In this document: piece after piece, positions 1 through 64,000 of the stretch
How positions within the stretch are numbered: the first letter of the stretch is position 1
Layout of the letters: each line of letters opens with the position of its first letter
DNA from: Siphonodentalium dalli
Lineage: Eukaryota; Mollusca; Scaphopoda; Gadilida; Siphonodentaliidae
Direction of reading: 5' to 3'
DNA length: 64,000 bases
Assembly: GCA_032622095.1 (NCBI GenBank)
Contig: CP136061.1
Coordinates: forward strand, 21,330,991-21,394,990
The notes under the pieces: model-generated
Told to the model about the DNA's origin: nothing
What the model saw: the letters and a program-made list of their open reading frames with translations, nothing else
The model's database searches: none
Made by a program: the position numbers and the translations under genes

Positions 1-127
1 GCTAGTCGCTATCGCCAAGGTATGGGTTAAACATCTGCCGATCGTGATTGGCCTCTCGTTGCTTAACTCGGTGAGCATGAACAAATTCTCATTTCTTATC
101 GAAATGGCCATGTGTCGATCAGACCTG

Positions 128-926
128 TTAACCCTCCCGGATTGTGCGGGAGACTCCCGGATTTGAGTACGATCTCCCGCACTCCCGGACAGGCATGACA
201 ATCTCCCGGATTCAGCTACTGTAGAAAATCACAAAAAATAATCTCTTTATTTTATCTATTTGACCAGTAGACAGGCTACCAACACATCCCTGATATTGGA
301 TTGTGACATCATTGTGGCAATTAACACCCATGATTAATCTGGGGTCATAAAATCAACATTGTTCGCACAGCAGGGGCACCCAACAATAAAACAACAAACA
401 CCTTCTAAGTTCTATTGAACCAGATCACCAGACAGAACAAAGGTGACCTGTTCTCAATTAGCAACCCACTAGAGATAAGTCCTGAGGTTATATGAAACTA
501 CCATTAAAGTTTATTGGTCTGATAAAATTCAAAAGAAGCAAATGTTCTGGCTTTAAACTTTCGGAATCCGTTCCTGAGTTGTACTTTTTAATGTGACATT
601 TGAAATCTCACGAGAATTTAATGAAATCGAAAGTAGTTTACAGTTTAATATTGATATCCGGTAGCTTACGATATTTCCTCTATAAATTAGACAATAAAAG
701 TAAAAACTACACAGTAAATGTTTTTCTTAAGAATACTTGTTAATTTGCCATCAAACTTGCATGTTTCTGTGTTATTGCTGATCATATTTAAAAAAAAATT
801 TGTTGTCAAAATTATGAAAATGCAAAAGGAATCTGTAAGAATAAATTTTTTTAAATCTCCCAGATGATGACCACGATCTCACAGAAAATCGTGACCAATC
901 TCCCGGAAAATATTTTGTGAGGTTAA
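128..926. mobile_element. Candidate TTAA-flanked element with CCCGG-rich ends
   Basis: TTAACCCTCCCGG at the left and a CCCGG-rich segment ending GAGGTTAA at the right are bounded by an inverted ACCTGTTAACC / GGTTAACAGGT context. Several copies of short CTCCCGGA words cluster at both ends. The body is AT-rich with no coding potential seen. The terminal pairing is weaker than in families A-C, so boundaries are tentative. Confidence 0.4.
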
Positions 927-954
927 CAGGTCAGGTGTCAATCGGAATGGTACA

Positions 955-1068
955 TTGAGATGTCCCGATTTTCATCCATGCCGTGGTTGGAACCCGCGCC
1001 AATCTCGTCTAGCCCAGACTGATGATCTTATCCATGACCTAACCACATTGGCTACTGGGACATCCTTA
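955..1068 (-). repeat. Possible tRNA-derived SINE head
   Basis: Read on the minus strand, the segment has an A-box-like TAGCCAATGTGG near its start. About 50 bp later it has a B-box-like GGTTCCAACC, the spacing expected of a tRNA-derived Pol III promoter. It does not fold as a convincing tRNA and has no clean anticodon arm. No poly-A or tail region was defined. Confidence 0.3.
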
Positions 1069-1128
1069 AAAGGAAGCCCTTTCACCGAGAGTTAGGAAGC
1101 TCCTGTCATGGAAGGGTTAACTCTGCCA

Positions 1129-1235
1129 GTGCTACCCCCTCACTGTACCCCCTCACTGTACTCCCTCACTGTACCCCCTCACTGTACGGTATGTACCCCC
1201 TCACTGAGTTCATACTACCCCCTCACTGAGTTCAT
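1129..1235. repeat. 13-bp minisatellite (CCCCCTCACTGTA)
   Basis: About five units of TACCCCCTCACTG, grading into two ~25-bp units that add AGTTCATA. An open frame across it is a by-product of the repeat. Confidence 0.85.
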
Positions 1236-1461
1236 AGATTTCATTCCAATATTGTGCCATTTGTTGTGGGTATATTTTCTGTTGAATCTGTATTTGATAT
1301 TTATTTAATAGAAATACCACCTGTTCTGTTGTTCGCTGTGGATGAGATGTATAGCACATTTATATAACTCACTAGCAGGTTAGCCCGCCACCGGCGGCTT
1401 GTCCGAAACATGACATTTTTATATATATTTTTTTAATTTTTAGCTCCACGCGTTTCAATAA

Positions 1462-1870
1462 GAAAATTTGTACCCGGTAGCTCCACCAGTTTCCGAGATC
1501 TGGTCTGCGCATGAAAATTTGTACCCGGCGCAAGATACATTCACATGCCAAATTTCAAGTCGATAGCTCCACCCGTTTCCGAGATCTCGTCTGCGCTTGC
1601 GCTGCACGGGCGTCGCACGGCTCGGCGACCCGATAAAATTTTTACCCGGCGCAAGATACATTCACATAGCAAATTTCAAGTCGATAGCTCCACCCGATTC
1701 CGAGATCTCGTCTGCGCATGCGCTGCACGGGCGTCGCACGGGCTCGGCGACCCGATAAAATTTGTACCCGGCGCAAGATACATTCACATAGCAAATTTCA
1801 AGTCGATAGCTCCACCCGTTTCCGAGATCTCGTCTGTGCATGCGCTGCACGGACGTCGCACGGGCTCGCC
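1462..1870. repeat. ~122-bp tandem repeat, about 3.3 units
   Basis: The phrase AAATTTCAAGTCGATAG recurs at 1550, 1671 and 1793, giving periods of 121-122 bp. Each unit has GTACCCGGCGCAAGATAC and a CpG-rich part with GCTGCACGGGCGTCGC. A shortened unit precedes at 1462. It is GC-rich relative to its surroundings and gives overlapping open frames on both strands that are repeat artefacts. It is probably part of a dispersed element whose flanks read TTAGCCCGCCACC and GTCCCGATCGGTCGAG. Confidence 0.8.
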
Positions 1871-2264
1871 AATACGACAACGACCACCGCCTGGTCAAAC
1901 TACACACACGTACCAAGTTTCGTCCCGATCGGTCGAGAATCGTAGATTTGTATGAAGTACAACACAGACACAAACATAAATATATAAGAGAGATATGTAA
2001 ATTAGATAGATTGTATCAAAATATATAGGAGAGATATGTAAATGATCTACACACCATTACTGGTGTTTGTCAAAGTTTAGTGGGGTATATCAATTACTCA
2101 TTCACGATCATATCATTGAGGTCCGGAGGGTGTGGGCTATCTCTCGAATACAAGGAGTTCTCAAAATATATAGAAGAGATTAGGTTGTGATTTATGCCCA
2201 GTGATGATGATGGTCCTTTGATTCGGGATATTGTTAATTGCTTATTTAATGGAGGGACTACTTG

Positions 2265-2396
2265 CATTATCCTTTCGTCTGTTGTCTGCTTAAATTATTA
2301 ACTGAACATCCCTCCAAATGAATAATAGACCATTCCGATGTATACTTTTATAAGTGAATGGGAGAATCCATTTAGTATAGAAAGGGTTCCGTGGGC
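2265..2396 (-). repeat. Family F repeat fragment (GGATTCTCCCAT type)
   Basis: Shares GAATGGGAGAATCCATTTAG, TATACTTTTATAA and the TCGTCTGTTGTCTGC segment with copies near 3700, 8665, 20975, 43290, 47650 and 51727. It is a dispersed element whose complete termini (TTAACCCTTT..., ...AGAAAGGGT) suggest the same TTAA class. Confidence 0.6.
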
Positions 2397-2500
2397 AAGA
2401 GATCCACGTGCGGCAAAAAAAAAAAAAAAACTCTTGCTCAGGACCACAGTGGAAATGAGGTCTAACATTGAATGTGTCATCCCGTGTCTCCAGGATCACC

Positions 2501-2720
2501 TTAACCCTTTGAGTGCCAGGGGCCGATCTAATCGGCCCTAAACCGACACAATAAGTCTGTTAAAGTATATAATAAAATATATTAAAATTGTAAAAAATTG
2601 TAGTAGTAATAAAAAATAAAAAAATAAAAAAAATGGTTAGGCCAACGCATATATAAGAGAATGCATTGGCACAGGGTATATGGGTTGATACAAAAATTGA
2701 CCTGGCACTCAAAGGGTTAA
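2501..2720 (+). mobile_element. Family B TTAA MITE (piggyBac-type ends)
   Basis: TTAACCCTTTGAGTGCCAGG at the left and the inverse GGCACTCAAAGGGTTAA at the right. TTAA flanks with CCC/GGG ends are diagnostic of piggyBac-like target duplications. The interior has GGGCCGATCTAATCGGCCC, the AATAAGTCTGTTAAA site and one degenerate half of the CCAATGCATTCTC hairpin. Non-autonomous; no transposase. Confidence 0.8.
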
Positions 2721-3204
2721 TCACTCAATATCAAGTTTTTGCTGTTACTCTTGGTCACAAAGAGCTTGATGTTATCCTAGATATATTCTTCTGGAACATT
2801 CCCGAGTTTTGTTGCCTACTTTTCCATTTAGATAGAAACTTTTAGATAGATACTTTATTTTACAAAATGCCCAACAAACAGAACAACGTAAACCCTGAAA
2901 TGCAAAAACATAAATTGGAATACAATGAAATGAAAATATAAAACACATACATAATAATAACTGCAAGGCACTTTGCCTGGTGCAGACATAGCACTATAGC
3001 AGTGCTGTCTTCCTGTCTGACCCAGCAGCATTTAACTAAATAATTAAAGTGGGATGTTATAGATTTGGTCACCAGCAGAATAATTCCCAGAGCAGCGCCC
3101 CACGATTTGACCATCGATGAACATCGTGTAATAAATGTACTTTTAAAATGTACTCTTGTACATTAAATCTTTCTTTACTAAATACTCATTGACGAGTAGT
3201 TGCC

Positions 3205-3455
3205 TTAACCCTTTCATGACGGGAGCAGCATTAAAGATCATGTGCCAGTGCATTCTCTTTTATATGCAACTATCCCACAGGGTGCCTCACATATATAAGA
3301 GAATGCACTGACTTATAAGGTCAAGGTAAATATTGTTAGGCCAGTGCATTATCTTATATATGCGAGGTTCCCTATGGGAGACTCTTATATTTGAGAGAAT
3401 GGATTGACACAGATTTTCGCAAATTTTCTGGAAGCTCCGGTCATGGAAGGGTTAA
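3205..3455 (+). mobile_element. Family C TTAA MITE
   Basis: TTAACCCTTTCATGAC...GTCATGGAAGGGTTAA inverted ends with a TTAA at each boundary. Two diverged copies of the ~70-bp hairpin module lie inside (3243-3312 and 3342-3411). Confidence 0.78.
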
Positions 3456-3469
3456 GAAATGTTGAGATA

Positions 3470-3682
3470 CAGTAATGCTCTAATTAATCGACCTCTTAAC
3501 CACAGCAGAATTATGGGTAACTTTTCAGGATTTAGTCGGAAATATGGCTTGTTACCATTCATCGGAAAGCTCTCGCCGAGAGCTTTCCGATGAATGGCAA
3601 CAAGCCATATTTCTGACTAAATCCTGAAAAGTTACCCATAATTCTGCTGTGGTTAAGAGGTCGATTAATTAGAGCATTACTG
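3470..3682. mobile_element. Family P palindromic MITE, copy 1
   Basis: The 213-bp element is almost one perfect hairpin: arms of about 100 bp meet at GCTCTCGCCGAGAGC. Termini are CAGTAATGCTCTAA / TTAGAGCATTACTG with TA on both sides, the pattern of Tc1/mariner-type MITEs. It is the most intact copy in the window. Confidence 0.88.
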
Positions 3683-3699
3683 TAACAAGTTCCTACACT

Positions 3700-4585
3700 T
3701 CTGTTCTACACTTGTATTATCCTTTCATCTGTCTGTCGTCTGCTCATTTTCGTGAACCCTCCTCCGAAATTCCGAACAGCCCGACAAATCAAAATTCTTT
3801 GGAAAAGAACAAGGCTTTGTTTATTTATAAATCTCATTGCTTTGACATTTAACGGACCTCTGATATATGCATGTTTGATATATCATGCTTGGGGAAAGGC
3901 TACCCTCTATATTCATATACACAAAACTTTGACCTTATCTAAACAAGCAAGATAACTCCACCCACAATTCTGGGCATAAAGTCCGTAATAGAAGAGTAAC
4001 GGGATGGGACTTGACTCAACCCAACCGATATCCCAAGCTGCTGTGGACCGAGATAGACCTGGTCTATTTCAGTCGTGTCTTGTAACAATGTGTATGTACT
4101 TTAGCAAGTATTTGTTAGTACTGTTATTCCTGGACATAAAGACCATTGATATTTCTGTCATGTTTAAATGTTAAGCCGATAACAATAAAGGTACGAGGAG
4201 CCTATCAGTCAAGTCAGAGCGGAATAGACACCGTAATCTCAGACTTAACAATGAATCAAATCTAGTGTTTGCCTGGTAGATGTGAGAGAGAGAAGTTGGT
4301 GTTTCCTCGGAGAAATCAATGTGGTCTAATCTTCCTAATGTGCGGCCAGCTTGGTATGTCTGTAGACATTTGTGCTGCCTTTATTGACTAATGTATCATG
4401 AAGATATTTTGTGATCCGAATTCTGTGTCGTCTCAGATTATTGGCAGACTAAGTTTTCTTAGAAAGCCTTTTGTTCCACTTCATTTGGTTGAACAGTGTT
4501 CCAGGAATTGTACAAAAGCAACTACGATTACTTCAGATTAAGTGTAGCATTTCATAACAACAGCTGTATCGTACCTCTGATGGTT
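3700..4585. other. Mostly unique sequence
   Basis: A short family F fragment (GTATTATCCTTTCATCTG) at 3713 is followed by about 800 bp with no supported gene or repeat. Confidence 0.5.
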
Positions 4586-4586
4586 C

Positions 4587-5046
4587 TATAGGTTACACAC
4601 AACTAATTATTTTCCATAGGCGACAGTGTTAACTAAAAGTCCCGCCGGCCATGGGTTTGACCTAGTTGAACTTCAAGTGGTCAATTTTCCCTTAGAACGT
4701 CATCCTCTGCACCAGTATGTGACAACAAACGCGCCCTTTTCGGTATTTTTTTCAAACGATAATCTTGCATTTCCACAACTACCCCATTTACTGCAAAAAA
4801 ATCAGCAGCATAAAAATACCCAGACCCCTTCCGTAACTTCTGGACGCCACCAGACTCTTCCTGGACATCTAAACATACACGATCGCCATATTTACGTTGG
4901 TTATGATTTTCTGTTCCCGATTAGGGATATTTCCCTCAATGATAATCAACCAATCAGCAGCCAGAATTTTTTTTTATGCTGACTCGAGTTTCCCTACACA
5001 AATTCAAGAAGCGTAACTCTATATAATTAGTTGTTTGTAACCTATA
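4587..5046 (+). mobile_element. TIR element, array copy 1
   Basis: GGTTACACACAACTAATTAT at 4591 pairs with ATAATTAGTTGTTTGTAACC ending at 5042 (20-bp TIR, one mismatch). TATA lies at each edge as a possible target duplication. No transposase, so a MITE-sized non-autonomous DNA element. Confidence 0.7.
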
Positions 5047-5931
5047 ATTGAAATGAAAATTGAAGTTTTATCGTGTAAACCGCGCCAATTTTACAAAAAA
5101 AGCTTTACCGTGATACAATAGAAATATAGGAGTCATTGGACATCCTATTATCTCCCAGCGGTCATTTAACCCACATACCCCGTTTTAAAATTAACAATTT
5201 TTTTGGGGTAAGAAATAACACCAGTAATAGAATCCTGATAAATCTGGAAGCGCAGTTTAGTAGAAAAGATACTAATGTCTCATGTTAGGCTTGTCATAGA
5301 CATATATACTGCACAGTGTCGCATGTCCCATGTCCATCCACTCACTAGTGGGGATATTATGACCACAAATGTGACCACACCCCAAATTCAGGGTTTTTCA
5401 TCATAATTTAATTTGTAAAAACCGACTCGCGTGCATAACGCACACGATAGAAAGTAATATGTATAAGTTTTGAAAACTAGTCACGTATATCTACCATACG
5501 TTTTAAGGAATTTATCTAATTTTCAACAATACAATGTTTAATTGCATATGAAATAGACCCCCCCCCCCCCTCAAAATTTCACCATCCGATGATGGTTTGG
5601 TTCAATGATAGGCGGATGTCCCTTTAAATTTCAGTACTTTTCAGGAGTTTGAGTCGAATTTCTATCAGAGAAACTTCCATCACCTCGACCGTGCTATTTT
5701 GAACATTAGAGGTCCACCCATATGCACAAAATGGATGATTTTCAGAAAATTTCGCCTCCGGAAAAAGTTGAAGTTCCGGCGACAGAGGGTTAATAAATGT
5801 CTCGCATAATCTGAAAAAGGGTCTGTAGGGCGTGAAAATATAATAACTCAACAAAACGAGTCAGTCTTTGTTTATCAGTGTTCCTAAATTCGCTGCCCTG
5901 AACGATATTTGAAAAATGTGATTTTTTTGCC

Positions 5932-6391
5932 TATAGGTTACACACAACTAATTATTTTCCATAGGCGACAGTGTTAACTAAAAGTCCCGCCGGCCATGGG
6001 TTTGACCTAGTTGAACTTCAAGTGGTCAATTTTCCCTTAGAACGTCATCCTCTGCACCAGTATGTGACAACAAACGCGCCCTTTTCGGTATTTTTTTCAA
6101 ACGATAATCTTGCATTTCCACAACTACCCCATTTACTGCAAAAAAATCAGCAGCATAAAAATACCCAGACCCCTTCCGTAACTTCTGGACGCCACCAGAC
6201 TCTTCCTGGACATCTAAACATACACGATCGCCATATTTACGTTGGTTATGATTTTCTGTTCCCGATTAGGGATATTTCCCTCAATGATAATCAACCAATC
6301 AGCAGCCAGAATTTTTTTTTATGCTGACTCGAGTTTCCCTACACAAATTCAAGAAGCGTAACTCTATATAATTAGTTGTTTGTAACCTATA
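5932..6391 (+). mobile_element. TIR element, array copy 2
   Basis: Same element and TIRs as the copy at 4587, in the middle of the tandem array. Confidence 0.7.
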
Positions 6392-7278
6392 ATTGAAATG
6401 AAAATTGAAGTTTTATCGTGTAAACCGCGCCAATTTTACAAAAAAAGCTTTACCGTGATACAATAGAAATATAGGAGTCATTGGACATCCTATTATCTCC
6501 CAGCGGTCATTTAACCCACATACCCCGTTTTAAAATCAACAATTTTTTTGGGGTAAGAAATAACACCAGTAATAGAATCCTGATAAATCTGGAAGCGCAG
6601 TTTAGTAGAAAAGATACTAATGTCTCATGTTAGGCTTGTCATAGACATATATACTGCACAGTGTCGCATGTCCAATGTCCATCCACTCACTAGTGGGGAT
6701 ATTATGACCACAAATGTGACCACACCCCAAATTCAGGGTTTTTCATCATAATTTAATTTGTAAAAACCGACTCGCGTGCATAACGCACACGATAGAAAGT
6801 AATATGTATAAGTTTTGAAAACTAGTCACGTATATCTACCATACGTTTTAAGGAATTTATCTAATTTTCAACAATACAATGTTTAATTGCATATGAAATA
6901 GACCCCCCCCCCCCCCCTCAAAATTTCACCATCCGATGATGGTTTGGTTCAATGATAGGCGGATGTCCCTTTAAATTTCAGTACTTTTCAGGAGTTTGAG
7001 TCGAATTTCTATCAGAGAAACTTCCATCACCTCGACCGTGCTATTTTGAACATTAGAGGTCCACCCATATGCACAAAATGGATGATTTTCAGAAAATTTC
7101 GCCTCCGGAAAAAGTTGAAGTTCCGGCGACAGAGGGTTAATAAATGTCTCGCATAATCTGAAAAAGGGTCTGTAGGGCGTGAAAATATAATAACTCAACA
7201 AAACGAGTCAGTCTTTGTTTATCAGTGTTCCTAAATTCGCTGCCCTGAACGATATTTGAAAAATGTGATTTTTTTGCC

Positions 7279-7740
7279 TATAGGTTACACACAACTAATT
7301 ATTTTCCATAGGCGACAGTGTTAACTAAAAGTCCCGCCGGCCATGGGTTTGACCTAGTTGAACTTCAAGTGGTCAATTTTCCCTTAGAACGTCATCCTCT
7401 GCACCAGTATGTGACAACAAACGCGCCCTTTTCGGTATTTTTTTCAAACGATAATCTTGCATTTCCACAACTACCCCATTTACTGCAAAAAAATCAGCAG
7501 CATAAAAATACCCAGACCCCTTCCGTAACTTCTGGACGCCACCAGACTCTTCCTGGACATCTAAACATACACGATCGCCATATTTACGTTGGTTATGATT
7601 TTCTGTTCCCGATTAGGGATATTTCCCTCAATGATAATCAACCAATCAGCAGCCAGAATTTTTTTTTATGCTGACTCGAGTTTCCCTACACAAATTCAAG
7701 AAGCGTAACTCTATATAATTAGTTGTTTGTAACCTATATA
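7279..7740 (+). mobile_element. TIR element, array copy 3 (terminal)
   Basis: Last copy. The right TIR GTAACCTATATA is followed by sequence unrelated to the spacer, so the array ends exactly at the element boundary. Confidence 0.7.
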
Positions 7741-7778
7741 TGTCAGAAAATTTGTGAGTGGATAAAAAGCAGACTGGG

Positions 7779-8110
7779 ATTAAAGGTACACAATCTGATT
7801 CGATGGTCCCCATATTATCAGATTCCAACAACAGCTGTCAGAATCAGAATCGATTAATTGCCAAAAAATAATGCTATAAATCAGTCAACTATAGTATAAA
7901 ATTGCACAAAAGTGTTATATATCAACATTTTGTTCAATGCAAATTGGTATCGAGATTAAGTCAGTCAGCTTTCATTGAATATTTGCCCGGCCGCCAAATA
8001 TTCGAGGTGGTGAAAAATAACAGATTTTTTTTACACCCGAAGCTAAAGAAATAGTAATTTAGAGGCAATAAATCAGATTATTTATCTTTAATGACAGGGT
8101 CACCAGATCT
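7779..8110 (+). repeat. Diverged dispersed repeat, related to 20335-20830
   Basis: TTAAAGGTACACAATCTGAT, GGTCCCCATATTATCA, AAAATAATGCTA and the GAAGC(T/C)AAAGAAATAGT phrase recur in order at 20335-20830. Old repeat of unknown class; no coding capacity seen. Confidence 0.5.
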
Positions 8111-8346
8111 TAGCTTTGAATTTTCTGCTTGATGTTGCAAATTGCCAATTTTTTATAATAGATTGGAATGAATCTGTTCTTTGTGAAATGAGTGATTGTA
8201 TGATGTACATGATGTTTGCCTCAACCACAAAATTATAAAATAAAAGCATGATCACACATGACACTACAAGCCCAGTATGTTCCTAAATAAAACTTGTAAT
8301 CCTTATTTTATAATACATGGATTTTAGGACGGGTGACGTGTAATAA

Positions 8347-8480
8347 ACACAGAATGACATGTGTGTTAATGGGTTTGTTGATACGGCACTTGTGCCATCC
8401 TGCGCCTCTCGTTCTATACTTCCGTGCTAGCACCCGTGCCGTATCATCAAACCAATTAACACACTCCTGTCGTTCTGTGT
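8347..8480. repeat. Long inverted repeat (hairpin) next to P copy 2
   Basis: Arms read ACACAGAATGACATGTGTG...GATACGGCAC and GTGCCGTATCATCAA...GTTCTGTGT, about 45 bp each with a ~45-bp loop. It stops one base before the CAGTAATG end of the adjacent P element. Confidence 0.75.
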
Positions 8481-8481
8481 A

Positions 8482-8663
8482 CAGTAATGCTCTAAATAAT
8501 CGACTCCTTAACCACAGCAGAATTATGGGTAACTTTTCAGGATTTAGTCAGAAATATGGCTTGTTGCCATTCATCGGAAAGCTCTCACTGAGAAGTTACT
8601 GTCACTGAAAAGTTATCCATAATTCTGCTGTGGTTAAGGAGTCGATTATTTAGAGCGTTACTG
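8482..8663. mobile_element. Family P palindromic MITE, copy 2
   Basis: CAGTAATGCTCTAAATAATC...TTAGAGCGTTACTG with TA flanks. The right arm lacks the inner part present in the left arm, so the hairpin is asymmetric. Confidence 0.85.
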
Positions 8664-9059
8664 TATGTCTGTTGTTAGCTCATTTTTCGTGAAATTCCCT
8701 CCAGATGATACTGTTATTACTAGTGGGAGAACCAATTTAGTATAGACTATAATATATATATAATCACTACAGAACAGTGGGTTACAATTCCAGTGGTGCA
8801 AATAGATTGATTGTGATATATTCAATCACCTTAACTGATTGCTTGTCAAATAAAGTGTGGTGGTCATGATAAAATCATACCATTCAATTGTTAATGGCCA
8901 AAAAATATAGTTCTTGGCAGAAGTGTCCATTAAAAAGCAACAAATGAAATATTTATGGGAAATAACAGGGTAGTTGTGTGGTAGTGAAATGGCATAATAT
9001 AGCTATCCATGTGATTAATGATTCCATTACTTATCTCAACATCATGCAAAGGGTCTAAT

Positions 9060-9320
9060 TAGGGCTGCAAAGATACGCCCACCTCACGATTCGATACGCA
9101 TTACGATTTTTTGCTATGATATGATACATATCACGATACATTCCAGACTGAAAATTCGACCAGTTTACAACTTTTGCCTACTTTGCAAATTTTGGCATGC
9201 GTTTAGACTACAAAAATGTGGATAAAAAACTACTGAATAATTACGGAATAACGGAACCATGTATCGCACCGTCGGTAAACATCACGATTTACCGAAACCA
9301 CATAGAATCCTTGCAGCCTT
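9060..9320. mobile_element. hAT-like MITE
   Basis: TAGGGCTGCAAAGATACG at the left and CTTGCAGCCTTTG at the right form short TIRs of the kind common in hAT elements. Internal CACGATTCGATACG and ATCACGATTTACC are inverted. Confidence 0.5.
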
Positions 9321-9464
9321 TGTCTTTATGCCACCAGATGACCAAGGGAAGGGTATAAATCAACAGCATGTAGAAATCACAACCCTGGGTTCCCACTGGG
9401 ACTAAAAGGTTTATAATAACCATGAATCTGGAAAGTGGTTAAATTGCCATGGGTGGGGGTAGGG

Positions 9465-9844
9465 TCATAACGATTCATCGTGATTTTGATGCATCACGAC
9501 TTCCGATTCTCGATTCAATTCATGATCTGTTTCCTTGTCGATTCGATTCTGTATTTTTAAATTAATGCAACCATGAATTTTTCCGTAAAATGATTTGACA
9601 ACACTCGTTGAATATGTTTCTTCTCAAATTCAGATGTGAAATAAATATTGTGAACTATAAGTTTTATTGATTACACAAGTATTTCTAAATTGAAGAGTTT
9701 AAATATCACTGACCTGTCTGTATTACTGAAAGAACTTGGAAGCAGTCAATGTTAAACTCCAGAGTAGCTGCATCGCGATGTGCATCGAATCGTCAGGCAA
9801 AAAATCGTGATTTGAATCAAATCGTGAAGTTGTGAATCGTTATG
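9465..9844. mobile_element. hAT-like MITE with CATAACGATTC ends
   Basis: CATAACGATTCATCGTGATTT pairs with AATCGTGAAGTTGTGAATCGTTATG. A G16 run follows immediately. Non-coding interior. Confidence 0.6.
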
Positions 9845-10278
9845 GGGGGGGGGGGGGGGATATGGCCTTTAATAGCCTTGAATTTCAGTGATATTTGAAC
9901 CACTTGCTGAATGCTTACTTGAGCTTGAAGATCTTCAAAAAAACTCAAAATCTAAATTATCCTGAAACTTTGAGACAATTTATGCTAAGGCCTAAAAAAA
10001 ACAACCTTTGTTTCCCCTAACCCGCCCGCACCTATTAAAACCTCCCGCACCCAATTTTTTTTTTTTTTTTTTTTCGAAAATAAAAGAAAATAGCTGCCGA
10101 CGCTGTTTGTCTCAGTTCGTCGCTTTATAATAGGCCCCGGACGCATTTCGTAAAATGGCGCGCCCATGGAAAATAAAAAATACATCGTTTTCGTTTAAAT
10201 CTTCTAGTGATGAGCCGATAATCGGGAACGGCAATCGGAATCGGACGATTGTGGCCCATCGGATGACAATCGGTACTC

Positions 10279-10614
10279 GGGTTTCAACATCGGCATTTCC
10301 GATTGTCTAAATAGAAATCAGGTGCTTGTTTTTCTTCAATAAACTGTTTTAAATATGACGATGTTTTGTTGAATAAATGACCAGTAAACATGGGGAAAGT
10401 GATTTACCAAACACAAACTTGATATACAGCCATCTCCTCTTCAATAGGGTTTCAACATCGGCATTTCCGATTGTCTAAATAGAAATCAGGTGCTTGTTTT
10501 TCTTCAATAAACTGTTTTAAATATGACGATGTTTTGTTGAATAAATGACCAGTAAACATGGGGAAAGTGATTTACCAAACACAAACTTGATATACAGCCA
10601 TCTCCTCTTCAATA
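10279..10614 (+). repeat. 168-bp tandem duplication
   Basis: Two head-to-tail copies, 10279-10446 and 10447-10614, essentially identical, starting GGGTTTCAACATCGGCAT. The high identity indicates a recent event. Confidence 0.93.
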
Positions 10615-11735
10615 CACCGGCCGTACCTGGGTCTATGTTTGAACAATATATTACAGTGGGGATCGCCGGGAAGCACGTGACACTTTGGGTTTTAGCCAGG
10701 CTGCGGTGATTACGCGTTATCATAAATTATATGATTATGTACACAAATTACATCTCATGGGACTCATGTAGGCCGATACGTAACTTTATTGTTCGTTAAC
10801 ATGTAGACATTTTGATTTATGTATGTCAGACTAGCAAAAATCAAAATGTATGCATACGCATCACAACAAATCTATCTATACAGTACACACAGCGTAAAAC
10901 AGGTATAAACTGTAGAAACCGAAAGTGCATGTCACGTGACATTTAATTGCGCAGCTGACTTCACTGTTTGTTCAATTAAATTGAGCATATTATAACATGT
11001 GTATCAGTTGTCAGGACGAAAAACTGTACAAGCATTAATAGTCAGATATTAAAAAGAATTACTAGTAAAGAAATTTAGTTATTAATTTTACTATCTGTAA
11101 TTAATCTTTTCAAAGTCTTTCACCCAACACAACTTTCCATTAAAGATTAACTTTAAATAGTCGAAGACAATGTCATTCCATCCAGTCAGCCTCGTGTGAC
11201 GTCACGTATAGGTCACCACCAATGATTATTTTGATGACCATGCCGAAATCGACAATCAAATCGTGTCTGCGAAATTTACATGAACATGGTGTAACTTGCA
11301 ACTAGTTCAGTTTGCTTATTTCCTTTGATGTGATGTCTTTGAATTGGGATCAAAGTAAAATGCCGTTTGATGAATTGTTATAAAAAACGGGCCGTGGATA
11401 TGTCGTCATGCACGTGGCTACATCAAACTTTCAAACTATTTGTTGTGGAATAGCCTAGAATACATGGGTAAGTTAATGCATTGCATCGTCGATTCGTCGA
11501 TACAATACATTACAATAAATACACCGAGGCCCCGTACCACAGCCTCTGCAGGACATGTGCCATATTCGATCACAAGTCCGCCCATACCTACCTATATACT
11601 TACCCAAACGTATACTTATGTATATATACTGTGTACTGGCATATTACTACGGTTGTTGCTTGCTTCTAATTCTAAGTATTATATAACCCATATAACATAT
11701 TCTGGTATAATTATTACAATAATGGGAATCGGCAC
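10615..11735. other. No supported gene
   Basis: AT-rich sequence with some CpG-containing stretches. Short open frames across 11440-11811 lack any recognisable domain and run into the inverted repeat at 11736. Confidence 0.4.
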
Positions 11736-12602
11736 CTCCGATTCGGATACATATAATAAACACAATAGCGGATTATTAGGCCTAAAAAAAAAATACATTT
11801 GTTTCCCCTAACGTAGCTGAAAAATATAGGTGCGGGCGAGCGGGAATTATTTTTTTGGAAATCTCCCAAAAGTTCTCACTTTCCCATGTATATATACATG
11901 TCAGGTGTGATTTGATTGTGATCTCAAATATTATAATCGGCAATTGGCGCAAGGCTCTATTTGACAATCGGCTCATCACTAAAATCTTCCATCAAAACAG
12001 GAATATTCACCTATGTCATGACGTCACAAACCATGGTTAGCAGCTAACGTTTCTAAAATGTTCTCTCATGGACGCGGTACACAAATTTACCGTAGTTTCA
12101 CATGCTAAGAAGTTTTTACACGTGTTTCAAGAACACCATACAGGTTTTACGGACAACGTTGTTGTTAAATGTAGTTTGGACTTGGATTCAAAGGAAACAT
12201 TTAACGTTGAAAAGGAGTGTTTTGTTGGCGATATTTTAAACACTTTTAAAGTGAAAATGGTAGCATATGTTGGTATAGGATATTTTTGATTGAATTGGTA
12301 TTGAATATTTACTTTTTATTGTACTTTGTGATTTTAAATACAAATAAATACTATGCTATTCTATTTTATGCCTTGTGTCTTGCTGATCTCCTTCCAATAT
12401 CATAATGAAGCTTCCAGCATTCAAATCACACCTGACATGTATATATACATGGGAAAGTGAGAACTTTTGGGAGATTTCCAAAAAAAAATAATTCCCGCTC
12501 GCCCGCACCTATATTTTTCAGCTACGTTAGGGGAAACAAATGTATATTTTTTTTAGGCCTAATAATCCGCTATTGTGTTTATTATATGTATCCGAATCGG
12601 AG
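11736..12602. mobile_element. Fold-back element with ~180-bp terminal inverted repeats
   Basis: The left arm 11736-11915 (CTCCGATTCGGATACATAT...GTCAGGTGTGATTTGA) and right arm 12421-12602 are near-perfect reverse complements, differing in A-tract length. The ~505-bp centre contains a 73-codon frame at 12068-12289. A related GGCCTAAAAAAAA...CCCCTAACCCGCCC segment lies at 9990-10060. Class unknown. Confidence 0.8.
12068..12289 (+). CDS. Small unidentified ORF inside the fold-back element
   Basis: A 73-codon ATG-to-TGA frame starting MDAVHKFTVVSH with KKFLHVFQEHHTGF and VVVKCSLDLDSKETFN. Composition is protein-like rather than low-complexity, and it occupies most of the unique centre of the inverted repeat. 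No domain is recognised. It may be a captured host exon, a remnant transposon gene or chance. No promoter or splice evidence. Confidence 0.2.
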   Translation: MDAVHKFTVVSHAKKFLHVFQEHHTGFTDNVVVKCSLDLDSKETFNVEKECFVGDILNTFKVKMVAYVGIGYF

Positions 12603-12790
12603 TAAGATATATATTCACCAATCCCCAATTTAAAAAAATAAGAAGAAAACAAATTCCTATTGCACAATGTGGCCGCAAATTCTAAATTTGGTGACAAATT
12701 TTGCTCTGATAATCAGTTATTGTGTTTATTTATATATCTCCTAAGGGAAATGATACAAAATGAGGTAACAGTGACTGAATAATTGAGGCC

Positions 12791-13200
12791 TCAAAATATG
12801 GTACTGGACATTTTCAGAATGAGATCCCCCAGAGGGTGAAGTTAGTAGCACTAACCTGCACAGCGGTCTAGCATCACTAAATTAACTCTCTAGGGCCTCA
12901 TCTTCTCTGGAAAGTATCTTTATTATCAAATTAACAAGTTTTTTTTAACTTCTTCAGTAAGATTCTTTTTCTATTCTAGTTTAGTTTTGTTTTGTCTAAA
13001 TCCCGAAATTGGCAGATGACTGAATGAATAATCGAGGTTCCCAATTAGTACACATCACCACCTTCACCACCTGGGAATTTAAACCTGTGTCTAGTTCTCC
13101 AGAGGATGAATTGGGCAATGCTAGCCCGATGTGCAGGGTAGTGTCACTAAATTCACCCTCTGGGGACCTCATTCTGCAAATGTCCAGCACCATATTTTGA
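12791..13200. mobile_element. Family E fold-back element, copy 1
   Basis: TCAAAATATGGTACTGGACA at the left pairs with TGTCCAGCACCATATTTTGA at the right. Each end carries a GAATGAGRTCCC...CTCATTC-type hairpin, the left one degraded. Non-coding. Confidence 0.75.
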
Positions 13201-13528
13201 TGACTGATGACATCTTTCATTAATTAATCAATGAATAAATGGAATGTGGCTGGTTATCTTTGTCTTTTAGACCATTGTCGTTGTCCCTTGCTTCGGGGTG
13301 TGCTGCAATTATTGGGCGATTCCATCAGGTGACCTATACTTATCACTGGTCGTAGATAATAGGCGGACTGTCACATCGAGAGAAGGGAGATAATTAGGAA
13401 GCCCTCTGTAGTATTATCGGTGATTGCTGACTTGTCCCTGTCTTATTTGCGGAGCTCTTCCAATTTACTTTTAAGCTAGTGCTCACATACTTCTCCCAGA
13501 AATAGTTCGACGATCGATATGCGGCGAT

Positions 13529-13798
13529 TTAGCTCTTTCATGACTGGAGCTACTTGAATTTTTGCGAAAACCCTGTGCCAATGCATTCTCGTATATATGC
13601 GAGGCGCCCTATAAGAGAATGCATTGGCCTAACAATATTTACCTTGATCTTGTAAGCCAGTGTATTCTCTTATATATGCGAGGATCCTGATGGGAGACTC
13701 GCATATATAAGAGAAAACATTGTCACAGGGTTTTCGCAAAAAAAAAAATTCAAGTCTTTAATGCTGCACCAACACAGCTCCCTTCATGAAAGAGTTAA
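13529..13798 (+). mobile_element. Family C element, diverged
   Basis: CTCTTTCATGACTGGAGC / GCTCCCTTCATGAAAGAG inverted ends with TTAG and TTAA edges. Contains two copies of the hairpin module (around 13570-13629 and 13650-13722). Confidence 0.68.
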
Positions 13799-14334
13799 AG
13801 GGACTTGCCCTGTTTTAATATCTTATTTTTTGACAAAATAATTTGTATTTATTGTTTGAAAGGATATTTACAAAAGGGCGTCAGAATTAGTATTATAGGC
13901 CATTTTGGGACTTATAACAGGCATAGCTGCGCTCCTTACAACCTCCATATTATGTACCTGTATGTATACATAATATGAGAGGCGGGTTACCAACAGATAT
14001 CCTACGGGGTGGGGGGAGGGGGGTCTTACGCAGAATATCTAGAGAGTACCTTTGACATTTCAAGGTAATGTTGGGCCAGGTTTGTTGACATAGGGGATCA
14101 AATACAGTAAGTGTCCACTCAGCATGGGAGAATATATATAACCTTTTATAACCTTTTGCAGTAGATCAAGCCATGAATCTCTACTCTGGCTGTACCCCTG
14201 TAGAGATCATATTCCTCCCGTTCAAAACCAGGAACTTAATTATAATTAGATCTGTTATGATGGAGGGGGGGGGGGGGGGTATAACATTCTTCAAACAACA
14301 CAGGGATTATTACAATTCTTTCCTAATACATGTA

Positions 14335-14546
14335 CAGCAATGCCCTAAATAATCGACTCCTTAACCACAGCAGAATTAGGGTAATTTTTCAGGATTTAGT
14401 CGGAAATATGGCTTGTTGCCATTCATTGGAAAGCTCTCACTGAGAGCTTTCCGATGAATGGCAACAAGCCATATTTCCTATTAAATCCTGAACAATTACC
14501 CATAATTCTACGGTGGTTAAGGAGTCGATTATTTAGGGCATTACTG
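14335..14546. mobile_element. Family P palindromic MITE, copy 3
   Basis: CAGCAATGCCCTAAATAATC...TTAGGGCATTACTG with TA flanks and the CTCACTGAGAG turn. Confidence 0.86.
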
Positions 14547-14550
14547 TACC

Positions 14551-14943
14551 TTAACCCTTTACCCAACAGAACGGCCCTGTGCCAATGCATTCTCTTATAT
14601 ATAAGAGAATGCATTGGCTTAACACATTAAAAATTATAAAATTGTTAAAGAATGTAAGAAAAAATGTTAAAAAGTGTTAAAAAAAGAATTTTTTTAGGCC
14701 AATGCAAAAGAATTTTTTTAGGCCAATGCATTCTCTTATATATGCGAGGCGACCTATGGTCGACTCGCATATATAAGAGAATGCATTGGCACAGGGCATA
14801 ACTGTAACCATCACAATGTGGTCAATGAACCGGTTCCAATGATATCCATATTTGTATGGTTCTATTGAGACAGACCGAAGATATTTTAGGCTGTTGAAGC
14901 CTTATTTGGGCGTTTTTGGCCAGTTTGTTAGGTAAAGGGTTAA
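14551..14943 (-). mobile_element. Family A TTAA MITE with twin hairpins
   Basis: TTAACCCTTTACCCAAC and TTAGGTAAAGGGTTAA ends. The short arm is first, so it is in minus orientation relative to the copy at 18959. The left hairpin is shortened to a bare CTTATATATAAG turn; the right one is complete at about 14713-14795. The TTAA lies 4 bp from the adjacent P element end. Confidence 0.82.
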
Positions 14944-15300
14944 TAATCCATCCTGCTTGACATTGCATGATTTTTTTTAAGCCTGTGCCGCAATAAACAT
15001 TGAATTGATTACCTGGGAAAAATTCCATGATTGTAATCACAAAAATGCTCACTGAAGTCACTTTAAGATCTGGGACTGACAGTGAAATATATTATTAATA
15101 AGAAACAGGTATTAACTAAGAAATTACCTGCATTGTTTTTTCAATATTATAAACATCTCTGTCAACAACATCAAAAAGTTGCCAGGTTTTAAACTGCGTG
15201 GTGGAGTATTATTTCTGCAGGTGTAGCCAGAGTAGAGATTCATGACATGATCTACGTTTGGAGCTGCCAGTAATGCCCCAGCATCAAGCTCTGTACCATA

Positions 15301-15511
15301 CTTTCATGCTCTAAGTAATCGACTCCTTAACCACAGCAGCATTATGGGTAACTTTTCAGGATTTAGTCGGGAATAAGGCTTGTTGCCATTCATCGGAAAG
15401 CTCTCACAGAGCTTTCCGATGAATGGCAACAAGCCATATTTCCGACTAAATCCTGAAAAGTTACCCATAATTCTGCTGTGGTTAAGGAGTCGATTACTTA
15501 GGGCATCACTG
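15301..15511. mobile_element. Family P palindromic MITE, copy 4
   Basis: The left terminus is degraded (CTTTCATGCTCTAAG); the right reads GGGCATCACTG. Near-perfect ~100-bp arms around CTCTCACAGAG. Confidence 0.84.
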
Positions 15512-15950
15512 TACTTTCAGAATGATCATTTCTCTGATTCGGGGCGCATTCACCTTATAACTCAAAACCTTATTCAGCAATGTCTTCATGGCTAATAAAG
15601 CAAACAACTACGGCATTCTCACGCTTGTATGCGTCTGCAATTTACTATTTATTAATACGAGCCGAACCCTTGCAAATAAGTTCAGTGATCTTTGCCTACG
15701 AGTGCTTTAATCAATACTTTCTGTCCATTCCGTGGCGTCGTCAGACATTGTAGATAAATGTCAAAGTATGGTCAGGTGATCACCCGGCCCACTCGTTTTA
15801 CATGTACGATATCGTCCAATCGTGGCAGATATTGATGGAATTTGTCTCACAGCCATAATCAATCGCAGTTTCATTTTATTTATTGATTTTGTCGTAGAAA
15901 ACACTTTTAAAGACAATCATCTTTACTATGCTATGTTTGGTGTTAACTTC

Positions 15951-16038
15951 TGGATACCAGCATCATGGCAGCATGGCATGAAGTACATAGTGTGACTGGA
16001 TACCAGCATCATGGCAGCATGAAGTACATAGTGTGACT
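15951..16038 (+). repeat. ~43-bp tandem duplication
   Basis: CTGGATACCAGCATCATGGC...AAGTACATAGTGTGA occurs twice; the first copy has an extra GCATG. Confidence 0.85.
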
Positions 16039-16047
16039 GTTATTGCA

Positions 16048-16612
16048 GAATGAGATCCACAGATGGTGAAATTAGTGATGCTATCCCGCTGTTAGTTTGC
16101 ATCGCCAAATTCACCCCATGGGAACCTCATTCTGCTCAAGCCTCATCTTCTGGGAAGTATCTATAGTCTCAAAATAACAATGTTTTTAGTTAAACGTAAT
16201 GAAGTCGTGGGGGGGGGGGGGGGTATACTGGAATCAGCTTGGTCGTCCGTCTGTCACAAATTTGTCTCTTTTTTTGTGGAGTTATCCCCCTTTTTCGTCT
16301 TAGAAAATTTTTGCAACATGCATAATTTTTCCGAGCTTTTATCCCTACATTTTTCGGTCTATATGTTTAGAATTAGGGTTAGGGTTTTTCACCTGCAATG
16401 GGATTCTGTTATTTTATTATTTTAACTGAAAGTTTTATGTATATGTGAAACATCTTTTAAAAACACGGGGGTTATCCTTAGTCCCATTGGGACAGTCACA
16501 CCTCTAGTTTCTTCTGTTCAGTTTCAATATCCCCTAATTTGCAGAAGATAAAATGCATAATTGAGGTGACTAATAGGTGAACATCACCAACTTCAACTGG
16601 GCAAATTTTTTT
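16048..16612. mobile_element. Family E element, copy 2, split by an insertion
   Basis: The 5' hairpin (GCAGAATGAGATCC...GAACCTCATTCTGC) and body run to about 16186. The body resumes at about 16505 with TTTCTTCTGTTCAGTTTC...AATTTGCAGAAGATAAAATG. The interruption is a GGGGGTATACTGG-type repeat. The 3' hairpin is missing. Confidence 0.65.
16187..16507 (+). repeat. GGGGTATACTGG-type dispersed repeat inserted in E copy 2
   Basis: A G15 run, TATACTGGA and a GTCCGTCTGTC stretch lead to CAGTCACACCTCTAG. The same start and end words bound the longer copy at 46887-47648. Confidence 0.6.
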
Positions 16613-17031
16613 TTCAATTTTCTCCAGAAGGCTAGTCAAAAGTTACCTGTTAGAGTGTCAATGTGAATATTTATTGTTTTTTCCCCAATCCCGAAAGCAA
16701 AAATAAGTCAGTTATTGGTAGAGATCTAATGCTTGGATCATTTTCAATGCACATTTATCTACTGTATTCCATGGGGCTGTAACTACACTATTATATCACT
16801 TACGGCTGAAAGGTTTAAAAAAAAAAATCCCTGCCTGTCTGGAAAATTATCCCATTGTTATCGGAAACAGAGAAGTTTTTTGTTTTGGCCTTACCTAAAA
16901 TCACAAATAACAATATTAAAATATCACAATTGTGAAAGTAACCCAGTTTATTCCATAGGCATAGATTATAGTTGAGATCACAATGAACAAGGGAGGGTGA
17001 GGAGAGAACCATTAAGAGGTAGTGAGAGCGA

Positions 17032-17038
<7 letters not shown>

Positions 17039-17065
<27 letters not shown>
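17039..17065. repeat. (GA)n microsatellite
   Basis: About 13 uninterrupted AG dinucleotides. Confidence 0.95.
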
Positions 17066-17873
17066 ACAGGATAGTCGGAAAAGAGAAGGAAGCAAGTTGT
17101 GAGAGTAGCTGGAATACATGGAAGTTAACTTGGACCACCAGTCATATAGTATGATGACTCTCACATTAGATATGTGCATATCACCCACCATATGCTAGTT
17201 TATTGAGTATGTTTCACACCCCCAGTTGCTGTGTTGATGGTTAGTTTTATGATGTGAGTGTTCCCATCTCATCACCATGGTATGCCATCATCCCCATCTG
17301 TGCACAATTCTCACTGGTTTGTCAGATGAGTAGTTTAGAAACAGCAGTCGGTGATGGCTTATTGGGAGAGGGAGAGTAAATTATAGGCCAGACAGAACGC
17401 TTCTGACAGATTCATTGAATTTATGCCTCTCTTCCTGTGAATAATTTTCTCCCGTATATTATTAAAGTGGTGTGGTCATAAGAATTCAGGTGAGCTTCCC
17501 CGTATTATTAAAACAGTGTGATCGTAAGAATCCAGGTGAAGTTCCCCCCACTTTTTCCAGACTTTGTGTTGCATTACATGTAGGTCAATGGTGACACAGT
17601 GGACATGGGTTCAAAACCTAATAAGTAGAGATTTGCAATTTGCGCACACAGAAGGTAACCTGATTGATGTAGTTCACCAGTTGCTTTTCAGGTGATCGTT
17701 GATTTCCAGTCTCTTTGAAAAGCCGAGGGAAATCCTAACAGATCTACTTCTCTAGATTTGTGATTCATTTTTCATTTTCTAGTACGATGCGGCTTTCCCA
17801 AAATGATGAAATAAATTGTTTCTAAATATAGAGTGCACGTCTGGCGTATTAAACTTTTTTGAGAATCATATTA

Positions 17874-18041
17874 CAGTAATGCCCTAAATAATTGACTCCT
17901 TAACCACAGCAGAATTATGGGTAACTTTTCAGGATTTAGTCGGAAATATGGCTTGTTGCCATTCATCGGTTAGCTCTCAGTGTGAGCTTTCCGATGAATG
18001 GCAACAAGCCATATTTCCGTCTAATTCCTGAAAAGTTACCC
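17874..18041. mobile_element. Family P palindromic MITE, copy 5, truncated
   Basis: Intact left end CAGTAATGCCCTAAATAATT and full hairpin turn, but the right arm stops at AAAAGTTACCC, losing the last ~48 bp. Confidence 0.82.
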
Positions 18042-18208
18042 CAGTATTAAATATCATTGACTGATAAAAACCCAAATATGAAGTCAACTTGATTGTGATG
18101 AGTATAATGCATTATGAATTTGTCACCTGTATTCTGCATTATAACATTAGTTGTGTTTCGCTATCAGGGGAAAATTGTCAACATGTCATTAATCTCTGAT
18201 CTCGCAAT

Positions 18209-18420
18209 TTAACCCTTTCAGTGCCAAGTCCGATTTTTGTATCAACCCATATTTCCTTGATCATTTAAAAAATTTATTTATTATAATGTGACACATTGAT
18301 GGAAAGAGCTGTAAGAGCTCTTTCCATCAATGTATCGCATTATTATAATCAATAAATTTGGAAAATGATCCAGGAAATATGGGTTGATACAAAAATCGGA
18401 CTTGGCACTGAAAGGGTTAA
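18209..18420. mobile_element. Family B' palindromic TTAA MITE, copy 1
   Basis: TTAACCCTTTCAGTGCCAAG...CTTGGCACTGAAAGGGTTAA. The whole 212 bp folds as one hairpin with the turn at GAAAGAGCTGTAAGAGCTC. Right-end ATGGGTTGATACAAAAATCG is shared with family B. Confidence 0.86.
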
Positions 18421-18899
18421 ATATAGACCAATAGACCTTACTACATAACTGCATATAGGTGAGTGAGAATGAGGAATGAGTTTTGTGTTGCCTGATTGAG
18501 TACACCTAACTGCACACAGGCTGTTATTTATACACCACAATTCATCTGGGTACTAGGTGTCTGTCTGTGTGTTGGGATATTTATGTCTAATTACTCATTA
18601 TATCATCTTGACTTCTGCTAGCTAGCAGCAGATGTTACAATTTTACGATCATATGCGGTTATCCCTCTTGTCAAATCTACATAATTCAATAATGATGGGT
18701 GGGAGCGAAATTGATAATCTCACAGAAATTCTTGAAGGCGTGGCTTGTGGTCCTGGTTTGTGATGGAAGTTTTATATGTTATTAGTTATGATTCATTGAT
18801 CTGTGATCAAGCCTGAGTTTAGTGTGCCTGTCATTTGCAGAATGAGATACCCCAGAGGGTGAATTTAGTGATGCTATCCCGCATATCGCACTATCATCA

Positions 18900-19532
18900 T
18901 TAACCCTTTGAGTGCCAGGGGCCGATCTCATCGGCCCTAAACCTACAAAATAAGTCTGTTAACCCTTTACCCAACAAACCGGCCAAAACCGGCCAAATAA
19001 AGCTTCAACAGCCTAAAATATCTTCGGTCTGTCTCAATAAAACCATACAAATATGGATATCATTGGAACCGGCTCATTGACCACATTGTGATGGTTATAG
19101 TTATACCCTGGGCCAATGCATTCTCTTATATATGCGAGTCGACCATAGGTCGCCTCGCATATATAAGAGAATGCATTGGCCTAAAAAAAATCTTTTTTTT
19201 AACACTTTTTACCATTTTTTTCTTACATTCTTTGACAATTTTATAATTTTTAATGTGTTAAGCCAATGCATTCTCTTATATATGCGAGGCGACCTATGGT
19301 CGACTCGCATATATAAGAGAATGCATTGGCACAGGGCCCTTCTGTTGGGTAAAGGGTTAAAGAATATAAGAATAAATTATTAAAATTGTAAAAAATGTAA
19401 AAAAAAAAAAAAAAAAAAAAAAAAATTGTTAGGCCAATGCTTTCTCTTATATATGCGAGGCGACCTATGGTCGACTCGCATATATAAGAGAATGCATTGG
19501 CACAGGGTATATGGGTTGATACAAAAATCGAT
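18900..19532 (+). mobile_element. Family B MITE nested in E copy 3 (3' end truncated)
   Basis: Starts TTAACCCTTTGAGTGCCAGG and ends in ATGGGTTGATACAAAAATCG without the final GGCACTCAAAGGGTTAA. A T/A-homopolymer and hairpin (19433-19503) lie in its right half. It is itself split by family A at 18959-19360. Confidence 0.8.
18959..19360 (+). mobile_element. Family A TTAA MITE nested in the family B MITE
   Basis: TTAACCCTTTACCCAACAAA...GTTGGGTAAAGGGTTAA. Long left arm with GGCCAAAACCGGCC, then twin hairpins at 19107-19181 and 19261-19332. It sits in the B sequence AAGTCTG|TTAA|AGAATATAAG with the TTAA duplicated. Confidence 0.9.
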
Positions 19533-20334
19533 CTCATTCTGCTTTGGCCTCATCTTCTCTGGAAAGTTTTCTTTATTATCAAATTTCTATAGAAACATCT
19601 TCACATAGATTCTATTTCTTTTTTAACTTTAATTGGCAGCCGACACATTGCATAATTGAGGTCACCAATGAGTGTACATCACTGTATTCATTTTTTGGGA
19701 ACTTCAATCTGAGTCTATGTCTCCCATAGCAGATGAGGCCTAAGCAGAATGAGGTCCACAGAGGGTGAATTTGGTGATGATCACTAAATTCACCCTCTGG
19801 GGACCTCATTCTGCAAATGACAGGCATACTAAACTCAGACTTGTCTATGATTCCCCCAGCTGATATGATTTCTAATAATAGTTTTATAAATACACTGCTT
19901 TACTCCTAACTGGTAGAATGAGATATAGTTCATAAGAACCTAAATTGGGGGAATTACCATTACCTGATGAGTTATTCCGGAACGTTATCGTACTAGTACT
20001 TTTGACCCTCTGATCTCTTTGATGCCGATATCTTTAATCACAGTACTACTCAACATTCCTAGCAATTCTTTAGATTAGTGTAATTTGTGTTCATCAGATC
20101 GAGGATAAAATATCAAAATTTAGACTAAAATACTTGAAATCCTTGCATTATTAATTAGATTTCCGAGCATGATTGATCCGAGTATAATTTCTCACTGATA
20201 TAAACTTATATGGAATAATTTTTCCTCAGTGCTACAGCTAAACAAATGCAGCTTTGCAATGGTATAAAGTCCAGCCTTGTGTTCATTTTGGGCACATTTT
20301 CATATTTTGGGTACAGTGGTGATTGACTTGAATT

Positions 20335-20830
20335 TAAAGGTACTCAATCCGATCAGACGGTCCCCATATCATCAAGATACAACAACAACAACATTTCTTC
20401 AAAATACTTGTTAGTTATCAGAATTGATTAGTTGCAACAAAATAATGCTAACCGCTGTCAACTATGGTATCAAATATCCCAAAATTTTGTTTAACGAAAT
20501 ATGGATGTATTATCACTTGAGTATCATGAAATTTGGTACCGGTAGTATTACCACTTGATTTGAGAGTTATCCATCTTCATCTGAAATTTTGTCCGAGACC
20601 GTCGGTTTGATGACTTTTTTCTCGGCCACAAATAATTGCACATCTCGAGAAATAACAAACTTCAAAAATTGATATCTGATCACTCTGAGCTTTGATGGTT
20701 GGGTTCATCAACTCCAACCAAGTATTTTTTACCACCGAAGCCAAAGAAATAGTCATTTGGGAGCATCTGATAATTCGGATAATGCATCTTAAGGGAATAT
20801 AAAGGACTGATTCCTTGGCCCCATTGTTCA
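20335..20830 (+). repeat. Diverged dispersed repeat, related to 7779-8110
   Basis: Starts TTAAAGGTACTCAATCCGAT and shares several ordered blocks with 7779-8110. No coding capacity recognised. Confidence 0.45.
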
Positions 20831-21132
20831 GTTGTTATGGTGCATTAGGCCAACATATTTGCTTCGAATCCCGATATGCACAGATTTGTTATCAATGAAC
20901 AGGGAATGTAACCTGAATCGTGCCTAGCTGTTGAAATGATGATAAACCCCAATAAACTAAACCAAATATCAACTAAATGGATTCTCCCATCAGTTATACA
21001 TTGGAATGGTCTGTTATTCATTTGAAGGGGGTGCTCAGGTAATATAAGCAGACGACAGACATATGAAAAGATAATACAAGTGCAGAAGGATTTCTATTAA
21101 TTCCATGGTGGGAAATGTCCTGATAATAAGTA

Positions 21133-21256
21133 TTACAGCGCTTTTAATTCAGATTGTTCAGCTTTGGCAATCTGCTATGGCAATATTAACCCTTTTCCGT
21201 GTCCCAATTTGCTGATTGCTGTAGCCAATTATGAGGGCTGTCATTATTTGACCATT
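21133..21256. repeat. Dispersed repeat related to 29389-29535
   Basis: CAGCGCTTTTAATTCAGATTG...GCCAATTATGAGGGCTG. The partner at 29389 shares both ends; imperfect TIR-like ends suggest an old MITE. Confidence 0.5.
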
Positions 21257-21365
21257 TCCTAAGGGGACTACTCGTCAATGAGTATTTAATGGGATAAGAA
21301 TGTAGATTGGTTTGATTTGGAAATTGGATTGGAGGTTGGTTATTGAACTTATTTGGATTTATCAT

Positions 21366-23010
21366 TATTTCAGCTGCTGGGCCATATCAGAGCGTTAATA
21401 GGGTGTTTATATATCAGAGTGTTATCAGGGTGTTTATATATCAGGGGATTATCAGGGAATTTATATATCAGGGGATTATCAGGGTGTTTATATATCAGGG
21501 GATTATCAGGGCATTTATATATCAGGGGATTATCAGGGAATTTATATATCAGGGGATTATCAGGGCATTTATATATCAGGGCATTATCTGTGGATTTATA
21601 TATCGGGGCATTATCAGGTGTTATCAGGGCATTAAATATCAGGGCATTATTACTGCATTACCAGGGCATTATCTGTGTTATCAGTGCGTTATCAGAACAT
21701 TGTCAGTGCGTTATCAGCGCGTTATCAAGACATTGTCCGTGCATTATCAGGGCGTTATCAAGACATTGTCAGTGCATTACCAGGGTGTTATCAGTGCATT
21801 ATCAAGACATTGTCAGTGCGTTATCAGCGCGTTATCAAGACATTGTCAGTGCATTACCAGGGCGTTATCAGTGCATTATCAAGACATTGTCAGTGCGTTA
21901 TCAGCGCGTTATCAAGACATTGTCAGTGCATTACCAGGGCGTTATCAGTGCGTTATCAAGACATTGTCAGGGTGTTATAAGTGCATTATCAGGGCAGTAA
22001 ACATCAGGACATTATCAGAGCATTATCAGTGCGTTATCAGGGTGTCATCAGGACATTATCAGAGCATTATCAGTGCGTTATCAGGGTGTTATCAGGACAT
22101 TATCAGAGCATTATCAGTGCGTTATCAGAGCATTATCAGAGCATTATCAGGGCATTATCAGAGCGTTATCAGTGCATTATCAGAGCATTATCAGGACATT
22201 ATCAGAGCATTATCAGGGCATTATCAGAGCGTTATCAGGGTGTCATCAGGACATTATCAGAGCATTATCAGTGCGTTATCAGGGTGTTATCAGGACATTA
22301 TCAGAGCATTATCAGTGCGTTATCAGGGTGTTATCAGGACATTATCAGAGCATTATCAGTGCGTTATCAGAGCATTATCAGAGCATTATCAGGGCATTAT
22401 CAGAGCGTTATCAGTGCATTATCAGAGCATTATCAGGACATTATCAGAGCATTATCAGGGCATTATCAGAGCGTTATCAGGGTGTCATCAGGACATTATC
22501 AGAGCATTATCAGTGCGTTATCAGGGTGTCATCAGGACATTATCAGAGCATTATCAGTGCGTTATCAGGGTGTTATCAGGACATTATCAGAGCATTATCA
22601 GTGCGTTATCAGAGCATTATCAGAGCATTATCAGGGCATTATCAGAGCGTTATCAGTGCATTATCAGAGCATTATCAGGACATTATCAGAGCATTATCAG
22701 GGCATTATCAGAGCGTTATCAGTGCATTATCAGAGCATTATCAGGACATTATCAGAGCATTATCAGGGTGTTATCAGGACATTATCAGGACATTATCAGA
22801 GCATTATCAGGACATTATCAGAGCATTATCAGGACATTATCAGAGCATTGTCAGGGTGTTATAAGAGCATTATCAGTGCGTTATCAGGGTGTTATCAGGA
22901 CATTATCAGAGCATTATCAGGACATTATCAGAGCATTATCAGGGTGTTATCAGGACATTATCAGGACATTATCAGTGCATTATCAGAGCGTTATCAGTGC
23001 ATTACCAGTT
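21366..23010 (+). repeat. 11-bp minisatellite (AGCATTATCAG), ~1.6 kb
   Basis: Units of the form (A/G/T)GC(A/G)TTATCAG repeat in register for over 1.6 kb. The first ~250 bp uses a 33-bp composite containing TTTATATATCAGGGGATT, and a middle part uses CATTGTCAGTGC variants. Because 11 is not a multiple of 3, three units form a 33-bp, 11-codon cycle. No stop occurs in any forward frame of the consensus, so long overlapping frames (up to 558 codons) appear. They lack codon bias and are not called genes. Confidence 0.95.
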
Positions 23011-23034
23011 TATTTGTAGAGGAAAAACCACTGA

Positions 23035-23108
23035 GTAACCCTTCCATGACTGGAGCTGAAATTTAATGCTGCACCAGCGCAGCGCAGCTCCTGTCATGAA
23101 AGTGTTAA
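23035..23108. mobile_element. Short family C MITE at the edge of the minisatellite
   Basis: GTAACCCTTCCATGACTGGAGC...GCTCCTGTCATGAAAGTGTTAA, 74 bp, with only the outer arms and the AATGCTGCACCAGCGC centre. Confidence 0.65.
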
Positions 23109-23147
23109 TTTATCTTGTAAATCTGGAAATTATTTCAATGCACATAG

Positions 23148-23204
23148 ACGTTATCAGTGCGTTATCAGGGCGTTATCTGGACGTTATCAGGGCGTTATCA
23201 GTGC
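23148..23204 (+). repeat. Second small block of the 11-bp minisatellite
   Basis: Five units of GCGTTATCAGT/GACGTTATCAG type, about 140 bp beyond the main array. Confidence 0.85.
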
Positions 23205-23311
23205 TTTGGTGTGGTTGTACGGACTACATCCATATAATGCTTTGTAATATCATTATTAATGCAATGAATCAAATCAAATGTCATATTTTCCATACAATCG
23301 CTTTATAATTG

Positions 23312-23716
23312 AACCTTGAAATAGTGTGTCTGTCATTAGCAAAATAAGATCCGCAGATGGTGAATTTAGTGATGCTATCCCACACATAGGGCTAGTATCA
23401 CCAAATTCACCCTCTGGAAATCTCATTCTGCTTAGGCCTCAACTGCTATGGGAGATCTAGGATTAAATTGAAGTTCCCAAGTATGCATTTTATCTTCTGC
23501 AAATTAGGAGATATAGAAACTGAACAGAAGGGAAAAAGTAACTAAAACAATGTTAATTTGAGATTATATATACTTCCCAGAAGATGAGGCCAAAGCAGAA
23601 TGAGGTCCCCAGAGGGTGAATTTAGTGATGCTCGGCCACAATGTGGTGTAGCATCAGTAAATTCACCCCATGGGGACCTCATTCTTTAATGTTACACACA
23701 CTATTTGAAGGCTTGG
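23312..23716. mobile_element. Family E element, copy 4
   Basis: CCTTGAAATAGTGTGTCTGT at the left and CACACACTATTTGAAGG at the right. Hairpins at both ends (about 23340-23430 and 23595-23684). Confidence 0.8.
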
Positions 23717-24265
23717 TGACCCAGCTGAGCCCTCGATTGTAATGAAAACATTATTGCCACTAATTTGTCTGGCGTGATGAAAGGGGACAATCAAAGCCGC
23801 TCATATCCATGTTTCCCTCATAATAACACATTTGGCCTTTTTATAGACATTCGCCTTTTATTATGGTAGGTCAGATCATATTGGCCATAATGTAGTGCAT
23901 TTATCCCCCGCAAGTCTGGCTGGAGATATAGCAGGGACGAGCCTAGAGGGCAACATGGGAGACATCATCTCCCAAAAATGTGTCACTTCTCCCCAATTTT
24001 ATCTTAGGGAGAAGTGACTTCTCTCTTATATACCAGTATACATATTTCAAAACAGCATATTTGAAGTGTATTATTACTGATTATAAAGGTGTACTTCAGT
24101 GTACTTACTCATCATAATGGTAGTATAAATGAGCTCTTGTATTGCATAATACTTATTGGATAAGTAAAGAAAGGTGAGGATGGAGAATAAATTGAACTAC
24201 AGCCATTATGACTTCTCCCTGATAGCAGTCCATTTCCTCCTAATAATCTAATAGGGAGAAGTGAC

Positions 24266-24590
24266 TTCTCACATTTTCATGAATGGAGCTTCCTGAATTT
24301 TTGGGAAAGCCCTGTGCCAATGCATTCTCTTATATATGCGAGTCGACCATAGGTCGCCTCGCATATATAAGAGAATGCATTGGCCTAACAAATTTTATAT
24401 TATTTTTTTGTAATTTAAAAAATGATAAGAAATTGTTAAAGAATGTAAGAAGTAATGATAAAAAATAAAATAAATTGTTAAAGAATGTAAGAAATAATTA
24501 TAAAGAATGTAAACAAAAATTATAAAGAATGAAAGAAAAAAATTATAAAAAATTATAAAATTGTTAAAGTATGTAAAATGGGCTATTGTT
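24266..24590 (+). mobile_element. Family C fragment with hairpin, 3' end missing
   Basis: TTTTCATGAATGGAGCTTCCTG then a full hairpin at 24315-24385 and an A-rich tail of repeated AAGAATGTAAGAAA words. No closing inverted end. Confidence 0.6.
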
Positions 24591-24599
24591 TTGCATAAT

Positions 24600-25249
24600 A
24601 CTTATTGGATTACAGAAATTTGAATTCTCCAGGCTGGTCCCTGAGATGTAGAAATTGTTTCTGTCCATTCATGTTTCTATCCATCTGTCTATCCATCTGT
24701 GTCCGTCCATCTGTCCCTAACAACTTCAGAGCTCTCTGTCTCAGTCATCACGGTTTGGATTTTACTGATCTTTGATACGTTAATGAACTTCCATGGGGGA
24801 AGGATAAACACATGGAACGGGTTCATTCACTTCTTGCCAGTTATAGTCATATATAATAGTGAGAAATGGAATCATGCTAAACTCCACATACCTTTATCTC
24901 ATGTTGAGTGATCTTTAGTATGCTCATGAGGCAGCATGAAAGAACGGTATCGACATGCAACAGGTTTTCACCATTTAAAATTGGTGGGGGGGGGGATATT
25001 TTTACCATTTAAAATGGGGGCGGAGGGTTCAGTTAGAGGTGGGGTGTGGGTTTGTTTTGGTACATGGAGATTTAATATAAAAGGTACGCTGTGTTGTGAA
25101 CATAATTAGAGAGAAATCGTGGTCAATGAATTTGATTTAAGTTTCAATTTGATGTTGATATTGGCATGATGATTCTTTGTCAATTTTATTGGAGGCAAAA
25201 TCCCTAATTTTCAGGACACCAGTATAAATTATGAATTTTTATATTTCAG
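24600..25249. other. Unique sequence before the first PMCA exon
   Basis: Contains CCATCTGT-rich simple sequence (24670-24720) and G-rich runs near 24985 and 25015. A pyrimidine-rich tract with ATATTTCAG gives the splice acceptor. Confidence 0.4.
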
Positions 25250-25492
25250 GTGAGGAGGTTGGGGACGATTCAGAGCAAGAGGCAGGATACATCGAGGGTG
25301 TAGCGATATTAGTAGCTGTTATAGTTGTAGTGTTAGTGACTGCTTTAAATGATTGGAAGAAAGAAAGGCAGTTTAGAGGTCTACAGAATAAAATTGAGCA
25401 TGAACACAAGTTTTCTGTTATTCGCGGTGGAGAAACCGATAATATTCCTGTTGGAGATATAGTTGTAGGAGATATTTGTCAAGTAAAATATG
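25250..25492 (+). CDS. ATP2B: PMCA-type Ca2+ ATPase, internal exon a (TM2 and start of actuator domain)
   Basis: Internal exon of a plasma-membrane calcium pump, which uses ATP to export Ca2+ from the cytosol. The 243-nt exon encodes about 81 residues. An acidic stretch ([12 protein letters not shown]) is followed by the hydrophobic helix beginning [11 protein letters not shown] and ending VTAL, which matches the second transmembrane helix of PMCAs. Then come [17 protein letters not shown] and [11 protein letters not shown], the conserved entry into the actuator domain. The acceptor is TATTTCAG before G25250 and the donor is GTGAGT at 25493. Both boundaries split a Gly codon in phase 1. The open frame before 25250 is intronic, so the in-frame ATG at 25231 is not a start. 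The preceding exon (N-terminus and TM1) is not in the window. Family assignment rests on recognised PMCA motifs, which differ from SERCA and secretory-pathway pumps. Strong family call; the paralogue is unresolved. Confidence 0.93.
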
Positions 25493-25617
25493 GTGAGTAT
25501 CCTTCTAAATTTATTTGTTATATCTTAGGCCTGATAAAAAATAGTGATGTTTCTGGTAACCGCCTGCCCATAATCCAGACCTCTGCCCCTATTAATTTTA
25601 TTAATAATTAACCCTTT

Positions 25618-25964
25618 ACCCAACAAACCGGCCAAAAACGGCCAAATAAAGCTGCAACAGCCTAAATTATCTTGGGTTTGTCTCAATAAAACCATACAAA
25701 TATGGATATCATTGGAACCGGCTCATTGACCACATTGTGATGGTTACAGTTATGCCCTGTGCCAATGCATTCTCTTATATATGCGAGTCGACCATAGGTC
25801 GCCTCGCATATATAAGAGAATACATTGGCCTAAAAAACATTCTTGAACAATTTTTAATGTGTTAAGCCAATGCATTCTCTTATATATGCGAGGCGACCTA
25901 TGGTCGACTCGCATATATAAGAGAATGCATTGGCACAGGGCCGTTCTGTTGGGTAAAGGGTTAA
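25618..25964 (+). mobile_element. Family A TTAA MITE in PMCA intron
   Basis: TTAACCCTTTACCCAACAAA...GTTGGGTAAAGGGTTAA with twin hairpins at 25759-25829 and 25865-25936. It begins 126 bp after the exon a donor. A shorter spacer between the hairpins distinguishes this copy. Confidence 0.88.
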
Positions 25965-26338
25965 TAAATAAATGAAGAAAAAAAATTAAAAATCTTAATG
26001 CAAAAGGGTAGTCAGTTGTAGTTGTAACAAGTCTTATTTTCGTTACCAAATTCTTTTGCTTGCATTTATCACTCTTTCTTCATTATTGACCTAAAATTTA
26101 TTCGCTGAAAATGAGAGTTGCAACATTTGACCTGTGACCTTGTTCACAATTGAAATTCATGGAGTTGTGAATTCATGTTCATTTGTTTCTTTTTGGCATG
26201 GTAGGTTTACGGACGGCATCTACAGATGGAGATAGCTCAATAATTTGAACAAATATCAAGTGATTTTGTTCATATTCGGTATATAAGTCTTGCTCAATAA
26301 TATCATGATTGAGTTCGAAAACTGGCCAGACGCGCATA

Positions 26339-27720
26339 TTTTGTGCCTAGTTAGCTCAACTTTACTTTGTAAAGTTTGAGCTATTGCCATGGCTTTGTCG
26401 TCCGTCGTCCGTGTGTGCGTGTGTACGTAAGGCGTCAACAATGCAGTCTACAGGTCGTACCTTTGGTCGGATCATTATGAAATTTGTCATAGCTGTTGAC
26501 ATCAACATTTAGACCAGAATGATTAATTTTGGGGTCATTCGGTAAAAAAACATGGCCGCCAGTGGCCATCTTGCATTTCAAAATTCAATCCATTAGCACG
26601 GGCTACAGGGCGTACTGTTTGTCTGATCGTCATGAAATTTGTCATGGATGTTAATATTGACATGTAGATGGGAACAAGTAATTTTGGAGTCATTTGGCCC
26701 AAAAACATGGCCGCCAGCAGCCATCTTGGATTTTACTCTTTGTATGACTAAATTCTTTAGCACGGGCTACAGGTCGTACTTTTAGTCTGATCATCATAAA
26801 ATTTGTCAAGAATGTTAATAATGACATGTAGATGGGAAACGAGTCATTTTGGGGTCATTCGGCCAAAAAACATGGCCGCCAGCAGGCATCTTTGATTTCA
26901 CTCTTTGTATGACTAAATCCTTTAGCACGGGCTACAGGTCGTACCTTTAGTCCGATCATCATAAAATTTGTCATGGCTGTTGAAATTGAAATGTAGATGG
27001 GAACAAGTCATTTTGGGGTCATTCGGACAAAAAACATGGGCGCCAGCGACCATCTTGGATTTCAAAATTCAATCCATTAGCACGGGCCACAGGTCGTACT
27101 GTTTGTCTGATCATCATGAAATTTGTCATGGATGTTAATATTGACATGTAGATGGGAACGAGTAATTTTGGGGTCATTCGGCCAAAAAACATGGCGGCCA
27201 GCAGCCATCTTGGATTTTACTCTTTGTATGACTAAATCCTTTAGCACGGGCTACAGGTCGTGCTTTTAGTCTGATCATCATAAAATTTGTCATGGATGTT
27301 AATATTGACATGTAGATGGGAACGAGTAATTTTGGGGTCATTTGGCCCAAAAACATGGCCGCCAGCAGCCATCTTGGATTTTACTCTTTGTATGACTAAA
27401 TCCTTTAGCACGGGCTACAGGTCGTACCTTTAGTCTGATCATCATAAAATTTGTCATGAATGTTAATAATGACATGTAGATGGGAACGAGTCATTTTGGG
27501 GTCATTCGGCCAAAAAACATGGCCGCCAGCAGCCATCTTGGATTTTACTCTTTGTATGACTAAATTCTTTAGCATGGGCTACAGGTCGTACCTTTAGTCT
27601 GATCGTCATAAACATTTTCATGGATGTTAACGATGACATGTAGATGGGAACGACTCATTTTGGGGTCATTCGGCCGAAAACATGGCCGCCAGCAGCCATC
27701 TTGGATTTTACTTTTCTCTT
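26339..27720 (+). repeat. GTCCGTCGTCCG-type repeat with ~164-bp tandem units
   Basis: Opens with TAGCTCAACTTTACTTTGTA and a GTCGTCCGTCGTCCG stretch. About eight units follow, each with CATGGCCGCCAGCAGCCATC (26551, 26706, 26871, 27035, 27190, 27354, 27518, 27681; periods 155-165 bp). Unit phrases include CTACAGGTCGTACCTTTAG and GACATGTAGATGGGAAC. Similar blocks are common in bivalve genomes. No stable reading frame. Confidence 0.82.
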
Positions 27721-28469
27721 CATGTATAGTATTAGACATTCAACTTTCCACATTCCTAATCGCTCCATTGACTGTAATACATTAAATTATTCCCTTTCCA
27801 AGTTGAGCTACAGTGTCATTGACACTTTCATTACCATACTTAATTAGTTTATTTTTGTGAAGTTTTATGGCAATAACTTTGCCAAGGTCGGTTTGCTGAG
27901 AAATATTTGGTATATGAGACTTCCTCAACAGTGTATCATAACCAGTTACAATTAATACATTTTCAATCCACTCCCATGTTTGGCATAGCTATTGCAACTC
28001 GACCCCTTACCACTCATGTGATTCTTGTCTTAAATTTCTTATGAAATCAGTGCCCTGAATACCTATCTGTACTCTCTTGAGAAAATTTACATGTGAAAAT
28101 AAGGATGTGTCTTTAGTGAGCTCCCGTGACCTTTAGCCATCTGATAATTGATTATGAATTCTTTGCCCTATAGATTAGCACTATTGGGCACCTGGGGAAA
28201 TGCAAATGTGTCACTGCAGAACAGTTATTAGACCATAATTCAATGTAGACTGCTACTTCGCAAATTACTCAGTTTAGACGTAGTCCCGAACATTGGAGTG
28301 GATCAATGTGAATTTCCTTAACTGGACAAATAACTATCGAAATTGAATTAGTACTGCCAAGACATGATCGGCTTCTATTGGCCGAATCAGCGGAACCTTG
28401 TAATGCAATTGTTGTAATTGAATCAGTGTTGTAATAAATCCCAGTAATTACAAATATTAGTCACAGCAG

Positions 28470-28520
28470 CCTCTAAATATGGCACTTGGACATTTGTAGA
28501 ATTAGGTCCCCAGAGGTCCC
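28470..28520. repeat. Family E remnant
   Basis: CCTCTAAATATGGCACTTGG...GAATTAGGTCCCCAGAGG only; the rest of the element is absent. Confidence 0.5.
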
Positions 28521-28570
28521 GGTCTAAATACATGTTAATATCCTTCTCAAATTAGCCATATGCATCATCA

Positions 28571-29009
28571 TTAACCCTTTCAGTGCCAGGGGCCGATTTC
28601 ATCGGCCCTAATTTACGGTCTGTAAAATCGACCCTAAAAAAAATTAAAAATTAAATTTTGTTTTTTTTTTTTTTTAAAGATATTTCTTCTTTTTTTTCTG
28701 TTGAAATTTTTTTTGGGTATGCTTAAGCATGCTATAGCGAATTTAAAAACAAACTGGATAACACCTTAGGGGCATGTTATAACTCAAAACTATCACCAAG
28801 TATTCATAGTAATAATTTTGATGCCCATGAAAAATGTGAGATTCCCTGGCACTAAACCTACAAAATAAGTCTGTTAAAAAATATAAGAAAAAAGGTAAAA
28901 AATTGTAAAAAATAAGAACAAATGATGTAAAATTGTTAGGCCAATGCATTCTCTTATATAAGGGTATATGGGTTGATACAAAAATCGGACCTGGCACTCA
29001 AAGGGTTAA
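28571..29009 (+). mobile_element. Family B MITE, long form
   Basis: TTAACCCTTTCAGTGCCAGG...GGCACTCAAAGGGTTAA. Compared with the copy at 2501 it has an extra ~190-bp internal block containing GCTTAAGCATGCTATAGCG, also present at 62951-63409. The hairpin is reduced to its left half at 28940. Confidence 0.83.
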
Positions 29010-29010
29010 A

Positions 29011-29373
29011 GGCACATATAGCCTTCATGGTCGGTATGCTGTTAAAATAGTCACACTCATTAAAACTGATATAAACATAGAGAATATGGAGATATTTTGT
29101 TCTTATACCAATCATAGATATAGCTTAAATAGTATGTTATTGTCATATGTTCATATGCTTTGTTATGGAAACAAAAGCAAGGTACTGTAACATTTTTTGG
29201 CTTTTGTTTACATAACAAAGTGTACTAACTTGACAACAGCATACTATTTATGTGATATTTATGATTGCTATAAGAACACAGTCTTCTATATTTTAATATT
29301 CTTTCTGTTTATGGTGGTTTTAACGAATGTGACTATTTTACTAGCAATATCCACTGCAAAGGTCATCTGTGCC
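29011..29373. mobile_element. Fold-back element, 363 bp
   Basis: GGCACATATAGCC...AAAATAGTCACACTC at the left pairs with GAATGTGACTATTTTACT...CATCTGTGCC at the right. The centre pairs CTTTGTTATGGAAACAAAAGC with GCTTTTGTTTACATAACAAAG. It abuts the TTAA of the preceding family B element. Confidence 0.68.
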
Positions 29374-29388
29374 TTAAAGTTAAAACAA

Positions 29389-29535
29389 TCCATGTCAGTT
29401 ACAGCCCTCTTAATTCAGATTGTTTGGCTTCGACAATCCGCTACGGCAACAGTATGCCATGGCCCAGTTTGCTTCAGAAAATTGCTTCGGCAATGCTGAT
29501 TGCCGTAGCCAATTATGAAGGCTGCGGTTATTAAA
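29389..29535. repeat. Dispersed repeat related to 21133-21256
   Basis: CAGTTACAGCCCTCTTAATT...GCCAATTATGAAGGCTG. Contains GGCTTCGACAATCCGCTACG and an internal inverted GATTGCCGTAGCC. Confidence 0.5.
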
Positions 29536-29554
29536 GTAATAACACATTTACGAC

Positions 29555-30270
29555 CAAGCCTGGATGTAATGTGTCTGACATTTGCAGAATGAGGTCCCCA
29601 GAAGGTGAATTTAGTAAAGCTACCCTGCACAGTGGGCTAGCATCACCAAATTCATCCTCTGGGGGACCTCATACTGCATGGCCTTATCTGCTATGGGAGA
29701 CCCAGACTCAGATTTAAGTTCCCAGATGGTGAAGATAGTGATGTGCACCCATTGTGCACCTCGATTATTCATTGTGTCGTCTGAGTGATGTGCACCCATT
29801 GGGCACCTTGATTATTCATTGTGTCGTCTGAGTGATGTGCACCCATTGGGCACCTCGATTATTCATTGTGTCGTCTGAGTGATGTGCACCCATTGGGCAC
29901 CTCGATTATTCATTGTGTCGTCTGAGTGATGTGCACCCATTGGGCACCTCGATTATTCATTGTGTCGTCTGAGTGATGTGCACCCATTGGGCACCTCGAT
30001 TATTCATTGTGTCGTCTGCCAATTTCAGGATAAAGATAAACTATTTAAACTAAAAATTTAAAATAAACTTTCTAGGGAAGTATTTAAAGAAACTAAAAAA
30101 AACTTGTTTATTTGATTATAAAGTTACTTTCCAGAGAAGATTAAGCCTAAGCAGAATGAGGTCCCCAGAGGGTGAATTTAGTGAAGCTAGCCCGCTGTGC
30201 GGGGTTGTGTCAATAAATTCACCCTATGCGGACCTCATTCTGCAAATATCCGCCACCATATTTGAGGCCT
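29555..30270. mobile_element. Family E element, copy 5, with internal tandem expansion
   Basis: 5' hairpin at 29586-29677 and 3' hairpin at 30153-30243 bound a body that includes the 47-bp array at 29738-30018. Confidence 0.8.
29738..30018 (+). repeat. 47-bp tandem repeat, six units
   Basis: GTGATGTGCACCCATTGGGC...GTGTCGTCTGA repeats at 29738, 29785, 29832, 29879, 29926 and 29973. Nearly identical units; the first has GTGCACC for GGGCACC. Confidence 0.96.
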
Positions 30271-30452
30271 ATTGGACAAGAGGTGAACCTGCATGTTACT
30301 TCTCTGTGGACCATTGCACCGATAATCATTGCTGGATATCAGTGTTGGCCAATTGTGAAGAAATCATTCATGACCACAGTACTTTGAATATTAGTTCTAC
30401 TGATTATCATCAGGAATTTTCAACAAATATCTAGGGTACCAGATTTCAAAGC

Positions 30453-31139
30453 ATTCAGTGGACAGTACCCCCACAACACCTACATGGAGACTGTAACAAC
30501 TAACAAGATAATAGTACTATTAAAACTCTCTTTGTCCTTTTATCTTATGTTAAGGAATTAAACAATCAAAATACTGAAAAAATAAACACACCACATCGAC
30601 ATTTCCGATCCGACTGTGTTCATAGCGTCCTGACCATGACATTACAAGAGGAGTTGAGGAACGAAATTCGTCCATTCCGGATTTTTGAAATATGCCTGAG
30701 ATTCATATTTATGTTATGATTTTTATTGTGAAATTCATCCAATTTTTACCAAATTCCAATGCTATTATAAATGAATACAGTGCTAGTCTTACATTGACAT
30801 TGAATATCATTGCAAGAAAACAATTCTAGGACTATCAACATACAAATCCAATCGTACCACTTGTGGTGATTCCACGATGAACGTGACGAGCTCTCGGTCA
30901 TGATAGCTTCATTGACAGAATTAGGTTATTTCCAGGATGATTGTGATGAGTACTCGGTCATGATAGCTTCATTGACAGAATTAGGTCACCAAAAAAAAAA
31001 AAGAAGGTGTGGTGTGTTTATTTAGCAGTATTTTGATTGTTTAATTCCTTAACATAAGATAAAAGGACAAAGAGAGTTTTATTAGTACTATTATCTTGTT
31101 AGTCTCCATGTAGGTGTTGTGGGGTACTGTCCACTGAAT
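30453..31139. mobile_element. Fold-back element with ~150-bp inverted arms
   Basis: ATTCAGTGGACAGTACCCC...AATAAACACACCACA pairs with TGTGGTGTGTTTATTTAGC...GGTACTGTCCACTGAAT. The centre holds a ~59-bp direct duplication (CTCTCGGTCATGATAGCTTC at 30892 and 30951) and an A-run. No coding sequence. Confidence 0.82.
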
Positions 31140-31158
31140 TTATTCATCACACAAGAGT

Positions 31159-31557
31159 TTAACCCTTTACCCAACAGAAGGGCCCTGTGCCAATGCATTC
31201 TCTTATATATGCGAGTCGACCATAGGTCGCCTCGCATATATAAGAGAATGCATTGGCTTAACACATTAAAAATTATAAAATTGTTAAAGAATGTAAGAAA
31301 AAATGGTAAAAAGTGTTAAAACAAGATTTTTTTTAGGCCAATGCATTCTCTTATATATGCGAGGCGACCTATGGTCGACTCGCATATATAAGAGAATGCA
31401 TTGGCACAGGGCTAACTGTAACTATCACAATGTGGTCAAGGAGCCGGTTCCAATTATATCCATATTTGTATGGTTCTATTGAGACAGCCCGAAGATATTT
31501 TAGGCTGTTGAAGCTTTATTTGGCCGGTTTTGGCCGGTTTGTTGGGTAAAGGGTTAA
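31159..31557 (-). mobile_element. Family A TTAA MITE in PMCA intron
   Basis: TTAACCCTTTACCCAACAGA...GTTGGGTAAAGGGTTAA, minus orientation. Hairpins at 31189-31259 and 31337-31410; the long arm ends with GGCCGGTTTTGGCCGG. Confidence 0.88.
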
Positions 31558-32335
31558 ATAGCATCTTGTTACAGTCTCAGTGTTGTGAGGTACTGGTACT
31601 TGAATCCACACCTATTGACGTGAGGCCTATGTATTCAATGCAATCCCATCCATTGAATAAATATTATTGTATACCTCTAGTGGAATACAAGCCAGAACTA
31701 TTCTTGTTGATCAATTAAGGCAACAGCCATGGATTGAATTTATCTGACACAACAGTGTTGAATAAATACAGAAGACAACTTGCATCATAATCTTGAAACT
31801 TTTATCGAACTTGTTGTGGTCGGCTCATAGTTACGTTATCCTTGCACCATCTGTAACTCATTAGATAAAAGATTCTCGATTAAGATGCGCATTGTGTTTT
31901 GTCCACAGTGAATTTATTCTTCACAAAGCGAGTTTTAATAGTATCTTGTTACAATCTTCAGTAGTGAGGTTCTGTGCTGTGAATATAATATTCTTTATTT
32001 ATTAAACCTTTTTGTTGATTTGACTTAGGGTCCTGCGATTTATCAAATTAAATCGAATTTTGATTTGTGGTTCAGTCTCCGAATCATATTAGTACAGTTT
32101 TGATTTTGTGTCCATAAAGTTTTGATTCCGCAGTATATGAATTCCACATTCTCGTTGATTTATCATCCTCCCAAGCTTCAAATTTATTATGAAAATAAAA
32201 TACCATAATTAATATGATCAAAGAATTTCATCACAGATTGGAATCATCTGCCAATTTCCCCTATCAAAGTGCACATATAACCTTTAATTCGATGTGAAAC
32301 ACAGTCATATATTCGAAATCACTTGTGATGACCTA

Positions 32336-32561
32336 CCATAATGCTCTAAGTAATCGACTCCATAACCACAGCAGAATTATGGGTAACTTTTCAGGATTTA
32401 GTCGGAAATATGGCTTGTTGCCATTCATTGGAAAGCTCTCCCCGAGAGCTTTCCCCGAGAGCTTTCCAATGAATGGCAACAAGCCATATTTCCGACTAAA
32501 TCCTGAAAAGTTACTCATAATTCTGCTGTGGTTATGGAGTTGATTACTTAAGGCATTACTG
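32336..32561. mobile_element. Family P palindromic MITE, copy 6
   Basis: Left end degraded (CCATAATGCTCTAAG), right GGCATTACTG. The turn has a duplicated GAGAGCTTTCC, making this the longest copy (226 bp). Confidence 0.85.
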
Positions 32562-32639
32562 TATCATAAAGTCAATGCACTATACATGATCACACAATAT
32601 GAAGCTCTCTGTCAAATGAGTTCTTAAATCAAATTGCGC

Positions 32640-33240
32640 TTGAATATCCAACAGTTTATTCAAATTATTTGTGATGATATAACATCTTATGTTCTGCCTC
32701 CAGTAAGAAACCGCGTCGTTGATTGGTCAGAGAGCCGCGCAACATATCCTATGTTTACTTCTCGAGCCGTCAACATAAGGGAAACCAAGACAACCGTTTC
32801 ATTGTCTCTCGCTGGCCTGCTTTTTTCATGACGTCATTTACGTTGAACAACGTTATGGCGAAAGCGATAGGAGATTTTGACATTTTCTGTTGATCATTCT
32901 TCGGAATAAATGTCAAATTTCTAAGAATGACCAGGACTGTCGGCAGAACATATACGTTATTGTGGTGGATTGATGGTAACATGGTGTGACATTGACGGCT
33001 TGAAGCGTATGTTCAACCTCGTCGTTTCGCGACTCGGTTGAACATAAACTCCAAGCCGTCAATGTCACACCATGTTACCGTCAATCCACCACAATAACGT
33101 ATAACGTTCCGCCTCCAGATAGAAACCGCGTCATTGATTGGTCATAGAGCCGCGCAACATATCCTATGTTTACGTTTTGAGCCGTCAATATATAAGGGAA
33201 ACCAAGACAACGGTTTACATCGTCTCTTGCTGCCTGCTTT
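32640..33240. repeat. Composite repeat around a 150-bp palindrome
   Basis: A ~130-bp block (CCTCCAGTAAGAAACCGCGTC...CGTCTCTCGCTG type) flanks the central palindrome as direct copies at 32697-32825 and 33112-33240. The left part, TGAATATCCAACAGTTTATT and CATGACGTCATTTACGTTG, recurs rearranged at 36536-36670. Confidence 0.75.
32951..33103. repeat. Near-perfect palindrome
   Basis: Arms of about 65 bp: TATACGTTATTGTGGTGG...GGTTGAACAT and its inverse, with the loop TCGTCGTTTCGCGACTC. Only a few mismatches. Confidence 0.92.
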
Positions 33241-34080
33241 TTAGCTCACCTGAGACGAAGTCTCCGGTGGAGCTATAGTCATCACTCCTCGTCCGTCGTC
33301 CGTCCGTCCGTCTGTCTGTCTGTCCGTCTGTCTGTCCGTCAACTTTTTAAAAAACATCTTCTCCTCTGAAACCATCATACCAAATTGGTTCATATTTGGT
33401 GTGGATGTTCCCTAGGTGACTCTCATTCAGATTTGTTCAAATGAGGTCACTGGGTCAAATAGTTGCCAAACCAGGGTCATAACTCGATTCCTCCACAGTA
33501 ATTCTTACAACAACTTCTTGTCCATAACCATTGTGCCGATTTAGCTAATATTTGGTATGGAGGGTCCTTGGGTGACTGGTGTTCAGATTTGTTCAAATGA
33601 GGTCACCCGGTCAATTAGTTGAGAAACCAGGGCCATAACTCATAGTAATTCTTACAATGACTTCATCTACAAAAATATTCGGCCGATTTAGCTTATATTT
33701 GGTACTGAGGGACCTTGGTCGACTGGGAATCAGATTTGTTCAAATTGGATCACTGGGTCTTTAGGGGCAGAGCCAGGGACATAACTCTAAAAACCAAAAA
33801 ATTACATTTTTGTATTTTGATCATATTTGGTGTGGATGTTCCCTAGGTGACTGTCATTCAGATTTGTTCAAATGAGGTCACTGTGTCAAACAGTTGCGAA
33901 ACCAGGGCCATAACTATTTACTCCTTGGTAATTCTTATAACGACTTCTTGTCTATAACCATTGTGCCGATTTAGTTTATATTTGGTATGTGGGGTCATTG
34001 AATGACTGGGGTTCAGATTTGTTCAAATGGGGTCACTGGGTCAAATTCGGGTGCAGGCAGGGCCATAATTCCCAAAAAAA
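33241..34080 (+). repeat. AGCTCACCTGAG / TTCATATTTGGT dispersed repeat
   Basis: Begins AGCTCACCTGAGACGAAG, then (GTCC/GTCT)n at 33296-33340. Diverged units follow, each containing TATTTGGTRTGG, a GGTGACT phrase, CAGATTTGTTCAAATG and AGGGCCATAACT. Resembles repeats widespread in molluscs. Confidence 0.7.
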
Positions 34081-34393
34081 TAATAAAAAATTCAGGAACT
34101 CCTTGATCAATTTAACATACAAAAAAAATTATCACCCTCCCCCCACATGACCCAGAACCCCACCCTGTCCCCAACCAACAGCATTCCACCCTATCTCATT
34201 TCCTAACTCACAGGATCTCCCCCACCAGCATATTAAGTCAATTGTATTAGCTACAGACAGAGAGAGTTAATATAAATACACACACAGGCATCAATTGAGA
34301 TGTTTATCAGGCTGACAGGTGTGAACTTAATGCACCAGACAGCACTCATGCCAATGTGTGTTATTAAAATAAAAACAAATTATTGTTCTCTAA

Positions 34394-34828
34394 CCTGAAT
34401 TTAGTGTGTCTGGCATTTGCAGAATGAGGTTCCCAGAGGGTGAATTTAGTTATGCTACCCTGCACAGCAGTCTAGCATCACCAAATACACTAGCCAGGGT
34501 CCTCATTCTGCTTAAGCCTCATCTTCTGGGAAGTATATAGGCACTTAAATTGACATTTTTACTTACTTTTTCCCTTCTATTTAGTTTCTATATCCCCTAA
34601 TTTGTGAATATAAAATGCATAATTGAGGTGCCCAGTGGGGGCACATCACCAACTTTAACTGGAGAACTTCAATCTAATGCTATGTCTCCCATAGCAGTTG
34701 AGGCCTACACAGAATGAGGTCCTCAGAGGGTGAATTTGGTGATGCTAGCCCGCATTGCAGGATTGTGTCATTAAATTCACCCTTATGGGACCTCATTGTG
34801 CAAATGTCAGACACTATGTTCAGGCTTG
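34394..34828. mobile_element. Family E element, copy 6
   Basis: Hairpins at about 34421-34511 and 34711-34803 with the CTGGGAAGTATATAGG...GGAGAACTTCAATCT body. Ends CCTGAATTTAGTGTGTCTGG / GTCAGACACTATGTTCAGG. Confidence 0.78.
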
Positions 34829-34895
34829 GCTGTTCGAATATTATGTTCTTAACCACCAGTATCCAATTGAACTCGTTATACCCTGAAAAGAAAAC

Positions 34896-35030
34896 TTGGG
34901 GGGGGGGTATATTGGATTGAATTTGTCAGTATCTATGTCAGACTGTTTTCCCATCCATCCATCTGTCATTATGTCTCTATCCGTCCATCAATTGTTTTCT
35001 TCTCCAGATACATATTAAAGACCAAATGGG
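34896..35030 (+). repeat. GGGGTATATTGG-type repeat fragment
   Basis: A G-run, then TATATTGGATTGAAT and CCATCCATCCATCTG; a shortened relative of the repeat at 46887. Confidence 0.5.
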
Positions 35031-35267
35031 TTTAAATATTTAGGTGTGGATGTAAATCCTTGTTTTGAACACAGCTGTAGGAGTAACACAATACATTGGT
35101 ATCACTGGGCAAATGTTTGTGCCATCATTAATTATCTTCATGTCAACAGGTCTCCCAGACATTCTTGTTGCTGATAGTGGCTTTATGAATGGAATTTTAT
35201 CCCATGTTTATCTCAGATACAAATTGTCTGTTTGAAAGATAAAGTTTATTTTTACTATTAATATTAA

Positions 35268-35400
35268 CCATTTCATGACCAGAGTTGTGCTGGTGAGACC
35301 CTGTGCTTGTGCATTCTCTTATATATGCTCCCATGGGAAGCCTCCCATATAAAAGAGAATGCACTGGCTTTCCAGGTCATGGTAATTTTGTTAAGGCAAT
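35268..35400 (+). mobile_element. Family C fragment
   Basis: TTAACCATTTCATGACCAGAG followed by one diverged hairpin (35312-35370); the right end is missing. Confidence 0.55.
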
Positions 35401-35509
35401 AGGCATCCAAATAAATGATGTATGTCATATTCTTGCAGGGATGTCGCCACTGTGTTGTGGGGGGGGGGGGGGGTGATTTACAGATTTGTTCAATGAAATG
35501 TAATTTTTG

Positions 35510-36110
35510 AGCTCACATCTTCTCTAGACTGAATGGGTTCATATTTGGTGTAGATGTTCCCTAGGTGACTTACATTCATATTTGTTTAAATGAGGTCACT
35601 CTATCAAATGGTTATGAAGGCAGGGCCATAACTCTTCCTCTAAATAGTAATTCTTAAAAACTACCTCTTCTGCTGTACCATCAGGTTGAACGGGTTCATA
35701 TTTGGTATGAACAGTCCTTGGGTGACCTGGAGTTCAGATTTTTTTTTCAAATGGGGTCATTGGTTTTAAATGGGGTCAACTTGTCAACTAGGGGTCAAGC
35801 AAAGGAAAGTTTTCCTCTTAATATGCTTCCTTCACACAGACCATCAGGTCTATTTTATTGATATTTAGTATGAAGGGTTCTTTGGTATCTGGGATTCAAA
35901 TTTATTCAGATGGGGGTCACCAGATTAAATAGACTGGGACCAGGGACATAACTGTATGTCTCTATAGTAATACTTAAAAATGTCTTCTCAAGAGAGGTTG
36001 GACTATTTAGCTTACATATAGTATGGAGGATCCTTTAGTGACTGAGATTCAGATTTGTTAACATGAGGTCAACCTGTCAAGAAATGACGGGGCTATGGGG
36101 ACTTCACTTA
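35510..36110 (+). repeat. Diverged TTCATATTTGGT repeat, second block
   Basis: TTCATATTTGGTGTAGATGT and GCAGGGCCATAACTC phrases as at 33241-34080, more decayed. A G14 run lies just upstream at 35459. Confidence 0.6.
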
Positions 36111-36535
36111 AAACATCTACCTTGGAACTACCTGACTGATTAATCTTGACATATATATGTTGTTTTCGGGTTCATGGATAATTGGGCTTCAAACATGTCT
36201 AAATAGTTTATAAAACGGTGCTTGTGAGATTGGAAATTTCGAACAATTGAGAAAGTTTGAGACGTCAGTTGTGAAATTCTAACCTAAGACTTGGGAATCT
36301 GAAGCCCGGTCAGGAGGGGATATGTTTAGCTGGAGGGTGATCTGTAGTGTTCCATTCGTAATTTAAAGGTAGATATTCGCTGATTGACATGAAGCCTCTC
36401 TAGCCACATATCCTGTGTAGATCCGCTTCTTTTAAAGTGATTATGAAAAGTTCTGACTGTTATGGTCTCAAGAGTCCCAGTCTTATCAGTCTTTGCAGTC
36501 TGGTGAGCGACCCCACAGTCTTTGACTGTCTTGTT

Positions 36536-36670
36536 TCATGACGTCATTTACGTTGAACAAAGTTATGGCGAGAGCGATAGGAGATTTTTACATTTTCTGC
36601 TGATCATTCTTCGGAATAAATATCCAACAGTTTATTCAAATTATTTGTGATGATATAACATCGTATGTTT
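36536..36670. repeat. Partial copy of the 32640-33240 composite repeat
   Basis: CATGACGTCATTTACGTTGA...GATCATTCTTCGGAATAAAT joined directly to ATCCAACAGTTTATTC, an order different from the 32.6-kb copy. Confidence 0.7.
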
Positions 36671-36778
36671 AGACACAAATGCCACATTTATATCTTGATA
36701 ATCGGCAATTATAAAAAGACCCAACCAGAGTCTAACATGATAATGAACCAAGCTCCAATAATAAACTGAAGTTATATA

Positions 36779-36925
36779 CAGTAATGCTCTAATTAATCGA
36801 CTTCTTAACCACAGGAGAGTGAGAGCTTTCCGATGAATGGCAACAAGCCATATTTCCGACTAAATCCTGAAAAGTTACCCATAATTCTCCTGTGGTTAAG
36901 AAGTCGATTAATTAGAGCATTACTG
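36779..36925. mobile_element. Family P palindromic MITE, copy 7, one arm mostly deleted
   Basis: CAGTAATGCTCTAATTAATC...TTAGAGCATTACTG with TA flanks. The left arm jumps from CCACAGGAG to GTGAGAGC; the right arm is complete. Confidence 0.85.
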
Positions 36926-37949
36926 TATGTAGATCATGTAACTGTACAGATCTATGGTTTTTGCTGAGCAATTTTTTAGCCAAAGCAAATTTCTTCTAGT
37001 TAACAGTGTTGATTGTCGTGTACAAACCATGTCTCAAAGTGGTGGTCTGCCGGCCAGGAACACTCAAGAATATGGATTTGATTACACACATTGGTCGATT
37101 GGAATACACCCATTGCTATAGAAATCAATAGATTTTTGTCTCAACAAACATACAAAGCAAGCGGTCAGCTCGTTTTAGCCTAGCCCTCTTCATATGGGAG
37201 ACGATTTGTCATCAAAATGAGTTGCCGCACAAGACAGTTAGTGTAGAGTAAAACAGAGTAATTGGAACTGTTTTTTTTAACAAAAACAAATGAGAAAACA
37301 AGACAAATGACATTTTCAGTCGTAAAGCTAAGTTTGATGGATAACAGATTGGTAAAGGATGCTAAGAGCTATGTGAGGCTTTAGATAATGGATATGAAGT
37401 GTATGAGTTGCCTAGCTCCGAGCACAAAATTATTAGTATGGATTATTGATTCTGCAACGATCTGGATCAGAGAGCCTTTCCATCCAGTCAACTTTTTTTT
37501 TTCAATCATGCAAACAAAGGGCTTTGTTTTCCTTCAGTTAATGCAGGGAATCGCATGCACTAAATACTCGTAGGGGAAACCCCAATTTAATTTAGATCAA
37601 TATTCATGGACTTTTTCCTCATCGGAACCATTCGCTACTAACCAGATTTGATTTGCGAAAGAAATTATCTTGTTGCTGCTGGAAATTGCCATGGATCAGT
37701 GTTACATTTGTGGAAATGAGAAAAATGTCTATGTGGAGGAACATCCTCACCAATTAATCACGGTACTCTAAATGAATTTATTGATCCGATATGTCCAAAT
37801 TGGCCCCACAATCACTTGAAAGTAATATCACTCATACAACCAATGTCTCATCTGGTTGCTTCAGGAAACGGCCAATATTTACACAGCATTCCCGTTTCTG
37901 ATTCCGACTGGGAGAAAAAAATTCACTGATTGCTCACACTCAAGTCTGA

Positions 37950-38302
37950 GTTCACTGAATCAGTATGCCTGTCATTTGCAGAATGAGGTCCCCAGAGGGT
38001 GAATTTAGTGATGCTATCCCGCATAGCGGGCTAGCATCACCAAATTCACCCTCTGGGGAGACAGACTCACATTGAAGTTCCCAAATGGTGAATATTGTGA
38101 TGTACACCCATTGGGAACCTCGATTATTCTATGTGTTGTCTGCCAATTTGGGGATATAGAGAAACGAAACTAAAAAAGAAATAGAATCTGTGTGGAGAAG
38201 TTTCTATAGAAATCTGATATAAATAAAGAAACTTTCCAGAGAAGATGAGGCCTAAGCAGAATGAGGTTCACATAGGGTGAATTTAGTGATGCTAGCCCAC
38301 CA
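37950..38302. mobile_element. Family E element, copy 7
   Basis: Complete left hairpin 37979-38060 (GAATGAGGTCCCCAGAGG...), then the GTTCCCAAATGGTGAATATT body and start of a right hairpin at about 38257. Confidence 0.68.
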
Positions 38303-39035
38303 ACTGACATTTGCAGAATGAGGTCCAAAGAGGGTGAATTTAGTTACAATATCCCGCACAGTGGGCTAGATCACCAAATTCACCTTTGGGTACCTCATTC
38401 TGCTCATCTTCTGGGAAGTTTCTATATATAGTCTCAAATTAACCCTTTACCCGCAAACCGGCCAAAAAACGGCCAAATAAAGCTGCAACAGCCTAAATTA
38501 TCTTGGGTCTGTCTCAATAAAACCATACAAATATGGATATCATTGGAACCGGCTCATTGACCACATTGTGATGGTTACAGTTATGCCCTGTGCCAATGCA
38601 TTCTCTTATATATGCGAGTCGAGCATAGGTCGCCTCGCATATATAAGAGAATGCATTGGCCTAAAAAAAATCTTTTTAAACACTTTTTACCATTTTTTCT
38701 TACATTCTTTAACAATTTTATAATTTTTAATGTGTCAAGCCAATGCATTCTCTTACATATGCGAGGCGACCTATGGTCGACTCGCATATATAAGAGAATG
38801 CATTGGCACAGGGCCGTTCTGTTGGGTAAAGGGTTAACATTGTTTTTAGTTACTTTTTACCTTCTTTTCAGTTTCTATTTACCCTAATGCAAATTCATAA
38901 TCAAGGTGAATTAATGGGTGAACATTACCAACTTCAACTGGGGAACTTCAATCTGATCCTAGGTCTCCCGTAGAAGAGGCCTAAGTTGAAAGAGGTTCCT
39001 ACAGGGGTGAATTTGGTGATGATAGCCCACTTTGT
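38303..39035. mobile_element. Family E element, copy 8, split by a family A insertion
   Basis: Left hairpin 38315-38401; body ...GTCTCAAA interrupted by TTAA at 38439; resumes TTAACATTGTTTTTAGTTAC at 38834. Degraded right end near 39000. The exon b acceptor is about 140 bp further on. Confidence 0.75.
38439..38837 (+). mobile_element. Family A TTAA MITE nested in an E element
   Basis: TTAACCCTTTACCCGCAAAC...GTTGGGTAAAGGGTTAA with hairpins at 38589-38661 and 38740-38809. The TTAA duplicates a single TTAA present in uninterrupted E copies. Confidence 0.9.
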
Positions 39036-39175
39036 CAGACGCACCTTATCCAGACTTGGAGGAAACCCTGCTTCTGAGTATATTGATTGTTATTGCATAT
39101 AAATTTGCATTGCTCCAATACAGTTTTAGCTCATAAGAGACCCATTTTAACATGTGATTTTTTTTTGCTTTTCAG

Positions 39176-39301
39176 GCGACTTATTACCTGCTGATGGCAT
39201 TGTTATTCAGAGCAACGATTTGAAGGTTGATGAGAGTTCATTGACTGGAGAGTCCGACCATGTTAAAAAAGGAGACCATACTGACCCAATCTTACTATCA
39301 G
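39176..39301 (+). CDS. ATP2B: PMCA-type Ca2+ ATPase, internal exon b (actuator domain, TGES loop)
   Basis: A 126-nt exon that continues directly from the exon ending at 25492. The first Gly codon is completed across the junction to give GDLLPADG. Its 42 codons include [20 protein letters not shown] and end DPILLSG. TGES is the actuator-domain loop that catalyses dephosphorylation of the phosphoenzyme in P-type ATPases, and the LPADG and [10 protein letters not shown] context is typical of PMCAs. The acceptor is TTGCTTTTCAG at 39165-39175 and the donor is GTAAAC at 39302. Phase is 1 at both ends, so the exon is symmetric. Skipping it would keep the frame but remove TGES and so should abolish the pump cycle; constitutive inclusion is expected. 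No stop or frameshift is visible. Confidence 0.94.
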
Positions 39302-39865
39302 GTAAACTTTAAATACATAGACAATAAATAACTGTGAGTAGGGTATGGTTTTTCTCTTGAGGACTATTCTTAGGAGGCACAAGCCGAGTGAAAATAATCC
39401 TCACATCTCACGAGAGAAGAAAACCTGTACGCTGAGCACTCAGAACAGTTGACTGGTGTGTTTATTATATTTTCTATATCAGTTTGTTATGACCCAGACC
39501 ACAATTAAGCGCCCTAATACTTTTTAAAGCTACAACATCACCAGCTATATCTGTTAAAATCATGCAAGGATTCTGAATGACGCAAAAATTGATGACATGA
39601 CGCATGCTGAGAGTAGAATAACATCTTGAGAGTAGGATAATACATTCGGCCTTATAGGGTGGAGGAAAGACCACGCAGAGGGTTAATTTTACTAGGTTCT
39701 AACCCCACTGCCCATAGAATCCACTGACCTCCAGAAAGCAAGTTTCAGACTTGCCCAGAAATGTATACCTCTTTGTTATTTATGTTTATGTTTGCAAACT
39801 TCAGATTGGAGAATGTCAAACTTCACCCATCATGTATCAACAGACTATAAGACATCATGTGACAG

Positions 39866-40033
39866 TTAACCCTTCCATGACTGGATATTCCTGAAATTTT
39901 ACGAAAACCCTTTGCCAATGCATTCTCTTATATATGCGAGTCTCCCATAGGGAGCCTCGCGTATATAAGAGAATGCACTGGGGCAGGATATTTTAATGCT
40001 GCATAAGGGCAGTTCCCGTCATGAAAGGGTTAA
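39866..40033 (+). mobile_element. Family C TTAA MITE
   Basis: TTAACCCTTCCATGACTGGA...CCCGTCATGAAAGGGTTAA with one hairpin (39916-39982, loop TCTCCCATAGGGAGC). About 570 bp downstream of exon b. Confidence 0.82.
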
Positions 40034-40091
40034 TTAATAATTTGTGATTTAATGAAAAAATGCTTGCAGCGAATTTCAACCATCTGCATTA

Positions 40092-41491
40092 ATGGACCTA
40101 TCCATAGGTACCGCCCAAATTTCAATTATAGCCAATGAGCCAATAGCTTAAACCCGGAAGCAACATACGCCTGCCTAGTGATATGAATCGCACCACAAGC
40201 CGGTCCCTAACAACAGTTGTATGCTATAGGGAATTTACGAACACGAGAGCAAAATATGTCTTAAAAAGCTACAATGGTGTTGATATGTGCATGGGGAACA
40301 TGTCCGGTTGACGAACGATATTTATACATGTTTTAGTTCGGTTTCCTAAATAGAAAAGTAACTATGACATCTTTTTACGCTGGATTAAACCATGCCAACG
40401 ACCACACTCGGATCCTAGTGTTATTTAAATTTCAATATTTATATAAAACAGATTTCAGACTAAAACGTGAAATAGTAGTCCCGATCGATGATGCGTTATG
40501 AATATTAATTGTGCCGCGAGTATGTGTTTTATGTGAAGTGTTTTTCGTTATAAATGTATAGGCCTACATTTGTTGCTGTTATAACATCGTGGTAATATTG
40601 AGTTCGAATGTCTGCTATTCACACTAACCTGTAGGATCTCGGGCGAACGTCGATCTTACTGAATCCATTTGAGAATCTAAAGCTTCCTCCGACAATGTAC
40701 GTGTAAATGAGAATCAACAGATGTTTTCCAAGAGAATAGCAACGAAATTTCACACATGTATTGCACGTGCTTCGCAGTGTATACACGCAACCTTCACCGA
40801 ACAAGTTCACTTTGTGCCATTGTTGCATCGACATGGCAACATGTAACTGACGCCATGATAGTCAGCGTTTTCTTTAATGTACTTTATTCCCGAAAAAAAA
40901 GTAGTGGAATTTAAAAAGGCCATTATTTGATAATCCTTTGCATCCGGCCTGATGTCACCAGGGTTCATTCAGGACGCTCGTGTATGGTAAACTGATATCG
41001 TTATATTTATTTCGACAAAAGAGGGATTATAGATTAATTACCCCATGTACACCCCCGTTTGATTTATTTCATCAAGGTGTGAACCATTAGCATAGCTTCG
41101 ATATTAAATTTGCTATTTGATATTGAAGTTTCATAATGGCTTCATTTACACGGTTTGATTCAAAGTACCGGTATGCCTAAACATCTATCTTTGTTGTTTA
41201 TCGGAAGTGGCCTAACAATCACACCTGTTTTTGTTTAAAAACTGGTTCTATTTTTGTTTATATCTAACGACAGTCACTTTTACATGTTGCATATATACAC
41301 ACAAAGGTATCTAAAAATCGTGATATTAAGAACGAACTATATTATCGTGTTACATGGCGTTTAACAACACAGTCCTTTCTCATCGGAAGCTATTTTAGCA
41401 CTGAAGAGATAGCGGAATTGAGATGGCTTGTGGTGCGTAGTAACAGTAACCATGCAGCCTACATGTGGGCGGGACGTAGGGATAGGTCCAT
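40092..41491. mobile_element. 1.4-kb TIR DNA element in PMCA intron
   Basis: ATGGACCTATCC at the left and GGATAGGTCCAT at the right, each flanked by TA. GCACCACAAGCC / GGCTTGTGGTGC and CCGCCC / GGGCGGG also pair, giving ~110-bp imperfect TIRs. More CpG-rich than its surroundings. A 71-codon minus-strand frame (40619-40834) has no recognisable domain; no transposase seen, so non-autonomous. Confidence 0.75.
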
Positions 41492-41665
41492 TATGAGTTG
41501 AATGAAATTTTTTGATGCAATTATAACTGAAAATGAATGACTTTAGATATTTTATTAACCTAATCTTTATTGTGAGTTTTGTTGAGCAAGGTACTTGAAA
41601 ATGTTCATGGAATCCTTGGAAAAGTCCTTGAATTTGAATTGATGAGTGTATGAATCGTATTATAG

Positions 41666-41818
41666 GAACTCACGTGATGGAAGGTAGCGGAAAAATGGTG
41701 GTGACGGCAGTCGGTATTAACTCTCAAACTGGAATCATCTTTGCCCTTCTCGGTGCTGCTCATGATAATGAAGACAAAAAGAAGGACAAGGACAAAAAAG
41801 ACCAGGGCAGCTCTACAG
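41666..41818 (+). CDS. ATP2B: PMCA-type Ca2+ ATPase, internal exon c (end of actuator domain and charged linker)
   Basis: A 153-nt exon. With the preceding G it reads [17 protein letters not shown], then [14 protein letters not shown], both hallmark PMCA strings at the end of the actuator domain. A highly charged tail follows ([21 protein letters not shown]). In PMCAs this is the cytosolic linker before TM3, which contains a phospholipid-responsive region and alternative splice site A. The acceptor is TATTATAG ending at 41665 and the donor is GTACAT at 41819. Phase is 1 on both sides. The acceptor lies only 172 bp after the end of a 1.4-kb TIR element, so the 3' splice signals sit in a small unique island. 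A C19 homopolymer begins about 45 bp downstream of the donor. Confidence 0.93.
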
Positions 41819-42044
41819 GTACATTCAGGTTCCAGAGTGAATATTTTAAGGCAGACACTTCCCCCCCCCCCCCCCCCCCCCACACACTTAGACAGATGAT
41901 TTTATCCATCTCTAAGATATTTAGCATCACAATATAGAGTCTAACACTCGTATTTATATCACTTGATCAATTTATATCATTTGTAGGATAACAGAATATT
42001 ACTATTAGTGCTCCGTTCATTCAGTATTTCCTTGCACCCTCATA

Positions 42045-42204
42045 CAGTAATGCCCTAAGTAATCGACTCCATAACCACAGCAGAATTATGGGTAACTTTT
42101 CAGGATTTAGTCGGAAATATAGCGTGTTGCCTTTCATCGGAAAGCTCTCCCCGACTAAATCCTGAAAAGTTACCCATAATTCTGCTGTGGTTATGGAGTC
42201 GATT
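42045..42204. mobile_element. Family P palindromic MITE, copy 8, fused to an E element
   Basis: CAGTAATGCCCTAAGTAATC at the left. The hairpin turn is deleted on one side (CTCCCCGACTAAATCC), and the right end stops at GGAGTCGATT, directly joined to family E sequence. Confidence 0.84.
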
Positions 42205-42403
42205 CCCAGAAGGTCAGGGAAAAATTAACTAAAAACAATGTTAATTTGAGACTATAGATACTTCCCAGAAGATGAGGCCTAAGCAGAATGAGGTCCCCAG
42301 AGGGTGAATTTGGTGATGCTAGCACGCTGTGCGGGATAGCATCACTAAATTCACCCTCTGGGGACCTCATTCTGCAAATGACAGACAATATTTGCAGGCT
42401 TGC
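42205..42403. mobile_element. Family E element, copy 9, 5'-truncated
   Basis: Starts mid-body (CCCAGAAGGTCAGGGAAAAA), then a perfect right hairpin (42288-42376) and end AAATGACAGACAATATTTGCAGGC. Confidence 0.78.
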
Positions 42404-43285
42404 TTGTAAAGATTTGCTCTCATCAGACATAGTTAATTATCTCACTAATTATCGACATGTTTATGCACTCAAGGTCTCCCCGGCATTCAATATAACAAAC
42501 CAACCTGTCTGCTCAACAATGGATGTTTTATCCACCCATTTGAGGCTGTCACTCAATATATTATATCTCCGTGCTCTAATTTCCATTCATTAAAAATTGA
42601 TATTTCGGACTCTGCTGTTAGGTAAATTTATTCTACTTTGCAAATTCTGCCGTATTGTCAGCGTCATGTTTTATATCTAAGGTCTTTTTTAGCAGTTCTA
42701 ATATCTTTAACTCGATTTGTTCCAATAGGATATTCTACATTGGTTTACAGTTTTGAAAATCATCAGTAGTGGTCTGAAACTTACAACTATCATGTACCAA
42801 CATTCATTCTCAAAGCAATGAGAATAATGAGCTTACGCCTGAATCTTCAACATGGATGCCACCCCCCCCCCCCCCCCCCCAATTAATGAAAGCTAACAAC
42901 ATTATTATTGTGTTCCACCCTGAAAGATTGTGTTTTTTATTTGAATTTTAACTTAACAACAAGCATTGTGTTTGCCCCACCTTTATTATATGAGATAGAA
43001 CCAACTAACTGCATGTTGGAAAAGCTTCCATGCGTCTAAAATCAGTTATATTTACAGTTGGCAAAACATTGATTGAAATTGATTATAGTTGTCAAGCTTT
43101 CATCACATTGAGAGTCAACTATTATGCTCTTTCTAAAAATAAGTAGAACACAATAAACCTTGGTACATTTACAGCAACACATATTAATATATATCTGTTA
43201 TTCAAGCTTCCTCTTTTCAATGGTATGGAACATAGCTAGAACAAGCTAAATATAATTTGAGGTCTCCAACATTATCGGGCCCTTA

Positions 43286-43490
43286 ACCCTGTTTATACTG
43301 AATGGATTCTCCCATCGGTTATAATAAGTATACATTGGAATGGTCCATTATTCATTTAATGGATGTTCAGGAAATTTAAGCAGACGACAGAGAGTCAAAA
43401 ATACAATACAAGTGCAGTAGGGTTCATATTGATTGGTGGGAAATGTTCATACAAGTTCAACAAATGAACTATATGCAGAAGGGTTAATGC
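43286..43490. repeat. Family F repeat
   Basis: TTAACCCTGTTTATACTGAA, GGATTCTCCCATCGGTTATA and AAGCAGACGACAGAGA to CAGAAGGGTTAA. TTAA-bounded ends fit the same class as A-C. Confidence 0.6.
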
Positions 43491-43573
43491 AGCCTTTGTG
43501 CAAAAAACTATCACTTTGCTCAGTAGGTCACTTTCATAAAAAAAAATTAAAACAATTGTTCTGTTATTGCAAT

Positions 43574-43808
43574 GCTATAAAAATGTTCTAATTGATAGTT
43601 CTGACCATATAGGGTACCTATAATAAAAATGTTCTAATTGATAGTTCTGACCACATAGGGTACCTATAATAAAAATGTTCTAATTGATAGTTCTGACCAT
43701 ATAGGGTACCTATAATAAAAATGTTCTAATTGATAGTTCTGACCACATAGGGTACCTATAATAAAAATGTTCTAATTGATAGTTCTGACCATATAGGGTA
43801 CCTATAAT
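43574..43808 (+). repeat. 46-bp minisatellite, five units
   Basis: ATAAAAATGTTCTAATTGAT...AGGGTACCT repeats at 46-bp spacing. CATATAGGG and CACATAGGG versions alternate, indicating a 92-bp higher-order duplication. Confidence 0.95.
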
Positions 43809-44397
43809 TGATTTAAAAAAAAATAACTGATCATCCTTGTGTGTGACAGCCAATGAAACATATTGGGAGATAAAATATCCTTAACCTAGGAGTCTGTACT
43901 TACTCTCTTGGAGAGATTAACTCACAGCTTGATAATCAAGGTCTTTTGTATTCTCCACAAACATTAATAGCTCAAGCCTGCATCTGGCATATACAGTTCT
44001 CAACATGATGCCAATGGATTGAATTAGAATTCCTTTGCACCGAGTTGATTGGATTTTAATAAAAAATACTGTGTGTTGTTTTTCTAGCACTTCTAAGAAA
44101 ATAAATCAGCTTGGCTCTTGCACTTTTGAGTGGGTTGGAATTTCTCTTATAAAGGATTGTGTTGTGATTGTCAATCAATTTTAGATGGGTTGTTATAGCG
44201 TCTCCGCTAGATCTCGAGGGCGAATTCTGTAATAAGATTGAAGTGCCGAATTATCGATTCAGTTTGCTGCCTTGTATAAGTTGTGATTAATCATGCATCG
44301 CAATTTATTTTTTTTATTTTTAAAGACATTAATATCTGCTTATTTCATCAAAAATTGTTATTTTAAGAATCGGCTACTACAGCATCATTAACCCTTT

Positions 44398-44602
44398 CAG
44401 TGCCAAGTACGATTTTTGTATCAACCCATATTTCCTTGATTATTTTTCAAATTTATTGATTATAATAATGTGATACATTGATGGAAAGAGCTCTTAGAGC
44501 TCTTTCCATCAATGTATCACATTATTATAATCAATAAATTTGAAAAATGATCAAGGAAATATGGGTTGATACAAAAATCGGACTTGGCACTGAAAGGGTT
44601 AA
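44398..44602. mobile_element. Family B' palindromic TTAA MITE, copy 2
   Basis: TTAACCCTTTCAGTGCCAAG...CTTGGCACTGAAAGGGTTAA. Near-perfect arms around GAAAGAGCTCTTAGAGCTC; closely matches 18209-18420. Confidence 0.88.
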
Positions 44603-44895
44603 ACTATCATTGGCAAAATAATCACCAAGATCGGCTGTGCCCTTTGTAAATCAAGACATCGGAACTGCAGCAAAATTTAAACAAAACGGGGTCCCTGACT
44701 CATCCCGAAACAAACCACTGATAAATAAACGAGAGTGATTTCTCCAACAAGAGTCAATCTATTAATTTATATGGAAGAAGGATGTTACGTGTTGGTTATT
44801 TTGATACAAAATTTATTGAAATACCTGTGTTGAGCTGCAGCAGTGTTTCATATTACTTTAAGCTGTTTCAACTTGCATATTAGGAAAACTACTTA

Positions 44896-45108
44896 CAGTA
44901 ATGCCCTAAATTATCGACTCCTTAACCACGGCAGAATTATGGGTAACTTTTCAGGATTTAGTCGGAAATATGGCTTGTTGCCATTCATCGGAAAGCTCTT
45001 ACTGAGAGCTTTCCGATAAATGAGAACAAGCCATATTTCCGACTAAATCCTGAAAAATTACCCATAATTCTGCTGTGGTTAAAGAGTTGATTATTTAGGG
45101 CATTACTG
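44896..45108. mobile_element. Family P palindromic MITE, copy 9
   Basis: CAGTAATGCCCTAAATTATC...TTAGGGCATTACTG with TA flanks; arms complete. Confidence 0.87.
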
Positions 45109-45223
45109 TATCTGTGTATGTTAGTCTGAAATCATGGTAAGGTTTGGAACTTTCAGAAGCTTTTCAGATCAGGAAAAGTCATTAAAAATGTCACATTTTA
45201 TTTATTTATTTATTTATCATATC

Positions 45224-45623
45224 TTAACCCTTTACCCAACAAACCGGCCAAAAACGCCCAAATAAAGCTGCAACAGCCTAAAATATCTTCGGTCTGTCTC
45301 AATAGAACCATACAAATATGGATATCATTGGAACCGGCTCCTTGACCACATTGTGATAGTTACAGTTATGCCCTGTGCCAATGCATTCTCTTATATATGC
45401 GAGTCGACCATAGGTCGCCTCGCATATATAAGAGAATGCATTGGCCTAAAACAATTCTTTTTTTAACACTTTTTACCATTTTTTCTTACATTCTTTAACA
45501 ATTTTATAATTTTTAATGTGTTATGCCAATGCATTCTCTTATATATGCGAGGCGACCTATGGTCGACTCGCATATATAAGAGAATGCATTGGCACAGGGC
45601 CCTTCTGTTGGGTAAAGGGTTAA
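45224..45623 (+). mobile_element. Family A TTAA MITE
   Basis: TTAACCCTTTACCCAACAAA...GTTGGGTAAAGGGTTAA, twin hairpins at 45377-45447 and 45533-45596. Preceded by a (TTTA)n stretch. Confidence 0.9.
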
Positions 45624-46886
45624 GTTACAAAGTATAAATTCTAAGTTATAGAAGTGATTACTAGAAAAAATATGTACACAGGCAATACTTTCCAAGGTTG
45701 ACTCTCAGATATAAAAATGTGTATATTTTATTCACAGCAAATGTGACTTCAGTTTCAATTAGATTTCTTTGACAAGATAATTCCAGCAACCGTCACCTGC
45801 ATTACAATAAAAACAATTTTGTCATTGTTAGTCAATGTGTCAAATTAGCTCATGTCATTATTTATCCACACATTGCAGTTGACCACATATTATATTGACA
45901 GTTCTGTATGTAATTTAGAAAACGATCAGATCAATTTTACACTTATAATAGCGTACGTTTCAGTTATGGTGCTTAATGTTCAAGAATCAATGACTTTCAT
46001 TCATTTTAAGTTTAATCAATTCTCTAAATCCGACACCAATAGCTGCTTAAAATTGACTTTCTATTCAGTATGAAGGGAATCTTTATGTAAACGTGCCAAA
46101 TTATTGAAGTCTAATATCGACATTTAGTAATCGAAACTATTGTTTACAATGAGGCAAAAAATTCTCAATCAATCAGTGGAAATATAATTCGCATGTTTCC
46201 AAAGGTTCCTAAATGGCAGCAGAGAATGGCAAGCTAATATTGGTTGTGAGTGTCTAGCTGGCATTCATAATTCAACAATTATCGTGCTTGTATAAGGTCT
46301 GTCTGTATAAAAATAGATCTCGTGGTCATTAATTAATTCGAGCTCTACAATATGATTGTTGGTGCGTTCACCTCATGCATTTATAATGCATGGAATGAAA
46401 AAAAGTTAGAGATAAAATGCAGAACATTAATTGGTATACTCGTCCTTTTTGAGGTCAGGTGACCTATTTGATAAGGTCACGCAGAGATGATTTATTTTAA
46501 AGGGACTCATTGCATTCAAAGTGGTTTCATGTGAGATAAAATAAAAGTCTGTAAAACAACTATCATGAACATGTACATGAAGAAATAGATTGACTTTGTT
46601 GTTTTCATTATGAAAAAAATCAAATAATGAGATTTTGCATGTCAAAATCTATATTATGTAATCATTAGTAGTATATTTGAATTACCGATAAAAGTCAAAA
46701 TTAGTCCATAAGATACCAAAGTTTAATCAAAACTTAATGCTAAACATTGGAAAAGGTCAAAGCATTGTAGAAATAGATAAATTTTTTCTCATATTCATTA
46801 TTGATAATTTTCCAATAATGAAATTTTGCATGCAGTAAAGAATAGGAATCTTCTGTACTTCTGTATTTTTTTGTTATACTGTCGTC

Positions 46887-47648
46887 TGCTAATTATACCC
46901 CCACTTTCGAAGAAAATGGGGGGTATACTGGATTGACTGCGTCTGTCCGTCACACTTTCTCCCTCTGTGTGTCCGTCCGGGGGGTATACTGGATTGACTG
47001 CGTCTGTCCGTCACACTTTCTCTCTCCGTGTGTCCGTCCGTCGGTCCAACCTCATAACTCGAACAACTATGAACCGATTTTAATAATTTTTTGTATGCAA
47101 TCTCCTTAGGATCGCCTCTCTGCATGATGCTAATTGCGGTGCAGTCCGACTTTCTTTTTTTTAAGTTACGCCTTACTTTTCGACTTATTTTGACTTAGAA
47201 AATTCTGTCCGACTTAATAACTTTAACAAATATGAACCGATTTCAATAATTTTTGGTATACATGCTTATCACAACACCCTCTCTACATGATGCGGCTCAG
47301 GGTTGGCTCGAACTGTTTTTCCTAACATTACAATTCATATTCGACTTATTTTGACTTAGAAAATTTTGGGATTTTTTGTGTGTGGATGCTATCAAGTTAG
47401 GAAACACTCGACAAAAGCCATCTTAGATGTTAAGGTTGCGTTTCATTTTCTACCCTTTTTTGGGTTTCTGCAATCATTCTAACAAATATGAACCAATTTG
47501 AATATTTTTTTCTGTTTCTTGCGACACCATATCGATATTATTAATCCAAATTCTTTAAAGTTAAAAATCTTTTTTGTTTGGTTTACGGATAATGCGGGTT
47601 GAATTTGCCACGGTGGGGGTACGCTAGCACGCGAGTCACACCTCTTGT
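46887..47648 (+). repeat. GGGGTATACTGG / GTCCGTC dispersed repeat, long copy
   Basis: GGGGGGTATACTGGATTGAC appears twice (46916 and 46979). It is followed by GTCCGTCCGTCGGTCC, repeated ATGAACCGATTT(C/T)AATAAT phrases and the end AGTCACACCTCTTG. Common bivalve-type repeat; no gene. Confidence 0.65.
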
Positions 47649-47649
47649 T

Positions 47650-47751
47650 TATCATGAAGTTGCTGAGCACCCCTTCAAATGATTAATAGACCATTCCAAT
47701 GTATACTTTTATAACTGCGTGGGGAAATCCATTTAATATAGAAAGGGTTAA
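47650..47751 (-). repeat. Family F fragment
   Basis: AATAGACCATTCCAATGTAT and AATATAGAAAGGGTTAAAGG, as at 2310-2395. Confidence 0.6.
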
Positions 47752-48420
47752 AGGCCAAAAACGTGTCTTGGATTTTAAACAATGATAGCAGTGGAATATA
47801 TTTTTTTTTAAACTAAAACTTACAGAAACAAAGCTGTATCTTATATTTGAATAGAAGATAGTGATTATAAAGATAAAGATATCAGACCTGTACTGTATAA
47901 TTAATTCTGAGGGATACCATTTGAATTGTACATAGCTCATCATCGTGAATTCAGCAAAGAATTGTGGCAAGATATGAGAAAAAGAACAAATGATCCTGAG
48001 GCTATAAAATGGTCTAAAGCTGAACACTGAGAAGTCTTAAAATAGATAATTAGTACTCTGATGGATTACCACAAAAAATAGGATCTTCAATCACGAGCTG
48101 AAGCAATTTATCCTGCTATTTGTGGATTTGATTCATGGGCCGGAATGGGCCATAAAAACTTACATGAATTCAGTGATACTCGGCATTAGGATTTAGATGA
48201 ATGGAATGGCATTCATTGGGGTTTCGATGAATGAAGGAACGAAAATATTCATTATCAAATCTATGCACAATAAATCACACACAGAGGATGTATGTACAAA
48301 AGCGTGGATCCCACAGGACCTTGATTGCCTGGAATAGAATGATTCCAAATGACACTTAATGTGGAAAGTGTATAACCACACTGGGTGAAGTTGAACGCCA
48401 CCTAAACAAACCAGGGCCAT

Positions 48421-48562
48421 GTCTTCAGAATGAGGTCCCCAGAGAGTAAATTTATTGATGCTATCCATCACGGCTAGCATTACCAAATTCATCCTCAAGG
48501 AACCTCATTGGGCTTAGGACTCAAATGCTATGTGAGACCTAGGATCAGCATTAAAATTCGCA
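48421..48562. mobile_element. Family E fragment, copy 10
   Basis: One hairpin only (CAGAATGAGGTCCCCAGAGA...GGAACCTCATTGGGC) plus a stub of body. Confidence 0.65.
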
Positions 48563-48841
48563 GAGAAATTGCCTTCAATGGATTTAAATTTCTGAATAGA
48601 GCGCTTGAAATAATCATGAAAATTGTTGTGAACTGTCCTTGAACAGCCTCAGATTTCAGCTAGATTAATTTAAATAAACCCACAAGGCAGTTTGCGTTCC
48701 AAAATACATCTAATAATATTCTCTTTGGAATTTTTCCCAGTATCAAAATAGGTTGATAAATACCTGAACTACCATTCTACGAGCATTATATGTCAGAGAG
48801 ACTCATTGAAATCATAAAAAATACAACTCGAACACAATGTA

Positions 48842-48992
48842 CGGGCCCCTAGCCCCATATTGAAATGGTGCCGGGCCCCTAGCCCCATATTGAAATGGTG
48901 CTGGGCCCCTAGTCCCATATAGAAACGGTGCCGAGCCTCTAGTCCCATATAGAAACGGTGCCGGGCCCCTAGCCCCATATAGAAACGGTGCC
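48842..48992. repeat. 30-bp minisatellite, five units
   Basis: GGGCCCCTAGCCCCATATWG AAAYGGTGCC units at exact 30-bp spacing. As 30 is a multiple of 3, the minus strand gives a repeated 10-residue open frame of about 50 codons; its coding status is unsupported. Confidence 0.93.
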
Positions 48993-49306
48993 ATTTACAT
49001 TCATCAGAATTCTGAAATCGGAAATGTCCAGAAAAGGTATATTGCATTATCTTAACTTCACATACCGCTTTCTCTTCGTTAAAACTCATATTTAGTAGAA
49101 CCATAAACGTTTCGGAGTGAAGACAGCTCTAGATCGTTTACAGGGGTATTTTTTATGAGACCGCTTATTAAAAAATTTGAACTAGCACCAACAAAACAAA
49201 CTCAAATTTATTGAAAAATATTAGAAACAAAACACAAATTTTCAGTGCAATATCAACAAATCTGTTCGGAAATCTTCCGTGTAGGTATGTTTTTAGATAC
49301 GTAATT

Positions 49307-49770
49307 TGTGACCCGCCATATCAAATCCAGTTGGAAGTCGGGATTTTTTTACCCTGTGCCAATGCATTCTCTTATATATGCGAGTCGACCATAGGTCGCC
49401 TCGCATATATAAGAGAATGCATTGGCCTAACAATTTTTTACAATTTTAATAATTATTTCTTGTATTCTTCAACAATTTTATAATTTCACCCATACAGAGC
49501 CCCAGACAAACATGAGCAGACGACACTCTTCTATAATATGCTTCTATATACATTGTGTGGGGCTCCCTGCAGGGTAATGGATGTTTTTTATTTTATGTCC
49601 TAAAAATTGTCAGAAACATTTATTTAAAACAAATGATAAAAAATTGTTAGGCCAATGCATTCTCTTATATATGCGAGGCGACCTATGGTCGACTCGCATA
49701 TATAAGAGAATGCATTGGCACAGGGTAAAAAAATCCCGACTTCCGACTGGATTTGATATGGCGGGTCACA
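49307..49770. mobile_element. Family D element: different arms, same hairpins
   Basis: TGTGACCCGCCATATCAAAT...GGGATTTTTTTACCCTGTG and its inverse at the right give ~50-bp TIRs unrelated to A-C. Inside each is a standard hairpin (49358-49428 and 49651-49722). Confidence 0.85.
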
Positions 49771-49894
49771 TTTGGTATGGTGTTCGAACAAACAATGTCC
49801 GTTTAAATCACACAATGGTACAGATATAAATAATCATCATCGTTAGGTTCAGTTGTTTTACCTCTGACTGGCTGCACAGGGTTTAATCTTGAGA

Positions 49895-50342
49895 CCAAGC
49901 CTGAGTTTTATAGTGTGTCTGTTATTTGCAGAATGAGGTCCCCAGAGGGTGAATTTAGTGATGCCATCCCACATAGCGGGCTAGCATCACAAAATTCACC
50001 CTCTGGGGACCTCATTCTGCATGGCCTCATCTGCTATGGGAGACATAGACTCAGATTGAAGTTCCCAAATGGTGAATATTGTGATGTACACCCATTGGGA
50101 ACCTCGATTATGCAATGTGTCATCTGCCAATTTGGGGATACAGATCGAGAAACTAAACTATAAAAGAAATAGAATCTATGTGAAGAAGTTTGTATGGAAA
50201 TTTTATAATAAAGAATATTTTCAGAGAAGATGAGGCCTAAGCAGAATGAGGTCCCCAGAGGGTGAATTTAGTGATAGCATCACTAAATTCACCCTCTGGG
50301 GACCTCATTCTGCAAATGACAGACACACTATAATCAGACTTG
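49895..50342. mobile_element. Family E element, copy 11 (most intact)
   Basis: CAAGCCTGAGTTTTATAGTG pairs with ACTATAATCAGACTTG. Hairpins 49929-50019 and 50243-50318, with GCGGGCTAGCATCAC turns. Confidence 0.88.
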
Positions 50343-50473
50343 CTTGAGAGTCTGACTTCTTGGTATTCACTCTTATTCACAATATTATGCTTTAAATATA
50401 TATTATGCTAAAGCAGAGTATAAAATAACATCTAAAACATTTGTGTTTTGCTCCTCTCTACATTGCTTTCACA

Positions 50474-50863
50474 TTAACCCTTTACCCAACAAACCGGCCA
50501 AAACCGGCCAAATAAAGCTTCAACAGCCTAAAATATCTTCGGTCTGTCTCAATAGAACCATACAAATATGGATATCATTCGAATCGGCTCCTTGACCACA
50601 TTGTGATAGTTACAGTTATGCCCTGTGCCGATGCATTCTCTTATATATGCGAGTCGACCATAGGTCGCCTCGCATATATAAGAGAATGCATTGGCCTAAA
50701 AAAAATCTTTTTTTTACCATTTTTTCTTACATTCTTTAACAATTTTATAATTTTTAATGTGTTAAGCCAATGCATTCTCTTATATATGCGAGGCGACCTA
50801 TGGTCGACTCGCATATATAAGAGAATGCATTGGCACAGGGCCTTCTGTTGGGTAAAGGGTTAA
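50474..50863 (+). mobile_element. Family A TTAA MITE
   Basis: TTAACCCTTTACCCAACAAA...GTTGGGTAAAGGGTTAA with hairpins at 50625-50696 and 50766-50836; shorter inter-hairpin spacer. Confidence 0.9.
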
Positions 50864-51726
50864 AAAACAAAATCGTTATTTTTGTTCATAACACCTGCTA
50901 CTATTTTTCAGAATATATTATTTACTTAGTATTGTAATAACATATACATTTATATCACATTTTATACCACATATAAGCACATATATATATTTTGTCTACA
51001 ACATACAAGGCTTTAGTATTTTTAACTAATTATTAGCAATAAATATCAACATATAGCCATTGCTTTGTATTTTATGCTGTCGTTAATTAATGGCATGAAC
51101 TGCACACAAAAAAGTATAATGCTTGGTATTAAAGTGATGTGAAACACTACGTTAGGGTGGCCAAATAGAAATAATCTTGTTCAAAGTAAAAAAAAATTTA
51201 TGAATATTAATCCAAATTGACAACAAACAGACAGTCTTATATATTAATTAAATGCAATGACTTTCGGTGGCGAAATCATTTGTGTTAGTTTATCGCCCAT
51301 AGTTGCGTTCTGAATCGAGATGTAAATATTGACAATTGAGCGTAGTTCAGACGATGTTTTTTATGGAGTGGTATGGTCGATTTCTTTTAAATTTTCCGTC
51401 ATGTTAGTAGAATGCTACATTCCCCAAGTTGGCATTGTGTCTGAGTACTAAGTTATCAATTCACGCACCAGAATAAGTCCATAATATGTCTTTAAATTAT
51501 ACAAAATTGATAAGTTTAAAAAATAAATAGTTAATAAATCATTTAAATAGCATATTTGGCAGTAAATTAGTTTCCTTGCTTTACACATTATTACGCTAGT
51601 CATTGTGACACCTTTGTCATTTCCACCCTATAATGAAGAAACTACCCCCAAGCTCCAATGAATGAACGAATGAGTGTTCATCAAGATTAGTAAGATCTAA
51701 TGACTACTCACCCCTGGGTACACCCT

Positions 51727-52289
51727 TAACCCTTTCTTTACTGAATGGATTCTCCCACTCAGTTATAAAAGTATACATAGGAATGGTCTATAAATCACCT
51801 GGAGGGGTTTTCAAGAAACATAAGCAGACGACAAATAATACAAGTGCAGAATGAGTCCTATTTATATGTATTTGAGGGAAATTATTTGTTGAACTTATTA
51901 TATGAACATTTTCTTAGAGATTACTACTCATCAATCATGGGGGGATTTTATTCCGGGCACGTATGCCGGGGTGGGTGGTCGATGGGACCAAAAAAATAAA
52001 ATTTCCACAACTGAATTTTTTTTTTGGTCTGTTTTTGCAATGAATTTGGCTCAAAACACCTTAGAATAACAGGGGGGGGATTTTTCCGGGCACGTATGCC
52101 GGGTGGGTGGGTGGTCGATGTGACCAACAAACAACTCACAGGGTGTCAAAAAATGATCGGAAAAAACTGCCGAAAACGGAAAAAAAATTGAACGCAAGGG
52201 TAGATGGGGTCCCAAGGAAAAAATCAGCATACGTGCCTGAAAATATTTTCAGACCCCCCCCCCTTGCATCAATGAGTATTTAGTTTAGA
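51727..52289. repeat. Family F element, possibly full length, with a duplicated GGGCACGTATGCC block
   Basis: TTAACCCTTTCTTTACTGAA...TTAGTTTAGAAAGGGT. The middle carries two copies of a block with CCGGGCACGTATGCCGGG and GTGGGTGGTCGATG (51953 and 52087), G/C runs and AAAAAAAT tracts that may be a second repeat inserted into it. Confidence 0.55.
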
Positions 52290-52419
52290 AAGGGTCTGAG
52301 TACTAAGATAACTTAGTACTCAGACACATGAGTGATATGGGGAAATCTAGATCAAGCTCCCTTATCCAATAGGAATGTTAGATTTTTAACTTGCTGCATC
52401 ATGTGCAACTTCATGGATC

Positions 52420-52503
52420 TCCATAGATATCTATCAAATATTCAAATGATGTGTGTCCGCATCCATAGATATCTATCAAATATTCAAATGATGTGTGTCC
52501 GCA
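52420..52503 (+). repeat. 41-bp tandem duplication
   Basis: CCATAGATATCTATCAAATA...GATGTGTGTCCGCAT occurs twice head to tail. Confidence 0.92.
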
Positions 52504-53934
52504 TTTGGGGGGATCATTTGAAATGTCAATGACTTATTCTTCTTCAATCTTTTCACAGAAAACAAATACTTATTGAAATATGCTTGTTTTAACAGAATTA
52601 TTTTAATTCATTAGGTTTGGTTAAAAAAATTCAAATTTTAAGATTTTATTTTCTTAGTTATTATTTTGTAATTTTCTGGTGTAATCTTGCAGTTGATAAC
52701 ATAAATGTTGAATATTTTGAAGTGACCAGCCGCAAATGTCTAGTATTTGGAATATGATTAATTGTCTTAATAATTTGAGAACTAGTAAAGATCTGTTCCA
52801 AATGTAACTATTAGATAAAAACTAAAGAAAATTGATGAGTTATTATTAACATTGTGTGTTTCCCTCCTGATTGAATATGATCTGTTTGATATGAAAACCT
52901 TTGATTATTAGCATTGGCTGTATGTTAGATGTATAGGAATATATCTGTTTGAATTCTTAAAAGTTTCTTCTGTGAATCAAACCTCTCTGTTCCTCTTAAT
53001 GGATTTTGATATTGTTGTGTCCCATGGAGTATGGATGTAAATTGTCTGATACATTGAAATGTCAGACACACTTGCATCCATCCTCCATGAAATGCAACAA
53101 AATTGACATCCATTCCTTATCGTTGCACTCAACTGATTTATTAAAAGATTATTTAGCATCCAATTTCAGTTATATTCTGTGCCATGCAATATAGAACCTG
53201 CTTTATAATATAGTTTGCAGAAATTAGATTTTTCGTAGTTTTAGAAAAAAATATGCATATAAAACGGTTCACAGGAGAGACTTAATGATGGTCTATCTGT
53301 TCCTATAACTGAGTTTTATTTAGTTTCGTGGGTATAAAATAATAAATATGAATCGAATACTCCTGTCTGGAAACACTTCCATCAATTAATATTGATTTTA
53401 TTTAGAATTTTCTTGTATGATACATAAATCAATTCGGGACATTTAACTGCTTGCGAAAACGATGAGAGCATAGCATGCATGAGAACTCTATCTCTCTCTA
53501 ACTGAGATCGCATGAAAGCTTCATGACAGTCTCTTCTTAAAATAGGTCATGAGAAAATGTCCCAATTGATTATCACATTATATAAGAAAATATCAATATA
53601 AAATCAATATTAATTGGTAGAAGCTTTTCCGGATATGTGTCTTCGACATATTTATTATATAATACCCCGGAAACGAAATAAAATGCATTTAGGAAGAGAT
53701 AATCCATCTTTAAGAGTATGTTACGGGTTCATACCCAGAGTACATAAACTAGTCTTTAATCTTCAGTTGTTTCGGAATTTCATAGAATTGTCTCCATGCT
53801 TTGCGAATGGCATCTTACATTATTATGGAAAACTTTTTTTAAAAACCTTACCCACATTTGGCTAAATTAGTTGAATGCTACTTTCCTTTCTGTGGCCAAC
53901 GTGCCTGGATACATACACTGAAATAAGTGCAATA

Positions 53935-54004
53935 TGTCTTTAAATCTTCCATGACAGGATCTTGAATGCTGCAACAGCATAGCTCCTGTCAAGAAAGAGT
54001 TCAA
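53935..54004. mobile_element. Short family C remnant just upstream of the microexon
   Basis: CTTCCATGACAGGATC...GCTCCTGTCAAGAAAGAG, without clear TTAA edges; 170 bp before exon 54174. Confidence 0.5.
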
Positions 54005-54173
54005 AATTTGGGAAATGTTTTGGAACAGACATACAATTATTTCCTCATCCATTCCTGTGACGTATGAACCCTGATGCTCTGTTGATTGACTATTCACTAA
54101 AACATGTTTGGTTATGCTTGTTTTATACCATGTTTAATGCATTATCCTTTTTTTTTGCTTCCACCTTTACTAG

Positions 54174-54209
54174 GAAAACAGCCTAACTCTGCCGGACAAA
54201 CAAAGCCAT
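54174..54209 (+). CDS. ATP2B: PMCA 36-nt microexon at the position of splice site A
   Basis: A 36-nt exon preceded by a pyrimidine-rich tract and CTTTACTAG (acceptor ends at 54173) and followed by the consensus donor GTAAGT at 54210. Phase 1 on both sides joins it in frame to the exon ending at 41818, completing Gly and giving KQPNSAGQTKP plus the first base of the next codon. Vertebrate PMCA genes have alternative splice site A in this linker, with small in-frame cassettes of about 36-42 nt in several paralogues. This exon matches in position, size and symmetry. Its sequence is hydrophilic and not obviously conserved, so the exon call rests on splice signals, phase and context. Whether it is alternatively included is inference; the next constitutive exon was not found before 64000. 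Confidence 0.72.
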
Positions 54210-54423
54210 GTAAGTCAGTTAGAATCTCATTTAAAATGTCTGTTTTCAAACTTTTTGGGTTCTCGTATATACTCGATCTATACCGGGTAGTATTCACTTG
54301 GTAAGGTTGAACTGTCTGTTAAAATATATCGATATTATTAGCTAGGGAGAATATAATACTGGACTATCTGTGCATGTGTATTGTGTGCTTAGGATAGAAT
54401 GCTTATGTAGACTTGCATGAGTG

Positions 54424-54808
54424 GAACATTGGTTTATTGAAAAGAAAGTTGTGGACATTATATTGTAATATAAATTTCTTTCTGAAACATTGGTTTATTG
54501 GGTAGAAAGTTATTGCTATGGACAGTATATTGTAAAATATAAATCTCTTTCCGAAACATTGGTTTATTGGGTAGAAAGTTATTGCTATGGACAGTATATT
54601 GTAATATAAATCTCTTTCTGAAACATTGGTTTATTGGGTAGAAAGTTATTGCTATGGACAGTATATTGTAATATAAATCTCTTTCTGAAACATCGGTTTA
54701 TTGGGTAGAAAGTTATTGCTATGGACAGTATATTGTAATATAAATCTCTTTCTGAAACATCGGTTTATTGGGTAGAAAGTTATTGCTGTTAATATATAAA
54801 TCTCTTAA
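54424..54808 (+). repeat. 67-bp minisatellite, about 5.5 units
   Basis: GAAACATTGGTTTATTGGGT...AATATAAATCTCTTTCT at 54484, 54553, 54620, 54687 and 54754, with a shorter first unit at 54424. The last units share CATCGG for CATTGG. Confidence 0.95.
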
Positions 54809-55490
54809 TGAAATAGGGCAGAATCAGTGGAATTATTCAAAATCAAAGTTCAATGTTCATGATTTCTCAAGGGGACGATGTTATGTAATCATTGAAAGAA
54901 TATAGATGAATTATCATAGAATATCGTAAAATAAACACAACAAAGTTTTAATAGAATTTTGAAGGTGGTCACGCAGGTCAAAATGTTATCGATTAATGTA
55001 GATCAGTCATTTTAACCGATATGTAAAAGTATGTTCAGTGATTGGAAACAACCTTCAATTCAATAGATGTACATGTTTGTACTTGAGTACATCATATTGG
55101 TTTTCTGAGTGAACAGACAAACTTTAGGCCATGCAAGGTCAATTTCCTGTTTCTCAGGCCCACGCGCATGGTCCCGATAACCCGCAACCTTTTTACTTGC
55201 GTTTGATATATTGAAAACAAATTTAATCGGTATGAAACATGTGATATTTTGCATCTGCAAACTCAATAAACATTGCGTCAATGAAACTTTATTGGGTGAT
55301 TATTGATGAAATAAATCTCATTGAATCTATCAACTAATTTTTTATAGACATATGTTCGGCAAATATTGGCCACTGGCAACCAAAATTAAACTCAGATCTA
55401 GCCAAAGCAGAGGTTGAATGCTTCATTGGCGTGTGCACCAGAAATAAAAACTTTAATTAAAAACTACGTGCTCACATGATTTTCAAAATA

Positions 55491-55680
55491 CAGTAAAACC
55501 CTAAATAATCGACTCCTTAACCACAGCAGAATTATGGGTAATTTTTCAGGATTTAGTTGGAAATATGGCTTGTTGCCATTCATCGGAAAGAATGGCAACA
55601 AACCATATTTCCGAATAAATCCTCAACAATTACCCATAATTCTGCTGTGGTTAAAGAGTCGATTATTTAGAGCATTACTG
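55491..55680. mobile_element. Family P palindromic MITE, copy 10
   Basis: CAGTAAAACCCTAAATAATC...TTAGAGCATTACTG with TA flanks; the turn is shortened at GGAAAGAATGGC. Confidence 0.85.
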
Positions 55681-55889
55681 TATATGGCCTGAGAAATGGG
55701 GAAATTGACTTTGCGTGGCCTCAGGCTGATTTAGCATCTGATCGAATTCAGAAGTTTTATTTTTACATGTAAATTTCCACCCTCTCCCTGTCATTTATAA
55801 ACTATGATATACTCACTCGTCTTTAGCTTATTGTTTTGCAGACAGTGGTAACAGAGTTAAATGTCATGGTATGGTGTAATATTAACTTA

Positions 55890-56054
55890 TTAACCCTTTT
55901 AGTGCCAGGGGGCGATCTCATCGGCCCTAATTTATGGTCTGTAGAGTGCCAATGCATTCTCTTATATATAGGTCGCCTCGCACATATAAGAGAATGCATT
56001 GGCACAGGGTATATGGGTCGATACAAAAATCGGACCTGGCACTCAAAGGGTTAA
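55890..56054 (+). mobile_element. Family B MITE, short form
   Basis: TTAACCCTTTTAGTGCCAGG...GGCACTCAAAGGGTTAA, with a single hairpin (55945-56010) whose loop is partly deleted. Confidence 0.82.
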
Positions 56055-56738
56055 GAACATTCAGATTTACATTGACACACTGTGACAGTGTTGGGTTGGG
56101 AATTAAATAATAGCATGCTAAGCTGTTTTTTTTTCTCAATCAGAAATTTCCCCAATTAATGTCAGCATGTTGGTTCCAGCCAATTAATGCATTGAAACTT
56201 AATATTTAATGTTTTAGCAACACAAAACATTGGACATCGAATATCGTCTCTTCCATTGATATATAGCATCGTAACCTAATCATTTGACTTCATATGAATC
56301 GAGGAATGTCATAATATCACCTCATCATCCCCTTTGCTGGTGTATGTATCTGTCTGGATTTCGTGACTGACACCAGTATTCACCCATCTGGCACCGTGAC
56401 GGTATTCCTTCGGAATATTGTGCATGTTTACTGTTGCTTGGTCTCTGCCGTACATGGTTCCTGTTGGTATCGTTTGACACATCTAGGGTATACCATGCAT
56501 GATCTTGGTTGTCCTTACTATATATGCTTGCTTTAAATAATACAACGCTGCATGAGCATACTTACTTACATATACTCAGAAATACATATTGTACTCAGAA
56601 ATAATATCGCATGAATCCATGTTAAAGGTCCTTCAGGGTCCTGGGACTAGATTTCCTGTTACTGGCGACAGGCGTTCTGAAATTATGGAACCTGACAAGT
56701 AACCGTTCAAGGCCTGGATATTTCCATGGAGGAAGGGC

Positions 56739-56882
56739 AAGCCTTAAATAGTGTGTGTCATTTGCAGAATGAGGTCCCCAGAGGGTGAATGTAGTGATGC
56801 TATCCCGCACAGTGGGCTAGCATCACTAAATTCACCCTCTGGGTACCTCATTCTGCTTAGCCTTTAAATAGTGGCCTTGAAA
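56739..56882. mobile_element. Family E, single-hairpin copy
   Basis: CAAGCCTTAAATAGTGTGTG, one perfect hairpin (56766-56855), then CTTTAAATAGTGGCCTTG. May be a recombinational solo form. Confidence 0.72.
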
Positions 56883-57421
56883 TTTGTTAGATCTGACTTA
56901 TGGTAACTGGCAAAAAAAAAATATGACATGGTGAAATCTTCGGATAACATAAGATACGCTCATCATGTGTTTAATAAAATGCAGAACTGCACATGTGTGA
57001 TACTGGCTGAAATTAGGACTCAAGGACCCCCATCTCATGGTATCCTTTTCTTACTCAGATTCAATGATCTTAAACATTTTTGACCGAAATCTTTGGACAG
57101 TCTTTACATTATGTTATTGATCATCGATATTTGATCAACATTTGTTATATTGTATAATTGGACATGAAGATATTTCTCTTCAAATTTAAGAATAAATTAT
57201 TGTTGACATACCCTGCAATATTTTCCCATTTGATTATTATTCCTTATTTGGTTTAGACATAAATCGTTAATTAATATATGTCTTCCATCTTCTTATCTTT
57301 GCTCACATAGTTTGTTGAAGGGATGACTTGGGTTAAATCTTGTTTTAGAAGGGTTCATGTTGCAGTTGATTTGGATTTAGTATTTCTCTAACTATTGATG
57401 CTCATGGTAGCATAATGCAGG

Positions 57422-57862
57422 CAAGGCTTGAAATAGTGTGTCTGTCATTTGCAGAATGAGGTCCCCAGAGGGTGAATTTAGTGACGCTATCCCGCACTGT
57501 GGGCTACCATCACTAAATACACCCTCTGGGAACCACATTCCGCTTAGGCCTCAACTGCTATGGGAGACCTCGGATTAGATTGAATTTCCCAAGTTGATGT
57601 TGGTGATGATCACCCATTAGTCACTTCGATTATGCATTGTATCTTCTCCAAACTAGGGGACATATATACTGAACTGAAGGGAGAAGTAACTGAAAACTTT
57701 AATTTGAGACTATAGACACTTACCAGATGATGAGGCCAAGGCAGAATGGGGTCCCCAGAGGGTGAATTTTTGTAATGATAGCCTGCTGTGCAGGGTAGCA
57801 TCACTAAATTCACCCTTTAGAGACCTCATTCTCTAAATGATAAACACTATTTCAAGGCTTGA
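57422..57862. mobile_element. Family E element, copy 13
   Basis: CAAGGCTTGAAATAGTGTGT / AACACTATTTCAAGGCTTG ends, hairpins at 57453-57543 and 57741-57832. Confidence 0.84.
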
Positions 57863-58042
57863 TATTATGCAGGAGTAATCATTATACAGGAGTCATCAAT
57901 CAAGATTTATCCATCAATCTTGTCTTCAAGAGTGAGTGTAACTTCGAGATCTTCTCAGTTTCAATGCTAGTTTATAATGGTCTAAGCTACTTATCCAAAT
58001 GAATGATTCACTCTGTTCTGGACTCCTCATGTTTAAGTAATG

Positions 58043-58436
58043 GTTAGAGCACAAGAATTGTTCTTTACCAGAATCAATCGAGTCGAAGACGAGATTTATT
58101 CTGGTAAAGAACTATTCGCGTGCTCTGACCGACTTAGAGCACAATTTATCCCACATGGAAATGTGCCTTTGAGCGTGCTTGCCGCGATTGGACACAATAG
58201 CCGGTTAGCCACGCCCAACAACGTGATTATCATGCACTGATCAATGTTGAATGTGAATAGAAATGTCCGAAACAACACGGACTGGTCCCGCTTTAAAGCA
58301 CCCGTGCGATTTGTCTGTTATGAGTTGCGTGTGCCTAACAATGGGATAATCACTGACCAATTCCTTCGCCAGCCTTGGGAATTGTTGTGCTTTACCAAAA
58401 ATCAGGGTACGATTGCAACAATGGGATTGTGCTCTA
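58043..58436. mobile_element. Candidate TIR element with TTAGAGCACAA ends
   Basis: TTAGAGCACAAGAATT at the left and ATTGTGCTCTAA at the right. The left part is a tight hairpin (ATTGTTCTTTACCAGAATC...GATTTATTCTGGTAAAGAAC). Open frames of 60-69 codons on both strands are unassigned. Confidence 0.5.
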
Positions 58437-58632
58437 AGCAGTCTTAGCATCTTTACTTGTTAAACAACAAAACTAGTTCGGAGATTTCATTTAGAATTTC
58501 TGCAATTCTTACCATTGTATTGAATGGGTTTGTTTTCCGTCTGTCTGGTATTAATTTAATATAGAAGTTGGTCTTTCTTGTCATTTTGCAAATTTTCTTT
58601 GCTTTCTGGTAATTTGTACAGTTCTCAAGTAT

Positions 58633-59140
58633 TTAACTCTTACAGTGCCAGGACCGGCCAAATCATTGTCAAAATACTGCAGTTCAAATGCCATGAAAGA
58701 GCAGTTCAAATGCCAAGAACTGCAGTTCAAATGCCTTGAAACTGAAGTTATAAAATGCCTTGAAACTGAAGTTCAAATGCCAAGACACTGAAGTTCAAAT
58801 GCCAAGACACTGAAGTTCAAATGCCAAGACACTGCACAGTTAAAATGCCAAGAAACTTCAGTTAAAATGTCAAGTACTGAAGTTAAATAAAAATAAATTT
58901 ATTTCCCAAGAGAGATGAAGATACTGCACTTAAAATATCAAGGTGCAGCCATTAAAACACAAAAGTCATAATCTCCAGCTCAATCAGTTGACGAACGAGC
59001 CCAATCAGCTGACTAATGAGCGTTGATAACCTCCAGCCCAATCAGCTGACTAATGAGCGTTGATAACGGTTAATTTTCTGTTAAAACTCTACCATTATTC
59101 GAGATATTGATTTAGTTGGACTTGGCACTGGATGAGTTAA
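58633..59140. mobile_element. Diverged B-like TTAA element containing tandem repeats
   Basis: TTAACTCTTACAGTGCCAGG at the left and GGACTTGGCACTGGATGAGTTAA at the right. Inside are a 20-22-bp array (AAGTTCAAATGCCAAGACAC, 58679-58878) and a second array of CAATCAGCTGACTAATGAG (58968-59070). Confidence 0.7.
58679..58878 (+). repeat. 20-22-bp minisatellite
   Basis: About nine variants of AGTTCAAATGCCAAGACACTG, some with TTGAAACTG or TATAAAATGCC changes. Confidence 0.88.
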
Positions 59141-59792
59141 TACAGTTTATAGCATTGGAATATTTCTTACAAACTTTTTTCTGTGAGTTCTGAGGATGTG
59201 TCTTAAATTCTCTGGTATCTTTACCAAGAAATTCAGTGTTTCTTCAGATTTATGTCCTCACATTGTTGTATTGACATTTCATCATTTAGATTTTCAGCAT
59301 ATGTCTAGGTCAGAAGGACACTGATATAATACCTATTTTTACCAATCTCCCTGTTATCGACTTTCAACTCAGCGTATTACTTTAGTTGGGAGATTGTCAC
59401 TTTAGATAATCTTGAGATGTCAGTGATTTTATGCTTCTAGCAATTAATTTCAAGTATCTTTATAAATGTTCGCACCGGGTTCATTATTCTTAAGAGCTTT
59501 CAAACATAACATAATTTCAATTTCCTTCTACAGAGTACTATTAAGTAAACAGACACCTCATATGTTCAATGGTTGAACTTAAATTGCACTTCCATTCTAT
59601 ATTAAATAAAAAATATTCATTTCTTGCTCATGCAAGAAGAATGAAAACTGATCTTAATATTTTAGCTTCAACAATTGTATACACTCACCATAAACTATTT
59701 TGAGAAACTGTACAAGTATCTTGTTTAGCTGTAAATTATACGTTGAATATATGATATCTCCTACGTTGAATTATGTACTTTTGTATCCTATT

Positions 59793-60194
59793 CAAGCCTT
59801 GAAATAGTGTGTCTTACATTTGCAAAATAAGGTTCCCAGAGAGTGAATTTAGTGATGCTACCCTGCACAGTGGGCTACTATCGCCAAATTCACCCTCTGG
59901 GGACCTCATTCTGCTTAGGCCTCATCTTCTGGGAAGTATCTATAGTCTCAAATTAACATTGTTTTTAGTTACTTTTCTTCAGTTTCTATATCTCCTAATT
60001 TGCAGAAGATAAAATGCATAATCGAGGTGACTGATAAGTGAACATCACCAACTTCAACTGGGGAACTTCAATCTGATCCCAGGTCTCCCTAAGCAATATG
60101 AGGTCCCCAAGAGGGTGAATTTGGGATAGCATCACTAAATTCACCCTCTGGTGAACTCATTCTGCAAATGTCAGACACACCATTTCAAGGCTTG
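59793..60194. mobile_element. Family E element, copy 14
   Basis: CAAGCCTTGAAATAGTGTGT / CACACCATTTCAAGGCTTG. Left hairpin 59823-59917. The right one lost its centre (GAATTTGGGATAGCATC). Body retains the uninterrupted CTCAAATTAACATTGTT site. Confidence 0.84.
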
Positions 60195-60574
60195 ATACTA
60201 TTTCAATCATCTATAAACAAATTCCTTTGAAAAGGATGTTTATAAAATTTGTAGAATTTCGGACTACGAATAAATTGGTTGGTCAAGTGGCAATGATTCT
60301 TAGAAATGAATGTTGCTGCTAGTTTACAATATAGTAAATCATGCTCATTAAATTTAGACTCCTAACTATATTTTGAGTGTATGAATCACATTTATTTTAT
60401 TGCTAAACAAGGCCAGGTGGTCGAAAGACTTATAAATAGGGTGTTTCTTTAATCAATATACAACTTATTGAAAATATGCAAATGCACATCTCGCTAATTA
60501 CAACTTGAGGTTACTTTTTATGCCAGGTTTTTATCCCATTTAAGGTGAATAATATTACTTAGGCTTTTCTGCAG

Positions 60575-61358
60575 TTGTAATTTAAGATGTATTCAAGGTT
60601 CCAGACCTCCAATTACAACAACAACATACAATATCTAAGTTAACATCATCTTCTGCTTGTTTGACGTTGAAAAAATATTGAAATCCAAATAAGAAATATA
60701 AAAAAATACCATTGATTATATTATATTTATTAAAGGCCCAGTTAATTTTCGAGTCACCGATTATTTTTTGATATACCATTGATATACCATTTTAATAACA
60801 ACTATGCCATAACATATGATTAAAATTCTATAATTCATCACCATTGGAACATCTATGTCTCAGAAGGTGCCAGAGAGTAATAAAAAATAGCTCAAATCAT
60901 AGAATCATTTCCCCCGTTATGGGTCCTAGAATGCAACAGAATTCAAACTTTAGTTTATTTTCAATGGAAGGGGAATAACTCTATATCTAAATATATAGAG
61001 TTATTCCCCTTTTTATTGAAAATAATCAACTGCATAAAATTTAGCACAGAACAGACATCGATATCTCAACAAAAACAACATGTTCACAGTTTATTACATG
61101 TAATAAGTTGAAAATACAATGGAGCTTCCTCTTTCAAATGGTATATAATATGGCATATTTTATATAATTGATCTGGGGGTTCGAAAATTAAGTTGACCTT
61201 TAAAACTTTATAAATGCATAGAAAATTCAATAATCAACAATTTCTTATCTTTTATTTACCACTTCTCATTCCAAACATGTTGTTTTATACACTAAAATCT
61301 AAATAATATAGGTTTCATAAAAATTAGACTGGAACCCTGAATACATCTTTAAATTCTA
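60575..61358. repeat. Old ~780-bp palindrome / fold-back element
   Basis: AATTTAAGATGTATTCAAGG at the left pairs with CCTGAATACATCTTTAAATT at the right. CAGTTAATTTTCGAG pairs with TTCGAAAATTAAGTTG further in. The centre has a strong hairpin (GGGGAATAACTCTATAT / ATATAGAGTTATTCCCC, 60969-61011). Confidence 0.7.
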
Positions 61359-61621
61359 CTCAACATTAATTCCCCATTAATATAGAAAAATTATTCGACA
61401 GTTATAAATCACAGCGGGGCTTATATAGCACATGTACTGCAAAGTATTTTGTGGGTTGGGGTGGGGCTGCACACAGAATATATTGATTACAATATTTTAA
61501 CCCTTTGATAACTGAATGCTCACTGACGAGTAGTTACTTGATTCTCATCAGTAGGGATTTATCAGCTCATATTTTCACGGCTGTTTCTTGAACCTATATT
61601 AGCTGAACATCGTTAAATGTT

Positions 61622-61800
61622 TTAACCCTTTTGTGACTGGAGATTTTTGCATATACATTGTATAAGAGAATTAAATAAGATTGGCCTAAAAGTATTTACG
61701 TTGATCTTGTAAGCTATGGGAGACTCGCATATATAAGAGAATGCACTGGCACATGATCTTTAATGCTGCACCAGCATGTCTCCTGTCATGAAAGGGTTAC
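61622..61800 (+). mobile_element. Family C element
   Basis: TTAACCCTTTTGTGACTGGA...CTCCTGTCATGAAAGGGTTA, with a collapsed first hairpin and a half second one. Confidence 0.68.
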
Positions 61801-62084
61801 GGTTCCTCTTTTACGAGTGCCAATTTTTTTTTTTACCAGAAGTGTTTTTTTGTGAGTTCCGGTTATACCGTAACTTCTTCTGGTCATCAAAGTTAACTAT
61901 TCAAGATTCATTTCACATAAACTTTGAAGTCCCACCTTTCTAAGTCTGGTAAAGTCATAGAATTTCATTGCCTCATGTTAATGGAAAATTCCAGAAAATC
62001 CTTGAAAAGTTTTTGAATTTCATCCCTGGACAGATATAGTAACTCAATATCCCTATGAAGAATGGACAATTCAAAAAAATACTT

Positions 62085-62251
62085 TTAATCCTTTCATGAT
62101 TGGAGCAGCACTGGTGCCGCATTAAAGATCCTGTGCCCGTGCATTCTCTTATATATGCAGGTCACTCATAGGGAGCCTCACATATCTAAGAGAATGCATT
62201 GGCACAGGGTTTTTGCAAAATTTCAGGAAGCTCCAGTCATGGAAGGGTTAA
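62085..62251 (+). mobile_element. Family C TTAA MITE
   Basis: TTAATCCTTTCATGATTGGA...CTCCAGTCATGGAAGGGTTAA with one hairpin (62138-62206, loop CACTCATAGGGAG). Confidence 0.8.
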
Positions 62252-62290
62252 ATTAACTAAATGGGAGAATCCAATTCAGCAATCAAAGGG

Positions 62291-62747
62291 TTAACCCTTT
62301 ACCCAACAGAACGGCCCTGTGCCAATGCATTCTCTTATATATGCGAGTCGACCATAGGTCGCCTCGCATATATAAGAGAATGCATTGGCTTAACACATAT
62401 TAAAAATGATAAAATTGTCAAAGAATGTAGAAAAATATTATATTATTAAAAAAATGTAAGAAAAAATTATAAAATTGTTAATTGAAAAATGGTAAAAAGT
62501 GTTAAAAAAAGATTTTTTTAGGCCAATGCATTCTCTTATATATGCGAGGCGACCTATGGTCGACTCGCATATATAAGAGAATGCATTGGCACAGGTCATA
62601 ACTCAGTGTAACCATCACAATGTGGTCAATGAACCGGTTCCAATGATATCCATATTTGTATGGTGTTATTGAGACAGACCGAAGATATTTTAGGCTGTTG
62701 AAGCTTTATTTGGCCGTTTTTGGCCGTTTTGTTGGGTAAAGGGTTAA
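62291..62747 (-). mobile_element. Family A TTAA MITE
   Basis: TTAACCCTTTACCCAACAGA...GTTGGGTAAAGGGTTAA, minus orientation, hairpins at 62320-62392 and 62521-62596. The inter-hairpin spacer is expanded by AAGAATGTA-type words. Only 39 bp separate it from the preceding family C element. Confidence 0.88.
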
Positions 62748-62950
62748 ACTGCATGAATAATTTATTTTAAATTCAGTTTTAAATCAGTTTACATGACTTG
62801 TGGCATTATCTTTTTATATTGTTTCAATTCCAATGATTTGTTTTCTTCTGACTTATTAAATTTAATATCATCCATTCAAGTTTGCTGGTTCACAATTAAG
62901 ACTACACTATTTTCTGTTTATATAACTGCAGAATGGAATTCTTCATTTCT

Positions 62951-63409
62951 TTAACCCTTTCAGTGCCAGGGGCCGATCTCATCGGCCCTAATTTACAGTC
63001 TGTAAAATCGGCCCTAAAATTTTTTTTAAAATAGATTTTTTTTTTTTTGGGTCGAATTTATTTTTGGTATGCTTAAGCATGCTATAGCGAATTTAAAAAC
63101 AAACTGGATAAAACATTAGGGGCATGTTATAACTCAAAACTATCACCAAGTATTCATAGTAATAATTTTGATGCCAATGAAAAACGTAAGGTTCCCTGGC
63201 ACTAAACCTACAAAATAAGTCTGTTAAAGAATATAAGAAAAAATTATCAAAATTGTAAAAAATAATAACAAATGATGAAAATTTGTTAGGCCAATGCATT
63301 CTCTTATATATGCGAGGCGACCTATGGTCGACTTGTATATATAAGAAAATGCATTGGCACAGGGTATATGGGTTGATACAAAAATCGGACTTGGCACTCA
63401 AAGGGTTAA
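62951..63409 (+). mobile_element. Family B MITE, long form with hairpin
   Basis: TTAACCCTTTCAGTGCCAGG...GGCACTCAAAGGGTTAA. Same extra block as 28571-29009, plus a full hairpin (63289-63363). Contains the intact AAGTCTGTTAAAGAATATAA site. Confidence 0.87.
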
Positions 63410-63524
63410 ATAATCCTATTGTAATATCTCTAAAACATATCAAGGCTAATTTTAGGCAGATATCTTCACTAGGGATATTCTGGTTCGATTTCATGTGAAT
63501 CCGTAAAAAAGCTCACATACATTC

Positions 63525-64000
63525 TCTTTGGTGTTCCTACAAATGTATCATTGTAGGAACAACTTATTATAATAGTTTAATAAATAGCAGGCTACTTGCT
63601 CAATTTATTAGCGGAACTACTCATTGGTCCAGTTAACAGATGATCAAATTTTTTTGAATAGAAAAATATGGATTAAATTTCTCTCTTCTCTTACTTAAGA
63701 GTGATCACCAGCGCTTCTGTGTAGGCAGATATCTACAATAATGTTATTCTTGTTTGGCGTCACATAAAGGTACATGTATATATTGTCATTGGAGTCCCTT
63801 TTAAATTGTGTCCATTGTAGCAATACTCATCATAATAGTTTACCAAACAGCAGGCTGTTTGCTAAACTTATTAGTTGAGCATTCCTACAAATGAATCAAT
63901 GGGAATCATGCAACGATTCATCTGTGAGTGTTCAGTTTCATTCAATTGAAGGGTTAAACTTCTACCTTCTCTCTACTTAGACGGATCACCCAGGGTTTCT
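63525..64000. repeat. Two diverged copies of an unnamed repeat
   Basis: CATAATAGTTTA..AA..AGCAGGCT and TTACTTAAGAGTGATCACC at 63565-63720 recur as CATAATAGTTTACCAAACAG and CTACTTAGACGGATCACCC at 63830-63990. Ends at the window edge. Confidence 0.55.

Follow-up and report, generated by a model that had tools for sequence, protein, structure and literature searches.

MITEs are classed by their ends, and the element at 49307..49770 raises the question of how one and the same palindrome comes to lie inside elements whose ends differ. This element, D, was pointed out in an earlier note on the 64-kb window (the whole stretch of DNA analysed here), which reported a hairpin occurring about 30 times within four transposon families, A to D, and took their ends to be unrelated.

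A 69-bp palindrome at 32 sites

The reported abundance of the hairpin was borne out. In a BLAST search of the 64-kb window with the 69-bp hairpin, accepting E values up to 1e-3, all matches fell at 32 sites, of which 16 belong to A, 5 to B, 9 to C and 2 to D. The hairpin is full-length or nearly so at 26 of these sites (one copy is without 5 bases) and centre-deleted or truncated at the other six (13577, 14581, 55948, 2646, 28940 and 61714). The hairpin arm, CCAATGCATTCTCTTATA, had 61 matches in the window at up to 3 mismatches, as compared with 0.16 expected; an arm match at 47696 lies outside the 32 sites found by BLAST.

The consensus hairpin is a palindrome of 69 bp with a 3-base loop and one conserved internal mismatch (T28 versus C42). 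Folded as single-stranded DNA it reaches -35.4 kcal/mol (z = -15.6), and none of 200 shuffled sequences folded as well. The exact consensus is present in 14/26 full-length hairpins, and identical hairpins were found across A, the C-type copy at 24275 and D. Two hairpin types can be told apart by their loop stems, CGACC-ATA-GGTCG in A, B and D and CTCCC-ATA-GGGAG in C, with 6 of the 7 full-length hairpins of family C being variants around the latter sequence, one of them exact. The C-type consensus was built from six rows, the same six that were later called nearer to the C-type, and its position 5 is a 3:3 tie, so that pair 5-65 is weak.

In the centre-deleted hairpins at 13577-13628 (family C) and 55948-56003 (family B), a loop half in the opposite orientation lies beside the outer box and a similar TAT junction occurs at the end; these two copies have the appearance of palindromes that were inverted either prior to the deletion or in the course of it. 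A search of the window against Rfam at gathering scores gave no matches, and the hairpin therefore reaches no catalogued RNA family. Exact searches with 22 bases of the hairpin arm returned no matches in viral contigs and none in prokaryote genome contigs, and six element sequences were not found as text in the papers searched, a weak negative since sequences are rarely printed in text.

Families A, B and C have tips and target in common

Family A is represented by eight copies of 357-457 bp, all of which (8/8) have TTAACCCTTTACC as one tip and GGGTAAAGGGTTAA as the opposite one. Five lie on the plus strand (18959..19360, 25608..25964, 38439..38837, 45224..45623 and 50474..50863) and three on the minus strand (31159..31557, 62291..62747 and 14551..14943, the last with one hairpin devoid of its centre). 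A has unequal arms, the two hairpins of the copy at 18959 beginning 153 and 30 bp from the tips.

Family B has tips of the form TTAACCCTTT[G/C/T]AGTGCC and one hairpin near the right end. Its five loci, all on the plus strand, comprise a full-length copy with one hairpin (62951..63409), two copies in which the hairpin is truncated (2501..2720 and 28571..29009), a short copy that has lost the hairpin centre (55890..56054) and a copy split by an A element into a left part (18900..18958) and a right part (19361..19530). The right part holds one hairpin and is missing the right tip, the match to the B arm stopping after 30 bp.

Family C, with the typical tip TTAACCCTT[T/C]CATGAC, carries one or two hairpins. 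Two C-type hairpins are present at 3205..3455, two hairpins with the left one centre-deleted at 13528..13798, one C-type hairpin each at 39866..40033 and 62085..62251, and a truncated hairpin at 61622..61800, these five being listed without strand. A left part with one C-type hairpin lies at 35264..35368 (plus strand), and a seventh locus, at 24275..24384 (plus strand), combines a C-type left outer arm with a hairpin of the A/B/D type.

Common to A, B and C are the tip TTAACCCTTT and the target TTAA. TTAA was found at both ends in 8/8 copies of A, at 4/5 loci of B (the fifth being the split copy, without its right tip) and at 3/7 loci of C, the other four being degenerate or truncated. Inside the TTAA, the tip reads CCCTTT in 16/16 A tips and 9/9 B tips; at the three C loci with TTAA on both sides it reads CCCTT[T/C] in 5/6 tips and TCCTTT in one. 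In addition, the A copy at 18959 sits inside the B copy exactly at a TTAA, and the flanks, once joined, match three other B copies at that place, which is direct evidence of TTAA-specific insertion. Tips and target together mark A, B and C as piggyBac-like (TTAA) MITEs of the non-autonomous kind. Since they share both features, their ends are not unrelated to one another, and the idea of transfer between unrelated families is weakened by three of the four end types falling into one superfamily. Kolobok elements, which have TTAA duplications and 5’-RR tips (PMC9587614, in its available text), were ruled out, as the tips of A and B begin with CCC.

No transposase was found among the 10 ORFs scanned (280 ORFs of at least 55 aa lie outside one tandem array). 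There was one match among the scanned ORFs, to the Pfam E1-E2 ATPase family and below its cut-off. In a comparison with solved structures, the ORF at 25231-25611 proved similar to plasma membrane calcium ATPases (best E 4.2e-29), a match that points to an animal as the source of the DNA.

The window holds other repeats as well. A further TTAA family without the hairpin, which we call E, carries GAATGGATTCTCCCA and AGCAGACGACA and was delimited by eye at ~2280-2388, 20975-21057, 43283-43487, 47650-47751 and 51726-51840. A separate family of long foldbacks, likewise without the hairpin and with arms of up to 108 bp that are 89-98% identical to the arm at 3468, occupies ten sites (3468-3684, 8480-8665, 14333-14548, 15299-15513, 17872-18041, 32334-32563, 36777-36927, 42043-42204, 44894-45110 and 55489-55682). 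An inverted repeat at 11736-12602, whose 121-bp arms are 99% complementary and 625 bp apart, may be another young transposon. Tandem repeats occur at 21400-23201, where ATTATCAGGGC-like units with periods of 27, 33, 44 and 77 give rise to long open but repetitive reading frames, and at 26448-27712, where a 164-bp unit is present in about 8 copies.

Element D has outer arms of its own

Element D (464 bp, listed without strand) consists of 140-bp inverted arms that are 98% complementary and separated by 184 bp, with one 69-bp hairpin per arm, tips TGTGACCCGCC and no TTAA. On its left side, on the plus strand, an outer arm of 45 bp (49307..49351) is followed by the box CCCTGTG (49352..49358), the last G of which is position 1 of the hairpin, by the hairpin itself (49358..49426) and by an inner flank resembling the interior of B (49433..49486). 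The right side, on the minus strand, comprises an inner flank that is also B-interior-like (49602..49650), the second hairpin (49651..49719) and the outer arm (49726..49770). Both hairpins are identical to the A/B/D consensus.

At E 1e-3, the outer arm of D has no other match in the window. It was compared 16 times with the ends of A, B, B’ (foldbacks with B arms, described below) and C, in no case with a significant result (lowest P = 0.064), and 37/40 shuffles attained its highest score elsewhere in the window. Homology of this arm to ends of A, B, B’ or C, such as that of AAGTCGGGATTTTT with AAGTCCGATTTTT of B’, was considered and rejected as not significant. Unrelated ends, as claimed for the families at large, are thus seen in D only, and D, being a single copy in the 64-kb window, does not amount to a family there.

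Neither a TTAA duplication nor a CC[C/T]T tip was found at D, which is flanked by gtaatt and tttggt and has the tip TGTGACCC; 19 bases of the tip had no exact matches in viral contigs. If the tip is taken to be GTGACC, D is flanked by the 4-bp repeat ATTT, and direct repeats of at least 4 bp arose by chance in 580 of 20000 random pairs (2.9%) under the same scan. D may belong to a family of another superfamily, or it may be an inverted duplication of one half of a B element together with local sequence. We regard as possible, albeit doubtful, that D represents a genuine family from a different transposon superfamily and acquired the palindromic core by capture: the long and almost perfectly complementary inverted arms, the absence of TTAA and the potential ATTT duplication speak for it, as against the single copy in the window, the frequency at which such direct repeats occur by chance and the lack of a transposase in the ten ORFs scanned.

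The centre of D contains AAACATGAGCAGACGACA, equal at 17/18 positions to the family E copy at 51816. Compared with the TTAA family carrying AGCAGACGACA (near 21040, 43372 and 51816), the D centre gave a best BLAST E of 0.15 and a local score reached by 38/40 shuffles, and the likeness is a hint.

The shared unit extends beyond the hairpin

The hairpin is accompanied by further shared sequence. On its outer side, the box CCCTGTG occurs within 2 mismatches at 31/32 hairpins, the exception being a truncated copy, as compared with 1.3% expected for a random 7-mer (equal-base estimate). On its inner side, CCTAACA, CCTAAAA or CTTAACA is present exactly at 22/32 copies. The orientation of the hairpin is constant as well: T28 and C42 are both present in 25/26 full-length hairpins (the 26th has a gap there), and the T is on the outer side in all 23 of the full-length hairpins that have one outer side, a count that drops the copies at 39914 and 62135 from the 25, each of these lying between two outer arms.

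Similarity continues into the interiors, which are AT-rich, so that the effect sizes given here should be read with care. The left interior of D resembles the interiors of B in 4/4 copies (P ≤ 0.002) and the long side of A (0/500 shuffles as high). For the right interior of D, no shuffle out of 500 scored as high against three of the four B copies, the fourth giving P = 0.222, and there was no match to the A interior (P = 0.128 and 0.858). Comparison with the C-type copy at 24316 gave P = 0.064 for the left and 0.008 for the right flank of D, and the two flanks resemble each other (P = 0.004 and 0.026). The long-side interior of A, in a comparison that used one A copy (31159), resembles B with at most 1/500 shuffles as high in three of four copies and 44/500 in the fourth.

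The unit in common is therefore larger than the hairpin that had been thought to be shared alone: it is a core that includes the CCCTGTG box, plus an AT-rich interior in A and B. Families with different ends thus have a conserved internal region in common, as do the coral CMITEs discussed below.

These observations also bear on the proposal that the hairpin itself is a mobile or conversion-prone module. All 32 hairpins adjoin a recognisable arm of A, B, C or D (read by eye), none lies outside an element in the window, and at none of the 32 sites does a solitary hairpin have a target duplication of its own. An independent mobile hairpin would account for its presence in several element families; the absence of solo copies, the constancy of orientation and outer box and the lack of any direct repeat around the core (by eye) refute it within this window, and we give it hardly any credence.

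Cores and ends are combined in more than one way

The outer arm at 24275 is of the C type (88% identity over 42 bp), and the hairpin that follows it, at 24316, is identical to the A/B/D consensus; the left TTAA and the right end of this mosaic were not seen. The outer arm of B is found next to two kinds of core, the one with the hairpin and, in two B’ elements (18209..18420 and 44388..44602, listed without strand), a different foldback. Each B’ element is flanked on either side by a B outer arm (92-94% identity to the B arm over 49-50 bp) and has no hairpin. At E 1e-3 the B’ foldback core matches only itself and its sister copy in the window. Outer arms and cores have therefore been joined in more than one combination and, as B has one hairpin and B’ has none, TTAA elements do without the hairpin.

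The suggestion that the sharing goes beyond ordinary descent is upheld in part by the mosaic and by the two cores of B and B’, with the qualification that the unit exchanged is the core with its box. These combinations support the view that core and ends do not have a single common history. The alternative is simple descent, in which one ancestral element gave rise to all lineages and the ends diverged without recombination. It would accommodate the TTAACCCTTT tips of A, B and C, the interior sequence common to A, B and D and the position of the box, which is the same in all families. However, simple descent is already strained by the C-type arm joined to the other hairpin type at 24275 and by the B arm with two different cores, and it has to reconcile hairpins that are identical across A, C-24275 and D with a D outer arm that is not significantly similar to the other ends. 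We consider it very unlikely.

Paired changes and the maintenance of the palindrome

The two hairpin types differ by compensated changes at pairs 30-40 and 31-39 and, more weakly, at pair 5-65. Covariation was tested on 13 distinct hairpin rows against 500 shuffles. The share of paired cells (91.9% vs 89.0 in shuffles), the number of cells changed on both sides of a pair (12 vs 5.8) and the covariation score (0.105 vs 0.064) were each higher than in any shuffle (0/500 as high). There was no excess of pairs changed on both sides (4 vs 3.2; 142/500 shuffles as high) or of further pair types (12 vs 12.5; 433/500), and the two clear covarying pairs are adjacent and may thus be one event. That six differences should coincide with three pairs by chance was put at 5.5e-5, but this figure presupposes the C-type consensus and independent sites and was not relied on.

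Variation among the eight A copies was compared between hairpins and outer arms, omitting 14 arm columns where the tip stretch of copy 38439 is misaligned. Variants present in at least two copies were found in 0/138 hairpin columns as compared with 10/169 outer-arm columns (P = 0.0025), and private variants in 4/138 and 11/169, respectively (P = 0.19, not significant). Variants shared among copies reflect the evolution of the source elements, and these eight copies suggest that the palindrome may be constrained in active A elements and free to change afterwards.

A palindrome without function is the competing interpretation: its symmetry would stem from mutation bias, with hairpin or template-switch repair using one arm as the template for the other, its uniformity from conversion between copies, and the swaps of ends would be by-products. 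Damage to the palindrome is indeed frequent (6/32 centre-deleted or truncated), and paired changes can arise by arm copying without selection. Correction of one arm by the other, however, would erase the T28-C42 mismatch, which is kept in 25/25 of the full-length hairpins with both letters and in both hairpin types. Private changes, moreover, are not significantly rarer in the hairpins than in the outer arms, so that ongoing conversion in place is not evident. We hold a functionless palindrome to be rather unlikely, and a transposase-related, putatively transposase-bound site would be the most likely reason for its retention.

Discussion

Our analysis revealed a common core, TTAA tips in A to C, one nested TTAA insertion, mosaic combinations of arms and cores, and paired changes in the stem. 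The explanation towards which we lean, with some reserve, is that A, B and C are piggyBac-like MITEs that were re-ended around a common core, with the palindrome retained as a subterminal recognition site and D derived from a B core. The core would consist of the CCCTGTG box, the near-perfect palindrome of 69 bp and, where A and B are concerned, the AT-rich interior. It would have gained different outer arms (24 to 147 bp, excluding the box), the simplest route being recombination or template switching between elements. Recombinants with a working TTAACCCTTT tip would then have amplified, and the 69-bp palindrome, containing a putative recognition site to which transposase may bind, would have been kept through each re-ending. 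D would be a derived element in which the core on either side is B-like and the outer sequence presumably newly acquired. Precedents for re-ending by template switching or by exchange between copies are provided by Galileo and Pack-TIR elements, as described in the available parts of the reports (PMC3573991, PMC8277862).

Under a different account, the palindromic core works as a cis-acting enhancer of transposition that is portable: different families, including D with tips of another superfamily, would have gained it by recombination, and it would be under selection irrespective of the family in which it resides. We deem this unlikely.

In the available text of the sources, the closest known case is that of the coral CMITE families I-VI of Acropora, piggyBac-like MITEs that differ in their tips (mostly CCCTTT) and are better conserved internally than at their ends; according to the authors, the internal region may help transposition (PMC2872659). 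The elements described here are like CMITEs in the TTAA duplication, the CCCTTT tips and the occurrence of families with different ends around a conserved interior (PMC2872659). The phenomenon of different tips around a better-conserved interior, the main surprise at this locus, is thus already published. CMITEs, however, are ~100 bp long with a 75-bp internal region, as compared with 165-464 bp in the window, where the conserved part is a 69-bp palindrome that occurs twice, inverted, in A, D and some C, and where one element (D) is without TTAA tips (PMC2872659). Searched for in the window, the published 60-bp coral CMITE consensus gave a best E of 0.29, which is not significant.

A palindrome inside a piggyBac-like end also has a biochemical counterpart. 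As far as the available text of the reports goes, the internal repeat of piggyBac is a 19-bp palindrome that lies farther from one tip than from the other and to which the C-terminal domains of the transposase bind as a dimer; with the native piggyBac enzyme in cells, both excision and integration were obtained only with the asymmetric pair of short ends (PMC7351741, PMC11707139). The ends of piggyBac and piggyBat are asymmetric, and the hairpin spacing in A is likewise unequal; the hairpin here, at 69 bp, is far longer than the 19-bp palindrome of piggyBac, and the piggyBat palindrome is on the left end only (PMC7351741, PMC11707139).

Two more distant systems offer partial parallels, again in the accessible portions of their descriptions. 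Galileo of Drosophila mojavensis includes chimeras in which the ends stem from other subfamilies than the interior, as explained by exchange between copies, but belongs to the P-element superfamily and has long repetitive ends and 7-bp duplications (PMC3573991). ATon of Aedes aegypti includes a family with a putative subterminal stem-loop at both ends, and its families are grouped by short tip similarity; it differs in its AT target and in an internal sequence of its own in each family (PMC3422177).

What sets the present elements apart from CMITEs, as these are described, is the palindromic nature of the core, its doubled inverted arrangement, the paired changes and D. If true, a core that outlives its ends, undergoes compensated changes in its pairs and reappears behind different tips would mean that internal cis elements, and not only the tips, decide which MITEs amplify. 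The elements would then offer a natural test set for internal palindromes driving transposition, a possibility that was raised for CMITEs and is suggested by the available accounts of piggyBac biochemistry.
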